Source: Acidobacteriaceae bacterium | Lineage (GTDB): Bacteria; Acidobacteriota; Terriglobia; Terriglobales; Acidobacteriaceae | Length of the DNA: 64,000 nt | Assembly: GCA_003151335.1 (NCBI GenBank) | Contig: PLXE01000016.1 | Location: 1-64,000, forward strand | Direction: 5' to 3' | In this document: piece after piece, positions 1 through 64,000 of the stretch | Numbering within the stretch: position 1 is the stretch's first letter | Layout: the number at the start of each line of letters is the position of its first letter | Translations under genes and position numbers: made by a program | Notes under the pieces: generated by a model | Databases searched by the model: none | Seen by the model: the letters and a program-made list of their open reading frames with translations, nothing else | What the model was told of the DNA's origin: nothing

Positions 1-234
1 CTATGGCAAACGCCCCATAGCAGAGGTTTCGGCACTGCGACCAGCGGGCAGGCGAAAGCAGGTGGCCCATGGCCAATCTGAGGTCAGACCGGAACGAATG
101 GTTGACGCCGAACAGGAGTGGATCAACAGATCCTGAATCTCATCCGTTCCACCAGAACTCAAACTGGCTGGTCGGTCACCGCTCAGCTCGACCGTCGCTA
201 CTATCCTACCGGCACCGAACCAACGCCCGAAGAC

Positions 235-604
235 AATGAGCTGTGCGGACTTCCTCGCTGGGCCTCGATCGACGGCGTCACCGGAGACCCTGCTGCAATC
301 CATCTCCCGCTACTACAAGTTCCTGCCCGGCAAACAACAAGAGGTCTTTCGAGCTGAGGTCGCCGGGCAGGCCTCATGAAGAAGATCCCAGCCAAAAACC
401 CGCCACTGCGACTCGATTCGACGGGCTATCGAGAACTGCATCGCCAGGTACTGGAGCGCGACGGCTGGCGCTGCCAGGCCTGCGGCAGCATTCAAAACCT
501 GCAGATGCACCACCTCAAATTCCGCAGCCACTCAGGTAGTGATGAGGAACAAAATTTAATCACGCTGTGCGCCGAATGCCACGAACGGATGCATAGAAAA
601 GCCG
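235..604 (+). repeat. HNH cassette direct repeat, copy A
   Basis: Nucleotide-level direct repeat of 2112-2480, visibly conserved through the small ORF and the HNH gene. The two copies bracket the antitoxin-like/nucleotidyltransferase pair at 943-1966. Each copy carries indels the other lacks, so duplication is followed by independent decay. Confidence 0.75.
236..379 (+). pseudogene. Broken small ORF of HNH cassette, copy A
   Basis: This is the counterpart of the intact ORF at 2071-2256. From the ATG at 236 it reads MSCADFLAG, then loses frame: one G is missing from the G run near 261 and two further bases are missing about 20 bp later. The tail, still recognisable in nucleotide sequence, overlaps the start of the HNH gene as in copy B. 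Homology to copy B starts at about 235; the first 235 bases of the window have no recognisable gene. The function of the family is unknown to me. Confidence 0.45.
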
Positions 605-630
605 CCTGCTGCGAGGCCGGGATGCACTGA
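376..630 (+). CDS. Small HNH endonuclease, copy A (intact)
   Basis: An 84-residue single-domain HNH nuclease. Zinc ligands are C33-x2-C36 and C65-x2-C68, the HNH core is H45-H46, N60 and H69/H73, and the flanking motifs LERDGWRCQACG and LITLCAECH are typical of stand-alone HNH proteins. It would cut or nick DNA in a metal-dependent way; the target is unknown. Its start overlaps the end of a degraded small ORF, as in copy B at 2253, so the pair is a two-gene cassette. The last ten residues lie beyond the part matching copy B. Similar small HNH genes occur in multiple copies in acidobacterial genomes, from memory. Confidence 0.8.
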   Translation: MKKIPAKNPPLRLDSTGYRELHRQVLERDGWRCQACGSIQNLQMHHLKFRSHSGSDEEQNLITLCAECHERMHRKAACCEAGMH

Positions 631-942
631 CTGGTTTCTTTTGGAATAGTTAAATGACTCAACGTGCTCTTTCTGACCAAACATCAGGATCGGCGGGTCA
701 CTGCGGTGGTTGCTGCTTGGCGTGGAGGTGATGACCATCAATCATCGTCATCCGCGTTCCAGCCTGCACGATCGCCTCTTGGTGTGGATCACGGTCATGA
801 TCATGATCTCTTCAGATCTCGGGTGTTTTGTCTCACTTTAGTAAGTTCCATCAGGGCTTTGTGTTGCAAGGGAGGTTGCACGAGTGGAGGCTCCGTGCTA
901 CAACCGGAACGCAGGGACAAGTTGCCCGGAAAGTAAAGCACG
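631..942. other. Non-coding spacer
   Basis: About 310 bases between the HNH gene and the two-gene module. Short ORFs on both strands have no recognisable family. A purine-rich stretch (GGAAAG) 9 bases before the ATG at 943 is a plausible ribosome-binding site. Nothing else supportable is seen. Confidence 0.5.
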
Positions 943-1158
943 ATGAACGACCAGACGACAGAAGCGCCAGGTTTCATGAGCCTTTACCGTCGAGCCTTTG
1001 CGGAATACGGAACTCAGGCTCTCTGGAATAAGCGCCTGCTTGACACACCGACGCAAGAGGACGCCCTCGTCGTGGCGCGTGCCTTGCGCATCGAGGGCGA
1101 CTGTGAAGCACGGCGTCTGGCGGAACAGATCGAGCAGGCCTGCCGTGCCGCTCTCTAA
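943..1158 (+). CDS. Small protein, partner of nucleotidyltransferase (antitoxin-like)
   Basis: A 71-residue charged, helical protein with no membrane segment. It is not assigned to a known family by eye. Its stop codon lies inside the next gene (GTG at 1145), a 14-bp overlap that implies translational coupling. A small upstream partner coupled to an AbiEii-like nucleotidyltransferase is the usual layout of type IV-like toxin-antitoxin pairs, with the small protein as antitoxin. That role is inferred only from position and size. It could equally be a housekeeping cofactor of a non-toxic nucleotidyltransferase. Confidence 0.55.
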   Translation: MNDQTTEAPGFMSLYRRAFAEYGTQALWNKRLLDTPTQEDALVVARALRIEGDCEARRLAEQIEQACRAAL

Positions 1159-1966
1159 GATTCAAACCGAGGTTCTCCGGCTACTCGCGGCACAGCGGGA
1201 CCCGGAAAGCTACATCGCGGGAGCAACCCCGTTGAACCGTGATGCGGCACGCTATTCTGGCGATATCGACGTTTTTCACGATCGCGAGGAACGCGTTGCC
1301 GCCGCCGCCCTCAACGACGCGAAGGTACTTGAAGCGGGAGGTTACAGTGTCAGGTGGTTGCGGCAACTGCCCTTGATCTACACCGCTGAAGTCACGCGGC
1401 TGGACGCCAGTACGCGCCTTGAATGGGTCGTTGACAGCGATTTCCGGTTCTTCCCGACAATGCGGGATGAGACTTTCGGCTACGTTCTGCACCCGGTTGA
1501 CCTTGCACTGAATAAGGTGATGGCCGCAGCTGGGCGGCGTGAGGTGCGTGACCTTGTTGACCTCGTAACGATCCACGAAACCATCCTCCCCCTGGGTGCC
1601 GTGATCTGGGCAGCCGTCGAGAAGTCGCCCGGATTCACCCCCGAGGGGCTGATTGCCGAGATTCGCCGCAACGCTAACCATCCCGCCGCCGAATGGCGTG
1701 CTCTTATCACTACGGGACCGCTCGATCCCCAACTGATTACAAAGCAGCTACGTGCCGCTCTCGACAATGCGGAGGCCTTCGTGACGCGGATGCCCTCGGA
1801 GAAACTGGGCTTGCTGTTTTTGCAGGGCAGCAAGATCGTGCAGCCGGACCCCACCCGCTTGGAAAGCTACCAGACCCACGCCGGACAGAGGCGGGGGCAA
1901 TGGCCGACCAACAGCGAAATCACCGCCGCCATGCTCGAGCGTTACACCAAAAAGCCAGGCCGCTAG
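1145..1966 (+). CDS. Nucleotidyltransferase, AbiEii/AbiGii toxin-like
   Basis: A 273-residue protein starting at GTG 1145, inside the end of the preceding gene. A longer ATG-initiated reading exists from 998 but would overlap that gene almost entirely, so I reject it. Residues 37-45 read YSGDIDVFH, a D-x-D nucleotidyltransferase active-site motif. Residues around 120-150 contain HPVDLALNKVMAA and a following VRDLVDL, matching the conserved Lys/Asp-rich block of the AbiEii/MNT superfamily. The family transfers nucleotides to tRNA or protein targets and often acts as a toxin or abortive-infection effector. The expected glycine-serine before the acidic pair is only partly conserved (SG). Function as a toxin is inferred. 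Confidence 0.65.
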   Translation: MPLSKIQTEVLRLLAAQRDPESYIAGATPLNRDAARYSGDIDVFHDREERVAAAALNDAKVLEAGGYSVRWLRQLPLIYTAEVTRLDASTRLEWVVDSDFRFFPTMRDETFGYVLHPVDLALNKVMAAAGRREVRDLVDLVTIHETILPLGAVIWAAVEKSPGFTPEGLIAEIRRNANHPAAEWRALITTGPLDPQLITKQLRAALDNAEAFVTRMPSEKLGLLFLQGSKIVQPDPTRLESYQTHAGQRRGQWPTNSEITAAMLERYTKKPGR

Positions 1967-2070
1967 AACATATGACATACGGCCATGCTTGCTCATAGAC
2001 CGATGACCAGACCGCTGCCCTGCAACTTACTGCCTGGAAGCGGGCCGCATGCAAAACCGTTTCCCAGGCG

Positions 2071-2256
2071 ATGCTGGGGTCGGACAAGTCTCGAGGGTAC
2101 TGCTTGGAAATGATCTGTGCGGACTTCCTCGCCGGGGCCTCGATCGACGGCGGCAACCCGGAGATCCTGCTGCAGTCCATCTCCCGCTTCTACAAGTTCC
2201 TGCCCGGTCCACAACAGCAGGCTTTTCTCTCTGAGGTCAACCAGAACGCTTCATGA
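2071..2256 (+). CDS. Small ORF of HNH cassette, copy B (intact)
   Basis: A 61-residue ORF from ATG 2071 whose last bases overlap the HNH start (ATGA at 2253-2256). The frame stays open upstream to 1999 without another ATG, so the true N-terminus may be longer. Conservation with copy A from MICADFLAG onward, and the overlapped arrangement, argue that it is translated with the HNH gene. No known domain is recognised; the second half is predicted helical by inspection. Confidence 0.5.
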   Translation: MLGSDKSRGYCLEMICADFLAGASIDGGNPEILLQSISRFYKFLPGPQQQAFLSEVNQNAS

Positions 2257-2480
2257 AGAAGGTCAGCGGAAAAAGTCCGCGACTTAGACTCGACCGACGA
2301 GTTATCGAGACCTGCATCGGCAGGTGCTGGAGCGCGACGGCTGGCGCTGCCAGGTCTGCGGTAGTATGCAGCGCCTGCAGGTGCATCACCTCAAGTTCCG
2401 CAGCCAGTCGGGCAGCGACGAGGAACAGAACCTGATCACGCTATGCGGCGAATGCCACGCTCGCATCCATTCAAAAGGCT
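2112..2480 (+). repeat. HNH cassette direct repeat, copy B
   Basis: Second copy of the 235-604 repeat. Small ORF intact, HNH frameshifted: the reverse of copy A. Confidence 0.75.
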
Positions 2481-2482
2481 AG
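2253..2482 (+). pseudogene. HNH endonuclease, copy B (frameshifted)
   Basis: Aligned with 376-630, this copy lacks one base near 2297 (GACTCGACC against GACTCGATTC). The HNH half is therefore read only in another frame, where CQVCGSMQRL, HHLKFRSQSG and LITLCGECH are all intact up to the TAG at 2480. The total length of 230 bp, one short of a multiple of three, agrees with a single deletion. It could be inactive, or a sequencing error if the assembly is poor. It converges with the minus-strand gene ending at 2479. Confidence 0.7.
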
Positions 2483-2778
2483 CCGTCGCCACCCTGGGAG
2501 TTTCGAACTGTAAGATTGCATCGCTCGCTTGCTTTCCAAAGACTCAGAACTTTCATTTTGGCCGGTGACAAGTGCAACGACTGACCAGTAGTTTCGGGTG
2601 ATCCTCTGCTAAGCCAGACATATAAGAAGGCCAGCATTACAATCAGGATAAAAAACAGAATGGCAAGCCGCTGCACAATCTTCTTCGTGCGCTTGCGGCG
2701 CGACGAGTGACGCTTGCCGCTACGATGATGACTGTGGTGACGATTCTGTTGTGCAATCTGGGCTGCAGAAGTTTCCAT
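2479..2778 (-). CDS. Small single-pass membrane protein
   Basis: A 99-residue protein. The start at 2778 is chosen because GGAG lies 6 bases upstream; an ATG at 2790 is also in frame. Residues about 10-35 are very rich in His, Arg and Lys (HHSHHRSGKRHSSRRKR), followed by one hydrophobic helix (LAILFFILIVMLAFLYVWL) and a short outer tail. Topology by the positive-inside rule places the basic N-terminus in the cytoplasm. No family is recognised. It is not part of the polysaccharide operon by spacing, and its role is unknown. Confidence 0.5.
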   Translation of the reverse strand: METSAAQIAQQNRHHSHHRSGKRHSSRRKRTKKIVQRLAILFFILIVMLAFLYVWLSRGSPETTGQSLHLSPAKMKVLSLWKASERCNLTVRNSQGGDG

Positions 2779-2967
2779 GTTGCGCTCCATCGAACAAGAT
2801 TACTCGACGGACAACCATCCGTTGATGGGGATGAGCTAAACGTCGAGGCCGGCGACTCAAAACCAGTGCTCTCAGCGAATCGCGCGATCCCATATTTGGA
2901 CTGAGGGACGTATGTGTTTCTCAGTTATTTCCGGGGAGTAAAAGGAAAGTTGTGTTTGGTGGAAGAA

Positions 2968-2997
2968 ATGGAAGCGAAAGTTTTATTTCGCTTCCAT
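2968..2997 (-). terminator. Perfect 12-bp hairpin, candidate terminator
   Basis: ATGGAAGCGAAA and its exact complement are separated by a 6-base loop. It lies just downstream of the antitoxin-like gene and of the whole minus-strand polysaccharide locus. On the minus strand it is followed by a moderately T-rich stretch (TTTCTTCC), so it could end that transcription; the U-tract is weak. Confidence 0.45.
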
Positions 2998-3043
2998 AGT
3001 TGAAATTTGGACTCGTCAGAAGAATTCATGGGTAAGCTCCGGC

Positions 3044-3292
3044 TCAGGTAGTTTGCCAAGGGAGTGATAGAGCGCGGGTTCCAGGATGCGGAAGGTGCGA
3101 AAGCCATTCCAGCGCCTCCTGTTCGCGCGCCCGGTCGGCGGCCATGTCGCGGTACGACGCTTCGAGATCCTGCGGCACGACGTGGGGACGAGTGAGTTTC
3201 TCGATGAACTGGCTAATCCGGCGCCGACCGATAGTCCGGTGAAGGCCCTCATAGACGGCCTCGCTGACGGTGATTGTGAGCTTTCGGTTCAT
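3044..3292 (-). CDS. Orphan antitoxin-like protein
   Basis: An 82-residue protein from ATG 3292. The N-terminus MNRKLTITVSEAVYEGL is a short beta strand plus helix of ribbon-helix-helix type, and the middle LEASYRDMAADRAREQEALEW matches antitoxins that normally precede a MazF- or ParE-like toxin. The last 15 residues do not fit the family, and another frame continues differently, so the C-terminus may be frameshifted. No toxin follows. A single antitoxin without its toxin is probably a remnant or a stand-alone regulator. Confidence 0.55.
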   Translation of the reverse strand: MNRKLTITVSEAVYEGLHRTIGRRRISQFIEKLTRPHVVPQDLEASYRDMAADRAREQEALEWLSHLPHPGTRALSLPWQTT

Positions 3293-3374
3293 GGCATTGG
3301 CTAATACGTATTGTCCACAAGGGAGTTCTCGCGGGGCGCAAAGGGGGAGAGAGAGCTGAACGAGGGTGCAGGGC

Positions 3375-4481
3375 TTACGCGCAGACGAGGCAGGGGGCTT
3401 GCACGGGTTGATTGAGGAGGATGTCCACGATCCGTTCGGCGGCGTGACCGTCCCACTTTTCGGGAATGGTACCCGGGCGAGCATGGCCGTCGAGAATCGA
3501 GTTCGCTTCTTGCACGATGCGTTGCGGGTCGGTTCCTACCAGCACGTTGGTTCCGATCTCGCACGTGATGGGACGCTCAGTATTGGGGCGCATCGTGAGG
3601 CACGGGATTCCTAAGACTGTGGTCTCCTCTTGGATGCCTCCGCTGTCGGTGAGAACCATGCGGGAGCGCGCGACCGAGCCGAGAAAGGGCAGATAGCTCA
3701 TTGGTTCCACGGTTCGGATCTGGGGGTGCAGTTCGAGCTCCGTTAGTCTGGGTGCAGTGCGGGGATGCACGGGGAACACGATCGGAATTCGGTTCGCGAT
3801 CTCGTTGATTGCCCGCATGATGGGGGCGAGGTTGTCGGGGGAGTCCACGTTCGCAGGCCGATGAAGGGTAAGGACGGCATACTCGCCCCGCGCGAGGCCG
3901 TCCGGCAGCGCCAGTTCACGGGCACGACCGATCTGTTGGCGCAGGGTATCGATCATAGTATTGCCGACGAAGTGGATCTTCTCGTCGGCGACACCTCCTT
4001 TCCGCAAATTCTCGACGGCGACGATGTCGGTTGTAAACAGAAGATCCGAAATGGCATCGGTGCAGAGGCGGTTGATCTCTTCCGGCATGGACATGTCGCG
4101 CGAGCGCAAGCCAGCTTCGACGTGAGCGACGCGGATGCCGAGTTTCTTGGCGGTGAGGGCGCACGCAACCGTCGAGTTCACGTCTCCCACGACGATCACC
4201 CAATCCGGACGATGTTCCAGGCAGGCCGGCTCAAACGCCATCATGATGCGCGCGGTCTGCTCGGCATGCGAGCCCGACCCAACCTCCAGATTAACGTCGG
4301 GTTCGGGAATGCCTAGGTCACGGAAGAAGTCGGCCGACATGTTCCGACTGTAGTGCTGGCCGGTGTGGACGAGGAGCAGTTCGGCTGGGGTATGCTCGTT
4401 TCGCCTGGAGGAGAACGCCCTGTGAATCGGGGCGATCTTCATGAAGTTGGGGCGGGCGCCGGCGACCAGCAGATACTTCAT
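3375..4481 (-). CDS. wecB: UDP-N-acetylglucosamine 2-epimerase (non-hydrolysing)
   Basis: A 368-residue cytoplasmic enzyme of the expected family length that interconverts UDP-GlcNAc and UDP-ManNAc. Seen: N-terminal GARPNFMKIAPI, HVEAGLRS in the middle, and the UDP-binding DSGGIQEETTVLGIPCLT near the C-terminus followed by RPNTERP. Its ATG overlaps the stop of the upstream dehydratase by 4 bp, so it is the last cotranscribed gene of the polysaccharide locus. It would supply ManNAc-type precursor for the repeat unit. Confidence 0.93.
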   Translation of the reverse strand: MKYLLVAGARPNFMKIAPIHRAFSSRRNEHTPAELLLVHTGQHYSRNMSADFFRDLGIPEPDVNLEVGSGSHAEQTARIMMAFEPACLEHRPDWVIVVGDVNSTVACALTAKKLGIRVAHVEAGLRSRDMSMPEEINRLCTDAISDLLFTTDIVAVENLRKGGVADEKIHFVGNTMIDTLRQQIGRARELALPDGLARGEYAVLTLHRPANVDSPDNLAPIMRAINEIANRIPIVFPVHPRTAPRLTELELHPQIRTVEPMSYLPFLGSVARSRMVLTDSGGIQEETTVLGIPCLTMRPNTERPITCEIGTNVLVGTDPQRIVQEANSILDGHARPGTIPEKWDGHAAERIVDILLNQPVQAPCLVCA

Positions 4482-6427
4482 TGGGGGTATTGGCCGGTGG
4501 TGTGAGGTTCAGGTAACCGCCTGGCAGCGCGCCGGTCGCCTTCCCGCGGCTCTATGACACGCTTCAACAGGTGGGTGCTTGGGCTGTAATCGAGCACGAT
4601 CTCTTTTAAGGCTATGACCAGCCGGCCGACATCCCGCGTCTCGCAGATCTCGCGCAGGCAATCCAGCCATGTCACCATATCGCCTGCCGGCATGCCGTTG
4701 CCTACGTAGATCCGGATCTTCTCGTGGGCGGTTGGCACCGTGTCTTCAAGCATCGTACTCAGCTCTTCGTAGAGCTTCTCGCCGGGACGCATGCCGGTGA
4801 ATTCAATCTTGATGTCGGTATCCGGCCTCAGCCCCGACAGCAGAATCAGGTTCCTGGCCAGATCGACGATCTTGACCGGCTCGCCCATGTCCAGGACGCA
4901 GATCTGGCCACCCACTCCGATGACCGCGGCTTGCAGCACTAGCTGGCAAGCTTCGGGGATGGTCATGAAAAAACGCCGCATGTCCGGGTGGGTGACCGTA
5001 ACCGGTCCGCCCGCCGCGATTTGCTTCTTGAAGATGGGGACGACGCTGCCGTTCGAGCCGAGCACGTTGCCAAAGCGCACGGCCACGTACTTAGTCCGCC
5101 CGTTTTGCAGGGCAAGGAGCAGCAGTTCGGCCACGCGCTTGGTGGCGCCCATGATGTTGGTGGGCCGCACTGCCTTGTCGGAGGAGATCATGACGAAGTC
5201 TTCAACTCCGTACTCGGCGGCCGCTACGGCCACGTTGTATGTCCCAAAGACGTTGTTTTCGATGGCCTCGAAGACGTGCGCCTCCATCAGGGGGACGTGC
5301 TTGTAAGCCGCGGCGTGATAGATGACCGACGGCGAATACTGGCGCATGACCTCGTTCAGGCGAGTGCGATTCTGTATGCTCCCGATCTCGGGGTAGAAAG
5401 GCGTTTCTCTAAAGGCCTGACGCATTTCGCGGTCGATTTCGAACAGGGGGGATTCGGCGATTTCGAATCCCACGATCCCGGCGGGGTGGAAGCGGGCGAT
5501 CTGGCGGCAGAGTTCGGAGCCGATGGACCCGGCAGCGCCCGTGACCAGCACGACTTTGCCTTCCAACGTGCTGCACATCTGGTTTTCTTCCAGGCGTACG
5601 GAGTTGCGGCCGAGCAGATCCTCCACCGCCACCTTGCGGATTTGCCCCGCCAACTCGCGCTCCTGAATCACTTCCCCCAACCCCGGTACGGTCTTGCACT
5701 CTACCCCCGCCGCGTGGCAGCGTTCCAGAATCCGAGTCATCTCTGTGCCCGTAGCCGAGGGGATGGCGATCAGAATGATGACGATGTTGTACTTCGTTGC
5801 CAGCACCTGAACCTGATCGACTCCTCCGAGCACCGGCGCTCCAAGGATATGCACGCCCTTTTTGTCCGGCCGGTCGTCCAGGAATCCCCGCACGTGATAC
5901 TCCAGTTTCGGATTCCTCTGAATCTCCCTGAACAAAGTGACCCCCGCGTCACCCGCGCCATAGATCAGCGTGTTCTTTCCCGCAGCGCCGTTACGCCCGT
6001 GGGAAGTGGCTTCCGCCGTCATGCGCACGATGATCCGAACCCCGGCCGTGCCGAGGAAACAGGTTATCAGATCAAGTAGGTAAATCGAGCGCGGGAATCC
6101 GGCGGGTGCGATGAAGAGGATCGCAATGCAACTTAGTGCTGAACCGGCGAAGTTGCCGACCACGATCCGCAGGAGATCGGCGACCGAGACGTATCGCCAC
6201 CAACCGCGGTCCAGGTTCGCGACGCGGAACACGACGCTCTTGACCACGATCCAGATGGGAAGCGCGTAGGCCAGGTGCCCCAGATATGCGGGCGGTATTC
6301 TCAGGTCGAACCGCAGCAGAAACGCGAGCACGGCCGAGAGCGCAAAAATCCCGATCTGCGCCACCCACACTACCGCTCGGTGTATTCTGACGAGCTTCTC
6401 AACAAATTCTCGTGCCCTGCGCATCAT
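4478..6427 (-). CDS. Membrane-bound UDP-sugar 4,6-dehydratase (CapD/PglF-like)
   Basis: A 649-residue protein of long CapD/FlaA1 type. The first 130 residues hold four hydrophobic helices. A first nucleotide-binding fold has GAGDAGVTL near residue 157, and the catalytic Rossmann domain has VTGAAGSIGSEL near residue 297. The active-site region reads SSDKAVRPTNIMGATKR, in place of the classic YxxxK as in PglF/WbpM. It would form UDP-4-keto-6-deoxy-GlcNAc, the first step to bacillosamine or fucosamine-type sugars. Followed with a 4-bp overlap by wecB. With the aminotransferase, PglD and PglC genes upstream it fits a bacillosamine-like pathway; the exact sugar is inferred. Confidence 0.9.
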   Translation of the reverse strand: MMRRAREFVEKLVRIHRAVVWVAQIGIFALSAVLAFLLRFDLRIPPAYLGHLAYALPIWIVVKSVVFRVANLDRGWWRYVSVADLLRIVVGNFAGSALSCIAILFIAPAGFPRSIYLLDLITCFLGTAGVRIIVRMTAEATSHGRNGAAGKNTLIYGAGDAGVTLFREIQRNPKLEYHVRGFLDDRPDKKGVHILGAPVLGGVDQVQVLATKYNIVIILIAIPSATGTEMTRILERCHAAGVECKTVPGLGEVIQERELAGQIRKVAVEDLLGRNSVRLEENQMCSTLEGKVVLVTGAAGSIGSELCRQIARFHPAGIVGFEIAESPLFEIDREMRQAFRETPFYPEIGSIQNRTRLNEVMRQYSPSVIYHAAAYKHVPLMEAHVFEAIENNVFGTYNVAVAAAEYGVEDFVMISSDKAVRPTNIMGATKRVAELLLLALQNGRTKYVAVRFGNVLGSNGSVVPIFKKQIAAGGPVTVTHPDMRRFFMTIPEACQLVLQAAVIGVGGQICVLDMGEPVKIVDLARNLILLSGLRPDTDIKIEFTGMRPGEKLYEELSTMLEDTVPTAHEKIRIYVGNGMPAGDMVTWLDCLREICETRDVGRLVIALKEIVLDYSPSTHLLKRVIEPREGDRRAARRLPEPHTTGQYPQ

Positions 6428-6449
6428 CTGCTCCTCTTCCGCGCCAACC

Positions 6450-6716
6450 TCAATCCCCGGCTACCGCCCAGGACTCTGCCTGAATCGTTGTCGTCTCGCT
6501 CAACTCGTTCAGCTCACCCATACCAGCCGTCCTCCGCACCGCGTTGACCACGTGCAACTGGTCTTCCTCAGTCAGGCTGCTCGAGGTCGGCAGGCAGATC
6601 CCCCGATGGAACAAGTCTTCCGCCACGTCTCCGCCGTAGCGCTCGCAGCCGGCATACAGGGGCTGAAGGTGCGTAGATTTCCGTGGCAGTGAGGCGTTTG
6701 TTGAAAGTAGAATAGC
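6450..6716 (-). pseudogene. C-terminal stub of a second DegT/DnrJ aminotransferase
   Basis: Between the dehydratase and the intact aminotransferase, the minus strand can be read without stops from about 6716 to the TGA at 6450. It contains HLQPLYAGCERYGGDVAEDL followed by FHRGICLPTSSSLTEEDQ. This is the conserved end of sugar aminotransferases, but no start or catalytic lysine region precedes it. The sequence differs clearly from the end of the gene at 6718, so it is a remnant of a separate gene, most likely left by a deletion or gene replacement. Confidence 0.75.
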
Positions 6717-6717
6717 G

Positions 6718-7932
6718 CTAGTAAAGTGCTAGCTCGGATTGCCTGCGTGCCGCCGCCCTCATGATCTTCTCGACTGTTCTGCAAGTAGCGTGGATGGCTT
6801 CTTCAGTGAGCGTGGGGTGCACAAGGAACATCAGGCTGGTTTCGCCCAGTTCGCGAGCAACCGGTAGGGGATCCTTCGGCCGCCAGTCTGCTGGAAATGC
6901 CTTTTCGAGGTAAATCTCGCTGCAGCTGCCGGTAAAACACGGCACTCCTTCTGCGTTGATGGCTTCGACGATGCGATCGCGGCTCCAGCCAGGCCGCAAC
7001 TGTTCGGGACGCACGAAAACATAGTATTTGTAATAAGCGTGGTCGACGTGCGGGGGCGGGTGGGTCACGCGCAACCCCGGCAACTGCGCAAACCAGTCGC
7101 TCAGCCTCTGTGCATGTTTGCGCCTGATGCTTAGCCAGTGGCCGATCTTGCGGAGCACCACCCGCCCGATCGCCGACTGCACTTCGGTCATTCGCCAGTT
7201 GGTGCCAAACGATTCATGCAGCCAGCGGTATCCGGGAGCATGCTGTTTCCGGTACACAGCGTCGTAACTCTTGCCATGATCTTTGTAGGCCCACATCTTC
7301 TCCCAAAGATCATCCGAGTTGGTGGTGACCATTCCGCCTTCACCGGCAGTAGTCATGATCTTGTCCTGGCAAAATGAAAACGCTGCGACATCGCCCATGG
7401 AGCCCACTGGCCGACCCTTGTAGGTTGCCCCGTGCGCCTGGGCGCAGTCCTCGACAACTTTGAGGCCATGCTCGGCGGCCAATTTAAGGATCGGATCCAT
7501 TTCGCAGGGCCAGGCCGCCAAGTGCACCGGGACGATGGCCTTGGTACGCGAGGACAATACTTTCCGAATGCTATCTGCCGTGATGTTCTGGCTGTCACGA
7601 TCAACATCAGCCATGACGGGCTGTGCGCCCACCGCCACTGCGCAACTAGCCGATGCGATGAACGTGCGGCTGGTGGTGATGACTTCATCTCCCGGACCAA
7701 TGCCTAGCGCTCGCAGAGTAGCTTCCAGAGCGACTGATCCGTTGGCGACTGCGATCGCATGCTTGCAGCCAGTAAACTCGGCGAACTCCCGCTCGAAGAG
7801 CCTGCCCTCCTCGCCCGTCCAGTAATTGACATTACCGCTGCGTAATACCGCAGCCGCAGCTTCGATTTCATCCGGCGCAAAATAAGGCCAGGGCGCAAAC
7901 AACTCTGAATGTGTTGCATCATTTGTAACCAT
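6718..7932 (-). CDS. DegT/DnrJ/EryC1 PLP-dependent sugar aminotransferase
   Basis: A 404-residue soluble fold-type I aminotransferase. The PLP lysine lies in FSFCQDKIMTTAGEGGM, the usual FSFxxxK context of the family, and GSVALEATLRALGIGPGDEVI precedes it. It is expected to put an amino group on a 4-keto-6-deoxy UDP-sugar (PglE-type reaction) using glutamate. The neighbours, PglC, PglD and the 4,6-dehydratase, support this step. The specificity (bacillosamine, Fuc4N or other) cannot be read from sequence alone. Confidence 0.88.
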   Translation of the reverse strand: MVTNDATHSELFAPWPYFAPDEIEAAAAVLRSGNVNYWTGEEGRLFEREFAEFTGCKHAIAVANGSVALEATLRALGIGPGDEVITTSRTFIASASCAVAVGAQPVMADVDRDSQNITADSIRKVLSSRTKAIVPVHLAAWPCEMDPILKLAAEHGLKVVEDCAQAHGATYKGRPVGSMGDVAAFSFCQDKIMTTAGEGGMVTTNSDDLWEKMWAYKDHGKSYDAVYRKQHAPGYRWLHESFGTNWRMTEVQSAIGRVVLRKIGHWLSIRRKHAQRLSDWFAQLPGLRVTHPPPHVDHAYYKYYVFVRPEQLRPGWSRDRIVEAINAEGVPCFTGSCSEIYLEKAFPADWRPKDPLPVARELGETSLMFLVHPTLTEEAIHATCRTVEKIMRAAARRQSELALY

Positions 7933-7967
7933 TTGGAAACCGTACTGCGACCGGCGAAGTGATTGAC

Positions 7968-8624
7968 TCAGGAGTTCTTAGGGAGCGCCCTTTCTGGACG
8001 CGGTCTCGTTTCTTCCACTCCCGTGAAAGCTGGTATGGTTGCACAACCTCTTGCAGAAATTCCATCTCGCCATAAGATCTTTATCGCGGTGCTTGCCAGA
8101 ATCCGAACATCCAGCAATAGGCCGCAATGATCTACATACCAGACGTCATACCGAAACTTCTCTTCCCAGCTGATAGCGTTTCGCCCATTGACTTGTGCCC
8201 ATCCCGTAATGCCGGGTCTGACGTAATGCCGACGAGCTTGGTCGGGGGTATAGCGTTCCAGATATTCCATCAGCAGCGGGCGCGGCCCTATTAAGCTCAT
8301 CTCGCCCCGAACAACATTCAGAAGCTCCGGAAGCTCATCCATACTGCTGTGGCGTAGAAAATTGCCAAGCCTCGTCAAACGAGCGCTGTCTGGGAGCATC
8401 TCTCCAGTTGTCGTGCGCTCGTCGGTCATAGTGCGAAATTTGTAAAGGAAAAACGGTTCGCCTTCCCGACCGGGTCGCCGCTGGCGAAACAAGACTGGCC
8501 GGCCGAGATTCACCTTGACCAGTATCGCAATGCAAAGCAGCAGCGGCGACAAGGCAATCAACAGCAGAGCGCCGACAATCATATCCAACGGTCGCTTCAG
8601 GCACTTCTGGTAGGGCCCGTTCAT
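7968..8624 (-). CDS. pglC: Undecaprenyl-phosphate sugar-1-phosphate transferase, PglC-like
   Basis: A 218-residue protein. The start at 8624 is set by a 4-bp ATGA overlap with the acetyltransferase; the same frame stays open much further but is out of register with that gene. It has one N-terminal re-entrant hydrophobic helix (residues 13-35), then YKFRTMTDER, SMDELPELLNVVRGEMSLIG and PGITGWAQVNGRNAISWEEK. The small size without extra membrane helices and the DERTTTGEMLPD segment closely match Campylobacter PglC, which moves phospho-diacetylbacillosamine onto undecaprenyl phosphate. It starts assembly of the repeat unit at the inner membrane. Confidence 0.9.
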   Translation of the reverse strand: MNGPYQKCLKRPLDMIVGALLLIALSPLLLCIAILVKVNLGRPVLFRQRRPGREGEPFFLYKFRTMTDERTTTGEMLPDSARLTRLGNFLRHSSMDELPELLNVVRGEMSLIGPRPLLMEYLERYTPDQARRHYVRPGITGWAQVNGRNAISWEEKFRYDVWYVDHCGLLLDVRILASTAIKILWRDGISARGCATIPAFTGVEETRPRPERALPKNS

Positions 8625-9251
8625 AAACGCCGGTCCGAGGTGGAGAGTGCTTTCTGTGTGGCGGGTACGCCTACTACCGTTGCTCCTGGGGGCACCTCCC
8701 TTGTCACAACCGCACCAGCCCCAATCTGTGCTTCGTCCCCGACCTTGACGTACTGTAGGATTTGCGCTCCAGTGCCAACCATGACAGAACGTCCCAGGAT
8801 CACTCCTCCCGAGATATTGGCTCCGGGATTGACGAGCGATCCTGCTCCGATAACTGATTCGTGACCTACGGTGCATCCGAAGTTCAGTTGAGAAAAATCG
8901 CCGAGTTGGACTCCGACGGTTGCAACCGCGCGGACGCAAACTACCGCACCTTTTCCCAGTTTCACTCCGTTGCCAACATACGCGGTGGGATGCACGACTA
9001 GAGGCCACTCCACCTGTGGGTAGCGCCTAGCCAATTCCTGGCCCACCCGAAACTTTGCGATGGGGTCGCCGATTCCCATGGCGAAGGCGTCTACATCGTG
9101 CGCTGCCGGCCAACTGAAGTCGCCCAGGACTGTCGTATTTCCCCCGCGTATTAGTGAGAAAACCCAGTACCTGAAATTCCGGGAACACGCGAAGCATGTC
9201 GGCCAGCTCGCGCGCATTTCCACCAGCTCCGATGATGACAAGCTTCTTCAT
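8621..9251 (-). pseudogene. pglD: UDP-sugar N-acetyltransferase PglD/NeuD, frameshifted
   Basis: The N-terminus MKKLVIIGAGGNARELADML (from 9251) and the left-handed beta-helix acetyltransferase part (from about 9150 to 8621, many hexapeptides such as VIGAGSLVNPGANISGGVIL) are in different frames. The switch falls in a run of five G in acgcgggggaaat. Removing one G gives a continuous 209-residue PglD-type protein, LTNTRGNTTVLGDF across the joint. Start and stop overlap both neighbours by 4 bp, as in an intact operon. It is either a real inactivating mutation, a phase-variable tract, or a homopolymer sequencing error. The enzyme would N-acetylate the 4-amino UDP-sugar. Confidence 0.85.
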
Positions 9252-10516
9252 ACGGCCGCGACTCCCATCACTTGCCCTTCCTGCCCGGGCGCTGGCATTG
9301 CTTCCAACCCCAACTGAATGCGGCGGAGATAGGCGCGCGAATCGAACTCCACTGGGCGGACCGAACCTTCCAAGATGTGGCGATAAATCTGGTATACCTC
9401 CTGGCCGGTACGCTCGAAATCGAACATCTCTTTTACCAGTGCTCTACCCGTTGCGGCCATCGCTCGATGGTGTTCCGGCTCCGCCAGCACCTCGAGCACA
9501 GTCTCTGCCAATATTTTCGGAGAGCGTACTGGAACCAACCTGCCGGTGACGCCCTCAATGACTAGCTCGGGAATCCCTCCAACGGCGCCCGCCACCACGG
9601 GAACTCCAGCCAGCAGAGGTTCGAGCACGCCGCCGCAATTCTCCGATAACGGCACGTGCACGGCACAATCGAAATCGGGCCAGCTCCTGGCCACCTCGAC
9701 AGAACTGAAAAGACCGGGCATGAGCACATCGTTCCCGGCAACCCGGCGAGCACGCTTCCGCAGCCGCTCCTCGTACCAAGGTCCCAAGCCAAACGAGTCG
9801 CCAATCAGCACGCCTTTAATTCCCGGAGCAGCTCGTACCAGCACCCCGAGCGCGTCAATGACATCCTCATGACACTTCAGGCCCACCATTTGGCCCAAGA
9901 AGTACTTTGGGGGATACATGAGGTTCATGTTCCCGACCAACCTGCTCTCTGGAGCGATGCCAAGGCGCTGGTGAAGGTAGAATTGGCGCTTATCCGAAAT
10001 CGCCTCGACGCGCCAGCCCGGATAACTTAGGAAGTACCGCGAGCCCGGGACGCCGGCCCGTTGATAGTGATTTGTAATGCAGCGACTTGACCCGATCCAA
10101 TAGTCCGGCTCGCCAGCTGACATCACGCTCACGTCTGCCTGCCGGGAGTACCAGTGCTCCAGGTGGAGAGGTCCAGCCACCTGGAACACGCGGGGAATTC
10201 GGTGGCGTTTACCCAATGCGAGCCGTAAGGCCAGGGTCGTGGTTACAAAATGGCTGTGAATCAGGTCGGGCTGAACTTTGTCCACCAGCCGCCCCGCCGT
10301 CCGCTTCACCTCGGCGAAGCGCCCCGGATGCCGCACGGGGAGGGCCAAATCAGCACTGTGGATGGTGGCGCCGGCGCGCCGCCACGCCTCGACGGTGCGG
10401 CCCTCGGCCCGCGGCAGTGCCACGTGGACCTCCACCCCTGACCGCACCAATACCGCTGCCAGGTTGGCCGCCCAGCTTGCGCCATCGGATGTCTTGACTA
10501 CGTGGAGGACACGCAT
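9248..10516 (-). CDS. Glycosyltransferase family 4
   Basis: A 422-residue GT-B retaining glycosyltransferase. Seen: N-terminal MRVLHVVKTSDGASWAANLA, and the C-terminal nucleotide-sugar site PLSENCGGVLEPLLAGVPVV with the E-x7-E spacing of family 4, followed by GGIPELVIEGVTGRLV. It adds one sugar to the lipid-linked repeat unit on the cytoplasmic face. The first protein of the PglD-PglC-aminotransferase run overlaps its end by 4 bp. Donor and acceptor are unknown. Confidence 0.85.
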   Translation of the reverse strand: MRVLHVVKTSDGASWAANLAAVLVRSGVEVHVALPRAEGRTVEAWRRAGATIHSADLALPVRHPGRFAEVKRTAGRLVDKVQPDLIHSHFVTTTLALRLALGKRHRIPRVFQVAGPLHLEHWYSRQADVSVMSAGEPDYWIGSSRCITNHYQRAGVPGSRYFLSYPGWRVEAISDKRQFYLHQRLGIAPESRLVGNMNLMYPPKYFLGQMVGLKCHEDVIDALGVLVRAAPGIKGVLIGDSFGLGPWYEERLRKRARRVAGNDVLMPGLFSSVEVARSWPDFDCAVHVPLSENCGGVLEPLLAGVPVVAGAVGGIPELVIEGVTGRLVPVRSPKILAETVLEVLAEPEHHRAMAATGRALVKEMFDFERTGQEVYQIYRHILEGSVRPVEFDSRAYLRRIQLGLEAMPAPGQEGQVMGVAAV

Positions 10517-10674
10517 CGCTAAGCTATGCCGCCATTGGCTTTAGTTGCGATACCTCGAATTCGCTTACTTAGCAAGGCCACCTCACATGCAGTAATCTCC
10601 ACGAATATCTGCACACGATAAAAGCAACCCGTATTTTGCCGTGCGATTCGGTTTTCCAATAGCTTCAGAGCTCC

Positions 10675-12147
10675 CTATCTTTGTACCCTTACTGGTGTAG
10701 AGCAGATTTCCCGGACCACGCCGTTGAAATCGACCTTAAAGCTGTGAATTTCATGTGGTGGAAGCTTATAGTCTGTGGCTCCGCACAAATTGAAAGCCGA
10801 TGTCGCGAGAGTGCTATTTCCGTTGGCTGAACTAATGGTGAACTCCTCGCCAGGCTGCCCGTTTTGGAGCTCGCTGATTCTGCTAAGAGCGCTCTCATCA
10901 AGATAGAAATCGTTACACTTCTCTAGGTCAAGAGCCGTCACTCCACGGGGCACACTGCAAGTCGTCTGGACCAAAGCCGAGCCAATCACGAACGTTCCTG
11001 CCGGTAATGACAGTAACCGCTGGCCGGCAGCGGCGGTCATAGCCTGCTTGGCAGTCGGAGGGGGGTCTATATCATTCTTGACAGACCGGAACCAATTCGA
11101 CCCGATTAACTGTTGACTGTCCGAGCGCAACGTTGGTCCAAGTTGGATTCCGGTATCCCAGCCTTTTATCAGATTGCCCTGAATTGTGGAACTGAATCCA
11201 CCGTTGTTGTTAATGGCGACCGCGCCGCGCCCTAGCTGGTTGTTGTTGTACATAGCGTTGCCGATCGCAACCAAAGGCCTTCCTGGAGAATAGATAGCCT
11301 GCAACGGTAAGGCAGACGCACCTGGCTTTAGCTCGAAATAGTTATAGCTGACTTCGTTGACTTCAGGATATCCCCGAGGGTCAGTCAGGTCGATTACGCC
11401 TACCGCTGGACTAGCCAGGAGCGGCTCAAAATCATTGTGGTTGATGAATAGATTCCCACCGCCCACCCGAATACCTAAGTCTGTATTGAAGATGTTCTTC
11501 TCAATCCAGCAGACGTTGCATCCGTAGTAGGTAGCCGCCGCGACCGACGAATAGTTGTTTTGGAAGTCAAGCGCGTAACCGTGGTCCACATGCTTGTTGT
11601 GCTCATAAGTCAGGTATAGTACGCTTCCTCCCTTGATGTGTGCTGCGCCAAGAGGAAAATTGGCAAAGCTGTTTCCTACGAAGTTCCAGCTAATGCCTGC
11701 GTCTATGAACACGCCGACTCGCGCCGTACCATTGCCATCAAAATGAAGGTTCTCAATCGTCACATCGAATAAATCCTTCGGACCGCTGATCATCGGAGTG
11801 GCGCATTCCTTAGTAGCCTTGAGGCGTGCACTCGCAGAAGTCCTACCAAAGGCCGGCGGACCATATAGCTTTACACTGGGAGAAAGAGTAATACCACATG
11901 ATAAGTAAGTGCCAGGAGGAAAGTAAAGGACAGCATTTATGGCTGCCGCTGACCGAATCGCGGCAGTGATGGCTGCGGTATCATCAGATATGCCGTTGCC
12001 AGTGGCGCCGGCAGTCTTGACATTGTAGACAAGGGCGGTATCGTCAAGGGGTTTAGGAGTTGCAGAAGGCCGAGCCATTTCGATACTCTGCCCGTAAAGG
12101 CTTATCGCTGACAAGCATATCAGTGCTGAAGCTAGCATGTTGTGCAT
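10675..12147 (-). CDS. Secreted right-handed beta-helix protein (pectate lyase-like)
   Basis: A 490-residue protein. ATG 12147 is preferred because GAGG and GGGAG lie upstream; a TTG at 12177 is also in frame. A signal peptide spans MHNMLASALICLSAISLYGQ. Next comes VKTAGATGNGISDDTAAITA, the entry motif of pectate-lyase-3/GH28-like beta-helices, then PPGTYLSCGITL and many Asn-rich coils. No clear catalytic Asp triad of polygalacturonases is visible. In this locus it may trim, bind or epimerise the polymer in the periplasm or outside the cell. That role is inferred from position. Confidence 0.75.
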   Translation of the reverse strand: MHNMLASALICLSAISLYGQSIEMARPSATPKPLDDTALVYNVKTAGATGNGISDDTAAITAAIRSAAAINAVLYFPPGTYLSCGITLSPSVKLYGPPAFGRTSASARLKATKECATPMISGPKDLFDVTIENLHFDGNGTARVGVFIDAGISWNFVGNSFANFPLGAAHIKGGSVLYLTYEHNKHVDHGYALDFQNNYSSVAAATYYGCNVCWIEKNIFNTDLGIRVGGGNLFINHNDFEPLLASPAVGVIDLTDPRGYPEVNEVSYNYFELKPGASALPLQAIYSPGRPLVAIGNAMYNNNQLGRGAVAINNNGGFSSTIQGNLIKGWDTGIQLGPTLRSDSQQLIGSNWFRSVKNDIDPPPTAKQAMTAAAGQRLLSLPAGTFVIGSALVQTTCSVPRGVTALDLEKCNDFYLDESALSRISELQNGQPGEEFTISSANGNSTLATSAFNLCGATDYKLPPHEIHSFKVDFNGVVREICSTPVRVQR

Positions 12148-12195
12148 TGCTCCCTGCCTCTTGTGTTTGTTTGGCAAAAGCGTTCGTGAGCTGAG

Positions 12196-13188
12196 CTAAA
12201 GTTGGTGGTGAGAAACACCTGTCTCATCGTGGGAAAAGGCAGTCGAATGAGGAGGCGCGCTAGATCGATAGCTTGTGGCGACCTGCCACGCTGGGCTAAA
12301 TGCTGCTGAACTCGCTTTGACGGTCGCGAGGGCGCGGCTGAATATTACGAGGTCATTTGCGTTAGGAGGTCTAGAGCGGCGCGAAATCATTTTGTTCCAG
12401 AGTCCCAGACGGTCCGCTCCCCAATAAAGTGGCTTTTTGAGAAATGTCTTCAGGGCAAGATAGCGGCTCCACACAGGGAAATTATTGTTATACTGCCTCA
12501 ACATGTCCTGAACTGTATCGAGGCCGCTCAGGACCTTTGTTATATTAGCGCTGTCATATTCGGTGTAGATGTATTTGACGTCTGGAATAATCGCATACCG
12601 CTTTCCGAGCGCCAGCCTAAGCATGTAATCAACATCTTCGCCCAAGCGGTACTGCATATTGAACGTTAGTCCAGCAACATCGCGCGGGCGATACATAGAG
12701 GTTGCGAATCCCCAAGGGGGCACCTGGGGACTGCTCAAGGTCCCGTAGAATACTGGGGACTGCGGACAAGGGCCCTGCGCACGAACGCCGGCAAGGTTGT
12801 GACTCGAATCAACGATCCCGATACCGGTGCCGACGACGGTCACAGATGGGTCCGCCGTCATGACCTCCACTTGCTTTTCAAGCTTGTCAGGATAGATCCA
12901 ATCATCGGCGTCAACCATTGCCAGCAAATCGCCCTTCGCCAACGAAGTTGACAGACCGCGTGCATAAGACCTTCCCTTGTTGCTATCCAGTCTTGTATAC
13001 CGTATTCGGCTATCCCGGAATTGCTCGACTATCCGATCGGGACCATCCGTAGAACCGTCGTCGACCAAAATGCATTCCCAATTCGGATACGTCTGAGCTT
13101 GGAGTGAAGCCAGCGCCATTCCTAAGGTTGCTGCTGCGTTATAGCACGGCATCAAGACCGACACTAAAGGATCCATCTGAGTGTTCAT
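12196..13188 (-). CDS. Glycosyltransferase family 2
   Basis: A 330-residue GT-A inverting glycosyltransferase. Residues 8-50 show SVLMPCYNAAATLGMALASL and ILVDDGSTDGPD, and the metal-binding motif follows in MVDADDWIYPDK. The C-terminal part is variable with no membrane helix. It adds one sugar to the repeat unit in the cytoplasm. Encoded between two family-4 enzymes and the beta-helix gene in the same direction. Confidence 0.88.
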   Translation of the reverse strand: MNTQMDPLVSVLMPCYNAAATLGMALASLQAQTYPNWECILVDDGSTDGPDRIVEQFRDSRIRYTRLDSNKGRSYARGLSTSLAKGDLLAMVDADDWIYPDKLEKQVEVMTADPSVTVVGTGIGIVDSSHNLAGVRAQGPCPQSPVFYGTLSSPQVPPWGFATSMYRPRDVAGLTFNMQYRLGEDVDYMLRLALGKRYAIIPDVKYIYTEYDSANITKVLSGLDTVQDMLRQYNNNFPVWSRYLALKTFLKKPLYWGADRLGLWNKMISRRSRPPNANDLVIFSRALATVKASSAAFSPAWQVATSYRSSAPPHSTAFSHDETGVSHHQL

Positions 13189-13262
13189 CCTATGTTGGCG
13201 AGATTAAAGGAGCGGCACCGGGATGCATCTAACATTCCAAACGCTCAGCCCGGAGCGCAATA

Positions 13263-14480
13263 TCAAAGGCAACTTGTGTTGCCCAAGAATTTCTTGAGAA
13301 CTTGAACAAACTGGGCAGCGCGCGAGTCTGGCTTCACTTCTCTCCCTCGCGTGCCGACATTTCCAATGGACTCCAGTGCTTCGGTAAATCGGTGCACATA
13401 GTGGTTCCAAGTACACTGCTGCTCGACTCGATTGCGAGCGCGGTTTCCAGCTGTCAAGAATATGGCCGGATCGTTAACCAGTTGAGAGAGAAACTTGGAC
13501 AGCGATGCCGCGTCGTCCTGCTTGATGAGCCATCCACCTTCGCCCTCCTTGACGGCGTCGGTTATACCACCCGTTCGGGTCCCTATCACCGGGACCCCGC
13601 TGGCCTGAGCTTCCAGAAATGCTAAACCGAAGCCTTCGACCTCTTGGCGTTCAGGCAGTTCCCGGGTGCAAAGCACAAACAAGTCGGAGGCGCGATATAG
13701 ACCGGGGAGGTCATCCTCGGGTACGAACCCGAGAAACCGAACCTGCTTCGCTAAGCCAAGCTCTCTAACCTGCCTTTCCAACTCGCCCTGGTGAGGTCCC
13801 TTTCCTGCAATCAAATAGACCAGGTTACGACGGGTGTGCTCGCTAGAAGCGGCTATCGCCTTGAGGACCACATCGTGTCCTTTATAGGCATGCAATCGGG
13901 ACACCGTCAGCAACACAGCCTTATTTGCTACTCCTAGTTGGCGCTTTGTCTCTTCTCGGTCGCCGGGGAAAAAACGTTCGTGATCCACCGCAAGCGGGAT
14001 CGCCACAGCATTCGCTTCCGGTGCCCCCTTGAGTACCAGGTTCCGGGTGTACTCGCTGTCGGCAACGACCAAGTCCGCGGCCTCGCAGACTTGCCGCAGC
14101 AGCCGTTTCCAGATCTCGCGGCGCCACCGGGACTTGCTGGGCATCAGTTCTGACCCGGCCGCGAGGATGACTCGCGGCCTCACACCGGCAGCTTGCGCCA
14201 GCAGACCATCTGGATACCACAATCCGCAAATGACGGGCCCCCGGCATGTCCCATCACGCAGCGCCCGGTAACTGTCCCACTCCCGCCACGGCCGAGCATT
14301 CCTCACGCGAATTTCACGCACGCCCGCAATTGGTGTCGGAACACCTTTACTCGGAGCAGGGGCGATCACCTGAACGTTCGCACCGAGTCGTGCGCAACCA
14401 CTCGCGATCTCCGAACACCACCGCGCGACCCCGCCGTCGTTAGGGGGATAATCACCAGAGAGTAGTATTAGGTCTGTCAT
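13263..14480 (-). CDS. Glycosyltransferase family 4
   Basis: A 405-residue GT-B enzyme. ATG 14480 (MTDLILLSGDYPPNDGGVAR) gives the family-typical N-terminus; a TTG 18 bases earlier is also possible. The glycine-rich GDYPPNDGGVARW loop, the LLTVSRLHAYKGHD hinge and the donor site EGFGLAFLEAQASGVPVIG with GGITDAV are visible. It acts in repeat-unit assembly; sugar specificity is unknown. Confidence 0.87.
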   Translation of the reverse strand: MTDLILLSGDYPPNDGGVARWCSEIASGCARLGANVQVIAPAPSKGVPTPIAGVREIRVRNARPWREWDSYRALRDGTCRGPVICGLWYPDGLLAQAAGVRPRVILAAGSELMPSKSRWRREIWKRLLRQVCEAADLVVADSEYTRNLVLKGAPEANAVAIPLAVDHERFFPGDREETKRQLGVANKAVLLTVSRLHAYKGHDVVLKAIAASSEHTRRNLVYLIAGKGPHQGELERQVRELGLAKQVRFLGFVPEDDLPGLYRASDLFVLCTRELPERQEVEGFGLAFLEAQASGVPVIGTRTGGITDAVKEGEGGWLIKQDDAASLSKFLSQLVNDPAIFLTAGNRARNRVEQQCTWNHYVHRFTEALESIGNVGTRGREVKPDSRAAQFVQVLKKFLGNTSCL

Positions 14481-14538
14481 CTGCGAAAGTGTTATCAAAA
14501 CGTGAGGCTACCACCGGGAGAAGTGAATCTGAATCAGT

Positions 14539-16110
14539 TCACCTATCATAGCCGCTTTTGAATTCCCGTCGCACGGCAAAGCCGGGCGCCATAGCGGGGG
14601 TCTGGCGACCAAAAGGATATTGTTGCCGCATTCTTAGAGCATCTATTGTCTTTAAGAGTACTAGCCAAAAGCAGGTGTATAGGGCAACATATCGAATCAC
14701 TAACGGCGTCGGATACACGTAGCACTGAATGCAGGCCTTCAGTAGAATACAAAGAAATATTAGCTTACTAGTATAGCTAAGCTTTTTGCTATATAGGCCA
14801 AGTTCCTCACCGAGACATAGTGCCAGCATAGCAAGAAATCCCATAATCAACACACCGAGTGGTCCTGCCGTTGACCAACCATCTGCTATAACGCCGAACT
14901 CCACCGCAGAGCCGGGCTGGTTCAAAAAGCCATAATGAGAGGACTGGTTCGTGCCATAACCAGACTGATAATACTCTTCACGAGCTTCGGGAGACCATGT
15001 TCCGAATCGAAAGTAGGCACCCCAGCTCGCCGCCCAACCTGCAAAACCCCGATATGGTACCGGATCTGGCGTCAGAATGATGCTCGCCGCATTAGGCCAC
15101 GCGTACAAACGATACAAGACGTTGCCTATAGGATCCGCACGTTGAGTATCGTAATCAGACTGACTGACCGTAGCGCCTTCGAAGAAGTCACTCCAGTGTG
15201 ACGGTTTAAGCAGTTCGACAGATCCCAGTCCCCTGGTGCTGCGAACGTCTCCAACCATCGAGAAAAAGACGAGAATTGGAAATGCCGCTGCAAGAGCGGT
15301 GCAGATCACTGCCGCACGACGGCGCTCCCGAGGAGAGATTAAGCGCCCAACGAGATACAAACCGAGGAGCATAATAGGATATCTGGTACCGCGCAGTCCG
15401 CCGACGAGAACGTTAAGTACCAGAACGACCAGGACTCCGCCATTCGCCACCGCGCCGAGATCTCCGGCAAACCATCCCACGAAGAACGCCACAGCTTCTA
15501 AATCTTCTCCAAGCACACTCAGCATCCAGGCGAGGGTTTCCGGTAGAAGCTGCCCGAGCATCGGTTGTAATACGTGTACCAAAAGGGCTGCAACGAGAGC
15601 GTATTGTGCTCGTTTTGGCAGGGATTGCGTCAGGTCTAAAGAGTCCGAGTTCTTTCTGCGAATAACCGAGCCGTACACCACCGCGGCGAGGGCAGTGCCG
15701 CCGAGCAATGAGAGGTGCCCTAATGCGAGAGCTCCGGAATGCTCAGCGATATCCATACCCCAAGCGCCATTAATGCACGTGGTGGTTCCATATAATGCAA
15801 GCAATAACTGAACCAGGCACTGACTCCCATATATACAGACTACAGCTTTGAAGCAATAGGAGTTTGGTAATATTGTGTTTCCCACTTGAAGTACAACCCA
15901 GGTAGTAGCCAGAGTCGCAGCACTTGTCAGTGCTAAACCGACTGAGCCACCGATGAATGACCCGATCGCACATGCCGAGAGCGCAATAACAGCCACGCCA
16001 AACAGAAGCGCTCCGCGCGAGCCTACCATGCGCTGGTCGCCTGTCCCCCGAAAAACTCCGATCGATGCCGCCTGATTCGTTGCCACGCTCACCTTCGTCC
16101 GACTAAGCAA
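14539..16110 (-). CDS. Polytopic membrane protein, probable Wzy-type polymerase
   Basis: A 523-residue protein with about ten to twelve hydrophobic helices and a large soluble loop in the middle (roughly residues 265-390) containing FRFGTWSPEAREEYYQSGYG. This layout is that of polysaccharide polymerases that link repeat units on the periplasmic face, but sequence motifs of the O-antigen ligase family are not obvious. Its 5' end overlaps the neighbouring glycosyltransferase gene by 22 bp. A second, clearer polymerase/ligase is at 21095. Confidence 0.65.
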   Translation of the reverse strand: MLSRTKVSVATNQAASIGVFRGTGDQRMVGSRGALLFGVAVIALSACAIGSFIGGSVGLALTSAATLATTWVVLQVGNTILPNSYCFKAVVCIYGSQCLVQLLLALYGTTTCINGAWGMDIAEHSGALALGHLSLLGGTALAAVVYGSVIRRKNSDSLDLTQSLPKRAQYALVAALLVHVLQPMLGQLLPETLAWMLSVLGEDLEAVAFFVGWFAGDLGAVANGGVLVVLVLNVLVGGLRGTRYPIMLLGLYLVGRLISPRERRRAAVICTALAAAFPILVFFSMVGDVRSTRGLGSVELLKPSHWSDFFEGATVSQSDYDTQRADPIGNVLYRLYAWPNAASIILTPDPVPYRGFAGWAASWGAYFRFGTWSPEAREEYYQSGYGTNQSSHYGFLNQPGSAVEFGVIADGWSTAGPLGVLIMGFLAMLALCLGEELGLYSKKLSYTSKLIFLCILLKACIQCYVYPTPLVIRYVALYTCFWLVLLKTIDALRMRQQYPFGRQTPAMAPGFAVRREFKSGYDR

Positions 16111-17168
16111 GGCTGGTTTCGATACTCCACACCGTTTGAGTTCTGAGCAGGGGTATCCTTGCCGGCAAGGCCCAGTACCGAGAACATGGCTCGCAGCCGC
16201 TGCTCGTAGGTGTGATCTTTGTGCGCGCGCTTATAAGCACGTTCGGCAATAGCAAACCGCTCCTGTGGGTGTGCCAGGTAAAAATCCACCTTCTCTTTCA
16301 GTTCAGCACGACTTTGAAAGGTGACGATCTCGCGCTCAGGCTCGAAGAGTGACGGCAACGTCGGTTTGAGGTCGGTGATCTGAAAGCCTCCGCAACCAGC
16401 CGTCTCAAACAGCGTGCAATTTACCCCCTCAATTTCTGCGTAATTCATGGTATTCACAACGATTTGTGCGGCACGAACTGCCTTGGCTTTACTTTGTTCA
16501 GCAACCAGCCTGTGCTGATACTTAGCACGGGTTGGCGACTCAACCCAGGAAGGGCAGGCATTGCCCCATATCTTGAGATCGTAAGAGACAAACTGCTCCA
16601 ACATGCGTGCGCGGTAGTAATGCAAACTGCCAATGGCGGCCAAATCACAGCCGAATTCGCGACGATCCGATTCGGAGAGAGTGATTGCGGTGTGCCATAG
16701 GGGATTGCAGGCTTCGGGTAGATAATGAGCGTTCAATCCAAGTTTGTCCCGCAGGAGCGGCACAATATGGGATTCCTTGACAAATATAGCGTCATACGAA
16801 CCTGCAATTAGATACCCGCGGTAGAAATTGGCAACCGGGTCAGTGAACCAACAAACAAGTTTGGATGCCGAGACCTCGCTCAACCGTTTGAGCACTTGAG
16901 GGGGCAGACCCTGCGTGAGAAGAACAAGGTCCGGTTGATTCGCAGCTACGGTCTTTACCAGCTTGTCGTAGGCAACCCGTTCCAAAAGGGGGAAAGCCCT
17001 CGGCGCATATATCCAGAATGCCTGAAAGACCCGGTTCTGATTGTGGTAAGCGCGCGAAGTGCTTACGTTGGTCACGAGGTGGCCCATATGTTCCAAGCTG
17101 ACACTAACGTTACGGGCGAAAGAATCAGGAAATTGCGCCCCTACCACGACGATCTTTAGTTTTGTCAT
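16089..17168 (-). CDS. CgeB-like glycosyltransferase
   Basis: A 359-residue protein from ATG 17168 (MTKLKIVVVGAQFPDSFARN); a longer start at 17210 is in frame. It shows the CgeB/DUF3880 plan: N-terminal Rossmann-like half with LVCWFTDPVANFYRG, then a second half with YLPEACNP, GSLHYYRARML and the donor-site region GVNCTLFETAGCGGFQITDL, and a C-terminal RAYKRAHKDHTYEQRLRAM. CgeB-type enzymes are GT-B glycosyltransferases. It lies inside the polysaccharide operon and probably adds one residue. Confidence 0.75.
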   Translation of the reverse strand: MTKLKIVVVGAQFPDSFARNVSVSLEHMGHLVTNVSTSRAYHNQNRVFQAFWIYAPRAFPLLERVAYDKLVKTVAANQPDLVLLTQGLPPQVLKRLSEVSASKLVCWFTDPVANFYRGYLIAGSYDAIFVKESHIVPLLRDKLGLNAHYLPEACNPLWHTAITLSESDRREFGCDLAAIGSLHYYRARMLEQFVSYDLKIWGNACPSWVESPTRAKYQHRLVAEQSKAKAVRAAQIVVNTMNYAEIEGVNCTLFETAGCGGFQITDLKPTLPSLFEPEREIVTFQSRAELKEKVDFYLAHPQERFAIAERAYKRAHKDHTYEQRLRAMFSVLGLAGKDTPAQNSNGVEYRNQPCLVGRR

Positions 17169-17300
17169 CAATTTCGTCCGGTGCGGAGCGTGAATGAGGC
17201 CGGCCGCCATTTATATACGTCCATCTAAGTCCTACGGACGGTAGCTCGCTCGATCCCCGGCCGCATCTCGCCACCACGCCAGAAAACGTCGTGGCACCGA

Positions 17301-18212
17301 TCACCCGATTACGCGTAGCAAAACGTTACCCGGCCTGCTGGCGTCAAATTGCGAGTACTTAATGCCGTTTTGACTTATGTCTGCGTAGACCACCTCATAG
17401 CACTCAGGGGCACAACGCCGGAGTTCGTCAGGGCCATCAAGAGTTCTTAGTGTGCTTTCGGAAACCTCCAGAAATACGGTGGGCTTCGATCGCGCCAAGG
17501 TCTTGCGAAGACCAAGTAAAACAAATTTTTCAAATCCTTCTGCGTCGATCTTTATTAGGTCGATATCACAAATTCCGTTCGCTTCAAAATATTCGTCGCC
17601 GTTTACAATCTCTAGCTTTTCCGAAAGCCTGTTCCTGTCCGTTGCATGATGTGAATCAAAAGATCCAGTTCCAGTATTAGATCCTAATGGTGCATAGTAT
17701 GGAAGCCACTCGTGCCGTTCTCCGAGCCCGACTGGATGGATCTTGACATTTGTCAACGAATTCCGCTTGATTTTTTCCTCGATTGAGCGTCGCACGACGT
17801 CCCATGGCTCAAAGGCATGGATGACCCGCGCATATTTAGACATAAACAGCGTGTGTTGCCCGACATTGGCTCCGATATCAATAAATACTTCTCCGCCCCT
17901 ATCGCGCAGAAGGTCCCTCAGATAAAGTAGGGAGGTCTTTTCGTATGCTCCAAAGAAATAAACATTCCAATCCAAATACCAGCTCAAATCACCTGGATAC
18001 CTGAGACCGAAAAAATCAACCTCAAACGGCACCGAACCGCAGTACTCTGGGCGGCAGAATAGACTAACCAGGCGGTATCTTGCACCAAGTCGAAGCCATT
18101 TTGAACGACCCAGCAGTCTTAGTGCGGATAGTAGGCCGGTCCGCATCGCAAGACCAGCGATCCTGGCATTCCTGTGGCGGCGCTCTGGAGTGTCCAGTTC
18201 AGGGCGATACAA
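17301..18212 (-). CDS. FkbM-family methyltransferase
   Basis: A 303-residue SAM-dependent methyltransferase starting at a TTG (18212). Motif I is EVFIDIGANVGQHTLFM near residue 115, motif II VIHAFEPWD, and the family signature DIDLIKIDAEGFEKFVLLGL follows. FkbM enzymes O-methylate sugars or peptides, and here the likely substrate is a sugar hydroxyl of the exopolysaccharide. A second member is at 20113, suggesting two methylated positions. The 280 bases upstream hold no intact gene. Confidence 0.83.
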   Translation of the reverse strand: MYRPELDTPERRHRNARIAGLAMRTGLLSALRLLGRSKWLRLGARYRLVSLFCRPEYCGSVPFEVDFFGLRYPGDLSWYLDWNVYFFGAYEKTSLLYLRDLLRDRGGEVFIDIGANVGQHTLFMSKYARVIHAFEPWDVVRRSIEEKIKRNSLTNVKIHPVGLGERHEWLPYYAPLGSNTGTGSFDSHHATDRNRLSEKLEIVNGDEYFEANGICDIDLIKIDAEGFEKFVLLGLRKTLARSKPTVFLEVSESTLRTLDGPDELRRCAPECYEVVYADISQNGIKYSQFDASRPGNVLLRVIG

Positions 18213-18494
18213 TTGTGGTCTCCAACCTGCAGATTATAGTTGTAATGTTCTTTTCAAATGGTAGCCACTTCTTCAAGCGGCACAACCCCGAGGCGCACTG
18301 GATGGTAAATGTCGGTGTATTGCCGTCCGACCGTTCCGGTGGCAGCATCGAGTCGTAGTTCTCATACAGAGCAGTTCGGTACTTGCGCTGGGGCATTCTG
18401 TCGCTTGCCTCCTTCGGATTCACAATTGCCGCAATCAGGTATGGTCCTCGCGAACACCACGGTGCCGTTGTGCTCGGCAGTGGCGCCTTAATAG

Positions 18495-20099
18495 TTATGG
18501 CCTCGCAGACTCTGTGCTAATGCTGTTCGCAAGCTTACAAGGGGGCGTAGCGCGGAAGCGTTTCACTATTAGCTGCCGCTCAGATTCGGGGAGCAAGAGC
18601 TTCCACACTCCGGCCGCTGCAGTGAACGCGGAAACTATTCCGGCCACTAGAATGCGGACTGGTACAGATGCAATTGGCATCCGATGTGCTACTGCACTCA
18701 TAGCCAAGGTGAGTGTAGTCACGAACGAAAGGGTAAACCACACGCGAGTCGCAAACTTTCGATACGACCTTTCGGCCAACGTACAGGCGTCCGCGATCAC
18801 GAAGTGGTAGCAGGCAAGAGCCTCGCCTGCCAACAGCCCTAGGGGCACAGCCAGGAGTTTAAACTTCGGCAGGAGCAGTGCGACGAGCGCGACTCCTGCT
18901 ACCGCCGCAAGCAATTGGCACCACGCCAGAGTTCGGTGCCGATTGGTTGCCCCCGCAAGCATTGAACTTGCTATCCACGGCGCTTGGCACAATACATACA
19001 GCAGAAACGTTCTCACCAACCAAGGTTGCGGCAACAGATGGCCGCGAGTCCAAACCTCGATCAATCCTTGACCCTCGAACCACAGAGCACCCACAAAAGT
19101 TATTGAAATCGCCATATAGGATGCCACTAGGAAATTGTGCGCCGCTCGCAAGCCCGCCTTGTTTCCAATTGCGTCCAGCCTGGTCAATTCCGGCCACAGC
19201 GCCCAGCAAATCATGGCCGGCACTTGGGTCAAGACGTTTGCGACGGTCCGCGTTGTCACGACCAGGGCGACGGCCGCACCGCCAAGTAGGTGAGCTACAA
19301 CGATGACTGGGCCGGTTACCCTGATCAGGGTCGAAACCATCATTAACGCAAACAGCAGACTCGGCTTACTTAAGTCCGCTACTCCACGCAAGCTAGCTGC
19401 TCGCAACCGCGGCAGCAGGTCCTGGTGGGCACGTCGAACCAGCACCCAGGCCAGCACGGCGCAGAGTACTAGAGGGCACCAGGTCCAGAGTGCCAGCGTC
19501 GCGACGCCACCCCCGAGGTAGAGCACGGCCGCAGTAACCCCGAACACCCCAAACGCTTGAAGGTTTGCAATCCACTGGGAGGTTGATAGGTTCCCCGTAG
19601 TGCGGAAGATGTTCCAGATCTGCCCAGCTGGCATGGTCCACACCAGTCGACTGGCCACAAGAAACATGACCAGAGCTGCGGTCGCCCGGGGGATGTGAAC
19701 CACTCCGAGCCAACGTGCAACAGGAAGCAGAAAGCAGGTTGCCGCTGAAAGCGCGGTCACCGCGCATGCCATGCTGAGGTAAAAAAGGAGGGCCGATGCT
19801 TGAATCTCGCGGTATTGTTTGCACTCCTTGCGCTGGTAGGCCTTTATGAGAGCGTTTCCGGATGCTGCATTCATGCCCATATCGGCAGTTGAGTAGTAGA
19901 CAGCCAGAGCCGATATGGCAATCCACTCTCCGTACACTTCCGTTGGCCAGTGAGTCAGGAAGAGGGGTATCAACAGAATATTGCTTGCCACGTTTACGAT
20001 CTGCGCAAAGCCTAAGGCAGCCGTATTTCTGTATAGGCGTTGCCAAATGTGCGGTGGCCGTTCCGATACAGCGTCCTTCATCAACTCGGGTGATAGCAC
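18495..20099 (-). CDS. wzx: Wzx-type polysaccharide flippase
   Basis: A 534-residue MATE/polysaccharide-transport-family membrane protein with about 12-14 hydrophobic helices. It begins with a cytoplasmic basic stretch, then NTAALGFAQIVNVASNILLI, the usual first helix of flippases, and continues PLFLTHWPTEVYGEWIAISA. It moves the lipid-linked repeat unit across the inner membrane. It lies between the two FkbM genes. No catalytic residues are expected in this family. Confidence 0.85.
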   Translation of the reverse strand: MLSPELMKDAVSERPPHIWQRLYRNTAALGFAQIVNVASNILLIPLFLTHWPTEVYGEWIAISALAVYYSTADMGMNAASGNALIKAYQRKECKQYREIQASALLFYLSMACAVTALSAATCFLLPVARWLGVVHIPRATAALVMFLVASRLVWTMPAGQIWNIFRTTGNLSTSQWIANLQAFGVFGVTAAVLYLGGGVATLALWTWCPLVLCAVLAWVLVRRAHQDLLPRLRAASLRGVADLSKPSLLFALMMVSTLIRVTGPVIVVAHLLGGAAVALVVTTRTVANVLTQVPAMICWALWPELTRLDAIGNKAGLRAAHNFLVASYMAISITFVGALWFEGQGLIEVWTRGHLLPQPWLVRTFLLYVLCQAPWIASSMLAGATNRHRTLAWCQLLAAVAGVALVALLLPKFKLLAVPLGLLAGEALACYHFVIADACTLAERSYRKFATRVWFTLSFVTTLTLAMSAVAHRMPIASVPVRILVAGIVSAFTAAAGVWKLLLPESERQLIVKRFRATPPCKLANSISTESARP

Positions 20100-20112
20100 G
20101 ATGAGACCTTGG

Positions 20113-21009
20113 TCAACTCACTTCGGCCGCATTGAAGGCGCGGACCTCACAGAGCCGGCTTGTTGGCACAGCGAGGTAATCATTGGTCGGACGACCCACT
20201 CCGTTAGGTTCGTCAATTCGATGTAGACGAGCATCATCAGTGAGCCTGAATACGGAGTAAGCTCCTGGCTTTAGAGTCTCAACCAATTGTGTCAGCGTAT
20301 ATCCGCCAAATGCAGCAGCATTTGTCGGGATGTACTCGAAGAGGATCAAAGGCGGAGAGCTATGAGACAAGGTGCCTACCGCACCGCGAAGAGCCATCAA
20401 CTCGGCTCCTTCAACGTCAATCTTGATGAGATCTGGATGGCCAAACCGTGCAGCCAGATCATCGATAGTAACCACTTCGACTTGTCCCGCCCTAGAATAG
20501 CGTACTTGAGACAGGTCGAGTAACTTCGCCTCACACAACTGCGCGTATCCAGTGGCCTCGCCGATAGCGCCCGGCACGACCTGTATAGGCGGCCGAGAAT
20601 CAGCGGTTCTGCGGAGAAGCCGAAGCGCACGAGGCATTGGTTCAACTGCGACGATCACTCCACGACCCTTGGTAGCTCGATGCATGAGACACGAATACCA
20701 GCCGATATTCGCGCCAATATCGAAGACCACCATGTTGGGCTTTACGATGGTCGAAAGCAGCCTGTCCTCCGCAACCTGATGGGGGTAGCAACCGTACTTT
20801 AGAAGAATGGTGCAGACCGATTCCCTCAGGTCAAGGCACATCGGACCGCATGTGTCTAGGTCAACGATGACCTCTTGCAGGCACGGCCAACAACGCGCGG
20901 CTAATGGCATTACCCTGCCCCATCCCCGGGGAAGCGCTCCGGCAAATGCACAAGCAATGCGAGCTGCAAAGGGAACGGTCCGAGGCAGCGGAGGTGGATT
21001 CCTTTTCAA
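20113..21009 (-). CDS. FkbM-family methyltransferase
   Basis: A 298-residue SAM-dependent methyltransferase. Motif I is MVVFDIGANIGWYSCLMH, followed by IVAVEPMPRALRLLRR and HPDLIKIDVEGAELMALRGA. It shares the family core with 17301-18212 but is clearly diverged, so the two are not a recent duplication. Sugar O-methylation in the polysaccharide is the likely role. It is separated by 13 bp from the flippase gene and is probably cotranscribed. Confidence 0.85.
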   Translation of the reverse strand: MKRNPPPLPRTVPFAARIACAFAGALPRGWGRVMPLAARCWPCLQEVIVDLDTCGPMCLDLRESVCTILLKYGCYPHQVAEDRLLSTIVKPNMVVFDIGANIGWYSCLMHRATKGRGVIVAVEPMPRALRLLRRTADSRPPIQVVPGAIGEATGYAQLCEAKLLDLSQVRYSRAGQVEVVTIDDLAARFGHPDLIKIDVEGAELMALRGAVGTLSHSSPPLILFEYIPTNAAAFGGYTLTQLVETLKPGAYSVFRLTDDARLHRIDEPNGVGRPTNDYLAVPTSRLCEVRAFNAAEVS

Positions 21010-21094
21010 ATCAAAGGCCTGCGGTGCCTAGCTCCGGGCCCAAACCAACCGTCTTTGCGGGAAACTGAGCATATTGAGCTGTTTCAGCCCCAGA

Positions 21095-22501
21095 CTAAGA
21101 GCATGGTGTCGGAGATATCGCACGTTTCACCTCCGGAGGAAAATCCGAAAGCATGCTATGCGATTTAGGAGTACTGGCTACTGTCGCAAGCGCCGCAAGG
21201 AAGCTGAACCAGGCAGCGTTGGCTGGTATATGTAGGTTGAACTCGGAGAAGCTATGCACTAGAAGCCCACAAACACCAACCGCCGCGCCAAACTGCAGCC
21301 AGCCGCTCTGGTAGCGGAGTCGTGCACGGAAGCGTCGGAACGACAGCACAAAGAACATGGCGATCGCAAGCGGTGCTAGCAACCATCCCCAGATGCCGGT
21401 TTCGGCGAGAAACTGAACGTAGTCGTTGTGCGCGTAATCGATGGTCAGGTCAGTAATCACGGTCTGATACGGGGTGTAAGCTACTTCGAAAGCGCCGAGG
21501 CCAACCCCGTGGGCCAAATGATCGCGGCCCATGCGCAAAGAATCCTGCGTTATCTTCTCGCGGCTCCCGAGCGCCAGCTCAGGCTTGCTGGCCATCTGCT
21601 TCCAGCGTCCCCAGACATCCCCGGGATCGAGCCAGTAGAAGAACCCGACCGCCAGTGCAGTGACTAGGATACCCGCGACCAGAATATGCTTGTGCTCGGT
21701 ACCGGCGAACAGTATGACCAGTCCAATAATCGCGAATTCAACCGCCAGCGATATCAGGCCAGCCCGTGATCCCGACAGGAATACGGACACTAACGCGGTG
21801 AAAACTACGAAGAATAGAAATAGCTTGGCCGGATGTTTCCACCGCAGACTGCAGGCGAACGTCACCACGATCGGGATCAACATTTCCATTAATCCCGCGT
21901 AATTGCCCCGATTCACATAGGGTCCGAAGGTACTCGCGGAATCTCCGGGGATCACGCCATAGAGCAATCCCGGACTGGCGAAGAACTGAACAATGGCAAA
22001 TACCGCCATCAGGAACATGAAGACGGCTACTGCCGCGCCAGTAAGTTGCCAGGCACGCGCTGTTGTCGACGCGTACAGTTGTTGAGTCGCGAAAAAGAGG
22101 ATGGCGTAACCGATGAGTTTGATCATCGCTTCCCGGGTGCCGATGCGGTCCATGGAAAGTCCAAACCACAACTGGATTCCGGCCAGTAAAAGGACGCCCA
22201 AAAGCGGTATATAGAGCGGTGATAACGTGAGTCTCACGTTGCCAGTACGGAGACACCCAAGAGCCCAGAGAAGCAGAAGCAGTGCTGCCCCAATGACGAG
22301 CGCGCCCCACGCCCACGGCTCCACCGCGCCAAAAAAGAACGGCGCTGCAATGAGTAAGCTCAAGAGCAATATCCGGGAAACGTCCCAAAGGCCGCTTTGG
22401 GGCTGGTCGGTTCCGCGCGGCAGGACCAAGACCCGGGATTGAGGCCTGTCGGTAGTGGAGGTCACGTCGTGCCGGTGTTCGTTGATCGCAGAAATTTCCA
22501 C
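21095..22501 (-). CDS. O-antigen ligase/polymerase family protein
   Basis: A 468-residue membrane protein with about ten hydrophobic helices. The Wzy_C-type signature is present: GSRAGLISLAVEFAIIG and the loop TIDYAHNDYVQFLAETGIWG, whose histidine-aspartate pair is conserved in O-antigen ligases and exopolysaccharide polymerases. It links undecaprenyl-bound units or transfers the finished chain in the periplasm. It is followed upstream, 3 bp away, by the TPR protein, a common pairing in exopolysaccharide loci. With 14539 the locus has two polymerase-like genes. Confidence 0.85.
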   Translation of the reverse strand: MEISAINEHRHDVTSTTDRPQSRVLVLPRGTDQPQSGLWDVSRILLLSLLIAAPFFFGAVEPWAWGALVIGAALLLLLWALGCLRTGNVRLTLSPLYIPLLGVLLLAGIQLWFGLSMDRIGTREAMIKLIGYAILFFATQQLYASTTARAWQLTGAAVAVFMFLMAVFAIVQFFASPGLLYGVIPGDSASTFGPYVNRGNYAGLMEMLIPIVVTFACSLRWKHPAKLFLFFVVFTALVSVFLSGSRAGLISLAVEFAIIGLVILFAGTEHKHILVAGILVTALAVGFFYWLDPGDVWGRWKQMASKPELALGSREKITQDSLRMGRDHLAHGVGLGAFEVAYTPYQTVITDLTIDYAHNDYVQFLAETGIWGWLLAPLAIAMFFVLSFRRFRARLRYQSGWLQFGAAVGVCGLLVHSFSEFNLHIPANAAWFSFLAALATVASTPKSHSMLSDFPPEVKRAISPTPCS

Positions 22502-22504
22502 AGG

Positions 22505-23896
22505 CTACCGCGGGGCACTGGAATTTAAAACCGGAATCGGACGCAGAGAAATGTCGTCAAACCAAACTTTACCGCTGATCTCCATTGGGTAGGAACGCCC
22601 TCGCGGCCGCCAAACGGATAGCCGAATCAGTTCTGTTGTCGGCCCGGCGGTGAACTGCGTGGTGACTTGGTGCCAGTCTGTGGTACCTGAGGTACCCTGG
22701 GTTGCGGTGTCCAGGCAAACGAGGCACTTGGGGTCGAGCACGCGCAACCGCGGGCCGCTGTCGGATGTGATCGCCTCGGACTTTACATATGCACTCAGCT
22801 CGTACGTTTGCCCGGGTACAACCGGAACCAACTGATACACCGGCTCATATTCAGAGTTCTGAGGGACGGTAAAGTCGGCGCGGAAGCTTCGGGCTCCGGT
22901 GTGAGCCGTCGCGTCGAAAAAATCCAGAGTGAGATAAGGCTGTTGAGCGAAGCGCCAGTCGAATCCGGCATTGAGAGGCTCCTGTTCGAACCCTCCATTG
23001 AATACCAGATTGGATCTATCCCCCCCAGCCTGTTTGTCCAGCCCATTCTGGCGTACTGTATACGTCCACACGCCAGCGGCTTCTCGATAATGGCCGGTGG
23101 CCAGGAGCTTCTCCAAGTATGGAATCGCGGCGGCAACCGGAAACGCCGTCTTCTCCGCGGTCAATTGCGCCCAGTATGCGCCGGCTCTCTCAAAGTCGCT
23201 GTTCGCAGCCAGGTAGTCCAGAAACCGGAGTTTTGAGGAAAGGTCCGCTGGGGGGCTGAGCAATTCACGCCATACAAGATTAGGATCGCCGAACCCACGC
23301 ATGAGTAACTGAAAGGTTTGGTCGAGGCCATCGGGCTGCAAGCGCAAGAAGGTTCTGAGGTGACCAACGGCGGATTGCGGTTGATCAGAAACTACGTCGT
23401 TAACTGCTACTTCCCATGCAACCTCCGGCTTGTTAGGAGCCAGCTCCTGAGCTCGGCCAAACGCGGCGTTCGCGCAGGGCTGGTTTCCGGACGAGTAGCA
23501 AGCTTTCCCTAGTCCGGACCAGTAGATCGCTGAATGGGGATTCATGCTGATTGCCTTCCGGAATTGCTCCTCGGCCATTCCCTGGGTAACGGGCTCGGCC
23601 TTCAACAGCAGAATTCTGCCCAGAGTGAAATGCAGTTCCGGGTTCGAAGGGTCCAGGGCGATCGCCCGTCGAAGAACTTCTGGATTGAGGGAAGAGGCCC
23701 AGATCTGAGCAAGGACGGCGCGCGTTGTTTCCAAGACCAAGAATGAAGCCGGTATGCTTACTAACAAGAAGAAGATCCATAAGGAAATTCGAGAGCGCAG
23801 CGGGATCTGATAAGTAAAACTCCTTAACGCTCGGCTTCTCTTGGATCTTCCATCAAGATCGAGATTGATTTCCTTCGTGCGAACGCCTGGGCACAT
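22505..23896 (-). CDS. Membrane-anchored TPR protein with carbohydrate-binding-like C-domain
   Basis: A 463-residue protein. A hydrophobic anchor at about residues 37-62 (ISLWIFFLLVSIPASFLVL) follows a basic N-terminus. Residues 80-260 contain TPR units (RRAIALDPSNPELHFTLGRI, FRKAISMNPHSAIYWSGLG). The C-terminal 165 residues begin NLVFNGGFEQEP and end in KVWFDDISLRP, the frame of a CBM4/9-like jelly roll. TPR proteins beside polymerases often organise the export complex, and the jelly roll would bind the glycan in the periplasm. The combined function is inferred. Confidence 0.75.
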   Translation of the reverse strand: MCPGVRTKEINLDLDGRSKRSRALRSFTYQIPLRSRISLWIFFLLVSIPASFLVLETTRAVLAQIWASSLNPEVLRRAIALDPSNPELHFTLGRILLLKAEPVTQGMAEEQFRKAISMNPHSAIYWSGLGKACYSSGNQPCANAAFGRAQELAPNKPEVAWEVAVNDVVSDQPQSAVGHLRTFLRLQPDGLDQTFQLLMRGFGDPNLVWRELLSPPADLSSKLRFLDYLAANSDFERAGAYWAQLTAEKTAFPVAAAIPYLEKLLATGHYREAAGVWTYTVRQNGLDKQAGGDRSNLVFNGGFEQEPLNAGFDWRFAQQPYLTLDFFDATAHTGARSFRADFTVPQNSEYEPVYQLVPVVPGQTYELSAYVKSEAITSDSGPRLRVLDPKCLVCLDTATQGTSGTTDWHQVTTQFTAGPTTELIRLSVWRPRGRSYPMEISGKVWFDDISLRPIPVLNSSAPR

Positions 23897-23991
23897 ATAG
23901 GTTAGGTCGTAATCAGGATCCGGTCGAGAGTTAAGCCACCCAAGGCGGAAAGTAATGATCGGGCAGGGCCCTTAGGGATTTCGAGTGGAGC

Positions 23992-26271
23992 TTATTCTGA
24001 GGCCGCACGGGCGTATGGATATTTTCCATAGTGTGAGTAATAGTAATATCCATACCCATAACCGTAATAGCCTTCCCGCCGTAAATCGAGCTTATTCAGA
24101 ACTACGCCCAAAATGCGTGCTCCAGCGTTTTCCAGGACGGCACGCGTACGCATGAGGCCCGCACGGTGGGTTCTCCCGCTCTCCGCGACGAGCACCACGC
24201 CATCGACCAGACCAGCCATGATGGTTGCGTCCGTAACTGCCAGGACAGGAGGTGAATCGATAATTACGTGTTCGAAGCGCTTCACCAACTCCCTGCACAA
24301 CACCGCCATCCCATCGGAGGCGATCAGTTCCGCTGGATTTGGCGGAACAGGACCTGAAGATAGTACCGCCAGATTAGGCTGTGCCGCATACACTTGGAGG
24401 GCGTCATCCAATTTGTCACCTCCTGTCAGTATCGTGCTAATTCCCTTATCGTTTTCGAGACCCAGTACTTTGGCGATGCCTCCTTTTCTGAGGTCGCCAT
24501 CCACGATGACCACTTGTCCTTTCCGTTGAGCCAAAGATTGCGCCAAGTTGAGGGCGGTCGCTGTCTTGCCTTCGCCGGCCTGTGCGCTGGTAACGAGAAT
24601 CAGTTTGGGTGGATTCACTGCCAAGGACAGCAATACCGACGTACGAAGCGCCCGATAAGCTTCCGCCAGCACGGATTGCGGATTTTTGCTGATACAAAGA
24701 GCAACGCTCTGGTTTGCTGTCTGACGTGACTCCTCGCCATGTCTTCGCAATGCCCACTTTCTTCCGGCGATAGCCCATTTCGCAGATTCGGTACCACGCT
24801 GCAGCGGCACCACTGCGAGGACCGGCGTCATCAGCAACGACTCCACCTCTTCCGCTGTTTTTATCGAATGATCTAGACCCTCCTGGGCGAATGCAAACAT
24901 GACGCCCAGAACGACCCCGGCAAGGAATCCCAAGGCTATGTTGAGCGCCTTCTTAGGCCGAACCGGTTCGCCAGGGGCCAAGGCTGCATCGACAAGGTGA
25001 ATGTTGGTGGATTGCAACCCGGCTGATACAGTCGCGTTTTTGAGCCGCTGCATCAGGCTCTGATAAAGCTGCTGGTTGCCTTCGAACTCATGTTGCAAAA
25101 TGTTGTGTTGTATCAGCAACTGGTTCTGCGCCCCTACCACTTCCTTTTGCGCTGCTACGGCACCGGCAGCTAGTTTCTCGCGAGTTACGGTAGCGGTATA
25201 GTCCTTTCGGATGCGGGCAAGCACGCGGGTCTGTTCCGTTGCGATCTGGCTGCGAATGCCATCGATCTCCCCTTTCAGACGAATAGCCTTCGGAAACTGC
25301 GGGCCGTATTGCGAAACCGCCTCGTTGTACTGGTCTTGCAAGTCTGCAGATCTTTCCTCCAACTTCTGTAGCAGGTCATCGTGGACGAGTGTAGCCAACT
25401 GATCTCGGTTAGCTACGACCTCTTGGTACAGAGACTCCTTTTGCAGGCGGTCACTTTTCGCAGCCGTCAAGTCACGGCCCATGTCTGAAAGCATTTGTTC
25501 TTGCATGCTTCCCTTGTTGTCACCGGTGTTGACAATCTGGTGTTCTCGCTCATACCCGACTAGCGCCTGTTGTGAGCTCTCCACTTTTGCCTTTAACTCG
25601 TCAAGTTGCTGCTCCATCCAGGCCGAGGCCTGGCGCGTAGCATCGTACTTCTCGCGGAAGCTGTAGTCGATATAGTTGGTGACTAGGCTGGTTGAGACCT
25701 GCGCTGCCAACTGCGGGTCGGGATCTTCAAAACTCACCGCCAGCATACGGGTTTTTGGTGTCAGCTCCACGGTAAGTTTCTTCTTAAAGGCGTCAATCAG
25801 CCGGACCTTGCGCTTCTCCGGAAGAATTTGTGCCATCTGCTTTGGCTTGATCAGGATACCCGCCAGCTGTAATTGTTCAATCGTGCGCCATGCCAGGTTC
25901 TCGCTCTTCAAGATTTGGATTTGCGTCTGCACAAAGGTATCGTCGGCGGTGTCCTTTTGAAACAGCTCTTCGATCGACTGAATCAATGGTGTTTGCGACT
26001 CCACTTGTACTCTGGCTGTCGCCTTAAAAATAGGCTGCATCTTGAAGGAGACAATCGCCACAATCGTTGTGACGATGATCGCGATAGTCGCAACTGTCCA
26101 TCGCCGCTTCAGCAGGGTGTGCCAGTAAGTTGCTAACGAGACATAGTCTTGAGCGCTGGCTAGACTGGCTTCCACTGCGGGGAGGGCCCGCGTGAGCGGA
26201 ATAGCGGTCACGGCATCCCCTGCGGGAAGCGCTCGACGGTCTGGATCGGCAGTGAGATTGTTCAATGGCAT
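23992..26271 (-). CDS. wzc: Wzc-type chain-length regulator and tyrosine autokinase
   Basis: A 759-residue inner-membrane protein. A Wzz domain with helix at about residues 55-72 (TVATIAIIVTTIVAIVSF), a long periplasmic coiled coil, and a second helix at about 435-455 are followed by a cytoplasmic BY-kinase: Walker A SAQAGEGKTATALNLAQ near 565, Walker A' VVIVDGDLRKG, Walker B VIIDSPPVLAVTD. The C-terminus is a tyrosine cluster (GYGYGYYYYSHYGKYPY) that would be autophosphorylated. It controls polymer length and export with the Wza gene 11 bp upstream. Full-length and intact. Confidence 0.95.
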   Translation of the reverse strand: MPLNNLTADPDRRALPAGDAVTAIPLTRALPAVEASLASAQDYVSLATYWHTLLKRRWTVATIAIIVTTIVAIVSFKMQPIFKATARVQVESQTPLIQSIEELFQKDTADDTFVQTQIQILKSENLAWRTIEQLQLAGILIKPKQMAQILPEKRKVRLIDAFKKKLTVELTPKTRMLAVSFEDPDPQLAAQVSTSLVTNYIDYSFREKYDATRQASAWMEQQLDELKAKVESSQQALVGYEREHQIVNTGDNKGSMQEQMLSDMGRDLTAAKSDRLQKESLYQEVVANRDQLATLVHDDLLQKLEERSADLQDQYNEAVSQYGPQFPKAIRLKGEIDGIRSQIATEQTRVLARIRKDYTATVTREKLAAGAVAAQKEVVGAQNQLLIQHNILQHEFEGNQQLYQSLMQRLKNATVSAGLQSTNIHLVDAALAPGEPVRPKKALNIALGFLAGVVLGVMFAFAQEGLDHSIKTAEEVESLLMTPVLAVVPLQRGTESAKWAIAGRKWALRRHGEESRQTANQSVALCISKNPQSVLAEAYRALRTSVLLSLAVNPPKLILVTSAQAGEGKTATALNLAQSLAQRKGQVVIVDGDLRKGGIAKVLGLENDKGISTILTGGDKLDDALQVYAAQPNLAVLSSGPVPPNPAELIASDGMAVLCRELVKRFEHVIIDSPPVLAVTDATIMAGLVDGVVLVAESGRTHRAGLMRTRAVLENAGARILGVVLNKLDLRREGYYGYGYGYYYYSHYGKYPYARAASE

Positions 26272-26282
26272 GGTGTTCGCCT

Positions 26283-27338
26283 TTATGGACGTGCGTAGAT
26301 CGCCAACATGGTTGCCGTTTGCAGTGCCGCTTCAATACCGCGGCGGAATGCCTTCTTAGCTGTGCTGTCGGGAACGAAAAGTATATCGTCGGCATGCAGC
26401 ATGGGGTCGGACGCTTTCCCCGCCAGGATAAGGTTCAGGTTTACAGGTATCTGCTTGTGGCCGTCCGGGGCGCTCGAATCGGCACGGATGATCATTGAGT
26501 TGTTGCGCACTGCGGTAGATTTCGCGTCCTCGGCCATAGCCAGAGCCTGCAACACCGTCATTCCGTCATCTGTTTCCTTGATTACAAATCCGCCGGGCTT
26601 GTTCACGGCACCGACCACATATACAATTCCGGCCCGAGGCACGGTTACTCGATCACCGGGATAGACTTCGACGTTGGCCGCAGCGCTAGCAGTCTGCAGC
26701 AAGTTCTTGAGATTGACGGTCTGGATCGTCTGCCCTGTAGCTTGCTCTCCAAGTTTTCCCCTGCTAATCATTGCCACATTGCTGGCATCGTCGGTTAATC
26801 CTTGTGCCTGCGATAACACGTCGAGCAAGGTGGTGCGACCAAATACCGGATAGATCTGCGGCATCTTTACCGACCCGGTAATCGCAACTGATTTCAGCCG
26901 GGAGCTGACGATCGTGACCACAATGTGGGGGGCCATCACCAGCCCATTATCGTGCAGTTGCTTGCCTAGGGCGTCAGAAAACTGGCTCGGCGTCATGCCG
27001 GCTGCTGGAATTGCACTTGGTAGCAGCGGCAACCCTACGGTGCCCGAAGGGCTGACGCGATACTGGCGTGAAAGCTCCGCCACGTCCATCACATAAACGT
27101 CCAAAATGTCATCGGGGCTGATAATACTGTCGCTGTCCAGTTCAGAAGGATTTTTCAGAGATCTGGGTACATCCGAGTTTTTCAAAGCTCCGGGCACAAC
27201 TGCCAATTGCGGTTGGGACAATCCCGTTGCCGTGGTTGTTGATTGCGCATTCGCGCCGGTGCCGACGGTCAGAGAAACACTCATGACCAAAAACCACAGG
27301 AAAAAACGAAGCTGACCACCCGAGCGAAAAGGCATCAT
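26283..27338 (-). CDS. wza: Wza-type outer-membrane polysaccharide export protein
   Basis: A 351-residue protein. ATG 27338 is chosen because an AGGAG box sits 3-4 bases upstream and a signal peptide (FFLWFLVMSVSLTVGTGANAQ) follows. A polysaccharide-export domain (ISPDDILDVYVMDVAELSRQ) precedes SLBB domains with VEVYPGDRVTVPRAGIVYVV and GAVNKPGGFVI. It has no lipobox cysteine at the signal cleavage site, unlike classic Wza. It would form the outer-membrane channel with Wzc. Confidence 0.92.
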   Translation of the reverse strand: MMPFRSGGQLRFFLWFLVMSVSLTVGTGANAQSTTTATGLSQPQLAVVPGALKNSDVPRSLKNPSELDSDSIISPDDILDVYVMDVAELSRQYRVSPSGTVGLPLLPSAIPAAGMTPSQFSDALGKQLHDNGLVMAPHIVVTIVSSRLKSVAITGSVKMPQIYPVFGRTTLLDVLSQAQGLTDDASNVAMISRGKLGEQATGQTIQTVNLKNLLQTASAAANVEVYPGDRVTVPRAGIVYVVGAVNKPGGFVIKETDDGMTVLQALAMAEDAKSTAVRNNSMIIRADSSAPDGHKQIPVNLNLILAGKASDPMLHADDILFVPDSTAKKAFRRGIEAALQTATMLAIYARP

Positions 27339-27449
27339 GGTCTCCTGAAAGAAATCTGCTATACGGGGATTGGACTGTTGGTAAGAGGACGGATCTGTTG
27401 CAGCCACCTGCAAAGGACTGCGGCTGGATGAGCGCGGTGATTTGGTGCT

Positions 27450-28001
27450 TCAGACTACTTCAAGGCCATACGCCCCAACATCAATGGCGATGGATCGCTC
27501 CATGGGCTCAATGGAGATAACGAGTTGTTTGCCGCGCTCGGCGACGAAGATACCCTCCAAGCCGTCCAGACAGCCACCACAAATTCGGACCCGCTGGCCG
27601 CTCTTGAGGAAGGGATAGGGAGCCCATAAAGTGCTCTGACTCTCGATTCGCTGCAGGTCTTTGATCTGCTGGTCAGGAATACAAGCTACAACTCCGTTGA
27701 CGGTGACGAACCCGTAGGCCCCGCTCGTCTGTAGGACGACAAGGCGGTCAACCGGATCGGAGATCGCGCGCACGAAAACATAACCGGGGAACAGCGGAAT
27801 CTCAACCGTCTGGCAACGGTCACTCCAGCGGCGCCGCTGACCAGTTACGGGAACGTACGCCTCCTGCTGCTTCGCTTGCACCTGTTGGCAGATCCTACGT
27901 TCGAAACGTGCGCGGGTTTGCAAAGCGTACCAGTCACGGTTCTCCAGAAATGGAACCTCTGGCTGCCAATTCCTAGTCAACGTCGGTTGTATGCTGGACA
28001 T
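27450..28001 (-). CDS. NusG-like specialised antiterminator (RfaH/UpxY type)
   Basis: A 183-residue NusG paralogue. The N-terminal domain shows RDWYALQTRARFERRI, RRRWSDRCQTVEIPLFPGYVFVR and SGAYGFVTVNGVVA. The C-terminal KOW-like part has FLKSGQRVRICGGCLDGLEGIF. Such proteins load onto RNA polymerase and let it read through long polysaccharide operons. As the first gene of a roughly 24.6-kb minus-strand locus, it is the likely positive regulator of all genes down to wecB. Confidence 0.9.
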   Translation of the reverse strand: MSSIQPTLTRNWQPEVPFLENRDWYALQTRARFERRICQQVQAKQQEAYVPVTGQRRRWSDRCQTVEIPLFPGYVFVRAISDPVDRLVVLQTSGAYGFVTVNGVVACIPDQQIKDLQRIESQSTLWAPYPFLKSGQRVRICGGCLDGLEGIFVAERGKQLVISIEPMERSIAIDVGAYGLEVV

Positions 28002-28519
28002 AGCTCCGCCAATTGAGTCCCATCCGGTCTCTTTCCCGGTTCATCACCGGATCAGATCTCGATCAAAACCGGCTGGACGACCGGTGAATTCTGATTCTTG
28101 ACTCCACTTACTGTTCCACGTTTGAGAATGGAGTCCCTGCTATAGTGCGGCAATCGCGACACCACGCTTCTCGCACCTTGTCACCGCCCTGACAGCCCCA
28201 AAGGCTATCTCTCCGCGGCCGAGGTCGACGGGATTGGTGGGCGGAAAGGTGACCGTCAATCACCCCGCGAAGTAATGCGGATGTCCATTGACGGAAGAGT
28301 TGCTTCGGTCTGGATGAGATTCGCATTGAGCAGCCACGCTGCCTCCAAAATTTGAATGTGGTCAAAATTGAACGGACGCGATTTTCTTACCGGCGATATC
28401 ACCCAACTCCCCACTTGCATGAGATTGGCTACTTATACGCCCACGAAAAAGTGAGCGCAAGCACTTTCTTACATAAATTTGCATCCTCACACCAAATGGG
28501 TGAAGGGCGTTACAATTAG
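28002..28519. other. Regulatory spacer before the polysaccharide operon
   Basis: About 520 bases between the TetR gene and the NusG-like gene, both read leftwards. The 28020-28090 part, the likely leader of the operon, has at least five CCGG blocks that can form alternative stems. I see no convincing promoter boxes and no sigma-54 motif. ORFs here have no recognisable family. Confidence 0.45.
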
Positions 28520-29125
28520 TCAGGCTTGCGGAAGCCCAAGATTGATTTCGAAGGCCTGGAACAGGCGACGGGCCGCTCCCCCAGGATCGGCGTCGGAGAG
28601 TTCCGATCCGGGCATCAGTGCGTTGCGGATGAACGAGCCTAAGAGCAGGCCAAAGATGTCGCGGCTGGCTTCCTGGGGCGAACAGGCGGCGGGCAGCATC
28701 CCGGTAGCTTGTAATCGCCGGATATACTCGGTCAGGAAGGAATGAAGGTGTGGCCTGTGTTTGTCCTTGTCCCACGCCTCCGCCAGATCGGGGCGGCAGA
28801 GCACGGCATGATGGATTAAGCGGTAGTAGTCCGCGGACTCTGCCAGCATGAGCCGTGTCAGTTCGGTAATTACTTCGCTGAGTGCCGGAAGCGGATTTTG
28901 TTTCAGGCTGGCTTCGAGGTAGGGGATTAGGGCATCCTGTTGTGCGGCGGCGCGGATGGCGGCATGGCAGAGAATATCTTTGGTCTTGAAGTAGCGCCAG
29001 ACGGTGATTTCGTTGACCTGGGCTTTCCTGGCAATACGGGCAACACTAAGAGAGAAGCCGTGGTAAGCGAATTCGTGGATGGCCGCGCCTAGGATTTTGT
29101 CCTTCGCGTCTTGCCGTTTCTTCAC
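28520..29125 (-). CDS. TetR-family transcriptional regulator
   Basis: A 201-residue regulator. Residues 8-55 are a TetR helix-turn-helix: KDKILGAAIHEFAYHGFSLS, then VARIARKAQVNEITVWRYFK. The C-terminal ligand domain resembles the TetR_C_7-like region of efflux regulators. It is transcribed toward the polysaccharide locus but separated by 520 bp, so direct control is only possible, not shown. No efflux gene is adjacent. Confidence 0.88.
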   Translation of the reverse strand: MKKRQDAKDKILGAAIHEFAYHGFSLSVARIARKAQVNEITVWRYFKTKDILCHAAIRAAAQQDALIPYLEASLKQNPLPALSEVITELTRLMLAESADYYRLIHHAVLCRPDLAEAWDKDKHRPHLHSFLTEYIRRLQATGMLPAACSPQEASRDIFGLLLGSFIRNALMPGSELSDADPGGAARRLFQAFEINLGLPQA

Positions 29126-29317
29126 GCAGCGAATTGTACCCTATATGTCAAGCGTGTCAGTAAGTGGGTAGTGGTGCGCACACTACCAGTAAGTGCAAAA
29201 AAGTCTAATCGCACGGTCTTGCGCAAAGGGAACCGTGTGGCAAGATTGGCCGTGAATCATAAGCGCAACGTCTCGCACCTCAGCGAACCAGAAACACGCT
29301 CAAGTTAATGAAATAAT

Positions 29318-29370
<53 letters not shown>

Positions 29371-29499
29371 TTGCCCACCGATTCACTGCAACCGAATTCA
29401 AACTTGCTGCAACGCAATTCAAACATTACTGCAATTGAATTCCAACAATTCCACCACCGCAGCTTCGGACAAGATTGCGTCTCCGTGTAGAATCGAGCC

Positions 29500-29826
29500 A
29501 TGGCCTTCCAGGAATCGGGCAAAGACGGCAACTCGCGCAAAGGCAAGTCTCCACCGCCTGACGACACTCGCCAGGAAGCCGCTTATCTCAAGATGTTGGG
29601 CGAAAAACAGCGTCCCGTTCGCATCAAGCTGATGGACGGCGACATTGTCCGCGGCTGGATCGAGTATTACGACCGCCGCATGGTGCGTCTGACCCGCGAG
29701 GGAGCGCCCAACCTGTTCATCTTCAAGCACGAGATTGCCTACATCGCCGAAGACACTGGACGCAAACCGAGTCCCGACGGCCTTGGCCCGGCCAGGAACG
29801 GCAACTCTGCTAGCGGTCCGGAATGA
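29500..29826 (+). CDS. hfq: Hfq-like Sm-fold protein
   Basis: A 108-residue protein with an Sm/Hfq core at residues 28-85: EAAYLKMLGEKQRPVRIKLM, then GDIVRGWIEYYDRRMVRL and the Sm2-like FIFKHEIAYI, where enteric Hfq has YKHAIST. N- and C-terminal tails are hydrophilic and disordered-looking. Hfq binds small RNAs and mRNAs as a hexameric ring. This is a divergent member, so RNA-chaperone function is inferred. Its stop overlaps the suhB start by 4 bp. Confidence 0.75.
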   Translation: MAFQESGKDGNSRKGKSPPPDDTRQEAAYLKMLGEKQRPVRIKLMDGDIVRGWIEYYDRRMVRLTREGAPNLFIFKHEIAYIAEDTGRKPSPDGLGPARNGNSASGPE

Positions 29827-30671
29827 CGCAGTACCTGCCAGAGGTGGAAGCGATTGCCCGCGAAGCCGGGGCGCTGCTCCTGGGCTACTTCGCCGGCCAC
29901 GTCACCATCGAGTACAAAGGCGACGTGGACCTGGTGACCGAGGCCGACCGCGCCGCGGAAAAGATGATTGTCGAGCGCTTGCGCTCCCGCTGGCCGGAAC
30001 ACGGTATTGTCGGCGAAGAGGGCGCCCGCAGCGCTCCCGGCGCCGACTACCGCTGGTATGTCGATCCCCTCGATGGCACCACCAACTTTGCTCACGGCTA
30101 TCCGGTGTTCTGCGTCTCGATTGGGCTGGTGCGAAACGCCACCGTTGAAAAAGATGAGCAACTCGAAGTTGGCGTACTTTACGACCCGACTCGCGACGAG
30201 ATGTTCTCTGCGCAGCGCGGCCAGGGCGCGACCCTGAACGGCAAACCGATCCATGTTTCCAAAACCAAGACGCTGGCGGAATCGATCCTCGGCACTGGCT
30301 TTCCCAGCCACAAGCGGCACAAAAATCCCAACATCCACTTTTATCACCAGATCACCTTGCGCTCGCACGGCTTGCGGCGCGCTGGATCGGCGGCCCTCGA
30401 CCTGGCCAATGTTGCCTGCGGGCGCTACGACGGGTTCTGGGAGTTCAATCTGAATCCGTGGGACACCGCGGCGGGCGCGCTTTTGGTCCAGGAAGCCGGC
30501 GGACTAGTGACCCGCTTTGACGGTGCGCCGTTTCGCCTCGACAGCCGCGAAGTGCTGGCGACGAACGGCCTCATTCATCAGGAGCTGATCACGAACTTCG
30601 AGGAGATCTTTGCCGGCCGTGGGCTTGAGCCGTTGCCCTCTGCGGTGGAGTACGCAAAGTCGCGCGGCTAG
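29823..30671 (+). CDS. suhB: Inositol-1-monophosphatase family protein
   Basis: A 282-residue lithium-sensitive phosphatase fold. Metal-binding motifs are present: GIVGEEGAR near residue 60, DPLDGTTNFAHGYPVF near 80, and NPWDTAAGALLVQEAGG near 215. It hydrolyses inositol phosphate or related sugar phosphates, and homologues of the SuhB type also aid rRNA transcription. Translationally coupled to the Hfq-like gene, which hints at an RNA-related role, though that is only a positional argument. Confidence 0.92.
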   Translation: MTQYLPEVEAIAREAGALLLGYFAGHVTIEYKGDVDLVTEADRAAEKMIVERLRSRWPEHGIVGEEGARSAPGADYRWYVDPLDGTTNFAHGYPVFCVSIGLVRNATVEKDEQLEVGVLYDPTRDEMFSAQRGQGATLNGKPIHVSKTKTLAESILGTGFPSHKRHKNPNIHFYHQITLRSHGLRRAGSAALDLANVACGRYDGFWEFNLNPWDTAAGALLVQEAGGLVTRFDGAPFRLDSREVLATNGLIHQELITNFEEIFAGRGLEPLPSAVEYAKSRG

Positions 30672-30773
30672 CTTGCGCGCCGTTCAATCGGAGATTAGCG
30701 CATTCCCCGCACGCAGGCGCGAACTTGCCGCTGTTGATCCATTACAATTGTTTTCATCATCGATGAGGTGACC

Positions 30774-31364
30774 ATGCATCGCTTCGCTTGCGGCTCGTTG
30801 CTTTGTTTCGGCTTGCTTTCACTCGGCGCGTTCGCCCAGGAAAATCGGGTCATCAAGGTCGGGGTGCCCGTCATGCAGAACCGGGCCGACCGCAGTGTCC
30901 CGGGCAATATCGAACGCGATCGCCTGGTGGCCGCCTTGAACCAGGAGAAGCCGGACAAGAAGCTGCACCTCAAAATCCAAGCTGTGGCACTCGACGGAAC
31001 CACGCCCGGCGATGCCGGCCCCGAAGCCAAACAGAAGAACTGCGATTACGTTGTGTACACCACCCTGGTGGAGTTGCGGAGCTCCAGCGATCCCGCGATG
31101 GGGAGGCCGGGCACGATCGAAACCAATCCCAATGGTGTGTGGAGCACCCCGAACAATCCCAGCGCCCGAGCCCTCGATCCCGAATACCGCGCAACCGTGG
31201 AGTACAGGCTATATCGTACCGGCAACCCTGACGCCCTCTCCGGCGCTCCTTTTTCCAATCGCCAGAATATGCCCGAGATGGAGGTGGTGGCGCAGATCAT
31301 GAACCAGATCGCGAACCGGGTGTTCGCAGAAGTGAAGAAGGCCCCGCCGCCGATGCAGGAGTAA
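30774..31364 (+). CDS. Secreted protein of unknown function
   Basis: A 196-residue protein. ATG 30774 is chosen because AGGTG lies 3-5 bases upstream. A signal peptide (FACGSLLCFGLLSLGAFAQ) is followed by a soluble domain with CDYVVYTTLVELRSSSD and VEYRLYRTGNPDAL. The alternation of strands resembles small periplasmic beta domains seen in acidobacterial secretomes. No family is recognised. Its 3' end meets the remnant of a toxin gene on the other strand. Confidence 0.7.
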   Translation: MHRFACGSLLCFGLLSLGAFAQENRVIKVGVPVMQNRADRSVPGNIERDRLVAALNQEKPDKKLHLKIQAVALDGTTPGDAGPEAKQKNCDYVVYTTLVELRSSSDPAMGRPGTIETNPNGVWSTPNNPSARALDPEYRATVEYRLYRTGNPDALSGAPFSNRQNMPEMEVVAQIMNQIANRVFAEVKKAPPPMQE

Positions 31365-31375
31365 GTCCTGCCGAT

Positions 31376-31444
31376 TGCAATGTAATCGCATATGTCGTCG
31401 AGGTCCACGAAGGCTTCCGGGTGGAGCGCGTAGCCGCTGCTCAT
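31376..31444 (-). pseudogene. N-terminal stub of ParE/RelE-type toxin
   Basis: From the ATG at 31444, 23 codons read MSSGYALHPEAFVDLDDICD plus YIA, the start of ParE-like toxins. The frame then runs into the end of the opposite-strand gene and unrelated sequence. Its ATG overlaps the antitoxin stop by 4 bp, the normal layout of the pair. The toxin has been lost by a deletion. Confidence 0.7.
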
Positions 31445-31689
31445 GCCCGCCGGTTGCGCGGTGCTTCGGTTTTCGCTTTCAGGCGGGCAAAGGCTTCCTC
31501 ACCGTCGATGGGTTTCACCCTGCCGCTTTTCAGGTCGTCATAGCGGCTGTCGAGCATCTCCCGCGCTTGGAGTACTTCGTCAAAGTATCCCGCCATTGCA
31601 TCCTCGACGAGATCGTCAGTCCCCCGTCCGCTCTGCGTAGAAAGGTCTTTGAGTTTCTTTTCCGTCTCGGGGGTGAAGTGTACTTCCAT
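31441..31689 (-). CDS. Orphan antitoxin of a broken ParDE-like pair
   Basis: An 82-residue protein from ATG 31689 with MEVHFTPETEKKLKDLSTQS and DLVEDAMAGYF at the N-terminus, a ribbon-helix-helix DNA-binding region, and a C-terminal acidic-basic helix (FARLKAKTEAPRNRR) that would bind the toxin. The toxin at its 3' end survives only as 23 codons. The antitoxin may persist as a regulator or by chance. Confidence 0.75.
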   Translation of the reverse strand: MEVHFTPETEKKLKDLSTQSGRGTDDLVEDAMAGYFDEVLQAREMLDSRYDDLKSGRVKPIDGEEAFARLKAKTEAPRNRRA

Positions 31690-31791
31690 GGCCTTCAGGG
31701 TACGGCATCCATTATGAAACATCAAACCTGACGCATACAAGCCCGCTGTTTACGCCCCTTCCCGCGCCCAATTCTGCGGTAAAATCACTCG

Positions 31792-33828
31792 GTGAACAAT
31801 CCGCTGTTGAACCGCACCGTTGCCAAGCGCCCTGACCTGGTCCGTCTCCAGGGCCGCATTCTGTTCCTCACCGAAGATCCCGAACTCATCAAGCGCCAGC
31901 TTGCCGGCGAGGACCTTCCCTGGGACACGCAACATCCCGAGCGCAATCCCAAGCTGCGCGACGACATCTCCACCGATGAAATCACGCCGGCACATATCTG
32001 CTTTTTCTTCGACGAGACGCTGGGGGAATTTCCCTACACTGGCCTGAAGTGCGGCAACGATCTGCCCATCAAGCGCGGCGATGTGAAGCGCGGCGGGTTC
32101 GTATGCGCGGTGAGCGGTAAGCGTCGGGGTAAAGGATCGAGCAGGGAACAGTCGCCCTATGCCGAGATGTCGGCGGGCATCAAGCTGGTGATCGCCGAGA
32201 ACATCGAGCGCATTTACAAGCAGAATTGCCAGAACCTCGGGGTGCTGACCTCGACCGAGTTTGGATTGATCGACCAGGTCCGCCGCGGCGAAGAAATTCC
32301 GCTGACGGAGTTCACCCGGGGCGAAGATGAGATCACGCGCCAGGTGATCGAGTACGGCGGCCTGTTTCCTTTCAACGTGGCGCGCTTGCAGGGCAAGGTG
32401 TTTCTGCCGCCGATCCAGACCAAGCCCCGCCCCATGACCATCGCGGAGAAGATTTTCGCGCGTCACATGGTGCACGGCGCCAATCAGGTTGGGGTGGAGG
32501 CGGTAAAGCCCGGCGACACCGGATTCGCCCGCACCGATCTGCGCTTCAGCCATGAGTACGTCACGCCCATGGCGGCCATTTTCTTCGAGCACTTTCTGGG
32601 CAAAGATGCGCCGGTCACCGACGCCGGCACCATCCTGTTCTTCCGCGATCACCTCACCTTCCTCGATGAAGTGCTGTCGGAAGAGAAGCGCAAGATGGGC
32701 CTGCTGGACCTTGCGACCCAGTTGAAGTGGAAGCAGGAAGACTTTGCCAAATCGCGCGGCATCAAGTTGCACGGCGAGTTGCGCGATCGCAAAGGCTCGG
32801 AAGGAATCTGCCATTCCATCGTGACCGAGAGCTATGCGCTACCCGGGCAGCTCAACGTCGGCTCCGATTCGCATACGCCGCACGTTGGCGCGATGGGCTG
32901 CGTAGCCTTCGGCATCGGCACCACCGATGTTTTCAATTCCTGGTTCACCAAAGACGTTCGTGTGAAAGTTCCGGAGTCGGTGAAAGTTGTCATTCGCGGC
33001 AAGAAGCGCGAGAACGTGACCGCCAAAGATTTCATCCTGAAGCTGCTCTCGCTGGAATACATTCGCAGCGGTAAAGCGCTGGCCAAGGTCATCGAATACT
33101 CCGGCGACGCCATTGAGGCCCTGGGCGTGGATGAACGCGCCACCATGACCAACATGGCGGCGGAGATCGGCGGATTTACCGGCATCGTGGCGCCCGATCG
33201 GAAGGTGATTGACTTCCTGATGGAGCGGCGCGGCATGAGCGAGAACGAGGCCGGAACGCTGATTGAAGGCTTGTATAGCGATGCCGACGCGCACTACGCG
33301 CATGTGATCGAACTCGACGCCGCGGAAATCTATCCCATGGTCGCGACCCCCGGCGACCCCGGCAATGGCAAGTTCGTGCGCGAGCTGAACACGCCGGTGC
33401 CGGTGGAGATCGCCTATGGCGGCACCTGCACCGCGGGCAAGAACGAAGACATGGACATGTACGCGCGCGTGCTCAGCGATGCGTTAAGGCAGGGCAAGCG
33501 GGTGGCAGAGAATTGCAAGTTCTATCTCCAGTTCGGATCGCAGGAGACGCGCGAATACTGCGTGCGTAAGGGCTATCTCGACGTCTTCAGCAGAGCGGGC
33601 GCGCAGGTGATTGAGCCTAGCTGCGGCGCCTGTATCAACGCCGGGCCGGGTGTTTCCACGCGTCCCGACCAGGTGGTCATCAGCGCGCAGAACCGCAACT
33701 TTCCCGGGCGCAGCGGTCCCGGGCAGATGTACCTGGCGAGTCCGTTGACGGTGGCCGCCAGCGCCATCGCCGGCTACATCGTCGAGTACGAACCGGCGAG
33801 CGAGCGCGAGCCTGCACACGCGGCGTGA
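31792..33828 (+). CDS. Aconitase-family hydratase with N-terminal swivel domain
   Basis: A 678-residue protein starting at GTG 31792. Residues about 50-200 form the swivel (LeuD-like) domain: RDDISTDEITPAHICFFFDE and the later SGKRRGKGSSREQSPYAEM. The catalytic LeuC-like part follows: MTIAEKIFARHMVHGA, SVGSDSHTPHVG-type GSDSHTPHVGAMGC, cluster cysteines in GGTCTAGK (about 545) and SCGACINAGPG (about 613 and 616), and SAQNRNFPGRSG. The order swivel then catalytic is the reverse of AcnA and like AcnB without its HEAT domain. It should isomerise citrate or a related 2-hydroxyacid in the cytoplasm; the substrate is not certain. Confidence 0.85.
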   Translation: MNNPLLNRTVAKRPDLVRLQGRILFLTEDPELIKRQLAGEDLPWDTQHPERNPKLRDDISTDEITPAHICFFFDETLGEFPYTGLKCGNDLPIKRGDVKRGGFVCAVSGKRRGKGSSREQSPYAEMSAGIKLVIAENIERIYKQNCQNLGVLTSTEFGLIDQVRRGEEIPLTEFTRGEDEITRQVIEYGGLFPFNVARLQGKVFLPPIQTKPRPMTIAEKIFARHMVHGANQVGVEAVKPGDTGFARTDLRFSHEYVTPMAAIFFEHFLGKDAPVTDAGTILFFRDHLTFLDEVLSEEKRKMGLLDLATQLKWKQEDFAKSRGIKLHGELRDRKGSEGICHSIVTESYALPGQLNVGSDSHTPHVGAMGCVAFGIGTTDVFNSWFTKDVRVKVPESVKVVIRGKKRENVTAKDFILKLLSLEYIRSGKALAKVIEYSGDAIEALGVDERATMTNMAAEIGGFTGIVAPDRKVIDFLMERRGMSENEAGTLIEGLYSDADAHYAHVIELDAAEIYPMVATPGDPGNGKFVRELNTPVPVEIAYGGTCTAGKNEDMDMYARVLSDALRQGKRVAENCKFYLQFGSQETREYCVRKGYLDVFSRAGAQVIEPSCGACINAGPGVSTRPDQVVISAQNRNFPGRSGPGQMYLASPLTVAASAIAGYIVEYEPASEREPAHAA

Positions 33829-33890
33829 GTGGACGGCGTGCGTTCCAGTCACCCAATTGGTCCCTACAATAGAGTCAAGAAGAGGGTCCC

Positions 33891-34295
33891 ATGTCAATTA
33901 GTGAACTGAGGCTCATTAAGCGGTTCGATGAGTTTTGCCCGAAGACGAAGACAGCCATTAATCAGATTCCTCCTAAGACCCGCGGCATCTACGCCCTCCT
34001 AAACGAGACACAGCCCGGAAAACTTGAGGTTGTATATATCGGTATGGCGAGAGGACTTAAGTCCGGTATTCGTGGTCGCCTTCATTCCCACGAAAAAAGC
34101 GACGAAAAGCGCAAGTTGTGGACCCACTTTTCAGTGTACGAGGTCTGGGACAATATCACAGAGTCCGAAGTCGCCGAACTTGAAGGCCTGTTCCGTCACA
34201 TTTACCGCAAGGACGTGAAAGCAAATCGGATTAATAAACAGCGGTCGTTTAAGAAACTGATCAAGGCCCACAAGAAGCTCGCCGACTGGGCATAG
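33891..34295 (+). CDS. GIY-YIG-superfamily domain protein
   Basis: A 134-residue protein. RGIYALLNE at about residues 31-39 and VVYIGMARGL at about 49 form the GIY-YIG pair, followed by IRGRLHSHEKSD with the catalytic-type arginine and LEGLFRHIYRKDVKANRIN with Glu and Asn at the usual positions. Members cut DNA or act in repair and restriction. No partner gene is adjacent. It lies between aconitase and ferredoxin, both in the same direction. Confidence 0.75.
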   Translation: MSISELRLIKRFDEFCPKTKTAINQIPPKTRGIYALLNETQPGKLEVVYIGMARGLKSGIRGRLHSHEKSDEKRKLWTHFSVYEVWDNITESEVAELEGLFRHIYRKDVKANRINKQRSFKKLIKAHKKLADWA

Positions 34296-34428
34296 TCGGC
34301 TTCTTGGAATTAGCCCACTACCATCACGGGCAAACTGGATGCCGCACGACCGGGATTTTTGATACTATCGTAGTTACTACTCCAGCCGGAATTGCTCCAT
34401 TTGAGAGAGTTTAGGGAGACACCGTTTT

Positions 34429-34689
34429 ATGGCTTATGTAATCGCGGAACCTTGCATCAATACCAAAGACACGGCCTGCGTCGATGCCTGTCCGGTGGAC
34501 TGCATCCACCCCAAGAAGGACAGCGACAAGTTCCCGACCGAAGAGATGTTGTACATCGATCCGGTCGAGTGCATTGATTGCGGCGCTTGCGTGCCAGTGT
34601 GCCCGGTTTCGGCGATTTTCGCGCTCGACGATCTGCCCGAGAAGTGGAAAGAGTACACCGAGCGCAACGCCAAGTATTTCGGGCGTTAG
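34429..34689 (+). CDS. fdxA: Ferredoxin, FdxA-like [3Fe-4S][4Fe-4S]
   Basis: An 86-residue electron carrier. The first cluster region has CINTKDTACVDACPVDCIHP and the second CIDCGACVPVCPV (C-x2-C-x2-C-x3-CP). The spacing and YVIAEPC start match the seven-iron FdxA type. It has its own promoter gap upstream and a strong terminator 24 bases downstream, so it is monocistronic. Confidence 0.93.
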   Translation: MAYVIAEPCINTKDTACVDACPVDCIHPKKDSDKFPTEEMLYIDPVECIDCGACVPVCPVSAIFALDDLPEKWKEYTERNAKYFGR

Positions 34690-34712
34690 CTTGCGGTCCA
34701 ATATGGAGAAAG

Positions 34713-34739
34713 GGCGCACCGTGCGGGTGCGCCTTTTTT
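34713..34739 (+). terminator. Rho-independent terminator of fdxA
   Basis: Stem GGCGCACC with GGTGCGCC, short loop, then six T. Confidence 0.9.
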
Positions 34740-34762
34740 GCGTGATCTCATCTGCCAACCTC

Positions 34763-34933
34763 TGTCATCCTGAGCGACCCCGAACGTCGTGAGGGGGAGT
34801 CGAAGGACCCCTACACCTACAAGAAATCACGGTGTGGCCGCCCGGCACAGCAGCGAGTCTAAGATTGTTTGCTGCCAGAGGGATCCTTCGACTCCTCGGT
34901 CGCCGCGGCGACCTCGTCGCTCAGGATGACAGA
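34763..34933. repeat. Dispersed palindromic repeat, copy 1
   Basis: An imperfect inverted repeat with outer arms TGTCATCCTGAGCGA and its complement near the far end, and inner arms GAGTCGAAGGA and TCCTTCGACTC. The same outer core is seen at 39667-39798. It lies between two convergent genes, as expected of REP-like elements. Confidence 0.75.
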
Positions 34934-34964
34934 CGAGAAAATGTGCTGATGAATCATTCAGGCG

Positions 34965-35696
34965 CTACTTCCCGCCGCCGCGAATCTTCCACAGCATTTG
35001 TCGCAACATGCCCAGCCAGAGTTCGGCGTCTTCCGTTTGCAGGTTGAGCCGACGCAACAGGCGTCGCACCTTGTCCTCGGTCAAGCTTTCGGCGCGCGGA
35101 TTCACATACCCGCTGGCGCGCAGGGCCTCCAGCAATACTCCATTGATTCGCTCGACTTCGCCGGCGCTGGCGCGCTTCACTTTCTCTGGCTTTGGGCGCT
35201 GTGCTCTTGAATCGCGGCTTAGTTCGTAAAGGCAGACCGCCACCGCCTGCCCCAGGTTCATGGAGATATGTTCTTCGCGCGTCGGAATGCGCATGAGCCA
35301 GTGGCAGTGGCTGAGGTCCTTTGTCGCCAGGCCAAACTTCTCCGTGCCGAACAGCAGCGCCACCCGGCCGGAACCAAGCTGTTTGCGGATTACGCGCGCC
35401 GCGTATTCCAGCCGTTTGAGCGGGTGTTGCAGTTCGCGATGCCGGACCGCGGTGGTGCCGACCACCAGCGTGCAATCGGCAACGGCGTCGGCCAGGCTCT
35501 TGTACTCCACTGCATTGGCCAGCAACTGGGAGGCGCCGACCGCGGAGCGCGCCTCGCGAAAAGCGACTTCATAGGGATTCACCACCCGCAGGTGCAAGAA
35601 ACCGAAGTTGCTCATGGCGCGCGCCGCCGCCCCGATATTGAGCGGGTTGCGCGGGGCGACTAATACCACACAAAGCTGATCGACCTCTGCTTGCAT
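34965..35696 (-). CDS. trmJ: TrmJ-like tRNA 2'-O-methyltransferase (SpoU family)
   Basis: A 243-residue SPOUT-fold methyltransferase. Motif 1 is VLVAPRNPLNIGAAARAMSN, motif 2 ALLFGTEKFGLATKDL, and motif 3 RIPTREEHISMNLGQAVAVC. A C-terminal extension of about 70 residues is helical, as in TrmJ. It methylates the ribose at position 32 of tRNA. It converges on the palindromic repeat and diverges from mutL. Confidence 0.9.
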   Translation of the reverse strand: MQAEVDQLCVVLVAPRNPLNIGAAARAMSNFGFLHLRVVNPYEVAFREARSAVGASQLLANAVEYKSLADAVADCTLVVGTTAVRHRELQHPLKRLEYAARVIRKQLGSGRVALLFGTEKFGLATKDLSHCHWLMRIPTREEHISMNLGQAVAVCLYELSRDSRAQRPKPEKVKRASAGEVERINGVLLEALRASGYVNPRAESLTEDKVRRLLRRLNLQTEDAELWLGMLRQMLWKIRGGGK

Positions 35697-35784
35697 TAGC
35701 TCAGTTTATGGCGTTTTCGGAATTGGCGCAGTAAGGGTCGAGCCGGCTGTGGCGCTCTTCTTCAGGATCCAGGCGACCGCGCTA

Positions 35785-35826
35785 GAAACTCGAAACTCGA
35801 AACTTGAAACTTGAAACTCGAAACTT
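35785..35826 (+). repeat. 7-bp tandem array (6 units)
   Basis: Six units of GAAACTC or GAAACTT, exactly 42 bp, directly before mutL. Confidence 0.95.
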
Positions 35827-35853
35827 CCGCTGTGGTGAATTACTCTTAAACGC

Positions 35854-37827
35854 ATGGGCCGCATCCACGTTCTCTCCGAAAACGTAGCCAACAAGATTGC
35901 CGCCGGCGAGGTCGTGGAACGCCCCGCTTCGGTGGTCAAGGAGCTGCTGGAAAACGCGCTGGATGCCGGTGCGCGCCGCATTCGGGTCAACGTGGAGGCG
36001 GGCGGCAAGAAGCTGATCCAGGTGACCGACGACGGTTGCGGCATGGTGCGCGACGATGCCATGCTGGCTTTCGAGCGCCACGCCACCTCCAAGATCCGCA
36101 ACGCCGACGACTTGCTCAACATCGCGACCCTGGGATTTCGCGGAGAGGCGCTGCCTTCCATGGCTTCCGTCAGCCGCCTGCGTCTGGAGACTCATGCGCC
36201 CGATGACGCTGCGGGGACGGTGATCGAGATCGCCGGCGGAAAGCTGTTGACGGTCGAGGAGGCGGGCCTGCCCCTGGGCACCTGCATCACGGTGCGCGAC
36301 CTGTTCTTCAACATTCCCGCGCGCCGCAAATTCCTGAAGGCTGAGTCCACCGAGTTGTCGCACATCGCATCGCTGGTGACCCACTACGCCCTGGCCCATC
36401 CCGAGATGCACTGGGAGCTGCACGCCGGGACCAACGCCATGTTGATCGCCCCGCCCGTAGCCGATCACTCGCAGCGTATCTATCAAGTGTTTGGCAAGGA
36501 GACGCTCGAGCAGTTGATTCCGCTGAGCGCGTTGCTGCCGCTATCGCATGTGGGACTGCCGCAACCTCCGCCGTGGCGGCGCGACGAAGACTACGAACCG
36601 CCGGTTGCCGGGGACGTAAGACTGCACGGCTTTGTTTCGCGGCCGGAGACCCAGAAGCTCAACCGCAACTCGATTTTCATCTTCGTGAATGGCCGCCTGA
36701 TTCGCGATCGCGTGGTGCAGCACGCCCTCACCGAGGCTTACCGCAACATCCTCCCGCCGACTGTCTTTCCCATCGTGCTGCTGTTCCTGGAGATGCCGTT
36801 CACCGAGGTTGATGTCAACGTGCATCCCTCCAAGACCGAGGTGCGCTTCCGGCAGTCTTCGGTGCTGCACGACTTCATTCGCGATTCGGTCCGCGCCGTC
36901 CTGATGAAGACCCGTCCCGTGCCCGCGTTCACCACGGAGATTCACGCGCAGCCCACTGCATCGCCTTCGCTCACGTCTGGGGCCCGCGATTTTACGACCG
37001 ACGAATTGCAGGTGACAGCCGCCGATGCGGCGTTTGCCTTGCGTCCGCCCGAGGTCCCGCCGTTCAATGCGCGGTTGCAGTTCGAAGGCGGCGGATTTGC
37101 TGTCGAAGGCAATGCGGCTGTTCCCGTGGCCCGCTTCCCTCCGCAGACATTTGGCGGTCCAGTGGCAGCCGCTGCAGCCATGACGCGGAGTGCCGACGGA
37201 TGTTCCGCCGTGGTTGCGGACGACGATGCGCCTGCCGGGTTGGATTCGCTGAGCACGCTTCGTCCGGTTGGCCAGATTCGCGACTCCTTCATCCTGGCAA
37301 TCAATCCGCAGGGCCTGTGGATCATCGACCAGCATGTCGCCCACGAGCGCATTCTGTTCGAGAAAATCTGCAAACTGCGCCTGGCCGAGTCGCCCGAAAA
37401 GCAGCAACTGCTGATGCCGCTCATCGTCGAATTGACGCCCGGCCAGATGTCGGTTTTCGCCGAGATCTCCGACGAGTTGACTCGCAACGGCTTTGAGGTG
37501 GAACCGTTCGGCTCGCGCACCATCGCCGTCAAGACCACGGCAGCGGGGGTTACGGCGGCGGACGTCGAGCACCTGCTGCATGAAATCCTGGACCAGTTCG
37601 AGCGCGAGGAACAGGTGCTGAACCTGGAAAAGATTCGCACCAGCATCGCCGCCAGTATCGCGTGCCATGCCGCCATCAAGGTCAACATGCCGCTGGAGCA
37701 GAACAAAATGGAGTGGCTGCTGAGCGAGTTGGCCAAAACCGATTGCCCCATGAGCTGTCCGCACGGTCGGCCGGTGGTTCTGCGGTATTCTGTTAAGGAC
37801 ATTCAGCGGGCGTTCAAGCGAATTTAG
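35854..37827 (+). CDS. mutL: DNA mismatch repair protein MutL
   Basis: A 657-residue MutL. The N-terminal GHKL ATPase has ENALDAGARRI, VTDDGCGM, HATSKI and LGFRGEAL. A poorly conserved linker (about 360-460) leads to the C-terminal dimerisation/endonuclease domain: DQHVAHERILFE, a near match to DQHA-x2-E-x4-E with Ala replaced by Val, plus CPHGRPV. It is therefore probably a nicking MutL, as in bacteria lacking MutH. Full length for the family. Confidence 0.95.
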   Translation: MGRIHVLSENVANKIAAGEVVERPASVVKELLENALDAGARRIRVNVEAGGKKLIQVTDDGCGMVRDDAMLAFERHATSKIRNADDLLNIATLGFRGEALPSMASVSRLRLETHAPDDAAGTVIEIAGGKLLTVEEAGLPLGTCITVRDLFFNIPARRKFLKAESTELSHIASLVTHYALAHPEMHWELHAGTNAMLIAPPVADHSQRIYQVFGKETLEQLIPLSALLPLSHVGLPQPPPWRRDEDYEPPVAGDVRLHGFVSRPETQKLNRNSIFIFVNGRLIRDRVVQHALTEAYRNILPPTVFPIVLLFLEMPFTEVDVNVHPSKTEVRFRQSSVLHDFIRDSVRAVLMKTRPVPAFTTEIHAQPTASPSLTSGARDFTTDELQVTAADAAFALRPPEVPPFNARLQFEGGGFAVEGNAAVPVARFPPQTFGGPVAAAAAMTRSADGCSAVVADDDAPAGLDSLSTLRPVGQIRDSFILAINPQGLWIIDQHVAHERILFEKICKLRLAESPEKQQLLMPLIVELTPGQMSVFAEISDELTRNGFEVEPFGSRTIAVKTTAAGVTAADVEHLLHEILDQFEREEQVLNLEKIRTSIAASIACHAAIKVNMPLEQNKMEWLLSELAKTDCPMSCPHGRPVVLRYSVKDIQRAFKRI

Positions 37828-37969
37828 CCATCAGCTATCAGCCATCAGCCGTCAGCTTTGCATTTAGCACTTAGCATTTGGCATTTAGTGCTTGCTGGAG
37901 CCCGGTTCTGGTCCTCGGGCATTGGTTGCTAATTGCCAAATACTGACAACTGACTACTGACAACTGCCT
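37828..37969 (+). repeat. Three 7-bp tandem arrays
   Basis: Three distinct heptamer arrays fill the mutL-AlkZ-like spacer: 37828-37855 (CCATCAG type, 4 units), 37860-37894 (GCATTTA type, 5 units), and 37942-37969 (ACTGACA type, 4 units). The period is 7 in all, while the sequence differs. Confidence 0.92.
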
Positions 37970-37973
37970 TTCT

Positions 37974-38966
37974 ATGCACGAACAGCAATTACAGGAGCTG
38001 CGCCGGGAAAAGTGGCGCTTGAACGGGCGGCCCATCCGCACGCTCGACGAGGCGCGCGAATTCATCGATTCGGTGGGATTTTGCCTGCTTTACCCGCAAC
38101 GGCCCGCGGTCCTGGCGCCGACGTTCGTGGGCGCGTATGCCGGCAGTGATGAGCACTTGCCCGCTCGGCAGATGGCCTTTGCCGACCCCAGCGCTCGTGA
38201 CGCCAAGCATCTAATGGTCCGCCTGCTGCGCGAAAAGGCGGCCTACGAGGCCAACGTCTTCCCCGATAACAACTTCATCGTTTCGGCCTCGGTTTTTCCG
38301 TATTTTTACGGGTTGGTGGGAGATCGAAACCCGCGCCAGGCGCCCAAAGCCGGGGCCCGCTCCGAATATTCTCCACTGGCGATCGACGCCTTTCAAATCA
38401 TCCAGAAGGAAGGGCCGATCTCCGAATACCGGCTGCGCGAGTTGCTGGGCGGCGACATCTCCGCCGCGGCCCTGGACCGCGCGCTGGATGAGCTGTGGGC
38501 CAAGCTGCGCATTACCCGCGTGGATTACACGCAGGAGAAAGGAGTGTTCTGGGACGTGCTCTTCCGCTGGTCGCCCGAGGCGGTCAAAGAGGGCATGCAC
38601 GTTTCGGTGGCGGAGGCGTTGACGGCGCTGGTTTCGAAGTATCTCGACTGCGTCTTGGCCGCCCAGCAGGAAGAGGTGGAACACTTCTTCTCCAACCTCA
38701 TCGGCCGCGCGCGGGTCCGCGAAGCCATCAGCGCGCTGCAAACTGCGCGCGAATTGAGTTTCGTACATGTTGCCGGCCGCGTCCTGTTGCAGGTCTCCTC
38801 CGTGGAATTGCCGGCCGTGCATCCGGTTGAGCGGAAGTTCAAACTCCAACCGCGCTTTGTACCGCAGCCACCTCAGTCCGGTAAGCCACTGGTGCAACGC
38901 CGGCCCAGAAAATCGGCATCGCCATCAAGACCACTCCCGCCCGCCAAGGACACCGGCAAGGAATGA
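37974..38966 (+). CDS. AlkZ-related winged-helix protein
   Basis: A 330-residue cytoplasmic protein. Residues about 125-205 look like winged-helix units: EYSPLAIDAFQIIQKEGPIS and LDRALDELWAKLRITRVDYT. The overall plan recalls the AlkZ/YcaQ family of interstrand-crosslink glycosylases, but the catalytic QxQ-type motif is not obvious. The C-terminus is basic and proline-rich, possibly DNA-binding. Its stop overlaps the cmk start by 4 bp. The assignment is from memory of similar proteins and is moderate. Confidence 0.5.
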   Translation: MHEQQLQELRREKWRLNGRPIRTLDEAREFIDSVGFCLLYPQRPAVLAPTFVGAYAGSDEHLPARQMAFADPSARDAKHLMVRLLREKAAYEANVFPDNNFIVSASVFPYFYGLVGDRNPRQAPKAGARSEYSPLAIDAFQIIQKEGPISEYRLRELLGGDISAAALDRALDELWAKLRITRVDYTQEKGVFWDVLFRWSPEAVKEGMHVSVAEALTALVSKYLDCVLAAQQEEVEHFFSNLIGRARVREAISALQTARELSFVHVAGRVLLQVSSVELPAVHPVERKFKLQPRFVPQPPQSGKPLVQRRPRKSASPSRPLPPAKDTGKE

Positions 38967-39643
38967 GCACAGCCCGCAAGTTGGTGATCGCCATCGACGG
39001 GCCGGCCGGCTCGGGCAAGAGCACCATCGCCGCGCGCCTGGCGAAGAAGCTGGGTTACGTGAACCTGGAAAGCGGCGCCATGTATCGCGCGCTGGCGCTG
39101 AAGGCCATGGAGCGGCAGGTTTCGCTGGACGACGGCGAAGCGCTCCGGCAGTTGGCGAACGGCACCGCAATCGAGCTCGAACCTCGCGGGGAAGGCAACC
39201 GCGTGCGGCTGGACGGTCGCGATGTTTCGCAGCGGATACGCGACGCCGATGTCACTGCCGCGGCGTCGCGCGTTTCCATCCACCCGCAGGTGCGCGAGGT
39301 GATGGTGAAGCGCCAGCGCGCCTTGGGCTTGGGCGGCGGCGTGGTGATGGAAGGCCGCGACATTGGCACCGCGGTGTTTCCCAACGCCGATGTCAAGATC
39401 TTTCTCGATGCCGAGGAAAGCGTTCGCGCCGAGCGGCGGGTAGTGCAGAGTGGACTGCGCTCCGCCGAAGACACGCAACGCGTGATCGCGGAACTGGCGG
39501 CGCGCGATCAGCGCGACCGGACCCGTTCGGCCTCGCCGCTGGTCGCCGCGCCCGACGCGGTACACGTCGATACTACGCACAAGAATATTGATGAGGTGGT
39601 CGCCGAGGTGGAGGAGATCGTGAGGAAAGTGATTAGTGGATAG
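38963..39643 (+). CDS. cmk: Cytidylate kinase
   Basis: A 226-residue P-loop kinase that phosphorylates CMP and dCMP. Seen: IDGPAGSGKSTIAARLAKKL, GYVNLESGAMYRALALKAM, VMEGRDIGTAVFPNADVKIF and a C-terminal RDQRDRTRSASPL lid segment. Typical length. Coupled to the upstream winged-helix gene. Confidence 0.95.
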   Translation: MSTARKLVIAIDGPAGSGKSTIAARLAKKLGYVNLESGAMYRALALKAMERQVSLDDGEALRQLANGTAIELEPRGEGNRVRLDGRDVSQRIRDADVTAAASRVSIHPQVREVMVKRQRALGLGGGVVMEGRDIGTAVFPNADVKIFLDAEESVRAERRVVQSGLRSAEDTQRVIAELAARDQRDRTRSASPLVAAPDAVHVDTTHKNIDEVVAEVEEIVRKVISG

Positions 39644-39650
39644 TGGATGG
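39630..39650 (+). repeat. 7-bp tandem array across the cmk stop
   Basis: Three heptamer units (TGATTAG, TGGATAG, TGGATGG) that include the cmk stop codon. Confidence 0.7.
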
Positions 39651-39666
39651 TTTCGAGTTTCAAGGT

Positions 39667-39798
39667 TGTCGTCCTGAGCGAGCCCGCTGCTTCAGCGGGC
39701 GAGTCCAAGGATCTGCGGTTGTTCCTAGGGGCGTGACTGCACCGGCGAACCACAGATCCCTCGACTCGGGCCGAAGCGGCCCTCCCTCGGGATGACAG
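39667..39798. repeat. Dispersed palindromic repeat, copy 2
   Basis: Outer arms TGTCGTCCTGAGCGAG and CTCGGGATGACAG mirror those at 34763-34933. It lies between the convergent cmk and DUF4097-type genes. Confidence 0.7.
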
Positions 39799-39883
39799 GA
39801 TGCCCTAACGCACAGAAGCACGGATTTCTCCGTGCCTCTGCCGCAAATGAAACTATCCCTTCGTTATCTCGCTACCGCAACTC

Positions 39884-39911
39884 TAACCACTAGCCACTAA
39901 CCCCTAGCCCT
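39884..39911 (+). repeat. 7-bp tandem array (4 units)
   Basis: TAACCAC, TAGCCAC, TAACCCC, TAGCCCT in a row, just before the end of the DUF4097-type gene. Confidence 0.85.
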
Positions 39912-39915
39912 AGCT

Positions 39916-41352
39916 TCATCCCTTGGTTATCCGGATGTCGCCGGCACCGGCGTTGATTTGCAGCTTGCTGGCGCCGTTGCCGACGGCGCCCGAGGCCCGT
40001 GCCGAACCGTTGCTTTGGTCGATCTTCAGGGCTTCGAACTCGGAGGTGATGTCGCCCTTGCTGGTGGCGGCCTGCACCTGGAATCCCGCCTTGGGCGGCA
40101 GCACCAGCGAGATGCTACCGCGTTTGCTGGAAAGGCTGATTCTGCCCAGCGGCAGTTTGTCGGCCGCGCGCACTTCGACATCGCCATTCGTGGTCTCCAG
40201 CTGCAAGTCTCCGGACACGTTCTCGATGTGGACGTCCTTGGACCGGGTGAAGATAAGACGGCTGGGCCCGCTGAGATCGTTGCCCCGCACTTCGTCGCCG
40301 GCGATTTCCAAATCGCCGGGCACCGACGCGATCTGCATGTCCGACCGCGACGACTTGAAGGTCACAGTCTTGGCGATCTTGCTGAGGCGAATATCGTCGA
40401 AGAAGTCGCCGTTAAGATGGACCGCGCCGGCCACCTCATCGATGGTGACATTGTCGATATGGCCTTCCACCTCAAGATCGCCGGCAATCTTGGAGGCGCG
40501 CACCGAACCGCTCTGCAAGCTGATGTTCACGGCGCCGCTGACATCGTTCAGGTTAACGTCGCCATGCTGCAACGCCACCTTGACATCGGCCTTGCGGTCA
40601 TTGGCGGTCACGTCGCCGCGTTTGCTGGCAACATCAAGGGTCGCGTCGCGGGGCACGAAGATCTCCATGTCGGCCTCTACTCCGTGCTCGCCGGCGCCGT
40701 TGGTGTTAGCGTTCAGCACCACCGAATTCCCCGTCACCGTGACCTGTGGCTTGGTTCCGTCGTTGTACTTGTTGGCGTCCGTCTGGCTCTGCGCATACAC
40801 CTTCTTGTGCACCACTACGCGCAGAGTGTTGTCGTCGGCGGACGCAATGGTCAGGCTGCCGTGATCGCAGACCACACGCAAATTGCCGTGCGCCGGAAAC
40901 GCCTGCTGCAGGGTGTCGTCGAAGGTGTAGGCGGTGCCGAAGATGCCGCCTAGATCGTCATCCATCTGGATGTGATCGCGCACCCCTCCCCAGTCAACGT
41001 CGGAGCTGTAATGCGCAGACAGGCCGACGGCGACGATCAGGATTAGAAGCATGATCGTGCCTGCTCCCAAGCCACCGCTGCGGTAACCCTGGCGCCGGCT
41101 CATGGAGTACTCGACCAACCGGATCACGCCAAACAGAATGAGCAGCAAGGGCCACCAGTGCCCGAAAAAGTGCCAGAAGGGAAACCGGATTCCGAAGTTC
41201 CGCAGCAGAAATACCAGGCCGATGACGATCAGCACCAGCGGTCCCGCGATCGAGCGCCGATAGCGATACGGCGGCGGTGCCGGATACTGATACTGCGGCG
41301 GAGGCGGTGGAGGTGACGGTGGTGGTGGCGGATAAATATTTGAGCTAGCCAT
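39916..41352 (-). CDS. LiaI/LiaF-like membrane protein with DUF4097 beta-solenoid
   Basis: A 478-residue protein. ATG 41352 is chosen for the upstream GGAGG. A proline-rich N-terminus (PPPPPSPPPPPP) precedes three hydrophobic helices (residues about 40-120) like LiaI/LiaF, then a long repeat region of strand-turn units such as GDVTANDRKADVKVALQHGD and SGDLQLETTNGDVEVRA. This is a DUF4097-type adhesin-like solenoid in the periplasm. Last gene of the ECF sigma operon, overlapping the previous gene by 8 bp. It likely senses or buffers envelope stress. Confidence 0.8.
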   Translation of the reverse strand: MASSNIYPPPPPSPPPPPPQYQYPAPPPYRYRRSIAGPLVLIVIGLVFLLRNFGIRFPFWHFFGHWWPLLLILFGVIRLVEYSMSRRQGYRSGGLGAGTIMLLILIVAVGLSAHYSSDVDWGGVRDHIQMDDDLGGIFGTAYTFDDTLQQAFPAHGNLRVVCDHGSLTIASADDNTLRVVVHKKVYAQSQTDANKYNDGTKPQVTVTGNSVVLNANTNGAGEHGVEADMEIFVPRDATLDVASKRGDVTANDRKADVKVALQHGDVNLNDVSGAVNISLQSGSVRASKIAGDLEVEGHIDNVTIDEVAGAVHLNGDFFDDIRLSKIAKTVTFKSSRSDMQIASVPGDLEIAGDEVRGNDLSGPSRLIFTRSKDVHIENVSGDLQLETTNGDVEVRAADKLPLGRISLSSKRGSISLVLPPKAGFQVQAATSKGDITSEFEALKIDQSNGSARASGAVGNGASKLQINAGAGDIRITKG

Positions 41353-41758
41353 TGCGCACCTCCGGATCGTTAGGATTCTCAGGATTATTCCAATTCGCAC
41401 CCGGCGTGATGGCCCCGGCCGGAGGAGTCGGCGGTGGCGTTACCACCGGCGGTGGCGGCGGATACGGCGGATACCCCTGAGCACCAGGCGGCATCGGTTG
41501 TCCCGGCCTGCCCGGTAGTACTATCCCCGGGTAATCACGCGGCACATGGCCTTCGGCCGAAGCATTGTGTTGCAGGAACATGATCAGACCGATCACGATC
41601 AACAGCGCCGGCCAGGTGCTGCCAAAGTCCATCCAACGCAAGTGTCCCAGCTGGTCAAGCAGAAACAGCACTCCGATGGTGATCAGGACAACCGGCCCCA
41701 TGAAACCATGAGCACGGCAACGGCTGCACGAACAATACGGGTTATAGCGGAATCTCAT
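41345..41758 (-). CDS. LiaF-like transmembrane protein, Pro-rich tail
   Basis: A 137-residue protein with a four-cysteine N-terminus (CSCSRCRAH), two hydrophobic helices (GPVVLITIGVLFLLDQLG and WPALLIVIGLIMFLQ) of the DUF5668/LiaI type, and a Pro-Gly-rich tail. It shares the LiaI-like helix pair with both neighbouring genes and probably forms part of the same membrane sensor. Function is inferred from operon context. Confidence 0.75.
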   Translation of the reverse strand: MRFRYNPYCSCSRCRAHGFMGPVVLITIGVLFLLDQLGHLRWMDFGSTWPALLIVIGLIMFLQHNASAEGHVPRDYPGIVLPGRPGQPMPPGAQGYPPYPPPPPVVTPPPTPPAGAITPGANWNNPENPNDPEVRNG

Positions 41759-41768
41759 GATGCCCTCC

Positions 41769-42509
41769 TCACCAGCCCATCCCGCGGCGGCGCATCAGCA
41801 CGCGAATGCCGACAGCGATGAGCACGAGCGGCCAAAACCGCCATATACGGTCGAAGTTCACCACGTCCATCTCGTTGAGCAAGAAAAGTACGCCTAGTCC
41901 GATCAGCACGAACGCGCCAATGGGCACGCGCGATGGCGGGCAGCATTCGGCCTCCACCGGCTGCCCCTCCGGGGCTCCCGGCGAAGGCGTCGACGTCAGC
42001 GGTACGGCGCCGGCAGTAACACCCGGAGTCGGATTCGGCGCCGGGCCTCCCGCCGAAAACAGGTGGTTCAGGCCGAGCGGATCGGGCGCCGGCAAGCCCA
42101 TCTGGCGGGCGCGCGCTGTCTGATACGCCTCAATCGGCATATAGATTACGAACGCCGCGATGCCCAAACCGAAGATGCCATTCACATGCGCGGCCATCCA
42201 GATCAGAGTGGCGAAGATCAGCACGTGTACGAAACCCTTGGCATATTCGCCGTTGTACATGGCCCCGACCCCGGGAATGAATCCCAGCAGCGCGGCCAGG
42301 CGGGGATTTCCGAGCCCGGCTACCGGTGGAGCACCCGGCGGCACGGCGGTAGTACCGGGTGGCGGCATGGCGCCGCTCAGCTGCGAGGCCAAACATTCCT
42401 CGCAATAGATAACGCCACGGATGTCTCGCGCGCAGCTGCTGCACAGTGGTTTCCCACACGTACGGCAGAATGCGACTGCGGGAACGTCGGCATGATTGGC
42501 GCAGTTCAT
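41769..42509 (-). CDS. B-box zinc-finger membrane protein with LiaI-like helices
   Basis: A 246-residue protein. The N-terminal C-x2-H B-box type zinc finger reads CANHADVPAVAFCRTCGKPL, then CSSCARDIRG and CEECL. Two helices follow in the middle (FIPGVGAMYNGEYAKGFVHV, FGLGIAAFVIYM), and a LiaI-like pair ends the protein (GAFVLIGLGVLFLLNEMDVV). Its start overlaps the anti-sigma stop by 4 bp. It may relay signals between the membrane and the anti-sigma factor. Confidence 0.82.
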   Translation of the reverse strand: MNCANHADVPAVAFCRTCGKPLCSSCARDIRGVIYCEECLASQLSGAMPPPGTTAVPPGAPPVAGLGNPRLAALLGFIPGVGAMYNGEYAKGFVHVLIFATLIWMAAHVNGIFGLGIAAFVIYMPIEAYQTARARQMGLPAPDPLGLNHLFSAGGPAPNPTPGVTAGAVPLTSTPSPGAPEGQPVEAECCPPSRVPIGAFVLIGLGVLFLLNEMDVVNFDRIWRFWPLVLIAVGIRVLMRRRGMGW

Positions 42510-43264
42510 GCGATTCTCCTGTTCAGCCGGGCCTGATTGGTTAAATCCTTCATCCCTGGTTCATTCCCCGCCGGAGACGCGGCCAGCTCGGGCTGGTTGG
42601 CGTCGCGGCTGTAGTTCTGATTCGTGCGATTCTTGTCCTGCTGGTTATCGCTCTTGGGTTGGGTCTTGGGCGCTGGTTCTTCCGGCTGCTGCTTCTCTGG
42701 GGCGGCGACGCGGCGCAAGTCGCGCACCCGCGACTCGATCTCATACACCAGGCGAAGGTTGTCGTAGTAACGAATTACGCGCGCCTGAGTCGAGGAATAA
42801 GTCTTGGCAATGCCTTTGGAGCTCAAGTCCAGCCGCCGCAGATCGCTGAGATGGAGCCCGGCGATGCTGAGCAGCAGGGTGATGGAGAAAAAGGCCATGC
42901 CAAACGACATGGCGAAGCGCGGGGTGGCGACCGGAGCGAAGATGGGCGCCAAGCGGCCCTTCACCTTGTCGAGCCAGCCCTCGCCACGCGGCGAGACCAC
43001 GGCGTGCTCCGAGGGCAGCGCCCCGATGGTCTGGGCCAGAATGTTGTGCACCAGATGGCGCGGCGGTTCCACCTCATCCAGCCCCTTCAGCCAGTGCAGG
43101 CCGGCCGTGGCCTCTTCGACCATGGTGCGGCAGGCCGGGCAGGACTGCTGGTGCGCTTCAAACGCGGCCAGCGTAGTGCCGTGCAGCCCGCCATCGATGG
43201 CTTCGGCCAGCAGGCCTTCGCATTCGACGCATTGCATTTCGGATTGGTTCTCACTGCGCATCAA
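42506..43264 (-). CDS. Anti-sigma factor with zf-HC2-like zinc finger
   Basis: A 252-residue membrane protein. The N-terminus has C12-x2-C15, then H and C-x2-C (HQQSCPACRTMVEE), a zinc-binding anti-sigma domain. One transmembrane helix (FAMSFGMAFFSITLLLSIAG) near residue 130 separates it from a periplasmic charged, Gln/Asn/Pro-rich tail. It should hold the ECF sigma encoded just upstream (4-bp overlap) and release it on envelope stress. Confidence 0.82.
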   Translation of the reverse strand: MMRSENQSEMQCVECEGLLAEAIDGGLHGTTLAAFEAHQQSCPACRTMVEEATAGLHWLKGLDEVEPPRHLVHNILAQTIGALPSEHAVVSPRGEGWLDKVKGRLAPIFAPVATPRFAMSFGMAFFSITLLLSIAGLHLSDLRRLDLSSKGIAKTYSSTQARVIRYYDNLRLVYEIESRVRDLRRVAAPEKQQPEEPAPKTQPKSDNQQDKNRTNQNYSRDANQPELAASPAGNEPGMKDLTNQARLNRRIA

Positions 43265-43860
43265 CTCACCTGCCTGTAACTACGTTGTAACAGCCTCGCA
43301 AGTTCCGTTCGCCCACGATTTATGCGACTTTTCACCGTGCCTTCAGGGACTTTGAGGACGAGGGCAATGTCTTTGTAGTCCATGTCCTGAAGATCGCGCA
43401 GGATGACCGCCTCGCGCAGCTCGGGAGAGAGCTTGCGCAGCGCCTGATGGACCAGCTTCTGAGCCTCCTGGCTGCGCATCCGGGCTTCGGGGCCGGCCGA
43501 GTGGTCCTCCAGCTTCTCCGCCAGGCTCAGGCCATCGTCCTGGTTGCCCGGCGTTGCCTCCAGCGAGTCGGTGATGCGGTCGTACTTTCCCTTGCGAAAG
43601 TGGTCCACCAGCAGATTTCGCGTGACCGTGGTGACCCAGGTCATAAACGAAGCGCGTGTGGTGTCGAAGGTGCTGAGTGTGCGATACATTTTGATGAATA
43701 CTTCCTGGGTGAGGTCAGCCGCATCGTCGGGCGATCCCGAAAAGCGATAGCAGAGGTTGTAGATCCGGCGATGATACTGCTGAACGATTTCCTGCCAAGC
43801 CGCAGCGTCGCCGGTAACACAGCGACGGACGAGGGCATTGACGGCTTGGATATCGTCCAA
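43261..43860 (-). CDS. ECF RNA polymerase sigma factor
   Basis: A 199-residue sigma-70 family ECF factor. Region 2 includes RRIYNLCYRFSGSPDDAADL, TQEVFIKMYRTLSTFD and SFMTWVTTVTRNLLVDHFRK. Region 4 includes LSPELREAVILRDLQDMDYK and VPEGTVKSRINRGRTELARL. First gene of a five-gene coupled operon with its anti-sigma, B-box, and two LiaF-like proteins. Confidence 0.92.
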   Translation of the reverse strand: MDDIQAVNALVRRCVTGDAAAWQEIVQQYHRRIYNLCYRFSGSPDDAADLTQEVFIKMYRTLSTFDTTRASFMTWVTTVTRNLLVDHFRKGKYDRITDSLEATPGNQDDGLSLAEKLEDHSAGPEARMRSQEAQKLVHQALRKLSPELREAVILRDLQDMDYKDIALVLKVPEGTVKSRINRGRTELARLLQRSYRQVS

Positions 43861-44399
43861 TCAGCGCTCCCAATGGGCGTGACTCCTGGCCCAATCCCAC
43901 TCACTGCTAAAGACTTATACGAAGGCACACAGACCGAAGTTCGATCCAATCAGGGCAAACTCCACCCCTTCTGGCATTCGCCAGAAACCCCGGACGTGTG
44001 CATGGTTTTCGCCTGCATTGTAGCAGGGGCGGGAAGCTTCGGGCGGTGACGACAAGAGGAACGAAGCGCGCAAAGCGCACCGAAGCCTCCTAGTTACCAA
44101 ATTGGCGATATACCACTAAAATGTCGGTTAGCCAGCCGGATTATGCTATGAACTGCAGCCTGAAAGTAGTATAAGTTTGTACAAGTTGTTTGGAGTTCTC
44201 CCCGTCGCGCCACGCCGGGATGAATTGCCATCGACAACGCACGCGCCGCCCAAAGTCCTGCGCGGTTGACGGAAGCCGCTGATCGATAGGGCGCGAACCG
44301 CGCGCAATTTACGGTAGGCAAGTCCACGGCAAGCACGTAACCAATTCCGTATTTTGCGCAGTGGGATTAGTGACTTCGGACGTGCGTGCGCCATAGCTC
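43861..44399. other. Divergent regulatory spacer
   Basis: About 540 bases between the divergent sigma operon and hybrid kinase. Apart from the candidate ECF promoter at 43914-43942 I see no gene or RNA structure. Short ORFs here have no recognisable family. Confidence 0.5.
43914..43942 (-). promoter_or_regulatory. Candidate ECF-type promoter
   Basis: On the minus strand GAACTT is followed by a 15-base spacer and CGTATAA, close to the general ECF pattern (GAACTT and CGTCTAA-like). It is about 54 bases before the sigma gene, so autoregulation is possible. Matched by eye only. Confidence 0.35.
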
Positions 44400-46421
<2,022 letters not shown>

Positions 46422-46657
46422 GCTGCTGAAGAAAGCGCGCTCATTCTCCGCGGAACAGCCCGGCCCAGGAATCGTCCAAGTTGTTCCAGCGGGATTCGCG
46501 TCCCCCTGAACACTGGTATGTGCAGTAGCTCACATTCACGGCGGCGCAAAACGGGTAGGATAGATCGGACCGCCCCCTCGCGGGATGGATCGGCTGGCGA
46601 TTCGTCCGGCTATGTGGGCGGCAGTGAATTCGCGTATTTATCTTGGGAGAAATCAAT

Positions 46658-46903
46658 ATGGCCGAACCAAGTTACGAAGAACTCAAAGCCCGAGTCGCGG
46701 AACTGGAAAAGACTCAGGGGCGCAAGCGCGGCAGTCTGGAGTTTAAGGTCAGCGAAAAGGGCGGCATGAGCGTCTATGGCCTGGGACGATTCCCGGTCAC
46801 CCTCTATTACGAGCAATGGGTCCGGTTGCTCGACCAGGTCGAGCAGATTCGCGAGTTTCTGGAAGCCAACAAGGCCGGCATGAAAATGAAGCACGCGGAG
46901 TGA
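46658..46903 (+). CDS. Small conserved-looking protein
   Basis: An 81-residue soluble protein from ATG 46658, with GGGAG 8 bases upstream. The N-terminal 25 residues form a charged helix (SYEELKARVAELEKTQGRKR); the rest, SLEFKVSEKGGMSVYGLGRF and YYEQWVRLLDQVEQIREFLE, is mixed strand and helix. No family is recognised. Last gene before tRNA-Arg. Confidence 0.65.
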   Translation: MAEPSYEELKARVAELEKTQGRKRGSLEFKVSEKGGMSVYGLGRFPVTLYYEQWVRLLDQVEQIREFLEANKAGMKMKHAE

Positions 46904-46984
46904 TGGCTGCGGGACATTGGGATAGTTCCGGCCCGTAAGGCGCACCACGGCTATGATCGTGGCGCGTGTATAATTTTCAGGAGC

Positions 46985-47061
46985 GCGCCCGTAGCTCAGC
47001 TGGATAGAGCGATTGCCTCCGGAGCAATAGGTCGGGAGTTCGAATCTCTCCGGGCGCGCCA
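46985..47061 (+). tRNA. tRNA-Arg (CCG)
   Basis: Complete cloverleaf: acceptor GCGCCCG/CGGGCGC, anticodon loop CTCCGGA (anticodon CCG), T-loop TTCGAAT, encoded CCA. Its 3' part is the left attachment site of the adjacent island. Confidence 0.96.
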
Positions 47062-47062
47062 G
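47015..47062 (+). repeat. attL core (48-bp direct repeat, left)
   Basis: The 3' 47 bases of tRNA-Arg plus one base, identical to 57134-57181. It begins in the anticodon loop region and ends one base after the CCA. Confidence 0.93.
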
Positions 47063-47096
47063 TTTTCAGTAACTTCCCTGTTGCCTCTATTCCCGC

Positions 47097-47121
47097 TGTG
47101 TTCAGAACGTGATCAATTGGC
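47097..47121 (+). repeat. Candidate integrase arm site, left
   Basis: TGTGTTCAGAAC and following 13 bases match 57033-57057 with two differences. One copy near each att core suggests arm-type integrase binding. Confidence 0.5.
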
Positions 47122-47125
47122 AGGG

Positions 47126-48352
47126 TCACTGCACACCCCCAACCGTGGGAAGTGTGGTCAATGCGGCCTGCTCCGGGGCAATGCCGTCGTACATGGTGTC
47201 CACCATCATGTACACCGACTCCGGCAATTCCTTGACGTAGTTCTCCAGCGTGGTATCCGGACGGGTGTGGCGCAGGATGGTCTGCACGTCCTTCACCGTG
47301 CCCATGCGCTCGCCTACCGCCAGCGTGGCATAGGTCCGGCGGAGAATCTGGAAATTCAGTTTGCCAAGCCCCAGCTTGTCACGGATGGGCTCCAGCACTC
47401 GGGCTTCGAAGTTCTCGTAATCCATGAAGCCGCCTTGGCTGTTCGGGAAGATGAAGTCTTGCTCCCGCGGCCACTCGCTCAGAGTTCTCCACTCGAGCAG
47501 TTCGGCGGCGAGCCGTTTTGGCAAGGGAACGCAATTCTCACTGTTCGCAGTCTTCGCCCAGGGGCGCAACTTGGATTTGTATACCGTCTCGGTGACGCGC
47601 AGCGCATAGCGATCGTTTGGCAGCTTTTCGAGACTGTGCCACCGGAAACCGAATAATTCACCCGGCCGGACGGCAGTACCGGAACCAACCTTGACCACCA
47701 ACTTGTCTCGGAGGGTTTGCGCGGCATGGATGACTGCCTGATATTGCAGCCACTCCAACACGGTTTCATCGGGCTTCCGCGTCTTCGGGCGCCGCAACTT
47801 GCGCGCCGGATCTTTCGCCAGAAAATCCTGCTCTACCGCTTCGCCGCATATGGACCTCAGACAGGTGTGACAGTGGAAGACCATTGACCGCGAATAGTCA
47901 CGGGATAATTGATTAAGCCAGCTTTGCAGCTTTACAGAATCCAGGTCCCGCAGCGCTGTCTCGCCAAAGTTAGCCAAGATGGCGCTCACAAAATGGGAGT
48001 TGCTCTTCCGCGTGGTGGAGCTCCAATTCCCCTCGACTGTCGGCAGCCAACGGTTCTCCACGAACCACGTTAGCGATACGCGGTCATCACGGCGAGAGGT
48101 GTGCTCGGCATTGACCGGAGTCAAAATCTTGTTGAGTTCCTGCTGCGCCTCAAACTTGCGCATCTTGCTTTTCTCGCCGACCACGCGGCTGCGATGGTGG
48201 CGCCCTTCCTTGCCGGTCTGTGAATCTTTTACGTACTCATACCAGTGAGCCTTCCAGGTACGAGCGGCAGTCTCTTCGATCCAACCGTCCTGATGGCGTG
48301 CGCGCATACGGTTATTACCTCTACCGCTAATCATATGCTCAGCGCTCGGCAT
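47126..48352 (-). CDS. int: Tyrosine recombinase (phage integrase)
   Basis: A 408-residue site-specific integrase. N-terminal arm- and core-binding parts are followed by the catalytic domain: first Arg in GTAVRPGELFGFRW, second motif QILRRTYATLA with Arg but Asn-Phe-Gln where a His is common, then QTILRHTRPDTTLENYVKEL with His and nucleophile Tyr. It abuts tRNA-Arg at its 3' end and should catalyse integration there. It overlaps the excisionase gene by one base (TAATG). Intact. Confidence 0.92.
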   Translation of the reverse strand: MPSAEHMISGRGNNRMRARHQDGWIEETAARTWKAHWYEYVKDSQTGKEGRHHRSRVVGEKSKMRKFEAQQELNKILTPVNAEHTSRRDDRVSLTWFVENRWLPTVEGNWSSTTRKSNSHFVSAILANFGETALRDLDSVKLQSWLNQLSRDYSRSMVFHCHTCLRSICGEAVEQDFLAKDPARKLRRPKTRKPDETVLEWLQYQAVIHAAQTLRDKLVVKVGSGTAVRPGELFGFRWHSLEKLPNDRYALRVTETVYKSKLRPWAKTANSENCVPLPKRLAAELLEWRTLSEWPREQDFIFPNSQGGFMDYENFEARVLEPIRDKLGLGKLNFQILRRTYATLAVGERMGTVKDVQTILRHTRPDTTLENYVKELPESVYMMVDTMYDGIAPEQAALTTLPTVGGVQ

Positions 48353-48555
48353 TAATCAACCGCCTTCTGAAGATGCGCGTTGATAAATTCCTGCACGTCT
48401 TCCGGTCGGAACCGCAGCACGGCCCGCTTGCCACCCAGCCGCACAACGGGCAGCCGCGGCTCGCGCCGGGTGGCGTGATCCCTCACCCACGCCCGGGAGA
48501 CGTGGAGCGCCTCCGCGACCTGCTCATCCGACCACAGTGGTTCTGGTACTGCCAT
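48352..48555 (-). CDS. xis: Excisionase-like helix-turn-helix protein
   Basis: A 67-residue MerR/Xis-type winged helix: LWSDEQVAEALHVSRAWVRD followed by GGKRAVLRFRPEDVQEFINA. It sits directly upstream of int in a coupled pair, the usual place of a recombination directionality factor. Sixty bases upstream is a perfect palindrome with repeated CTATAACGG half-sites. Confidence 0.82.
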   Translation of the reverse strand: MAVPEPLWSDEQVAEALHVSRAWVRDHATRREPRLPVVRLGGKRAVLRFRPEDVQEFINAHLQKAVD

Positions 48556-48598
48556 GCCTGAGACCGTAGCACCCCAGGCCGGAAGCTGTACGGGATGA

Positions 48599-48660
48599 AA
48601 AATCGGGGAATTTCTATAACGGGTACCCGTTATAACAAATCGGAGGAATTTCTATAACGG
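48599..48660 (-). promoter_or_regulatory. Operator-like repeats upstream of xis-int
   Basis: A perfect 20-bp palindrome (TATAACGGGTACCCGTTATA, 48615-48634) overlaps the first of two direct repeats of GGAATTTCTATAACGG, giving three CTATAACGG half-sites. The site lies between xis and the NUMOD3-like gene on their shared strand, so it could control xis-int. No repressor gene is evident nearby. Confidence 0.6.
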
Positions 48661-49530
48661 TTTCAGCGGGCCGCGCGACCATACGCCCGGAGTCACCCGC
48701 CGGTAATGCTTGTGATACTGAGCGACAACACCAACCTCGTAGTGCTCGCGCTCGGATACGAGCCGCCGCGCAGTGACAATCAAATGACGGTCCAGCTTGC
48801 GATCCACTGGAATCTCTCTCTCTACCTGGGTGCCAATCTGGAAATACCTCTTTTCCTCTTCGGCGTCAGGGGGACGGCCCACGCCCCGCTTCGGCTGTTT
48901 CGCAGTGCGGTGATTGGCCCACATGCTCTTAATATCCGCTTGCCGCTCGGGAGTCCATGCCCGCTTCCCACTCTTCCGTAACCGCTCGCGCACTTCGGGC
49001 CGCGCCAGCGTCCGGCGAATCTTGTTTTTCCTTCGCGCCTTCTGTTTCGGCGTGAGGTTTTCCCATGCCCGATGGACATTTTCGCCCTTGCGCTTTTGGA
49101 TTTCTGGAACGCGCAAGGCCCGCGTGCAATTTTCGATTCTCTGCTTGCGCTGTTCGGGAGTGAGTTTCGCCCAGGTTCGCCGCTGGCGCTCGCTGATAGC
49201 CTTGCCCACTTCGGGCTTGGCGAATGTTCGCCGTTGTCCCTTTGTCCTGCGCTCGCGCACCTTTTGATCCGTCCAACTCTGTTTCGTGGCTTCGCTTCTG
49301 CTCTGGAGCAGTTTCGGATCGGTTAGCCGTTTTTTCATGGACTCACTGATTCGCTTTCGCAGTCGCGGATCGGTCATGCGCTTCTTCATTGCTAGGCTGG
49401 CGCGCTCGCGCACTTTGGGATTGGCGAAGTGCCTTTTCATGGCCGCACTCTTACGCTTGCGCTTTTCGGGATCGGCCCAACTCCGTTTCGCCGCTTCGCT
49501 TCTGCGCTGACTTTCCTCGGGACTGCTCAT
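48652..49530 (-). CDS. NUMOD3-like tandem-repeat protein
   Basis: A 292-residue highly basic protein. ATG 49530 overlaps the stop of the upstream 47-residue gene (ATGA). Residues about 5-190 contain nine to ten units of 17-22 residues with the pattern S-x2-(A/M)-(K/R)-x2-(W/F/M)-x-(D/N)-P-x-(L/V)-R-x-R, such as SEAAKRSWADPEKRKR and SLAMKKRMTDPRLRKR. These resemble NUMOD3 DNA-binding modules of homing nucleases, but no nuclease domain is present. The C-terminal 100 residues have no recognised domain. It may be a DNA-binding protein of the island. Confidence 0.7.
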   Translation of the reverse strand: MSSPEESQRRSEAAKRSWADPEKRKRKSAAMKRHFANPKVRERASLAMKKRMTDPRLRKRISESMKKRLTDPKLLQSRSEATKQSWTDQKVRERRTKGQRRTFAKPEVGKAISERQRRTWAKLTPEQRKQRIENCTRALRVPEIQKRKGENVHRAWENLTPKQKARRKNKIRRTLARPEVRERLRKSGKRAWTPERQADIKSMWANHRTAKQPKRGVGRPPDAEEEKRYFQIGTQVEREIPVDRKLDRHLIVTARRLVSEREHYEVGVVAQYHKHYRRVTPGVWSRGPLKPL

Positions 49531-49670
49531 GGTTTCTTCTTCCCCCATCGCACTTCGGCGGCATGCTTGGCGATGGCTTTTCTCTGCTCCGGTGTGAGTT
49601 TCTTCATGCGAGCGGCCACGCTGCGCTTGCCCAGGCTCACGGCCGCAGCATTTTTCTTTTTGCTGGTCAT
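49527..49670 (-). CDS. 47-residue basic protein
   Basis: A small ORF (MTSKKKNAAAVSLGKRSVAA and on, ending RWGKKKP) whose stop overlaps the NUMOD3-like start by 4 bp. It includes LTPEQRKAIAKHAAEVRWGK, a motif close to the repeat units in the downstream protein (TPEQRK also occurs there). It may be a split-off repeat or a DNA-binding peptide. It is too short for most gene callers. Confidence 0.6.
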   Translation of the reverse strand: MTSKKKNAAAVSLGKRSVAARMKKLTPEQRKAIAKHAAEVRWGKKKP

Positions 49671-49738
49671 GTCAGAACAATATCATGCTCAGCGGTGAGA
49701 AAAAAGAGATAGAATCATCGCTGGAGGGGGTGCGCTAA

Positions 49739-50428
49739 ATGCCTCTGTCGGAACCTCAAATGCTGGTCGAGTTGAATGAGCAAGATCTCGTTGCGCGGTT
49801 GAAAAACTTCGAGGATCACTTCGTTGAGAGGAAAACCGTCAAAGATGAGAAGGACTGGCTGAAAACGGCAGTGGCTTTCGCTAACTCCGCGCCTGTCGGA
49901 GTCCCCTGTGTCCTCTACATTGGAGTGAGAAATAACGGAGAGATTGAAACCCCACAGGTGAACCTCGATGAGGTGCAGAAGAAATTCAATGTGAAATTGA
50001 AGAAAGCCTTTCCCCCAATCCCCTATATACCGAAAATCATCAATGAGGCCGGACGGCAGGCCCTAGCGGTCATCGTCGTCGGGAGTGCGTTGCGTCCCCA
50101 CTTTGCCGGTCCCTCTTACGTGCGAAAGGGTTCCGAATCACTCCCTGCATCTGAAGAACAGTTTGATGAATTGATTGCGAGTCGGAACAGCAAGGTTAGG
50201 ACGATTCTCTCGTTTAAAGGAAAGCCGGTAAAAGTCATTAATCGATACCATCGTGCCCAAGGAATAGACGAGACCCACTGGAACAAGAATCCGGTTGTTG
50301 TGTTCTGCAATGAATGGTGGGTAAAGCTGCAGGACCCCGGCGGGGCTCTGTTCACTTTCCCACTTAGCGACATAACCCTAAGCTTTGATGATGGAATTAA
50401 GAGTCTTCTGCTCTACGTAGAGCGCTGA
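49739..50428 (+). CDS. Schlafen/AlbA_2-domain protein
   Basis: A 229-residue protein. FVERKTVKDEKDWLKTAVAF followed by ANSAPVGVPCVLYIGVRNNG is the AlbA_2 (divergent AAA-4) core, a putative nucleic-acid-binding or ATP-binding fold of Schlafen-like proteins. The C-terminal half (about 130-229) lacks the common helix-turn-helix and is unassigned. AlbA_2 proteins on mobile elements are often linked with defence or regulation. That is not shown here. Divergent from the NUMOD3-like gene. Confidence 0.8.
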   Translation: MPLSEPQMLVELNEQDLVARLKNFEDHFVERKTVKDEKDWLKTAVAFANSAPVGVPCVLYIGVRNNGEIETPQVNLDEVQKKFNVKLKKAFPPIPYIPKIINEAGRQALAVIVVGSALRPHFAGPSYVRKGSESLPASEEQFDELIASRNSKVRTILSFKGKPVKVINRYHRAQGIDETHWNKNPVVVFCNEWWVKLQDPGGALFTFPLSDITLSFDDGIKSLLLYVER

Positions 50429-50434
50429 AGCGAG

Positions 50435-50692
50435 ATGGCGGCCCGCAAAACGGCGCCGCAAGCTGGGCGCGATGATCTTCAGGATGTTCGGCTTTTGAGA
50501 AGCAGTTTAGGAGTCCGGTTCCCAGACTCGCTCATCCCCGACAAACTAGTGTTTGTCCAGCCCGGGGCGCGCATAGTCCTTCGGCAGCACACCCTTGAGC
50601 GCGGAATTGTCCCACTCGATTGCTTAGAGCACTTCGGAGGGAAATTCCCTAGAACAATAACGCAAACGCTTGCACACGAAGTCCCAAATTAA
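50435..50692 (+). CDS. Possible small protein
   Basis: An 85-residue ORF starting 6 bp after the AlbA_2 gene. No recognisable domain and a weak ribosome-binding site. It stops 20 bases before a sigma-54 promoter. It could be cotranscribed with the AlbA_2 gene or be spurious. Confidence 0.3.
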   Translation: MAARKTAPQAGRDDLQDVRLLRSSLGVRFPDSLIPDKLVFVQPGARIVLRQHTLERGIVPLDCLEHFGGKFPRTITQTLAHEVPN

Positions 50693-50711
50693 CGGATCTA
50701 CAAGGCTTTAC

Positions 50712-50731
50712 GATGGCAATTGAATTGCACT
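50712..50731 (+). promoter_or_regulatory. Sigma-54 promoter for PEP-CTERM gene 1
   Basis: TGGCAA, five bases, TTGC: the -24 GG and -12 GC doublets are at correct spacing. The start codon is about 77 bases downstream. Confidence 0.7.
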
Positions 50732-50807
50732 GTAACCAGTGGATTTTGTCACTTTGGGACTACACAGTGGTAGTTTTTCCAATTTGAACTACAGGAGGTT
50801 TCACCCC

Positions 50808-51479
50808 TTGAAAATTCGCATCGCTACTCTGTCACTCACAATTCTGTGTCTCGCGTTGAGCGTTCCCGCCTTCGCGGGCTACAGCAACGGTCCGACACTT
50901 GGCACCCTCAATGCGTATTTTATCGACGGCCCTAACGGTCCATTTGGCCAAACCATTTCCGACGGGTTTATCGAAGTTGGGACCGGCAACGCCATTAGCT
51001 ATTCCTTCGCTGAGTGGGTACTCGCCGGTGACACGCCGACGGGCGTTGACTGGTCGCTGGGCAGCACGTCGTTCGGCAACAACCTTGGCTTCGGACATAC
51101 TTTCATCGACAGCACCAACTCCAGCGTGTTCTGCCTTAACGGCCAGGGTAGCTGCGGTGGAGGCTTCGGTTACGACGTTTACATCGTCACTGGGACCCTC
51201 AACGGCGCCTCTTTGGCAGACCTCGGCCAGTACTATTTCACCCTAACGAATGCCACTGACAACCGCGGCGACGGGTTTAACGGGTGGGACGTAAACGAAG
51301 GTCCCGCGACTTGCTACTTCCAGAATGCTAGCGGGAGCGGCGGGTGTCCGACAACCGAATCGGAATCGTTCACGATCAACACCGGCGGCGGAACGACTCC
51401 GGAGCCTAGCAGCATCATGCTGTTCGGTTCTGGCATCCTCGGCCTCGCTGGTGTATTGCGTCGCAAGCTGACCCGCTAA
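50808..51479 (+). CDS. PEP-CTERM sorted secreted protein 1
   Basis: A 223-residue exported protein. TTG 50808 is chosen because AGGAGG lies 8-9 bases upstream and a signal peptide (KIRIATLSLTILCLALSVPA FAG split at residue 22) follows at once. The C-terminus is a textbook PEP-CTERM tail: TPEPSSIMLFGSGILGLAGV, then RRKLTR. An exosortase would cleave near PEP and anchor or release it. The middle is Gly/Asn/Ser-rich beta sequence with two Cys pairs. Expression is likely sigma-54 dependent. No exosortase gene is in the window. Confidence 0.9.
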   Translation: MKIRIATLSLTILCLALSVPAFAGYSNGPTLGTLNAYFIDGPNGPFGQTISDGFIEVGTGNAISYSFAEWVLAGDTPTGVDWSLGSTSFGNNLGFGHTFIDSTNSSVFCLNGQGSCGGGFGYDVYIVTGTLNGASLADLGQYYFTLTNATDNRGDGFNGWDVNEGPATCYFQNASGSGGCPTTESESFTINTGGGTTPEPSSIMLFGSGILGLAGVLRRKLTR

Positions 51480-51512
51480 TTAATCCCGACCCTTCCCCCA
51501 GGTCTTATCGGA

Positions 51513-51539
51513 AGCCGGAGCTCAGTGCTCCGGCTTTTT
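51513..51539 (+). terminator. Rho-independent terminator of PEP-CTERM gene 1
   Basis: Stem AGCCGGAGC/GCTCCGGCT with a 5-base loop and T-run, about 35 bases after the stop. Confidence 0.88.
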
Positions 51540-51854
51540 GGCATCTTACGCTGTTCGCGCCGACGTTCAAGGCCCGAGAAATTCAAACTGAGACACTACC
51601 TGATTTTCCGGCTGTTCGGGCTCTAAAAACTGACGTTTTGTCAGTCGGCCGGGCGCTAAAACGGAAATTCCGACTGTAACCCGCTTCCCATACATCGCAA
51701 CACTTTTCTCTCTCGTAGCAATGTCACCTCTAAGCTCATGAATGCATTACACAGAGATTGGCATTTAAATTGCACTTGAGGTAACGGATCATTTCCAGAC
51801 CCGCTGGGACCAAATTCGAAATCCCGGCTTCGATCCTTGGAGGTTTTGGACGAC
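51540..51854. other. Spacer with second sigma-54 promoter
   Basis: About 315 bases between the terminator of PEP-CTERM gene 1 and gene 2. It holds the promoter at 51758-51775 and no gene. The first 200 bases are of unknown role. Confidence 0.55.
51758..51775 (+). promoter_or_regulatory. Sigma-54 promoter for PEP-CTERM gene 2
   Basis: TTGGCAT, five bases, TTGCAC: correct GG/GC doublet spacing and close to the full consensus. It is about 80 bases before the ATG at 51855, matching the distance in gene 1. Confidence 0.75.
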
Positions 51855-52490
51855 ATGAAACGCCTTGCGCTATTACTCCTCGTCGGCCTATGCGCCACGG
51901 CAGCATACGCCGGAACAGTTTGGGACTACTCGCCCATTAACACCGACGCTGTTTGTTGTTGGCAAAATCAGACGGCGATGCAGAATTTTGCCGACAACTT
52001 CACACTGTCGGTGAACACGACCATAACCGGCTTCAACCTCTTCACGGGCAATTTCCCACCGAGCGGCACCTATAACGTCCACCTGTACGCCGACAGCGGT
52101 GGCGTTCCCGGCGCCCTCCTCGATTCGCAGAACGTCAGCGCGTCGAGCTTCACGTTCTATGGGAACCTCGGTGGAAACGACATTTACGAGGCCGTGTTGC
52201 CCCTTGCGCCAATTGATCTGCTGGCGGGAGTGCAATACTGGATTGGCGCCTCTGGCAACGGCTTCGAGGCGGGGCAGCTCAGCCTCCAGGGGCCAGGAGA
52301 CCCAGGCGACGGGCAAATGGCACAGTTTTCTGGCTCGACCTTCCAGTTTATGACTCAGGTAGGGGACCAGAGCTATCAGCTGATCGGCAACCCCACGGGC
52401 GGCACCACGCCGGAACCCGGCACGATGGTCCTGCTCGGCACAGGTCTCCTCGGTGCGCTTGGAGTGATGCGCCGCAAGATGAATATGTAG
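51855..52490 (+). CDS. PEP-CTERM sorted secreted protein 2
   Basis: A 211-residue exported protein. ATG 51855 follows GGAGG and begins a signal peptide (MKRLALLLLVGLCATAAYAG). The C-terminus TPEPGTMVLLGTGLLGALGV followed by MRRKMNM is a PEP-CTERM sorting signal. The middle (VNTTITGFNLFTGNFPPSGT, YNVHLYADSGGVPGALLDSQ) has the strand pattern of a jelly-roll adhesion-type domain. A hairpin terminator follows 40 bases downstream. Its relation to gene 1 is a shared sorting signal and promoter type, not sequence homology over the body. Confidence 0.9.
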   Translation: MKRLALLLLVGLCATAAYAGTVWDYSPINTDAVCCWQNQTAMQNFADNFTLSVNTTITGFNLFTGNFPPSGTYNVHLYADSGGVPGALLDSQNVSASSFTFYGNLGGNDIYEAVLPLAPIDLLAGVQYWIGASGNGFEAGQLSLQGPGDPGDGQMAQFSGSTFQFMTQVGDQSYQLIGNPTGGTTPEPGTMVLLGTGLLGALGVMRRKMNM

Positions 52491-52530
52491 GTCCTACCCT
52501 CCTCCGTGGTTCAGCGGTAGAGTTTCAATG

Positions 52531-52557
52531 GCCGGGGCGAAAGCGCTCCGGCTTTCT
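52531..52557 (+). terminator. Terminator of PEP-CTERM gene 2
   Basis: Stem GCCGGGGCG/CGCTCCGGC with loop AAAG, followed by TTTCTT. Confidence 0.8.
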
Positions 52558-52802
52558 TGTGTGCGCCGGGCATGACCGACAGCTTGTCACAGCTCACGTG
52601 CCCAGCGTCTTGGTTATGGTGACATCCCCACCCTCCATGACGTTCGTGTATGGTTCCTCAGATGCTTCGCCTGACAGCAGATAGCTTGTGAAAAGTCCCC
52701 ATATCACAAGTGATCGAAACCGAGGAGGTTCTCAACGGCGGGGATCATCGATTCAGAGCGCGAGCAGGGAGCAGCAATTGCTGAATTTTCAGGGAGACTT
52801 AT
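52558..52802. other. Spacer between converging cargo and capsid module
   Basis: No gene. It contains repeat copy 1 (52688) and otherwise no recognised signal. Confidence 0.5.
52688..52721 (+). repeat. GTGAAA-CCCCATATC repeat, copy 1
   Basis: About 33 bases matching 62838-62869 and 63863-63894 (GTGAAATCCCCATATC-type core followed by a CAAGTAATC-type block). This copy has two extra bases before the CCCC. Confidence 0.65.
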
Positions 52803-53486
52803 TCAGTTTGGCCGGGCTTGCTGATAGTCGAAGAAGCCCATAGCCTTGCGCGCTTCAGGGATTCGCGCCCGAATTGCCGCTTCCCATTCATTCAACCAGC
52901 GCACGCCTTCCGCATTCGGCCCCGAGCAAGGTCCTTCTAGCACTTCGCGCCCTTCCGGTAATACCTCGGTTTGCTCGTAATCGGCCGCAGTGAGCACCCG
53001 CAATTCATGCGGAGTCAGCAGATTGTGCCTTTGCAAAAATGCAGCCTGGCTCTCGAAAACAGGTCTGTCGGACGCATCGAAGCCCGCCCACTGCACCGGC
53101 AGCCCGAGTTCATAGGACGGAACGTAGGCCATAACCATCCATGCAGGGCAGCCCGAGCCGGAGATAAACTTGCGCTGCTCGGGAAGCCTAGCGTCGTAAT
53201 AACAGCCCTGAAAATTTCCCATCGGTTGGCGTGGCGCTTCGCACCTCCACCACGCGCTTGGCCGGGTGCCCGGGTGATCTTTCACCCACCCGCCCAACAC
53301 TTCGCCGCGCGCCCGGTCCCACACTTCGCGCAGTGCTTCGCCGTCGCCCGCTTCCAGCAGCAAAACCTCGAGGTGTGTTTCTGAATCACCGTCGGGAATT
53401 GGAAGATCATTCAGGAAGGCCCACACTGCATCGCTGATTTCCAGCTTGGGCCGCGTGGCGAGTATCCGGCGCCTTGCATGAGCCAT
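52803..53486 (-). CDS. Phage-associated hypothetical protein
   Basis: A 227-residue soluble protein with AWWRCEAPRQPMGNFQGCYY, SGSGCPAWMVMAYVPSYELG and VFESQAAFLQRHNLLTPHEL. This layout recurs beside small-terminase genes in many prophage-like elements, from memory, but its function is not known to me. It is the last gene of the minus-strand capsid module, 3 bp after the small-terminase gene, so it is probably cotranscribed. Confidence 0.75.
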   Translation of the reverse strand: MAHARRRILATRPKLEISDAVWAFLNDLPIPDGDSETHLEVLLLEAGDGEALREVWDRARGEVLGGWVKDHPGTRPSAWWRCEAPRQPMGNFQGCYYDARLPEQRKFISGSGCPAWMVMAYVPSYELGLPVQWAGFDASDRPVFESQAAFLQRHNLLTPHELRVLTAADYEQTEVLPEGREVLEGPCSGPNAEGVRWLNEWEAAIRARIPEARKAMGFFDYQQARPN

Positions 53487-53489
53487 CGC

Positions 53490-53843
53490 CTAACCTGCCT
53501 TCCGATAAACCGGCAACATTGGCGCGCGTGGCGACTCGGGCGCTTTCACGTCCAAGCCAATTTCGCGCAGCGCAGCGATGAATTGCTTGCGGGCTTGCTG
53601 CTCGACTGCGATCCCAGGGTGTGGTTTGACGTTGCCGCGGTCAGTGAAATACGGCCCGCTGGCGCTTACCGCTTCGCGCGCTTCGAGCGCACGATCCCAA
53701 CTTTCGCAACCGATCTGTAACAAGCGGAGGTGGTGCGCTTCCAACTCGTATTGCCTGACCACAATTCGCCAAAATGCCTTGCTCGCGTCGCCCAGGTGGG
53801 CCGGAGGCTTGGGAATGCCCCGCGATTTTCTGCTAGATTGCAA
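53490..53843 (-). CDS. terS: Phage terminase small subunit, P27 family
   Basis: A 117-residue protein with the P27 frame: PAHLGDASKAFWRIVVRQYE, LLQIGCESWDRALEAREAVS, and the C-terminal HPGIAVEQQARKQFIAALRE followed by IGLD. P27 proteins recognise phage DNA for packaging together with a large subunit. No large subunit is in the element, so a helper phage would have to supply it if packaging occurs. A roughly 300-bp gap without a gene separates it from the protease. Confidence 0.88.
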   Translation of the reverse strand: MQSSRKSRGIPKPPAHLGDASKAFWRIVVRQYELEAHHLRLLQIGCESWDRALEAREAVSASGPYFTDRGNVKPHPGIAVEQQARKQFIAALREIGLDVKAPESPRAPMLPVYRKAG

Positions 53844-54140
53844 GCTCTCAACCCCCGTGTTTTAGAATCCGTTCCCTCAAAAACCTCGAAGAAGGCTGCG
53901 GCGTGGTCACGATTGAAATAAGCCCCAACTTCTAACCGGCCCCCTGCCAACAACTTACAGCCATTCAAAGCGTCGTGCCTGTCTCACTCAAGCCCGACGC
54001 CATGCTTTGTGAAGCCGCAAGCGGACCGCACAAACCTGATTGCATTCGCACCAGGATCGGCAGCGTGGTCCTGGTTTGGCCCGCTGCCGATGCTGGCGCT
54101 CGACTGAGGGGAACTCCGAGAAAGCCTCAGTCAACTTCGC
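53844..54140. other. Gap inside capsid module
   Basis: About 300 bases without a recognisable gene on either strand between the protease and terS. A lost connector or HNH gene could have been here; nothing recognisable remains. Confidence 0.4.
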
Positions 54141-54659
54141 TCACCGCATCCCCTTCTTTACCAGCGCTCGCAGCTCTTTGATTGCGCGTAATGCCCCTGA
54201 GTGATCGGCAGTCTTAACCGCTGTGACCGTTGCCAATTCATTCATGGGGAAAGCGGTCAGCGATACCTCGTAGAGTTTTAGCTCCTTGAGGTGTCGAATG
54301 CCGTCTTTCACCAAACTGCGCGTCACGTCATAGCCAACCGAGAGCCCTTTAACCGCGCCAGCTTTCAGTAAGGCATACGCCCGTTTTGCGATGTCATTGG
54401 AATCGAGCACTAATTGCCCGTGGATTTCCAGCCCTTGCTGAGTCTCACGCAATCGTCCGATGCCCACGATCGCAGCCGCATCGTGCGCCCAGAGTATCGG
54501 CACTTCGCCGCCCTTGTCGGCAAGCGTTTTGGTGAATGCGCCGTGCTCGACTAGATCGCCGCCCGCGTCCACATTGCCGAAAGTGCTGGCGAGTCCAACA
54601 AACTCGCCAGCATCCCCGACCATTTCCTTGACCTCGAATTTCAGCCCTTTGACTGGCAT
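54141..54659 (-). CDS. HK97-family prohead protease
   Basis: A 172-residue serine protease. GEFVGLASTFGNVDAGGDLV, the catalytic His in VPILWAHDAAAIVGIG and the Ser in GLSVGYDVTRSLV, plus the C-terminal LYEVSLTAFPMNELATVTAV, are all in the family positions. It would trim the capsid delta domain during prohead maturation. Encoded 15 bp after the capsid gene, downstream of it, opposite to the usual protease-then-capsid order of HK97-type phages. Confidence 0.9.
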   Translation of the reverse strand: MPVKGLKFEVKEMVGDAGEFVGLASTFGNVDAGGDLVEHGAFTKTLADKGGEVPILWAHDAAAIVGIGRLRETQQGLEIHGQLVLDSNDIAKRAYALLKAGAVKGLSVGYDVTRSLVKDGIRHLKELKLYEVSLTAFPMNELATVTAVKTADHSGALRAIKELRALVKKGMR

Positions 54660-54674
54660 GGTTCAAGCCCCCGG

Positions 54675-55814
54675 TTAGAACGTGCCCGCAACGAACGCAG
54701 CCGACTGATACAGGGTCAAACACAGCCGGGATTCGCAAAGTATGGCGCACATGTTTTGCACAAACATGGAATCGTGTTCGCGCGAAATTTCCAGACTCGC
54801 TTGCATGCGGTCCCAGATCTCCGCGCCAGCCGTCGAGAAGTCACCAACCAGGAAACTTCCGACTGGCATCTTCGAAGAGACAACCAGCGGTCTGCCCCAA
54901 ACACTCGGAGGTCCGGCAGCGTGCGGGTCGCTGTAGATGTACTCGCCGCTGAAAATGTAAGTACCCGACTGCTTGATTAGACAGATATCGGTCCAGTCAT
55001 CGGGATTGACTACAGCGCCCGTTGCACTGAAACCAGCCGCTTCCACTTGGCCGATTGCGCGCCGAATCGAATCCAACTTTGTTTCGCCGAGGGGAACCGG
55101 GGAAGGGCCGTCGTAAATCGAAGCTCCGTGCATGAGCCCGTTGAGGTCGCCCCCGGCCCCGGTCCCGTTGAGAAGCTGATTTTCCTCAACCAACTTCAGA
55201 AAGTACAACATTCTGCGGTTGATGAAACTCGCCAGGGCCGCGCTATCGTCGAGCACTTGGCGCGACGCGGGAATCCAATGAGCAAGGGTTTGGATTTTTT
55301 CTGCGGCCAACTCAAAAGTGATTCCACTCTGGGCCTTGGCTACGTTTTCGTAGACTTGCGGTGACGAGCCCGCGCCCTGCATGGCTGCTTGATTATCGGC
55401 GCTTTTCTCTCGAACAAACTCGACGGTATTCGAGCCGCATGGAGTGCTTGTCAAAAGGTCGCGCACTCGCAAGGGAATATAGGCCGCTGAGATTGTGGGA
55501 ACGCGAGTCGGCAGTGAATACAAACTCCCGTCGCTGACGATTGCGGTTTTCGTGAAGAAGCTTGTCACCGGGATGCGGCCCGAGCTGCGCTGGCCCTGTG
55601 CGAGAAAAGCCTTGCACTGCTCATGCTCGGTGACGATCTCGCCGATTGACTTAACTTCGTGATCGCCGCCGAAGCCGGAGACGGTCGATTTCGAGAGCCG
55701 CTGCTCGACTGCGGTCAGCCGCTCGCTGGTTTCCACGTTTGCGCTTTTGGTTTTTTCGATTAGCTCGTGCACTTCCGCGCCGAGAGCGTTTACAGCCTCT
55801 TCCATAGGTTCCAT
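54675..55814 (-). CDS. HK97-fold major capsid protein
   Basis: A 379-residue capsid protein of the HK97 family. A coiled-coil delta domain (about residues 1-45, EAVNALGAEVHELIEKTKSA) precedes the shell domain with VPTISAAYIPLRVRDLLTST, ELAAEKIQTLAHWIPASRQV, LVEENQLLNGTGAGGDLNGL and the C-terminal GRPLVVSSKMPVGSFLVGDF. Length and order match the family, with no frameshift. It would assemble the icosahedral shell. It is the only virion structural gene visible. Confidence 0.93.
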   Translation of the reverse strand: MEPMEEAVNALGAEVHELIEKTKSANVETSERLTAVEQRLSKSTVSGFGGDHEVKSIGEIVTEHEQCKAFLAQGQRSSGRIPVTSFFTKTAIVSDGSLYSLPTRVPTISAAYIPLRVRDLLTSTPCGSNTVEFVREKSADNQAAMQGAGSSPQVYENVAKAQSGITFELAAEKIQTLAHWIPASRQVLDDSAALASFINRRMLYFLKLVEENQLLNGTGAGGDLNGLMHGASIYDGPSPVPLGETKLDSIRRAIGQVEAAGFSATGAVVNPDDWTDICLIKQSGTYIFSGEYIYSDPHAAGPPSVWGRPLVVSSKMPVGSFLVGDFSTAGAEIWDRMQASLEISREHDSMFVQNMCAILCESRLCLTLYQSAAFVAGTF

Positions 55815-55979
55815 GATGGGAACACCTCGTATGAAATTTGTGGGATTGTCTCGCGAGGTGGATGGGTCCGGCGTCGCGGCGTTGTGACGGCTTCTCAGAT
55901 CGGGTGGCCTTAACTGCGCCGGCGCGAAACCGAGTAAGTGTCAGGTTTAGAGTAGCGCGCTTTGAAGCGTGTTGCAACA

Positions 55980-56285
55980 TCAATTTACGGTCCCAGCTTG
56001 CCGCGATTCCAGTAAGACTTCCAAGCGCGTCAGTCGCCCGTCGAGCAAGTCAAGCAACTGGTGGAATCCTTCCGCGTGCTTCCGCAAGGTGGCGATAGCG
56101 CCATCTAGCGCAACAATCGCGCTGCGCGTGGCGTCATCCTGCCCCTTGAACGCAGCCGGAAGATCCACGTCAAAAGCATTACGAAGCGAGGCGAAATTTT
56201 CCTTGGCAATGGCGTTATTCGAGGTCAACTCTCGGGCGACTCGCTCAAGTTCCGCAATGCGTTCTTCGATGGTAGGTTCTGGCAT
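55980..56285 (-). CDS. Small coiled-coil protein
   Basis: A 101-residue protein rich in heptad-like helices (TIEERIAELERVARELTSNN, FHQLLDLLDGRLTRLEVLLE). No family is recognised. First or second gene of the capsid module on the minus strand; it might be a scaffold-like or regulatory protein. That is a guess from position. Confidence 0.6.
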   Translation of the reverse strand: MPEPTIEERIAELERVARELTSNNAIAKENFASLRNAFDVDLPAAFKGQDDATRSAIVALDGAIATLRKHAEGFHQLLDLLDGRLTRLEVLLESRQAGTVN

Positions 56286-56304
56286 GAATCACTCCCTTTC
56301 TTCG

Positions 56305-56631
56305 TCATTCATCCTGGTGCCTGTCGCTGAATAGGGCTTGCTGTACCGGGCGGACGGGTCGGTAGAAATTTTCGGGCGCGTGCGGTTTGGCGACTTGGCG
56401 CATTGCTGTTCCGGCGACGAGGCGAAACGAAGAATGTTTCACGCCGTCGACCACTCGGATTTTGTTCTCGATCACAAACCCGAGTCTCCGCAGTTCATGG
56501 ATTCTACTGTTGTATTGCATCGCGCACGCCGCGATTTCCGGGAGCCCGATCCATTGCCCGCGGGCCGAAACCAACAGGCCCAGGATCTTGTCGCGTTGGC
56601 TTTTCGTTTCCACTAGAGACACCTCGGGCAT
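56305..56631 (-). CDS. Phage-type helix-turn-helix protein
   Basis: A 108-residue protein. RDKILGLLVSARGQWIGLPE followed by IAACAMQYNSRIHELRRLGF and VIENKI is a winged-helix domain common in small phage genes with an RNA- or DNA-binding role. Start uncertain: ATG 56631, GTG 56622 (best-spaced G-rich upstream box) and TTG 56664 are all possible. First gene of the minus-strand capsid module. Confidence 0.65.
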   Translation of the reverse strand: MPEVSLVETKSQRDKILGLLVSARGQWIGLPEIAACAMQYNSRIHELRRLGFVIENKIRVVDGVKHSSFRLVAGTAMRQVAKPHAPENFYRPVRPVQQALFSDRHQDE

Positions 56632-57048
56632 TCCCCCCGTGATCTTTGCTTTTAGACTCGTCAATCAGCCAAGCAAACAGTCACAGAAACGCACTTACCC
56701 CTACTTGCGCCAGCCCCCGCTTGTTGCTTTACTGGCGAGCCCGTATTCACCCGTTTTTCTTTCCGATCACTTGCAAGACCAGGACGTATGCCCGTAATGT
56801 CGCTTCCGGCGACATGCCGCAGTCCACTAGCGGCCCGGAGCCTGGAAAACCAACCTCTCGACTGGAATAGGTGTTTGGGGGTAGGAGTGACGAACAAACC
56901 GGCCAGTTTTTTTGGGTTTGGGTGTAAGCTATAGCCGGGAAGCAACCCCACGTCGTTGACGGCGACGCGCAACTCGCACTTAGGTAAAAGGCCGCTCATT
57001 CCAGAGCGGCCCTGTTCTTTGTCAAGACAAATTGTGTTCAGAATGTGT
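56632..57048. other. Right-end spacer of the island
   Basis: About 415 bases between the capsid module and the right att region. Long ORFs here run through the tRNA-like repeat and are spurious. It holds a terminator at 56990-57011 and the candidate arm site at 57033-57057. Confidence 0.6.
56990..57020 (+). terminator. Hairpin terminator near the island end
   Basis: GGCCGCTC, loop ATTCCA, GAGCGGCC, then CTGTTCTTT. It could insulate the island from the neighbouring element in either direction. Confidence 0.65.
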
Positions 57049-57057
57049 TCAATTGGC
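57033..57057 (+). repeat. Candidate integrase arm site, right
   Basis: Twenty-five bases matching 47097-47121 with two differences, 77 bases before the right att core. Confidence 0.5.
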
Positions 57058-58344
57058 GCCGATAGTGCCGCACAATGCCGCGTTAGAGCGGCTGCAAACG
57101 ATTGATTCTGCGATAAACGCGGGTATTGAGACAGCCTCCGGAGCAATAGGTCGGGAGTTCGAATCTCTCCGGGCGCGCCAGAGTTCTTCTTGCCCGTCAG
57201 TAAGTTGCGGCTGTTCTGATAGCCCGCCGATTCCCTCACTTTTCAGACTGTGCCCAATTTTGTGCCCACCTAGCCTCGACATCGCCGAAAGCACCGCGTC
57301 CTCCGAGGGATGAACATAGCGGCTGGAAATCGCAACCGAGCTGTGTCCCGCAATGCGGGCTAGCGTCCAAGCATCACAGCCCGATTCGCCCAAGCGAGTC
57401 AGGAACGTGTGCCGGAGATCGTAAAGCACGAACGTGCGTACCTTGCTGAGCTTTACAGCGCGGATGTGCTGTTTCTTAAGGCTCGAATGGTCTATGTGGC
57501 CGCTGAGGGTTGGAGCAGGCCACAGCCAGCCCTCTGCGGGCCTTCCAGCGCATTTCTAGGACTGCCCTCACCCTCGGAGTCATCGGCAACACGCGACGGG
57601 CTGCTGCAGTTTTTCCGTGGCGCACCAGCACAGAGCCGTTGCGACCGTTTGCCCAGGTCAAGTCTTCCCAGCAAAGCCGATAGCACTCATCTGGACGCAT
57701 CCCGGTATCGGCCAAAATCGTGGCAACATCGGCAAGCAAAGGCGAAGCAACCGCTAGATACTTGCCCTCTTCTTCCGGGCTAACAACCCGCTCCCGGTGG
57801 TTCTCACCCGGCAGCAAGGCCAGCTTAGGCGCCGACTCAATCACGCCCCATTCAGCGGCGAGATTCAGCATCCGTCGGAGCACGCGGATCGTGCTGTTGA
57901 TCGAACTCACGGCCAGCCCGCACTTCTCCTCGTCTTCACCCCGTCCGCGATTCTGGAAGCGAGTCTGCTCGTAAACGGCGAAGCCCGCCACTTTCTCATT
58001 CGTGATTTCATCCAACTTGGTATTCGCCAGTGTCTCGTATCTGGTGAGGCGACCGATTCCAGCGCGAAACCAGAACCAATTGTTGCGGCAAGTGTTTTCG
58101 AATGTCGCCTTCGCCCAAGGTTTGAATCTTCGTTCGACAAACTCTTTCAGAGTGGGGATCGGCTTCTTCTCGCGAATACCGACCTCGCCCTTTGCAAGAG
58201 ATGTGCGATGCGCTGCTTCCATTTGCCGAGCGATATTTTGGTTCCTTTGCCGGGTTGATTCCCGTATCGCCTCACCGTTGAAGGTGAACTTGTACCAAAG
58301 GTGAACTTGTACCAATAGATTGAACCGCGCTTGTAAATCGACAT
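57049..58344 (-). pseudogene. Second tyrosine integrase, two frameshifts
   Basis: The N-terminus MSIYKRGSIYWYKFTF is followed by a tandem 17-bp duplication (58281-58297 and 58298-58314) that shifts the frame; removing one copy joins it to NGEAIRESTRQRNQNIARQM. The catalytic Arg is in DTGMRPDECYRLCWEDL. A second shift near 57495 separates it from the box II part, LYDLRHTFLTRLGESGCDAW and RIAGHSSVAISSRYVHPSED (Arg-His-Tyr present). The extreme 3' end reads through the att core as RARRDSNSRP, a known artefact of tRNA sequence. It is a dead integrase of another element inserted at the same tRNA. Confidence 0.88.
57134..57181 (+). repeat. attR core (48-bp direct repeat, right)
   Basis: Exact copy of 47015-47062, the 3' part of tRNA-Arg without its 5' half. 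It marks the right end of the island, and a second integrase gene abuts and reads into it. Confidence 0.93.
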
Positions 58345-58356
58345 CCTGAATCCCCC

Positions 58357-59163
58357 TTATCTGTTCTTTGCATAGATCCCGTACCCGAACTGCCGACGCT
58401 CATCCCTCACGGTGATCTTGGTCTTCCTCGTCTTCCGCTGCCAAACGGTGTGAGCGCAAAGATGACTGCAATAGTGGTTTTCGCGTCTTCCTCGTGTTTC
58501 GTACTCGAAAAGGCGTCCGCAATCCGCCCGCTTACAAACGCGGAACCTACCACCGCGCATGATCTTTAGCTGTGCGACCGCAATCAGTGACGGAAGCGTT
58601 TCATGGGTATTCACTTCCGCAATGTATTCGCCGAAGCTCTTCTTTATCTTGAAGTGGAAGCCCGCATTGAACGCTTCTTTCCAACCGAGTGGCAGCGCAT
58701 CCTGATCTACCTCGACCAATGGGCGCCTAGAAAGCAGCATCTGAGCCAACAATTCCTGAAGCTCCCAGAAATCTGTCACACCATTCCGCAGGTCTCCGGC
58801 ATTGAACAGCCATTCCGGTTTTTCGTGTATTGGCACGTCGGGATCACAGAAGTGGCCCGTCGCGTTTAAGAAGGCTAACAAGTCCTCGATCGTTTTGAGG
58901 GCTGTGAAGTCCTGCAGCAGGGCCCAAGGATCCTCGAATCGCCGAGTAATCGCTGCGTGTCTTTCCTCCAATTCTTCGTCGGTCAGATCGTAATGGTAGG
59001 GGAAGCCATCTACTTCTTGTCGAAGTTCAGAGGCGTAGACAAAGTCATTTGGGTAGCTTTCCAACTCCACGCAGGGAATACCGTCCTCCTCGCCCGCAAG
59101 CCGCCAAACGCCTTTGATGGTCGAGGCATTGAGTTGAAAGCGGATTCCCAAAATATGAGACAT
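58357..59163 (-). CDS. CGNR-like zinc-finger protein
   Basis: A 268-residue protein whose end is 12 bp from the start of the broken integrase. The C-terminal motif FRVCKRADCGRLFEYETRGR with later NHYCSHLCAHTVWQRKTRK gives C-x4-C-x16-C-x3-C, the spacing of CGNR zinc fingers that bind nucleic acid. The N-terminal 190 residues have no recognised domain. It is probably cotranscribed with the integrase and may regulate that element. Confidence 0.7.
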   Translation of the reverse strand: MSHILGIRFQLNASTIKGVWRLAGEEDGIPCVELESYPNDFVYASELRQEVDGFPYHYDLTDEELEERHAAITRRFEDPWALLQDFTALKTIEDLLAFLNATGHFCDPDVPIHEKPEWLFNAGDLRNGVTDFWELQELLAQMLLSRRPLVEVDQDALPLGWKEAFNAGFHFKIKKSFGEYIAEVNTHETLPSLIAVAQLKIMRGGRFRVCKRADCGRLFEYETRGRRENHYCSHLCAHTVWQRKTRKTKITVRDERRQFGYGIYAKNR

Positions 59164-59254
59164 AAAAAACTATATTGTTTATCTTCGCTTTCCCTTGGAT
59201 ACTAATAGCGGAGTTGGAACGAAATTGCAACAACTTTTTTGGAGGATTACGAAA

Positions 59255-59452
59255 TTGGACGCATTGATCTCGGTAAACGAAGCAGCCCGCCGCCTTGGCG
59301 GAATCTCGAAATGGACAGTTCACGCCTGGCTCTCACAGGGGAAACTGCAACGGACGAAAGTTGGCGGACGCACGATGATCCGCGAGTCCGAATTGCAGAA
59401 GGTCATCGAGGACGGCGGTAAATCGGCGGCACCGCGTCGCCAAGGGAAATGA
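59255..59452 (+). CDS. Excisionase/MerR-like helix-turn-helix protein
   Basis: A 65-residue protein. TTG 59255 is preferred because GGAGG lies 9 bases upstream; the frame is open from 59195. SVNEAARRLGGISKWTVHAW followed by GRTMIRESELQKVIED is an Xis-type DNA-binding domain. It is divergent from the CGNR-like and integrase genes, so it is a good candidate for the directionality factor or a regulator of that second element. Confidence 0.75.
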   Translation: MDALISVNEAARRLGGISKWTVHAWLSQGKLQRTKVGGRTMIRESELQKVIEDGGKSAAPRRQGK

Positions 59453-59613
59453 CAGCGAGCGCATCCTCGCAGCGTTCGAGGAGTGCCGGACCTTCCGGTG
59501 CAAAGAGGAGTATTCAGCACCACCGAGCGAGTCGAGCATGGCGAGTGCAACTTTAGTGAGGAAGGAGCGAGCAGGCGAAGGCGACACCGGTAGCGAGTGT
59601 CGGCCTTGCGGGA

Positions 59614-60618
59614 ATGATTGCATCTACCAGCATTTGCGGAGCGACCCCTAGGCCAACGCGCGACCGGTCAAGCAGCGGAGCAGAACGGGCCGACGACTGC
59701 GGGAAGCCGGCATTCTGCCCTGCAGAGGGCCGTCCGGTTATTAGTTCCCCGGAGAACTTAAGGCTGCATCGAGCATTGGCTGAGCAGGACTCGATCGACA
59801 TGGTGGAAGAGCTCAACGAGGCCGCCCGATCGAAGGACCAGTCCACAGCCGAGCCGATTCTCATCACGACGAGCGGCACCATTCTCGCTGGCTTTGGCCG
59901 CTGGCGCTTAGCGGTGTTCGAGGGTAGGCACGAAGTTCACTGCATCGAATATCCGCTCAGCGAGCAAGAATCGCTACAATTCATTCTTACCCACCACAAG
60001 CCGCGGCGTGGATGGAATGCGTTTGTTCGTATTCGCCTGGCGCTAACACTGGAGCCCGATCTTCAGCAGCGAGCGCTCGACAACATGCGAGCCGGCGGCA
60101 GACATAAGGGTTTGGCAAATTTGCCGGAAGCTCTGCACATGGATGTCCGGCACCAGATTGCCGCCGCCGCCGGGGTTGGTACTCGTAACGTCAGCAACGT
60201 AAAGACGATACGAAGGAATGCGCACCCTCGACTGATCGCAGCCTTGCTAAACGGCGCACTTACGATCAACCGCGCGATGAAGTTCTGCAAATTGCACAAG
60301 GCCGAGCAGTTAGAGCACTTTCTCCGTTACAGTGAGGATCGCGAAGCCAGCAAGGTGATTCGTCGATCTATCACTCGGTCCAAAGAGGAAAAGATCAGCG
60401 TCGACGTTGGCGCAGTACTCGACGCGTTGCAGCAGCAGGAAGCGCGACAACCCGGATCGGTTGTGGTGCAGGTCGGTCGGTTTCAACGCACGGTAATTCT
60501 CCTCGGTCAAGATCTGTTAACCGGACCGTATTCTCAAAAGGAGCTAGACCTACATGAAATACCACGATCCTCTCAAGCAGATTCTGTCTCGGACCCGCCC
60601 ACATTGGGACCAGGATGA
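59614..60618 (+). CDS. ParB-like nuclease-domain protein of a transposon
   Basis: A 334-residue protein with a ParB N-terminal-like core: PVISSPENLRLHRALAEQDS, PILITTSGTILAGFGRWRLA and VHCIEYPLSEQESLQF. The helical region after residue 130 (GTRNVSNVKTIRRNAHPRLI) recalls the ParB helix-turn-helix. The first 40 residues are low-complexity and a later start is possible. It overlaps the transposase by 65 bp, so it is coupled to it. It may recognise transposon ends or a target; this is inferred. Confidence 0.75.
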   Translation: MIASTSICGATPRPTRDRSSSGAERADDCGKPAFCPAEGRPVISSPENLRLHRALAEQDSIDMVEELNEAARSKDQSTAEPILITTSGTILAGFGRWRLAVFEGRHEVHCIEYPLSEQESLQFILTHHKPRRGWNAFVRIRLALTLEPDLQQRALDNMRAGGRHKGLANLPEALHMDVRHQIAAAAGVGTRNVSNVKTIRRNAHPRLIAALLNGALTINRAMKFCKLHKAEQLEHFLRYSEDREASKVIRRSITRSKEEKISVDVGAVLDALQQQEARQPGSVVVQVGRFQRTVILLGQDLLTGPYSQKELDLHEIPRSSQADSVSDPPTLGPG

Positions 60619-61657
60619 GACCCGCGCCGCAGTCCGCTGGGCCTTTGGTAAGGCATTGCAGTGTCGTACTCCAGAGCTAGGCGCCGAAGTTTACGGTTCG
60701 GAGAAAGAAGAGCGGATCTTCTATCACACCTGCAAATCGCGTTCCTGCTCGAGTTGCGGCTACCGCGCCACCGTACAGTGGCAGCGCGAGCGGTGGGCCG
60801 CTCTGCCGGACGGGCCTTATAAGGGGATCATGTTCACGATGCCGCGGGAACTCTGGCGCCTTTTCTGCGACAACCCGCACTTGGCTAAAGCTCTGCCAGT
60901 TCTAGCCACGAAGCTCATAGAGGCACGGGTACTTGCGAAATACAGTTTGCGAGTTGGCGTCATTGCCATTCTCCACACCTTCAACGGGAAGTTAGAGTTC
61001 AACTCACATGTACACACAATGGTTACCGGGGGAGGGCTGTACGGGTCCTCCGACACCTGGGTTTCTCGCGTCTACTATGAACGTGACCCACTGATGGAGG
61101 CTTGGCGGAGGGCTGTGATCGCACTTCTTCGCACAGCCCTGCGAGCGGGTCAGCTTTGTGCGAATATGGACATCGCCCAGATGGAAGAGATGCTCACCCA
61201 GCAGGAGAATCGTTGGTGGAGCATAAATATTCAATCGTTCAAGGACAAATGGCATTTCCTGCAGTACGCCGGTCGCTACGTAAAACGGCCGCCCATCGCG
61301 CAGCGTCGTATCACCTCGATCGGGGAACGAACCGTCACGTTTTGGTTCAAAGACAAAAGGCTGCATCGCCGGGTTTACGTGCAGTGCTCGCTGGAAGAGT
61401 TCATTGACCGTTGGGCGCAACACATTGCGGAACGCTATCAGCACGCTGTTCGGAACTTTGGGCTATTTGCCCCGCGCGCTCTCAGGCAAACCTCGGCAGC
61501 CATCTTTGCAATACTGGGACAGGAGCAAAGGCGACGCCCCAAACCTCGTCCCTGGGCGGATTCCCTCAAGCGAGACTTCGGACACGATCCGCTCCTCGAC
61601 CAAACGGGCAAAAGGATGAAATGGGTGCGACGACTAGCGCCAGAGACATCCCGTTAG
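60554..61657 (+). CDS. IS91-type HUH (Y2) transposase
   Basis: A 367-residue rolling-circle transposase. The N-terminal zinc-binding part has C60-x4-C65-x2-C68 (HTCKSRSCSSCGYRATVQWQ). HUH is H152-V-H154 in FNSHVHTMVTGG, and the paired catalytic tyrosines are Y238-x3-Y242 in LQYAGRYVKRPP. An AAAGGAG box lies 11 bases before ATG 60554. Such enzymes nick one strand and move by rolling circle, using short terminal sequences without inverted repeats. Full-length and apparently functional. Confidence 0.9.
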   Translation: MKYHDPLKQILSRTRPHWDQDETRAAVRWAFGKALQCRTPELGAEVYGSEKEERIFYHTCKSRSCSSCGYRATVQWQRERWAALPDGPYKGIMFTMPRELWRLFCDNPHLAKALPVLATKLIEARVLAKYSLRVGVIAILHTFNGKLEFNSHVHTMVTGGGLYGSSDTWVSRVYYERDPLMEAWRRAVIALLRTALRAGQLCANMDIAQMEEMLTQQENRWWSINIQSFKDKWHFLQYAGRYVKRPPIAQRRITSIGERTVTFWFKDKRLHRRVYVQCSLEEFIDRWAQHIAERYQHAVRNFGLFAPRALRQTSAAIFAILGQEQRRRPKPRPWADSLKRDFGHDPLLDQTGKRMKWVRRLAPETSR

Positions 61658-61966
61658 CCAGACCCTAGCCGAGAATGCTCCACCTTCCTACCGCAATCGT
61701 GCGATGGGAGACGCCAGCTTCCTTCCTCTTTCCGCTCTTCACCCCGCTCTTCACCCCGAACCAGCCACCGGTTTCAGGCCGCAGACGATCTGAGTTGCCC
61801 CTTTCGATCACCGTTACCCACTCGACCCGCCAAGAATGCCTCGTTCACACGGAACACGAGATTTTGATTTTCCTATACTTCGAGAGACAGGCTTCTATCC
61901 CTCTTGCAATTAGAACTGATATGCTTTGGGGCCAGCAACGTCCCTCAAAGTTTGAGGAGGTCGGAA
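61658..61966. other. Spacer after the transposase
   Basis: About 310 bases without a recognisable gene. It contains a 13-bp tandem duplication (GCTCTTCACCCC type, 61734-61759). It may include the terminal sequence of the IS91-like element. Confidence 0.45.
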
Positions 61967-62758
61967 ATGAGGTCCGTGCTTGGCTGTGGGTTGCTTATTT
62001 CGTGGTTGATGTTGGTTCTGGCGATGGCGCAGAGCCCCTTTGACGGTGTCTGGAAGGCTGAGCCAACCGAGTCTGATACTCCGAGGGAGCCCGAGGTCTA
62101 CCTGCTGCAAGATGAAACCTATCGCTGCACCACCTGTGAGCCCCCGCTCGACATTAGGGCGGATGGCCGAGACCAAAAGATCACAGGAGAGCCGTGCTAC
62201 GACACAGTCAGCCTGCAAGTTGTAGACGATCGGACGACCATGGAAACTGACAAAAGAGGTGGCAAGACGGTCGGGAGTTCAAAGATGACAGTCTCATCCG
62301 ACGGGAACTCCGCCACAATCGACTGGAAGGAGAGTTGTAACGTCAACGGTGATGTGGTGAGTGAGACGTTTATCCTGCGTCGCGTAGCCAAAGGACCGCG
62401 TGGGTCGCATTCAGTTTCGGGTTCGTGGCAGATCGTGAAGCGTGTGAACATGTCGGAGAATGCGATGGTCGTAACCTTGAAGCTGGAAGGCGATACCTTC
62501 AGCTTCGCCGATCCGGCCGGGATGAGTTACGCGGCGAAGTTGGATGGAACGGAGACGCCTATCAAGGGGGATCTCAGCAACACCATGGTTTCAGTAAAGC
62601 GGATTGGCGAGAACTCGATCGAGGAGACTGACAAACTCGGCGGGAAAGTGGTCGACGTCATTCGCTTCACGCCGTCCGCTGACGGGAAAACGATGACTGT
62701 CTCCATGGAGAACAAAGTGAAGGGAGGTATCCGGCAGTTTGTCTATCACAAACAGTGA
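61967..62758 (+). CDS. Secreted protein of unknown function, two-repeat
   Basis: A 263-residue protein. ATG 61967 is chosen for GAGGAGG 7 bases upstream and the immediate signal peptide (MRSVLGCGLLISWLMLVLAM). Two halves resemble each other: ETDKRGGKTVGSSKMTVSSD and ETDKLGGKVVDVIRFTPSAD, each with a SWQIVKR- or DGVWKAEP-type opening, suggesting a duplicated beta-barrel or lipocalin-like domain. No family is recognised. It is similar in style to other secreted acidobacterial proteins. Confidence 0.7.
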   Translation: MRSVLGCGLLISWLMLVLAMAQSPFDGVWKAEPTESDTPREPEVYLLQDETYRCTTCEPPLDIRADGRDQKITGEPCYDTVSLQVVDDRTTMETDKRGGKTVGSSKMTVSSDGNSATIDWKESCNVNGDVVSETFILRRVAKGPRGSHSVSGSWQIVKRVNMSENAMVVTLKLEGDTFSFADPAGMSYAAKLDGTETPIKGDLSNTMVSVKRIGENSIEETDKLGGKVVDVIRFTPSADGKTMTVSMENKVKGGIRQFVYHKQ

Positions 62759-62837
62759 GCCGGTTTGCCTCACGAAGATCCTACAAACCGCCTTCGAAGA
62801 AACACGCCGTCCCGATAGTCGAATCGCCTCGATTGGC

Positions 62838-62869
62838 GTGAAATCCCCATATCGCAAGTAATCCGTGCC
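62838..62869 (+). repeat. GTGAAATCCCCATATC repeat, copy 2
   Basis: Located about 105 bases before the outer-membrane protein gene; see copies at 52688 and 63863. Confidence 0.65.
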
Positions 62870-62943
62870 CCGTGGCAACTTGCTAACATAGCTGCATCTA
62901 TCATAAGCGGGGGTGAGGAAGGTCGCCCCGTCTAACCCTTTTC

Positions 62944-63828
62944 ATGCCGCAACCTACCCTGATGAAGGCTCGCCCCAATCGCGTCACCGCAGCGCTTTTT
63001 TTCCTCGTCATTCTGACTGGGTCGAAATTGTGGGCGCAGGGACCGCCGTACCAGACCGACGATCCCGTGCCCGTGGACCTGCACCATTACGAGTTCTACA
63101 TCTTTGGCGCGGCGGATGGGACACCGGTGGAGATGGACTCTTCGGGTCCAGCCTTCGAGTTCAACTGGGGCGCACTGCCGAGGGTGCAAGTGCACGCGGT
63201 GTTGCCGTGGGGCGTGGTGGCGCCGCTCAACAATCCTGTAAATCTACCGAGCGGAACCGGACCTATTGAGTTTGGGCTGACGGACATGGAGTTGGGCGTG
63301 AAGATTGCATTTATCAAAGAGGGTAAACACGTTCCGCAGATTGGCAGCTTCACCATGTTTGAAATACCCACGGGGAACGCGGACAAAGGCCTGGGCGTGG
63401 GCAAGGTCTGGTACAAGCTACCGATCTGGCTGCAAAAGAACGTTGGGAAATGGACCTTTGACGGCGGCGCTGGCTATGAGGTAGTGCCGCAAACCGGGTT
63501 CCGCAACTTTTTCTACACCGGATGGCTGGTGAAGAAAAAACTCAGCGACAGGCTCGATCTGGGTGCGGAGGTGTTCGCGCATGGACGGGAAGGAAGCGCA
63601 CCGGCGCAGACGGAGGCTTCCACGATGGTCGACGTGGGGGGGTACTACCACTTCAAACACCACCCGGGCCAGCAGTTCTTGTTCTGCTACGGTCACTCTG
63701 TCGCCGGGCAAACGGAGAACTACGCCTATGTGGGCATGTACTGGACGTGGGGAAAAGACACGGACGACAAGAAGGAAAGACCAAGCGAGGGATACTCTCC
63801 CGGACCGTTGAATCGCAGCGCGTTTTGA
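62944..63828 (+). CDS. Outer-membrane beta-barrel transporter-like protein
   Basis: A 294-residue protein. A signal peptide (VTAALFFLVILTGSKLWAQG) precedes alternating amphipathic strands: FNWGALPRVQVHAVLPWGVV, FGLTDMELGVKIAFIKEGKH and FYTGWLVKKKLSDRLDLGAE. This is the look of the MetA-pathway phenol-degradation/transporter-type outer-membrane barrels. Substrate unknown. It is the last complete gene in the window. Confidence 0.75.
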   Translation: MPQPTLMKARPNRVTAALFFLVILTGSKLWAQGPPYQTDDPVPVDLHHYEFYIFGAADGTPVEMDSSGPAFEFNWGALPRVQVHAVLPWGVVAPLNNPVNLPSGTGPIEFGLTDMELGVKIAFIKEGKHVPQIGSFTMFEIPTGNADKGLGVGKVWYKLPIWLQKNVGKWTFDGGAGYEVVPQTGFRNFFYTGWLVKKKLSDRLDLGAEVFAHGREGSAPAQTEASTMVDVGGYYHFKHHPGQQFLFCYGHSVAGQTENYAYVGMYWTWGKDTDDKKERPSEGYSPGPLNRSAF

Positions 63829-63862
63829 CGATTGGAGTTCGATTCGGTTGGCGTTAACCTTC

Positions 63863-63894
63863 GTGAAATCGCCATATCACACGCAATCCACGCC
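63863..63894 (+). repeat. GTGAAATCGCCATATC repeat, copy 3
   Basis: Third copy, in the final 172 bases of the window, which hold no other gene or signal. Confidence 0.65.
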
Positions 63895-64000
63895 GACGTG
63901 GACGTGCCGTAGCCGACCCCAGCTTGGCGGATATGTCCTGCAGACTGGTAACTTTTCGGGCAGGGTGAACAATGACCCGTGCGAGACTTGACCCCGTCAG

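Follow-up and report, generated by a model that had tools for sequence, protein, structure and literature searches.

A 10-kb mobile island inserted in a tRNA-Arg gene carries genes for its own HK97-type shell, but none recognised for the portal, the large terminase (TerL) or the tail, and because relatives with the same plan occur in related bacteria, it probably builds its own small head and borrows the rest from a helper phage. The earlier note, made from the sequence alone, had described a 10.1-kb element bounded by an exact repeat of the tRNA-Arg 3' end, with intact int, xis, capsid, protease and small terminase (TerS) genes, and our analysis confirms that observation. Its reading of the element as a capsid-forming phage satellite more reduced than those described is likewise supported, although it is less new in kind than the note implied, since islands with capsid and protease and no named portal are listed in mycobacteria (PMC3986857).

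The island in tRNA-Arg

The window, i.e. the whole 64,000-nucleotide stretch of DNA analysed, contains tRNA-Arg(CCG), identified by ARAGORN and by Rfam, and two exact copies of a 48-bp repeat of its 3' end, 10,119 bp apart from start to start. When 47 bp of this repeat was searched with up to 3 mismatches allowed, it matched in none of 100 shuffles. The features of the region 46985-58315 are as follows.

46985-47061 (+), tRNA-Arg(CCG), integration target (RF00005)
47015-47062 (no strand), attL, left copy of the 48-bp exact repeat, over the tRNA 3' end
47126-48352 (-), tyrosine integrase, intact (PF00589, 4.5e-08; phrog_1, 2.7e-41)
48352-48555 (-), small HTH_17 protein (2.6e-07), AlpA/excisionase-like, role inferred
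48652-49548 (-), repetitive basic protein, unknown (phrog_22215, unknown function, 2.4e-04)
49739-50428 (+), Schlafen/AlbA_2 domain protein, cargo (PF04326, 2.3e-08; no PADLOC match)
50739-51479 (+), PEP-CTERM protein, cargo (PF07589)
51837-52490 (+), PEP-CTERM protein, cargo (PF07589)
52803-53486 (-), protein X downstream of TerS, unknown (no Pfam, PHROG or PADLOC match, and none in the phage collection)
53490-53843 (-), P27-type TerS, start codon uncertain, TTG as listed (PF05119, 1.2e-07; phrog_83, 1.8e-12)
53878-54133 (-), conserved noncoding block upstream of terS, candidate packaging site
54141-54659 (-), HK97-type head maturation protease, S78 (PF04586, 8.9e-23)
54675-55814 (-), HK97-type major capsid protein (PF05065, 1.4e-41)
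55980-56285 (-), small charged protein upstream of capsid, coiled-coil-like by eye, with a homolog in the second element of this genome (see below)
56305-56664 (-), small protein, winged-helix-like by eye (phrog_21071, unknown function, 0.0046)
57134-57181 (no strand), attR, right copy of the 48-bp repeat
57049-58315 (-), integrase of the neighbouring element, not part of this island, its 3' end overlapping attR

The integrase, xis-like, TerS, protease and capsid genes are all uninterrupted, and capsid precedes protease in transcription, whereas the neighbouring integrase is split over two frames (57049-57429 and 57476-58315). The capsid gene is full-length, and the profile of our capsid alignment A4 (13 sequences) matched HK97 gp5 (3qpr) over 17-383 of 385 with an E-value of 3.6e-106. 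Prediction of the capsid structure from the same alignment, the route to head size that the note had suggested, gave a mean pLDDT of 48.5 and was not used, so that head size was not modelled.

No match to PF04860 (portal) or PF03354 (TerL ATPase) was found in the genome that contains the window. PF03354 alone is a weak test, as it was found in only 5 of the 12 genomes that had a portal, but the island also has no unassigned ORF of portal or TerL length, and no match to our local models of portal, TerL, adaptor, tape measure or HNH. The portal, TerL and tail module expected of a prophage was thus not recognised. A third copy of the att core lies on another contig of the assembly (C28, 25482-25528), most likely the chromosomal far end of a tandem array, so that the island would be the first of at least two elements.

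Relatives, gene order and selection

The note had named occupancy of the tRNA-Arg site in relatives and the same arrangement in other genomes as points to examine. In two congeners the tRNA-Arg is joined directly to the right flank without the island. The genome that contains the window has a second element of 10,012 bp in tRNA-Ala, with a capsid 78% identical, and family- and class-wide searches found more portal-less islands in other tRNA genes as well as two circular contigs; the assignment to Acidobacteria was not tested. Nine elements with fixed ends measure 9,156-10,152 bp, with a CV of 3.3%. Left out of this statistic were L139 (numbers with L denote collected loci), which has protease then capsid, no portal seen and a cut contig; L140 and L141, of 8,551 and 8,619 bp in tRNAs, in which no protease was found; L014, with a 19-bp repeat, 8,504 bp and no tRNA; L144, which is decayed; L013, L015, L043, L044, L048 and L049, where no second att was found or the contig was cut; and the IMG/VR fragments.

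All 22 capsid-protease pairs found in capsid-then-protease order lack a nearby portal and TerL, while 69 of 75 pairs in the opposite order have a portal. Two scans of a collection of genome contigs found no relative. Of the 79 IMG/VR loci kept (from the best 80 of 275), only 4 show the capsid-then-protease plan, and none has overlapping ends. Our local models may miss divergent portals, since five long IMG/VR loci (L123, L124, L125, L128 and L129) match none of portal, TerL or protease. A further scan of the viral contigs, A2, gave one locus, L022, cut upstream of its protease and with an adaptor match. Among 72,556 plasmid records, 30 and 34 with similar capsids were counted, without examination of their gene order.

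The portal-less capsids do not form one clade, so such elements arose repeatedly. A single origin was rejected (p-AU 1.2e-94), with the limits that we chose the phage rows, 15 of the IMG/VR loci among them, that the label was defined by gene order before the test, and that L022 was labelled phage though its portal is not in view. Proteases were gathered but no protease tree was built. The HK97 positions K169, N356 and E363 are kept in 18, 18 and 19 of 19 portal-less capsids, respectively.

According to the note, its interpretation would fail if relatives proved to be full prophages with recent gene loss, or if the capsid genes evolved without purifying selection. Neither was the case: the second element and the other capsid-then-protease islands are also portal-less and of like size, and dN/dS is 0.21 for the capsid and 0.16 for the protease, i.e. 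both evolve under purifying selection. These findings bear on the possibility that the island is a cryptic prophage remnant that has lost tail, portal and TerL. This copy lacks a recognised replication gene, having no match to the DnaB-like gene of its two nearest relatives, it sits beside a broken integrase, and L144 shows that decayed capsid loci exist. However, relatives in many tRNAs keep the same core genes, order and size, phages with a portal have the opposite gene order, and the insertion is absent in congeners, so that the remnant reading is already weakened and we consider it very unlikely.

The noncoding block beside terS is found in only two places in the genome, and its stretch of ~120 bp at 53900-54019 is 97-100% identical to the second element, which makes it a candidate packaging site. 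TerS, however, is only 40% identical between the two elements, which does not fit a simple TerS-binding site, and a 21-base piece of the noncoding core had no match in IMG/VR. An RNA reading of the block received little support, as the core is not more stable than shuffles in L009 (z 0.08) and only weakly so in the window (z -1.57), and no Rfam family but the tRNA was found up to E 1 in 46900-58000. The neighbouring stretch 54010-54140 does fold well (z -3.71), and the 75-bp block shared by L047 and L049 looks like hairpins with a terminator (z -5.24), so for that pair a terminator or small RNA is not excluded.

A probable satellite that makes its own head

The interpretation that we favour, with reasonable though not full confidence, is that the island is an integrated phage satellite that makes its own small HK97 head and borrows portal, motor and tail. 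The analysis itself establishes the site-specific insertion, the intact int and xis-like genes, the full-length capsid gene with its protease under purifying selection, the P27 TerS, the lack of a recognised portal, TerL or tail, and the set of like-sized relatives with the same plan. What we infer from these is the life cycle: when a helper phage grows, int and xis would excise the island, its capsid and protease would assemble a small head, a helper portal would be built into that head, the helper motor, guided by the TerS and/or the noncoding block, would load the DNA, and a helper tail would complete the particle. HK97 and D3 heads assemble without portal (PMC12749128), which is in keeping with this view. 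The island is an integrated mobile element lacking genes for a full particle, but its mobilisation by a helper was not measured, there being no induction, particle or read evidence, and no resident helper was found, as the genome has no PF04860 match. Defence genes occur in two relatives, a dGTPase in L012 and type IIG restriction-modification in L050.

Such defence genes, together with the self-assembly of HK97-type shells without portal, could also suggest a domesticated shell, i.e. an anti-phage decoy or nanocompartment carried on a mobile island and not used to move DNA. We consider this very unlikely in view of the P27 TerS in the window and L041, a match just under the Pfam cut-off in L009 and one by eye in L136, an HNH-like gene (by motif) next to a conserved block in L047, and the tight size range.

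The portal is believed to nucleate HK97 head assembly (PMC12749128) and is the docking point for motor and tail. A satellite that makes the shell but not the portal must fit a foreign portal into its own head, so it offers a natural test of how portal and shell recognise each other and what sets head size. The nine measured elements fall in the range modelled for T=3 tailed-phage heads (mean 11.8 kb, 95% range 8.1-17.1 kb; PMC7762592), a size class whose absence that paper calls puzzling. Repeated origin with the same reversed gene order suggests a selected design. More tentatively, it can be envisioned that these islands are a repeatedly evolved class of minimal head-only satellites, in which independently captured capsid genes in a flipped capsid-then-protease cassette build a shell of about T=3, an architecture predicted but reported as missing among tailed phages, and a helper's portal and motor fill it with a unit-length genome of about 10 kb at a helper-specified packaging site.

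Comparison with known satellites

The nearest precedents are the cf-PICIs, the mycobacterial phiRv-type elements and SaPIbov5 Ccm. The cf-PICIs are integrated (or plasmid) satellites that encode HK97-type capsid, protease and TerS and need helper tails. The island shares with them its own capsid, protease and TerS. However, cf-PICIs also encode portal, connectors, TerL and HNH (PMC10690885) and average 14 kb (PMC10803314), and cf-PISP also has portal and terminases (PMC13230959), whereas portal, connectors, TerL and HNH were not found in this island of about 10 kb; relative L047 has an HNH-like ORF. PICIs in general have alpA, primase and Stl-type regulation; here the HTH_17 xis-like protein is present and no primase was found, though relative L041 has a Prim-Pol, which leaves the correspondence undecided.

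Among the mycobacterial phiRv1/phiRv2-type elements, called candidate PICIs (PMC10654092), phiRv1 is 9.3 kb and phiRv2, in tRNA-Val, 10.8 kb, and phiBN42_1 is listed with integrase, excisionase, primase, prohead protease and capsid as its only five assigned functions (PMC3986857). The island has all of the corresponding set but the replication gene, while L009 and L012 have a DnaB-like gene; with the sequence relation to phiRv elements not tested and the size of phiBN42_1 not seen, these observations do not settle membership. In phiBN42_1 the locus numbers put protease (21182) before capsid (21183) counting from integrase (21176), the opposite of the order here, and phiBN44_1, phiMCAN_1 and phiMycsm_1, of 10.9-11.2 kb, do carry portal and terminase (PMC3986857).

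SaPIbov5 Ccm is a satellite-encoded HK97-fold homolog of the helper capsid protein, with a cleaved N-terminal domain, that is used with a helper's portal and redirects helper heads to small T=4 shells (PMC8569155). By analogy, the capsid protein of the island might not make a whole head but co-assemble with helper capsid protein to shrink helper heads, which would fit the absence of a portal and the scattering of portal-less capsids among phage capsids. Co-assembly was not assayed, and we regard this alternative as unlikely, since the islands carry their own protease, unneeded if the helper's is used, and keep the HK97 cross-link positions, and since two islands in one genome (G365) share 75 bp of identical noncoding DNA but have capsids of different clades, which is hard to match to one helper coat. 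Ccm alone cannot form shells and no protease of the satellite's own is reported (PMC8569155), while the islands here pair a full-length capsid with its protease. Finally, the island resembles PICI and P4 in size (averages 9.5 and 10 kb; PMC10803314), and PICI, P4, PLE and PICMI in integration in specific sites and helper dependence, but these elements use helper capsids rather than their own (PMC10803314, PMC11389934).

The tRNA-Arg island and its insertion site

The island is bounded by an exact 48-bp repeat of the tRNA-Arg(CCG) 3' end, the two copies being 10,119 bp apart, start to start. Reading from the tRNA, its features are as follows, with the last minus-strand group listed in transcription order from the right end.

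47015-47062, left copy of the 48-bp repeat
minus strand, int
minus strand, HTH_17 xis-like gene
minus strand, repetitive basic protein
plus strand, Schlafen/AlbA_2 protein
plus strand, two PEP-CTERM proteins
minus strand, winged-helix-like protein (judged by eye)
minus strand, small charged protein
minus strand, capsid
minus strand, protease
noncoding stretch
minus strand, P27 TerS
minus strand, protein X
57134-57181, right copy of the 48-bp repeat

The capsid profile matches HK97 gp5 along nearly its whole length, including the scaffold region (3qpr, 17-383 of 385, E 3.6e-106), while no ORF in the island is an unassigned candidate for portal or TerL by length.

Comparing the locus with the corresponding region of other genomes, we found that in the congener G173 the left flank and tRNA-Arg are joined directly to the sequence that in the window begins right after the second att copy (912 bp at 89%), so this element is absent there. 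In the congener G157 the same junction is present (101 bp of the tRNA side, then 309 bp at 91%), though the wider flanks are rearranged; another att copy lies 11.4 kb after the tRNA-Arg in this genome, also with rearranged flanks (locus L164, 1838-13261), and the genome had no capsid relative in the family-wide search described below. In genome G115 the tRNA is followed within 72 bp by 133 bp (87%) of the sequence that flanks a third att copy of the window genome (G000) on its contig C28, and in genome G187 that sequence follows a second att copy about 420 bp from the tRNA-Arg. The third copy is a copy of the att core at C28:25482-25528 (9483-9529 of the fetched locus L019), with a serine recombinase gene, recognized by eye, about 0.5 kb to its left. 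The window locus is therefore most likely a tandem array, consisting of this element, then a second one whose integrase (57049-58315) is broken, then the far att on C28, which is probably the chromosomal end of the array. The second element was not followed across the contig break, but its start (57049-59452) holds the broken integrase, a cysteine-motif protein without a Pfam match and an HTH-like ORF by eye, a layout like the int end of L009, the other capsid-bearing element of G000.

Portal-less relatives, element size and gene order

The second capsid of G000 is 78% identical to the first and belongs to this element, L009, of 10,012 bp with 45-bp repeats in tRNA-Ala. L009 carries a TerS (PF05119 just under the cut-off), protease, capsid, the small upstream protein, a DnaB-like/AAA_25 replication gene, an HTH_17 gene and an integrase, and has no portal or TerL match. 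A further relative, L012, is a 10,288-bp contig whose ends overlap by 141 bp, i.e. a circle of 10,147 bp, with protease, capsid, replication gene, integrase, AlbA_2 protein and a dGTPase. In 398 genomes of the family, 13 had capsid relatives at 19 places (E up to 1e-30). Portals (PF04860) lay next to the capsid at 4 of these 19 (genomes G030, G217, G269 and G278), while the other 15 had none on their contig, though two of the 15 (contigs C7 and C14 of genome G365) are cut shortly upstream of the capsid. G000 and the single-contig genome G128 have no PF04860 match at all, whereas seven of the other hosts with a portal-less capsid have a portal elsewhere. Other portal families were not searched, and PF03354 matched in only 5 of the 12 genomes with a portal, so that it says little about TerL genome-wide. 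One capsid gene, in locus L015 of genome G040 (8336-10420), forms a single 694-aa frame with a long N-terminal extension. A class-wide search found 19 of 399 genomes positive, in three families. Of 12 regions fetched from it, five hold portal and TerL (L134, L135, L137, L138, L142), L143 has a weak portal match, L136 is one more portal-less island of 10,152 bp in tRNA-Glu, L145 is a portal-less circle, L144 is decayed, and L139-L141 are unclear. L136 shows three att copies at tRNA-Glu (2462-2488, 5052-5077 and 15204-15232), that is, a tandem of the 10,152-bp portal-less element and about 2.6 kb more.

Nine portal-less elements have fixed ends: the window element at 10,119 bp, L009 at 10,012, L012 at 10,147 (circle), L041 at 9,742, L046 at 9,642, L047 at 10,018, L050 at 9,526, L136 at 10,152 and L145 at 9,156 (circle). 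The mean is 9,835 bp, with a CV of 3.3%. We left out L140 (8,551) and L141 (8,619), which have divergent capsids and no protease found, and L014 (8,504), which has a 19-bp repeat and no tRNA found; with them the range is 8.5-10.2 kb. The circles could also be collapsed tandem copies; no read depth was available. L145 (contig C20 of G365) has the capsid-then-protease order, a ParA-like gene by eye and no integrase match, and is a possible plasmid form.

Gene order marks the two kinds of locus. We examined 110 loci (the window, 29 fetched genome loci and 80 IMG/VR loci, with at most two capsid hits each), and 22 of 22 capsid-then-protease pairs, the decayed L144 and two pairs on L082 included, had no portal within 6 kb and no TerL within 9 kb; 13 of the 22 had at least 4.5 kb of sequence on both sides. 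L082 (IMGVR_UViG_3300036802_000310) is a single IMG/VR contig with two portal-less capsid-then-protease modules and two integrases. Of 75 protease-then-capsid pairs, 69 had a portal; of the six without, five are cut within about 1.3 kb upstream, and one (L139) is not explained. Fifteen further capsid hits had no protease match, and none of these had a portal match. Seven of the fifteen have ample flanks (L140, L141 and the five IMG/VR loci L123-L125, L128 and L129), so our local models, built from four phage loci whose labels rest on Pfam hits, probably miss divergent proteins. In HK97-like phages the order is portal, protease, capsid (PMC12749128). A short acidic protein family (model C3) matched only loci with capsid-then-protease order among those examined, namely L013 (9319-9546), L014 (12711-12893), L041 (6719-6916), L044, L048, L049 and L082.

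Capsid evolution and a candidate packaging site

On a tree of 46 capsids (19 capsid-then-protease, 24 phage, 3 unassigned) the portal-less label needs 8 changes, at least 5 of them forced by well-supported branches, and a single clade is rejected (19 against 23 rows, p-AU 1.2e-94). The capsids of the window, L009 and L012 sit with the phage capsid of locus L011, and the rest elsewhere. Capsid and protease evolve under constraint between the window and L009 (NG86 dN/dS 0.21 and 0.16; dS 1.07 and 0.86, near saturation) and between L049 and L050 (0.11 and 0.12). This speaks for the lineage, but it cannot show that the window copy works today. The HK97 positions K169, N356 and E363, which have a role in cross-linking, are kept in 18, 18 and 19 of 19 portal-less capsids.

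Between protease and terS the two elements of G000 share a noncoding block, 87% identical over 259 columns, with 53900-54019 at 97-100% identity, while protease is 78% and terS 44% identical at the DNA level. The block occurs at only those two places in the genome. A like pattern is seen in G365, where L047 and L049, whose capsids lie in different clades, share 75 bp at 100% beside the HNH-like gene or the protease, and a weaker 36-base match lies in L145 of the same genome. In genome G070, L013 and L014 share 116 bp at 93%, but this overlaps a called ORF and may be coding. The position next to terS or an HNH-like gene, and the sharing within one host, suggest a site read by a common trans factor such as a helper's packaging machinery. 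However, TerS itself differs (40% identity) and the G365 block looks like terminator hairpins, and we hold the packaging site only as a lead.

Proposed mode of action and comparison with known systems

The insertion, the gene content, the constraint on the genes and the recurrence of the element are established by the analysis, while its working as a satellite is an inference. In this view the island would be excised on helper growth, a head would self-assemble from capsid and protease, which for HK97 and D3 does not need the portal (PMC12749128), and portal, motor and tail would come from the helper. The head size expected from genome length is about T=3 (model mean 11.8 kb, 95% range 8.1-17.1 kb; PMC7762592). 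Small ORFs of 62-105 aa lie upstream of the capsid in 14 elements, and look coiled-coil-like by eye in several; that they set head size or recruit a foreign portal is a guess.

In the literature searched, which reached few subscription journals, we saw no description of portal-less capsid-plus-protease satellites in this group or of the reversed gene order. The cf-PICIs carry portal, connectors, TerL and HNH (PMC10690885), so this island fails that definition while probably working like one. The mycobacterial phiRv-type islands (PMC3986857, PMC10654092) are the nearest in content and size, and SaPIbov5 Ccm (PMC8569155) is the nearest rival mechanism.
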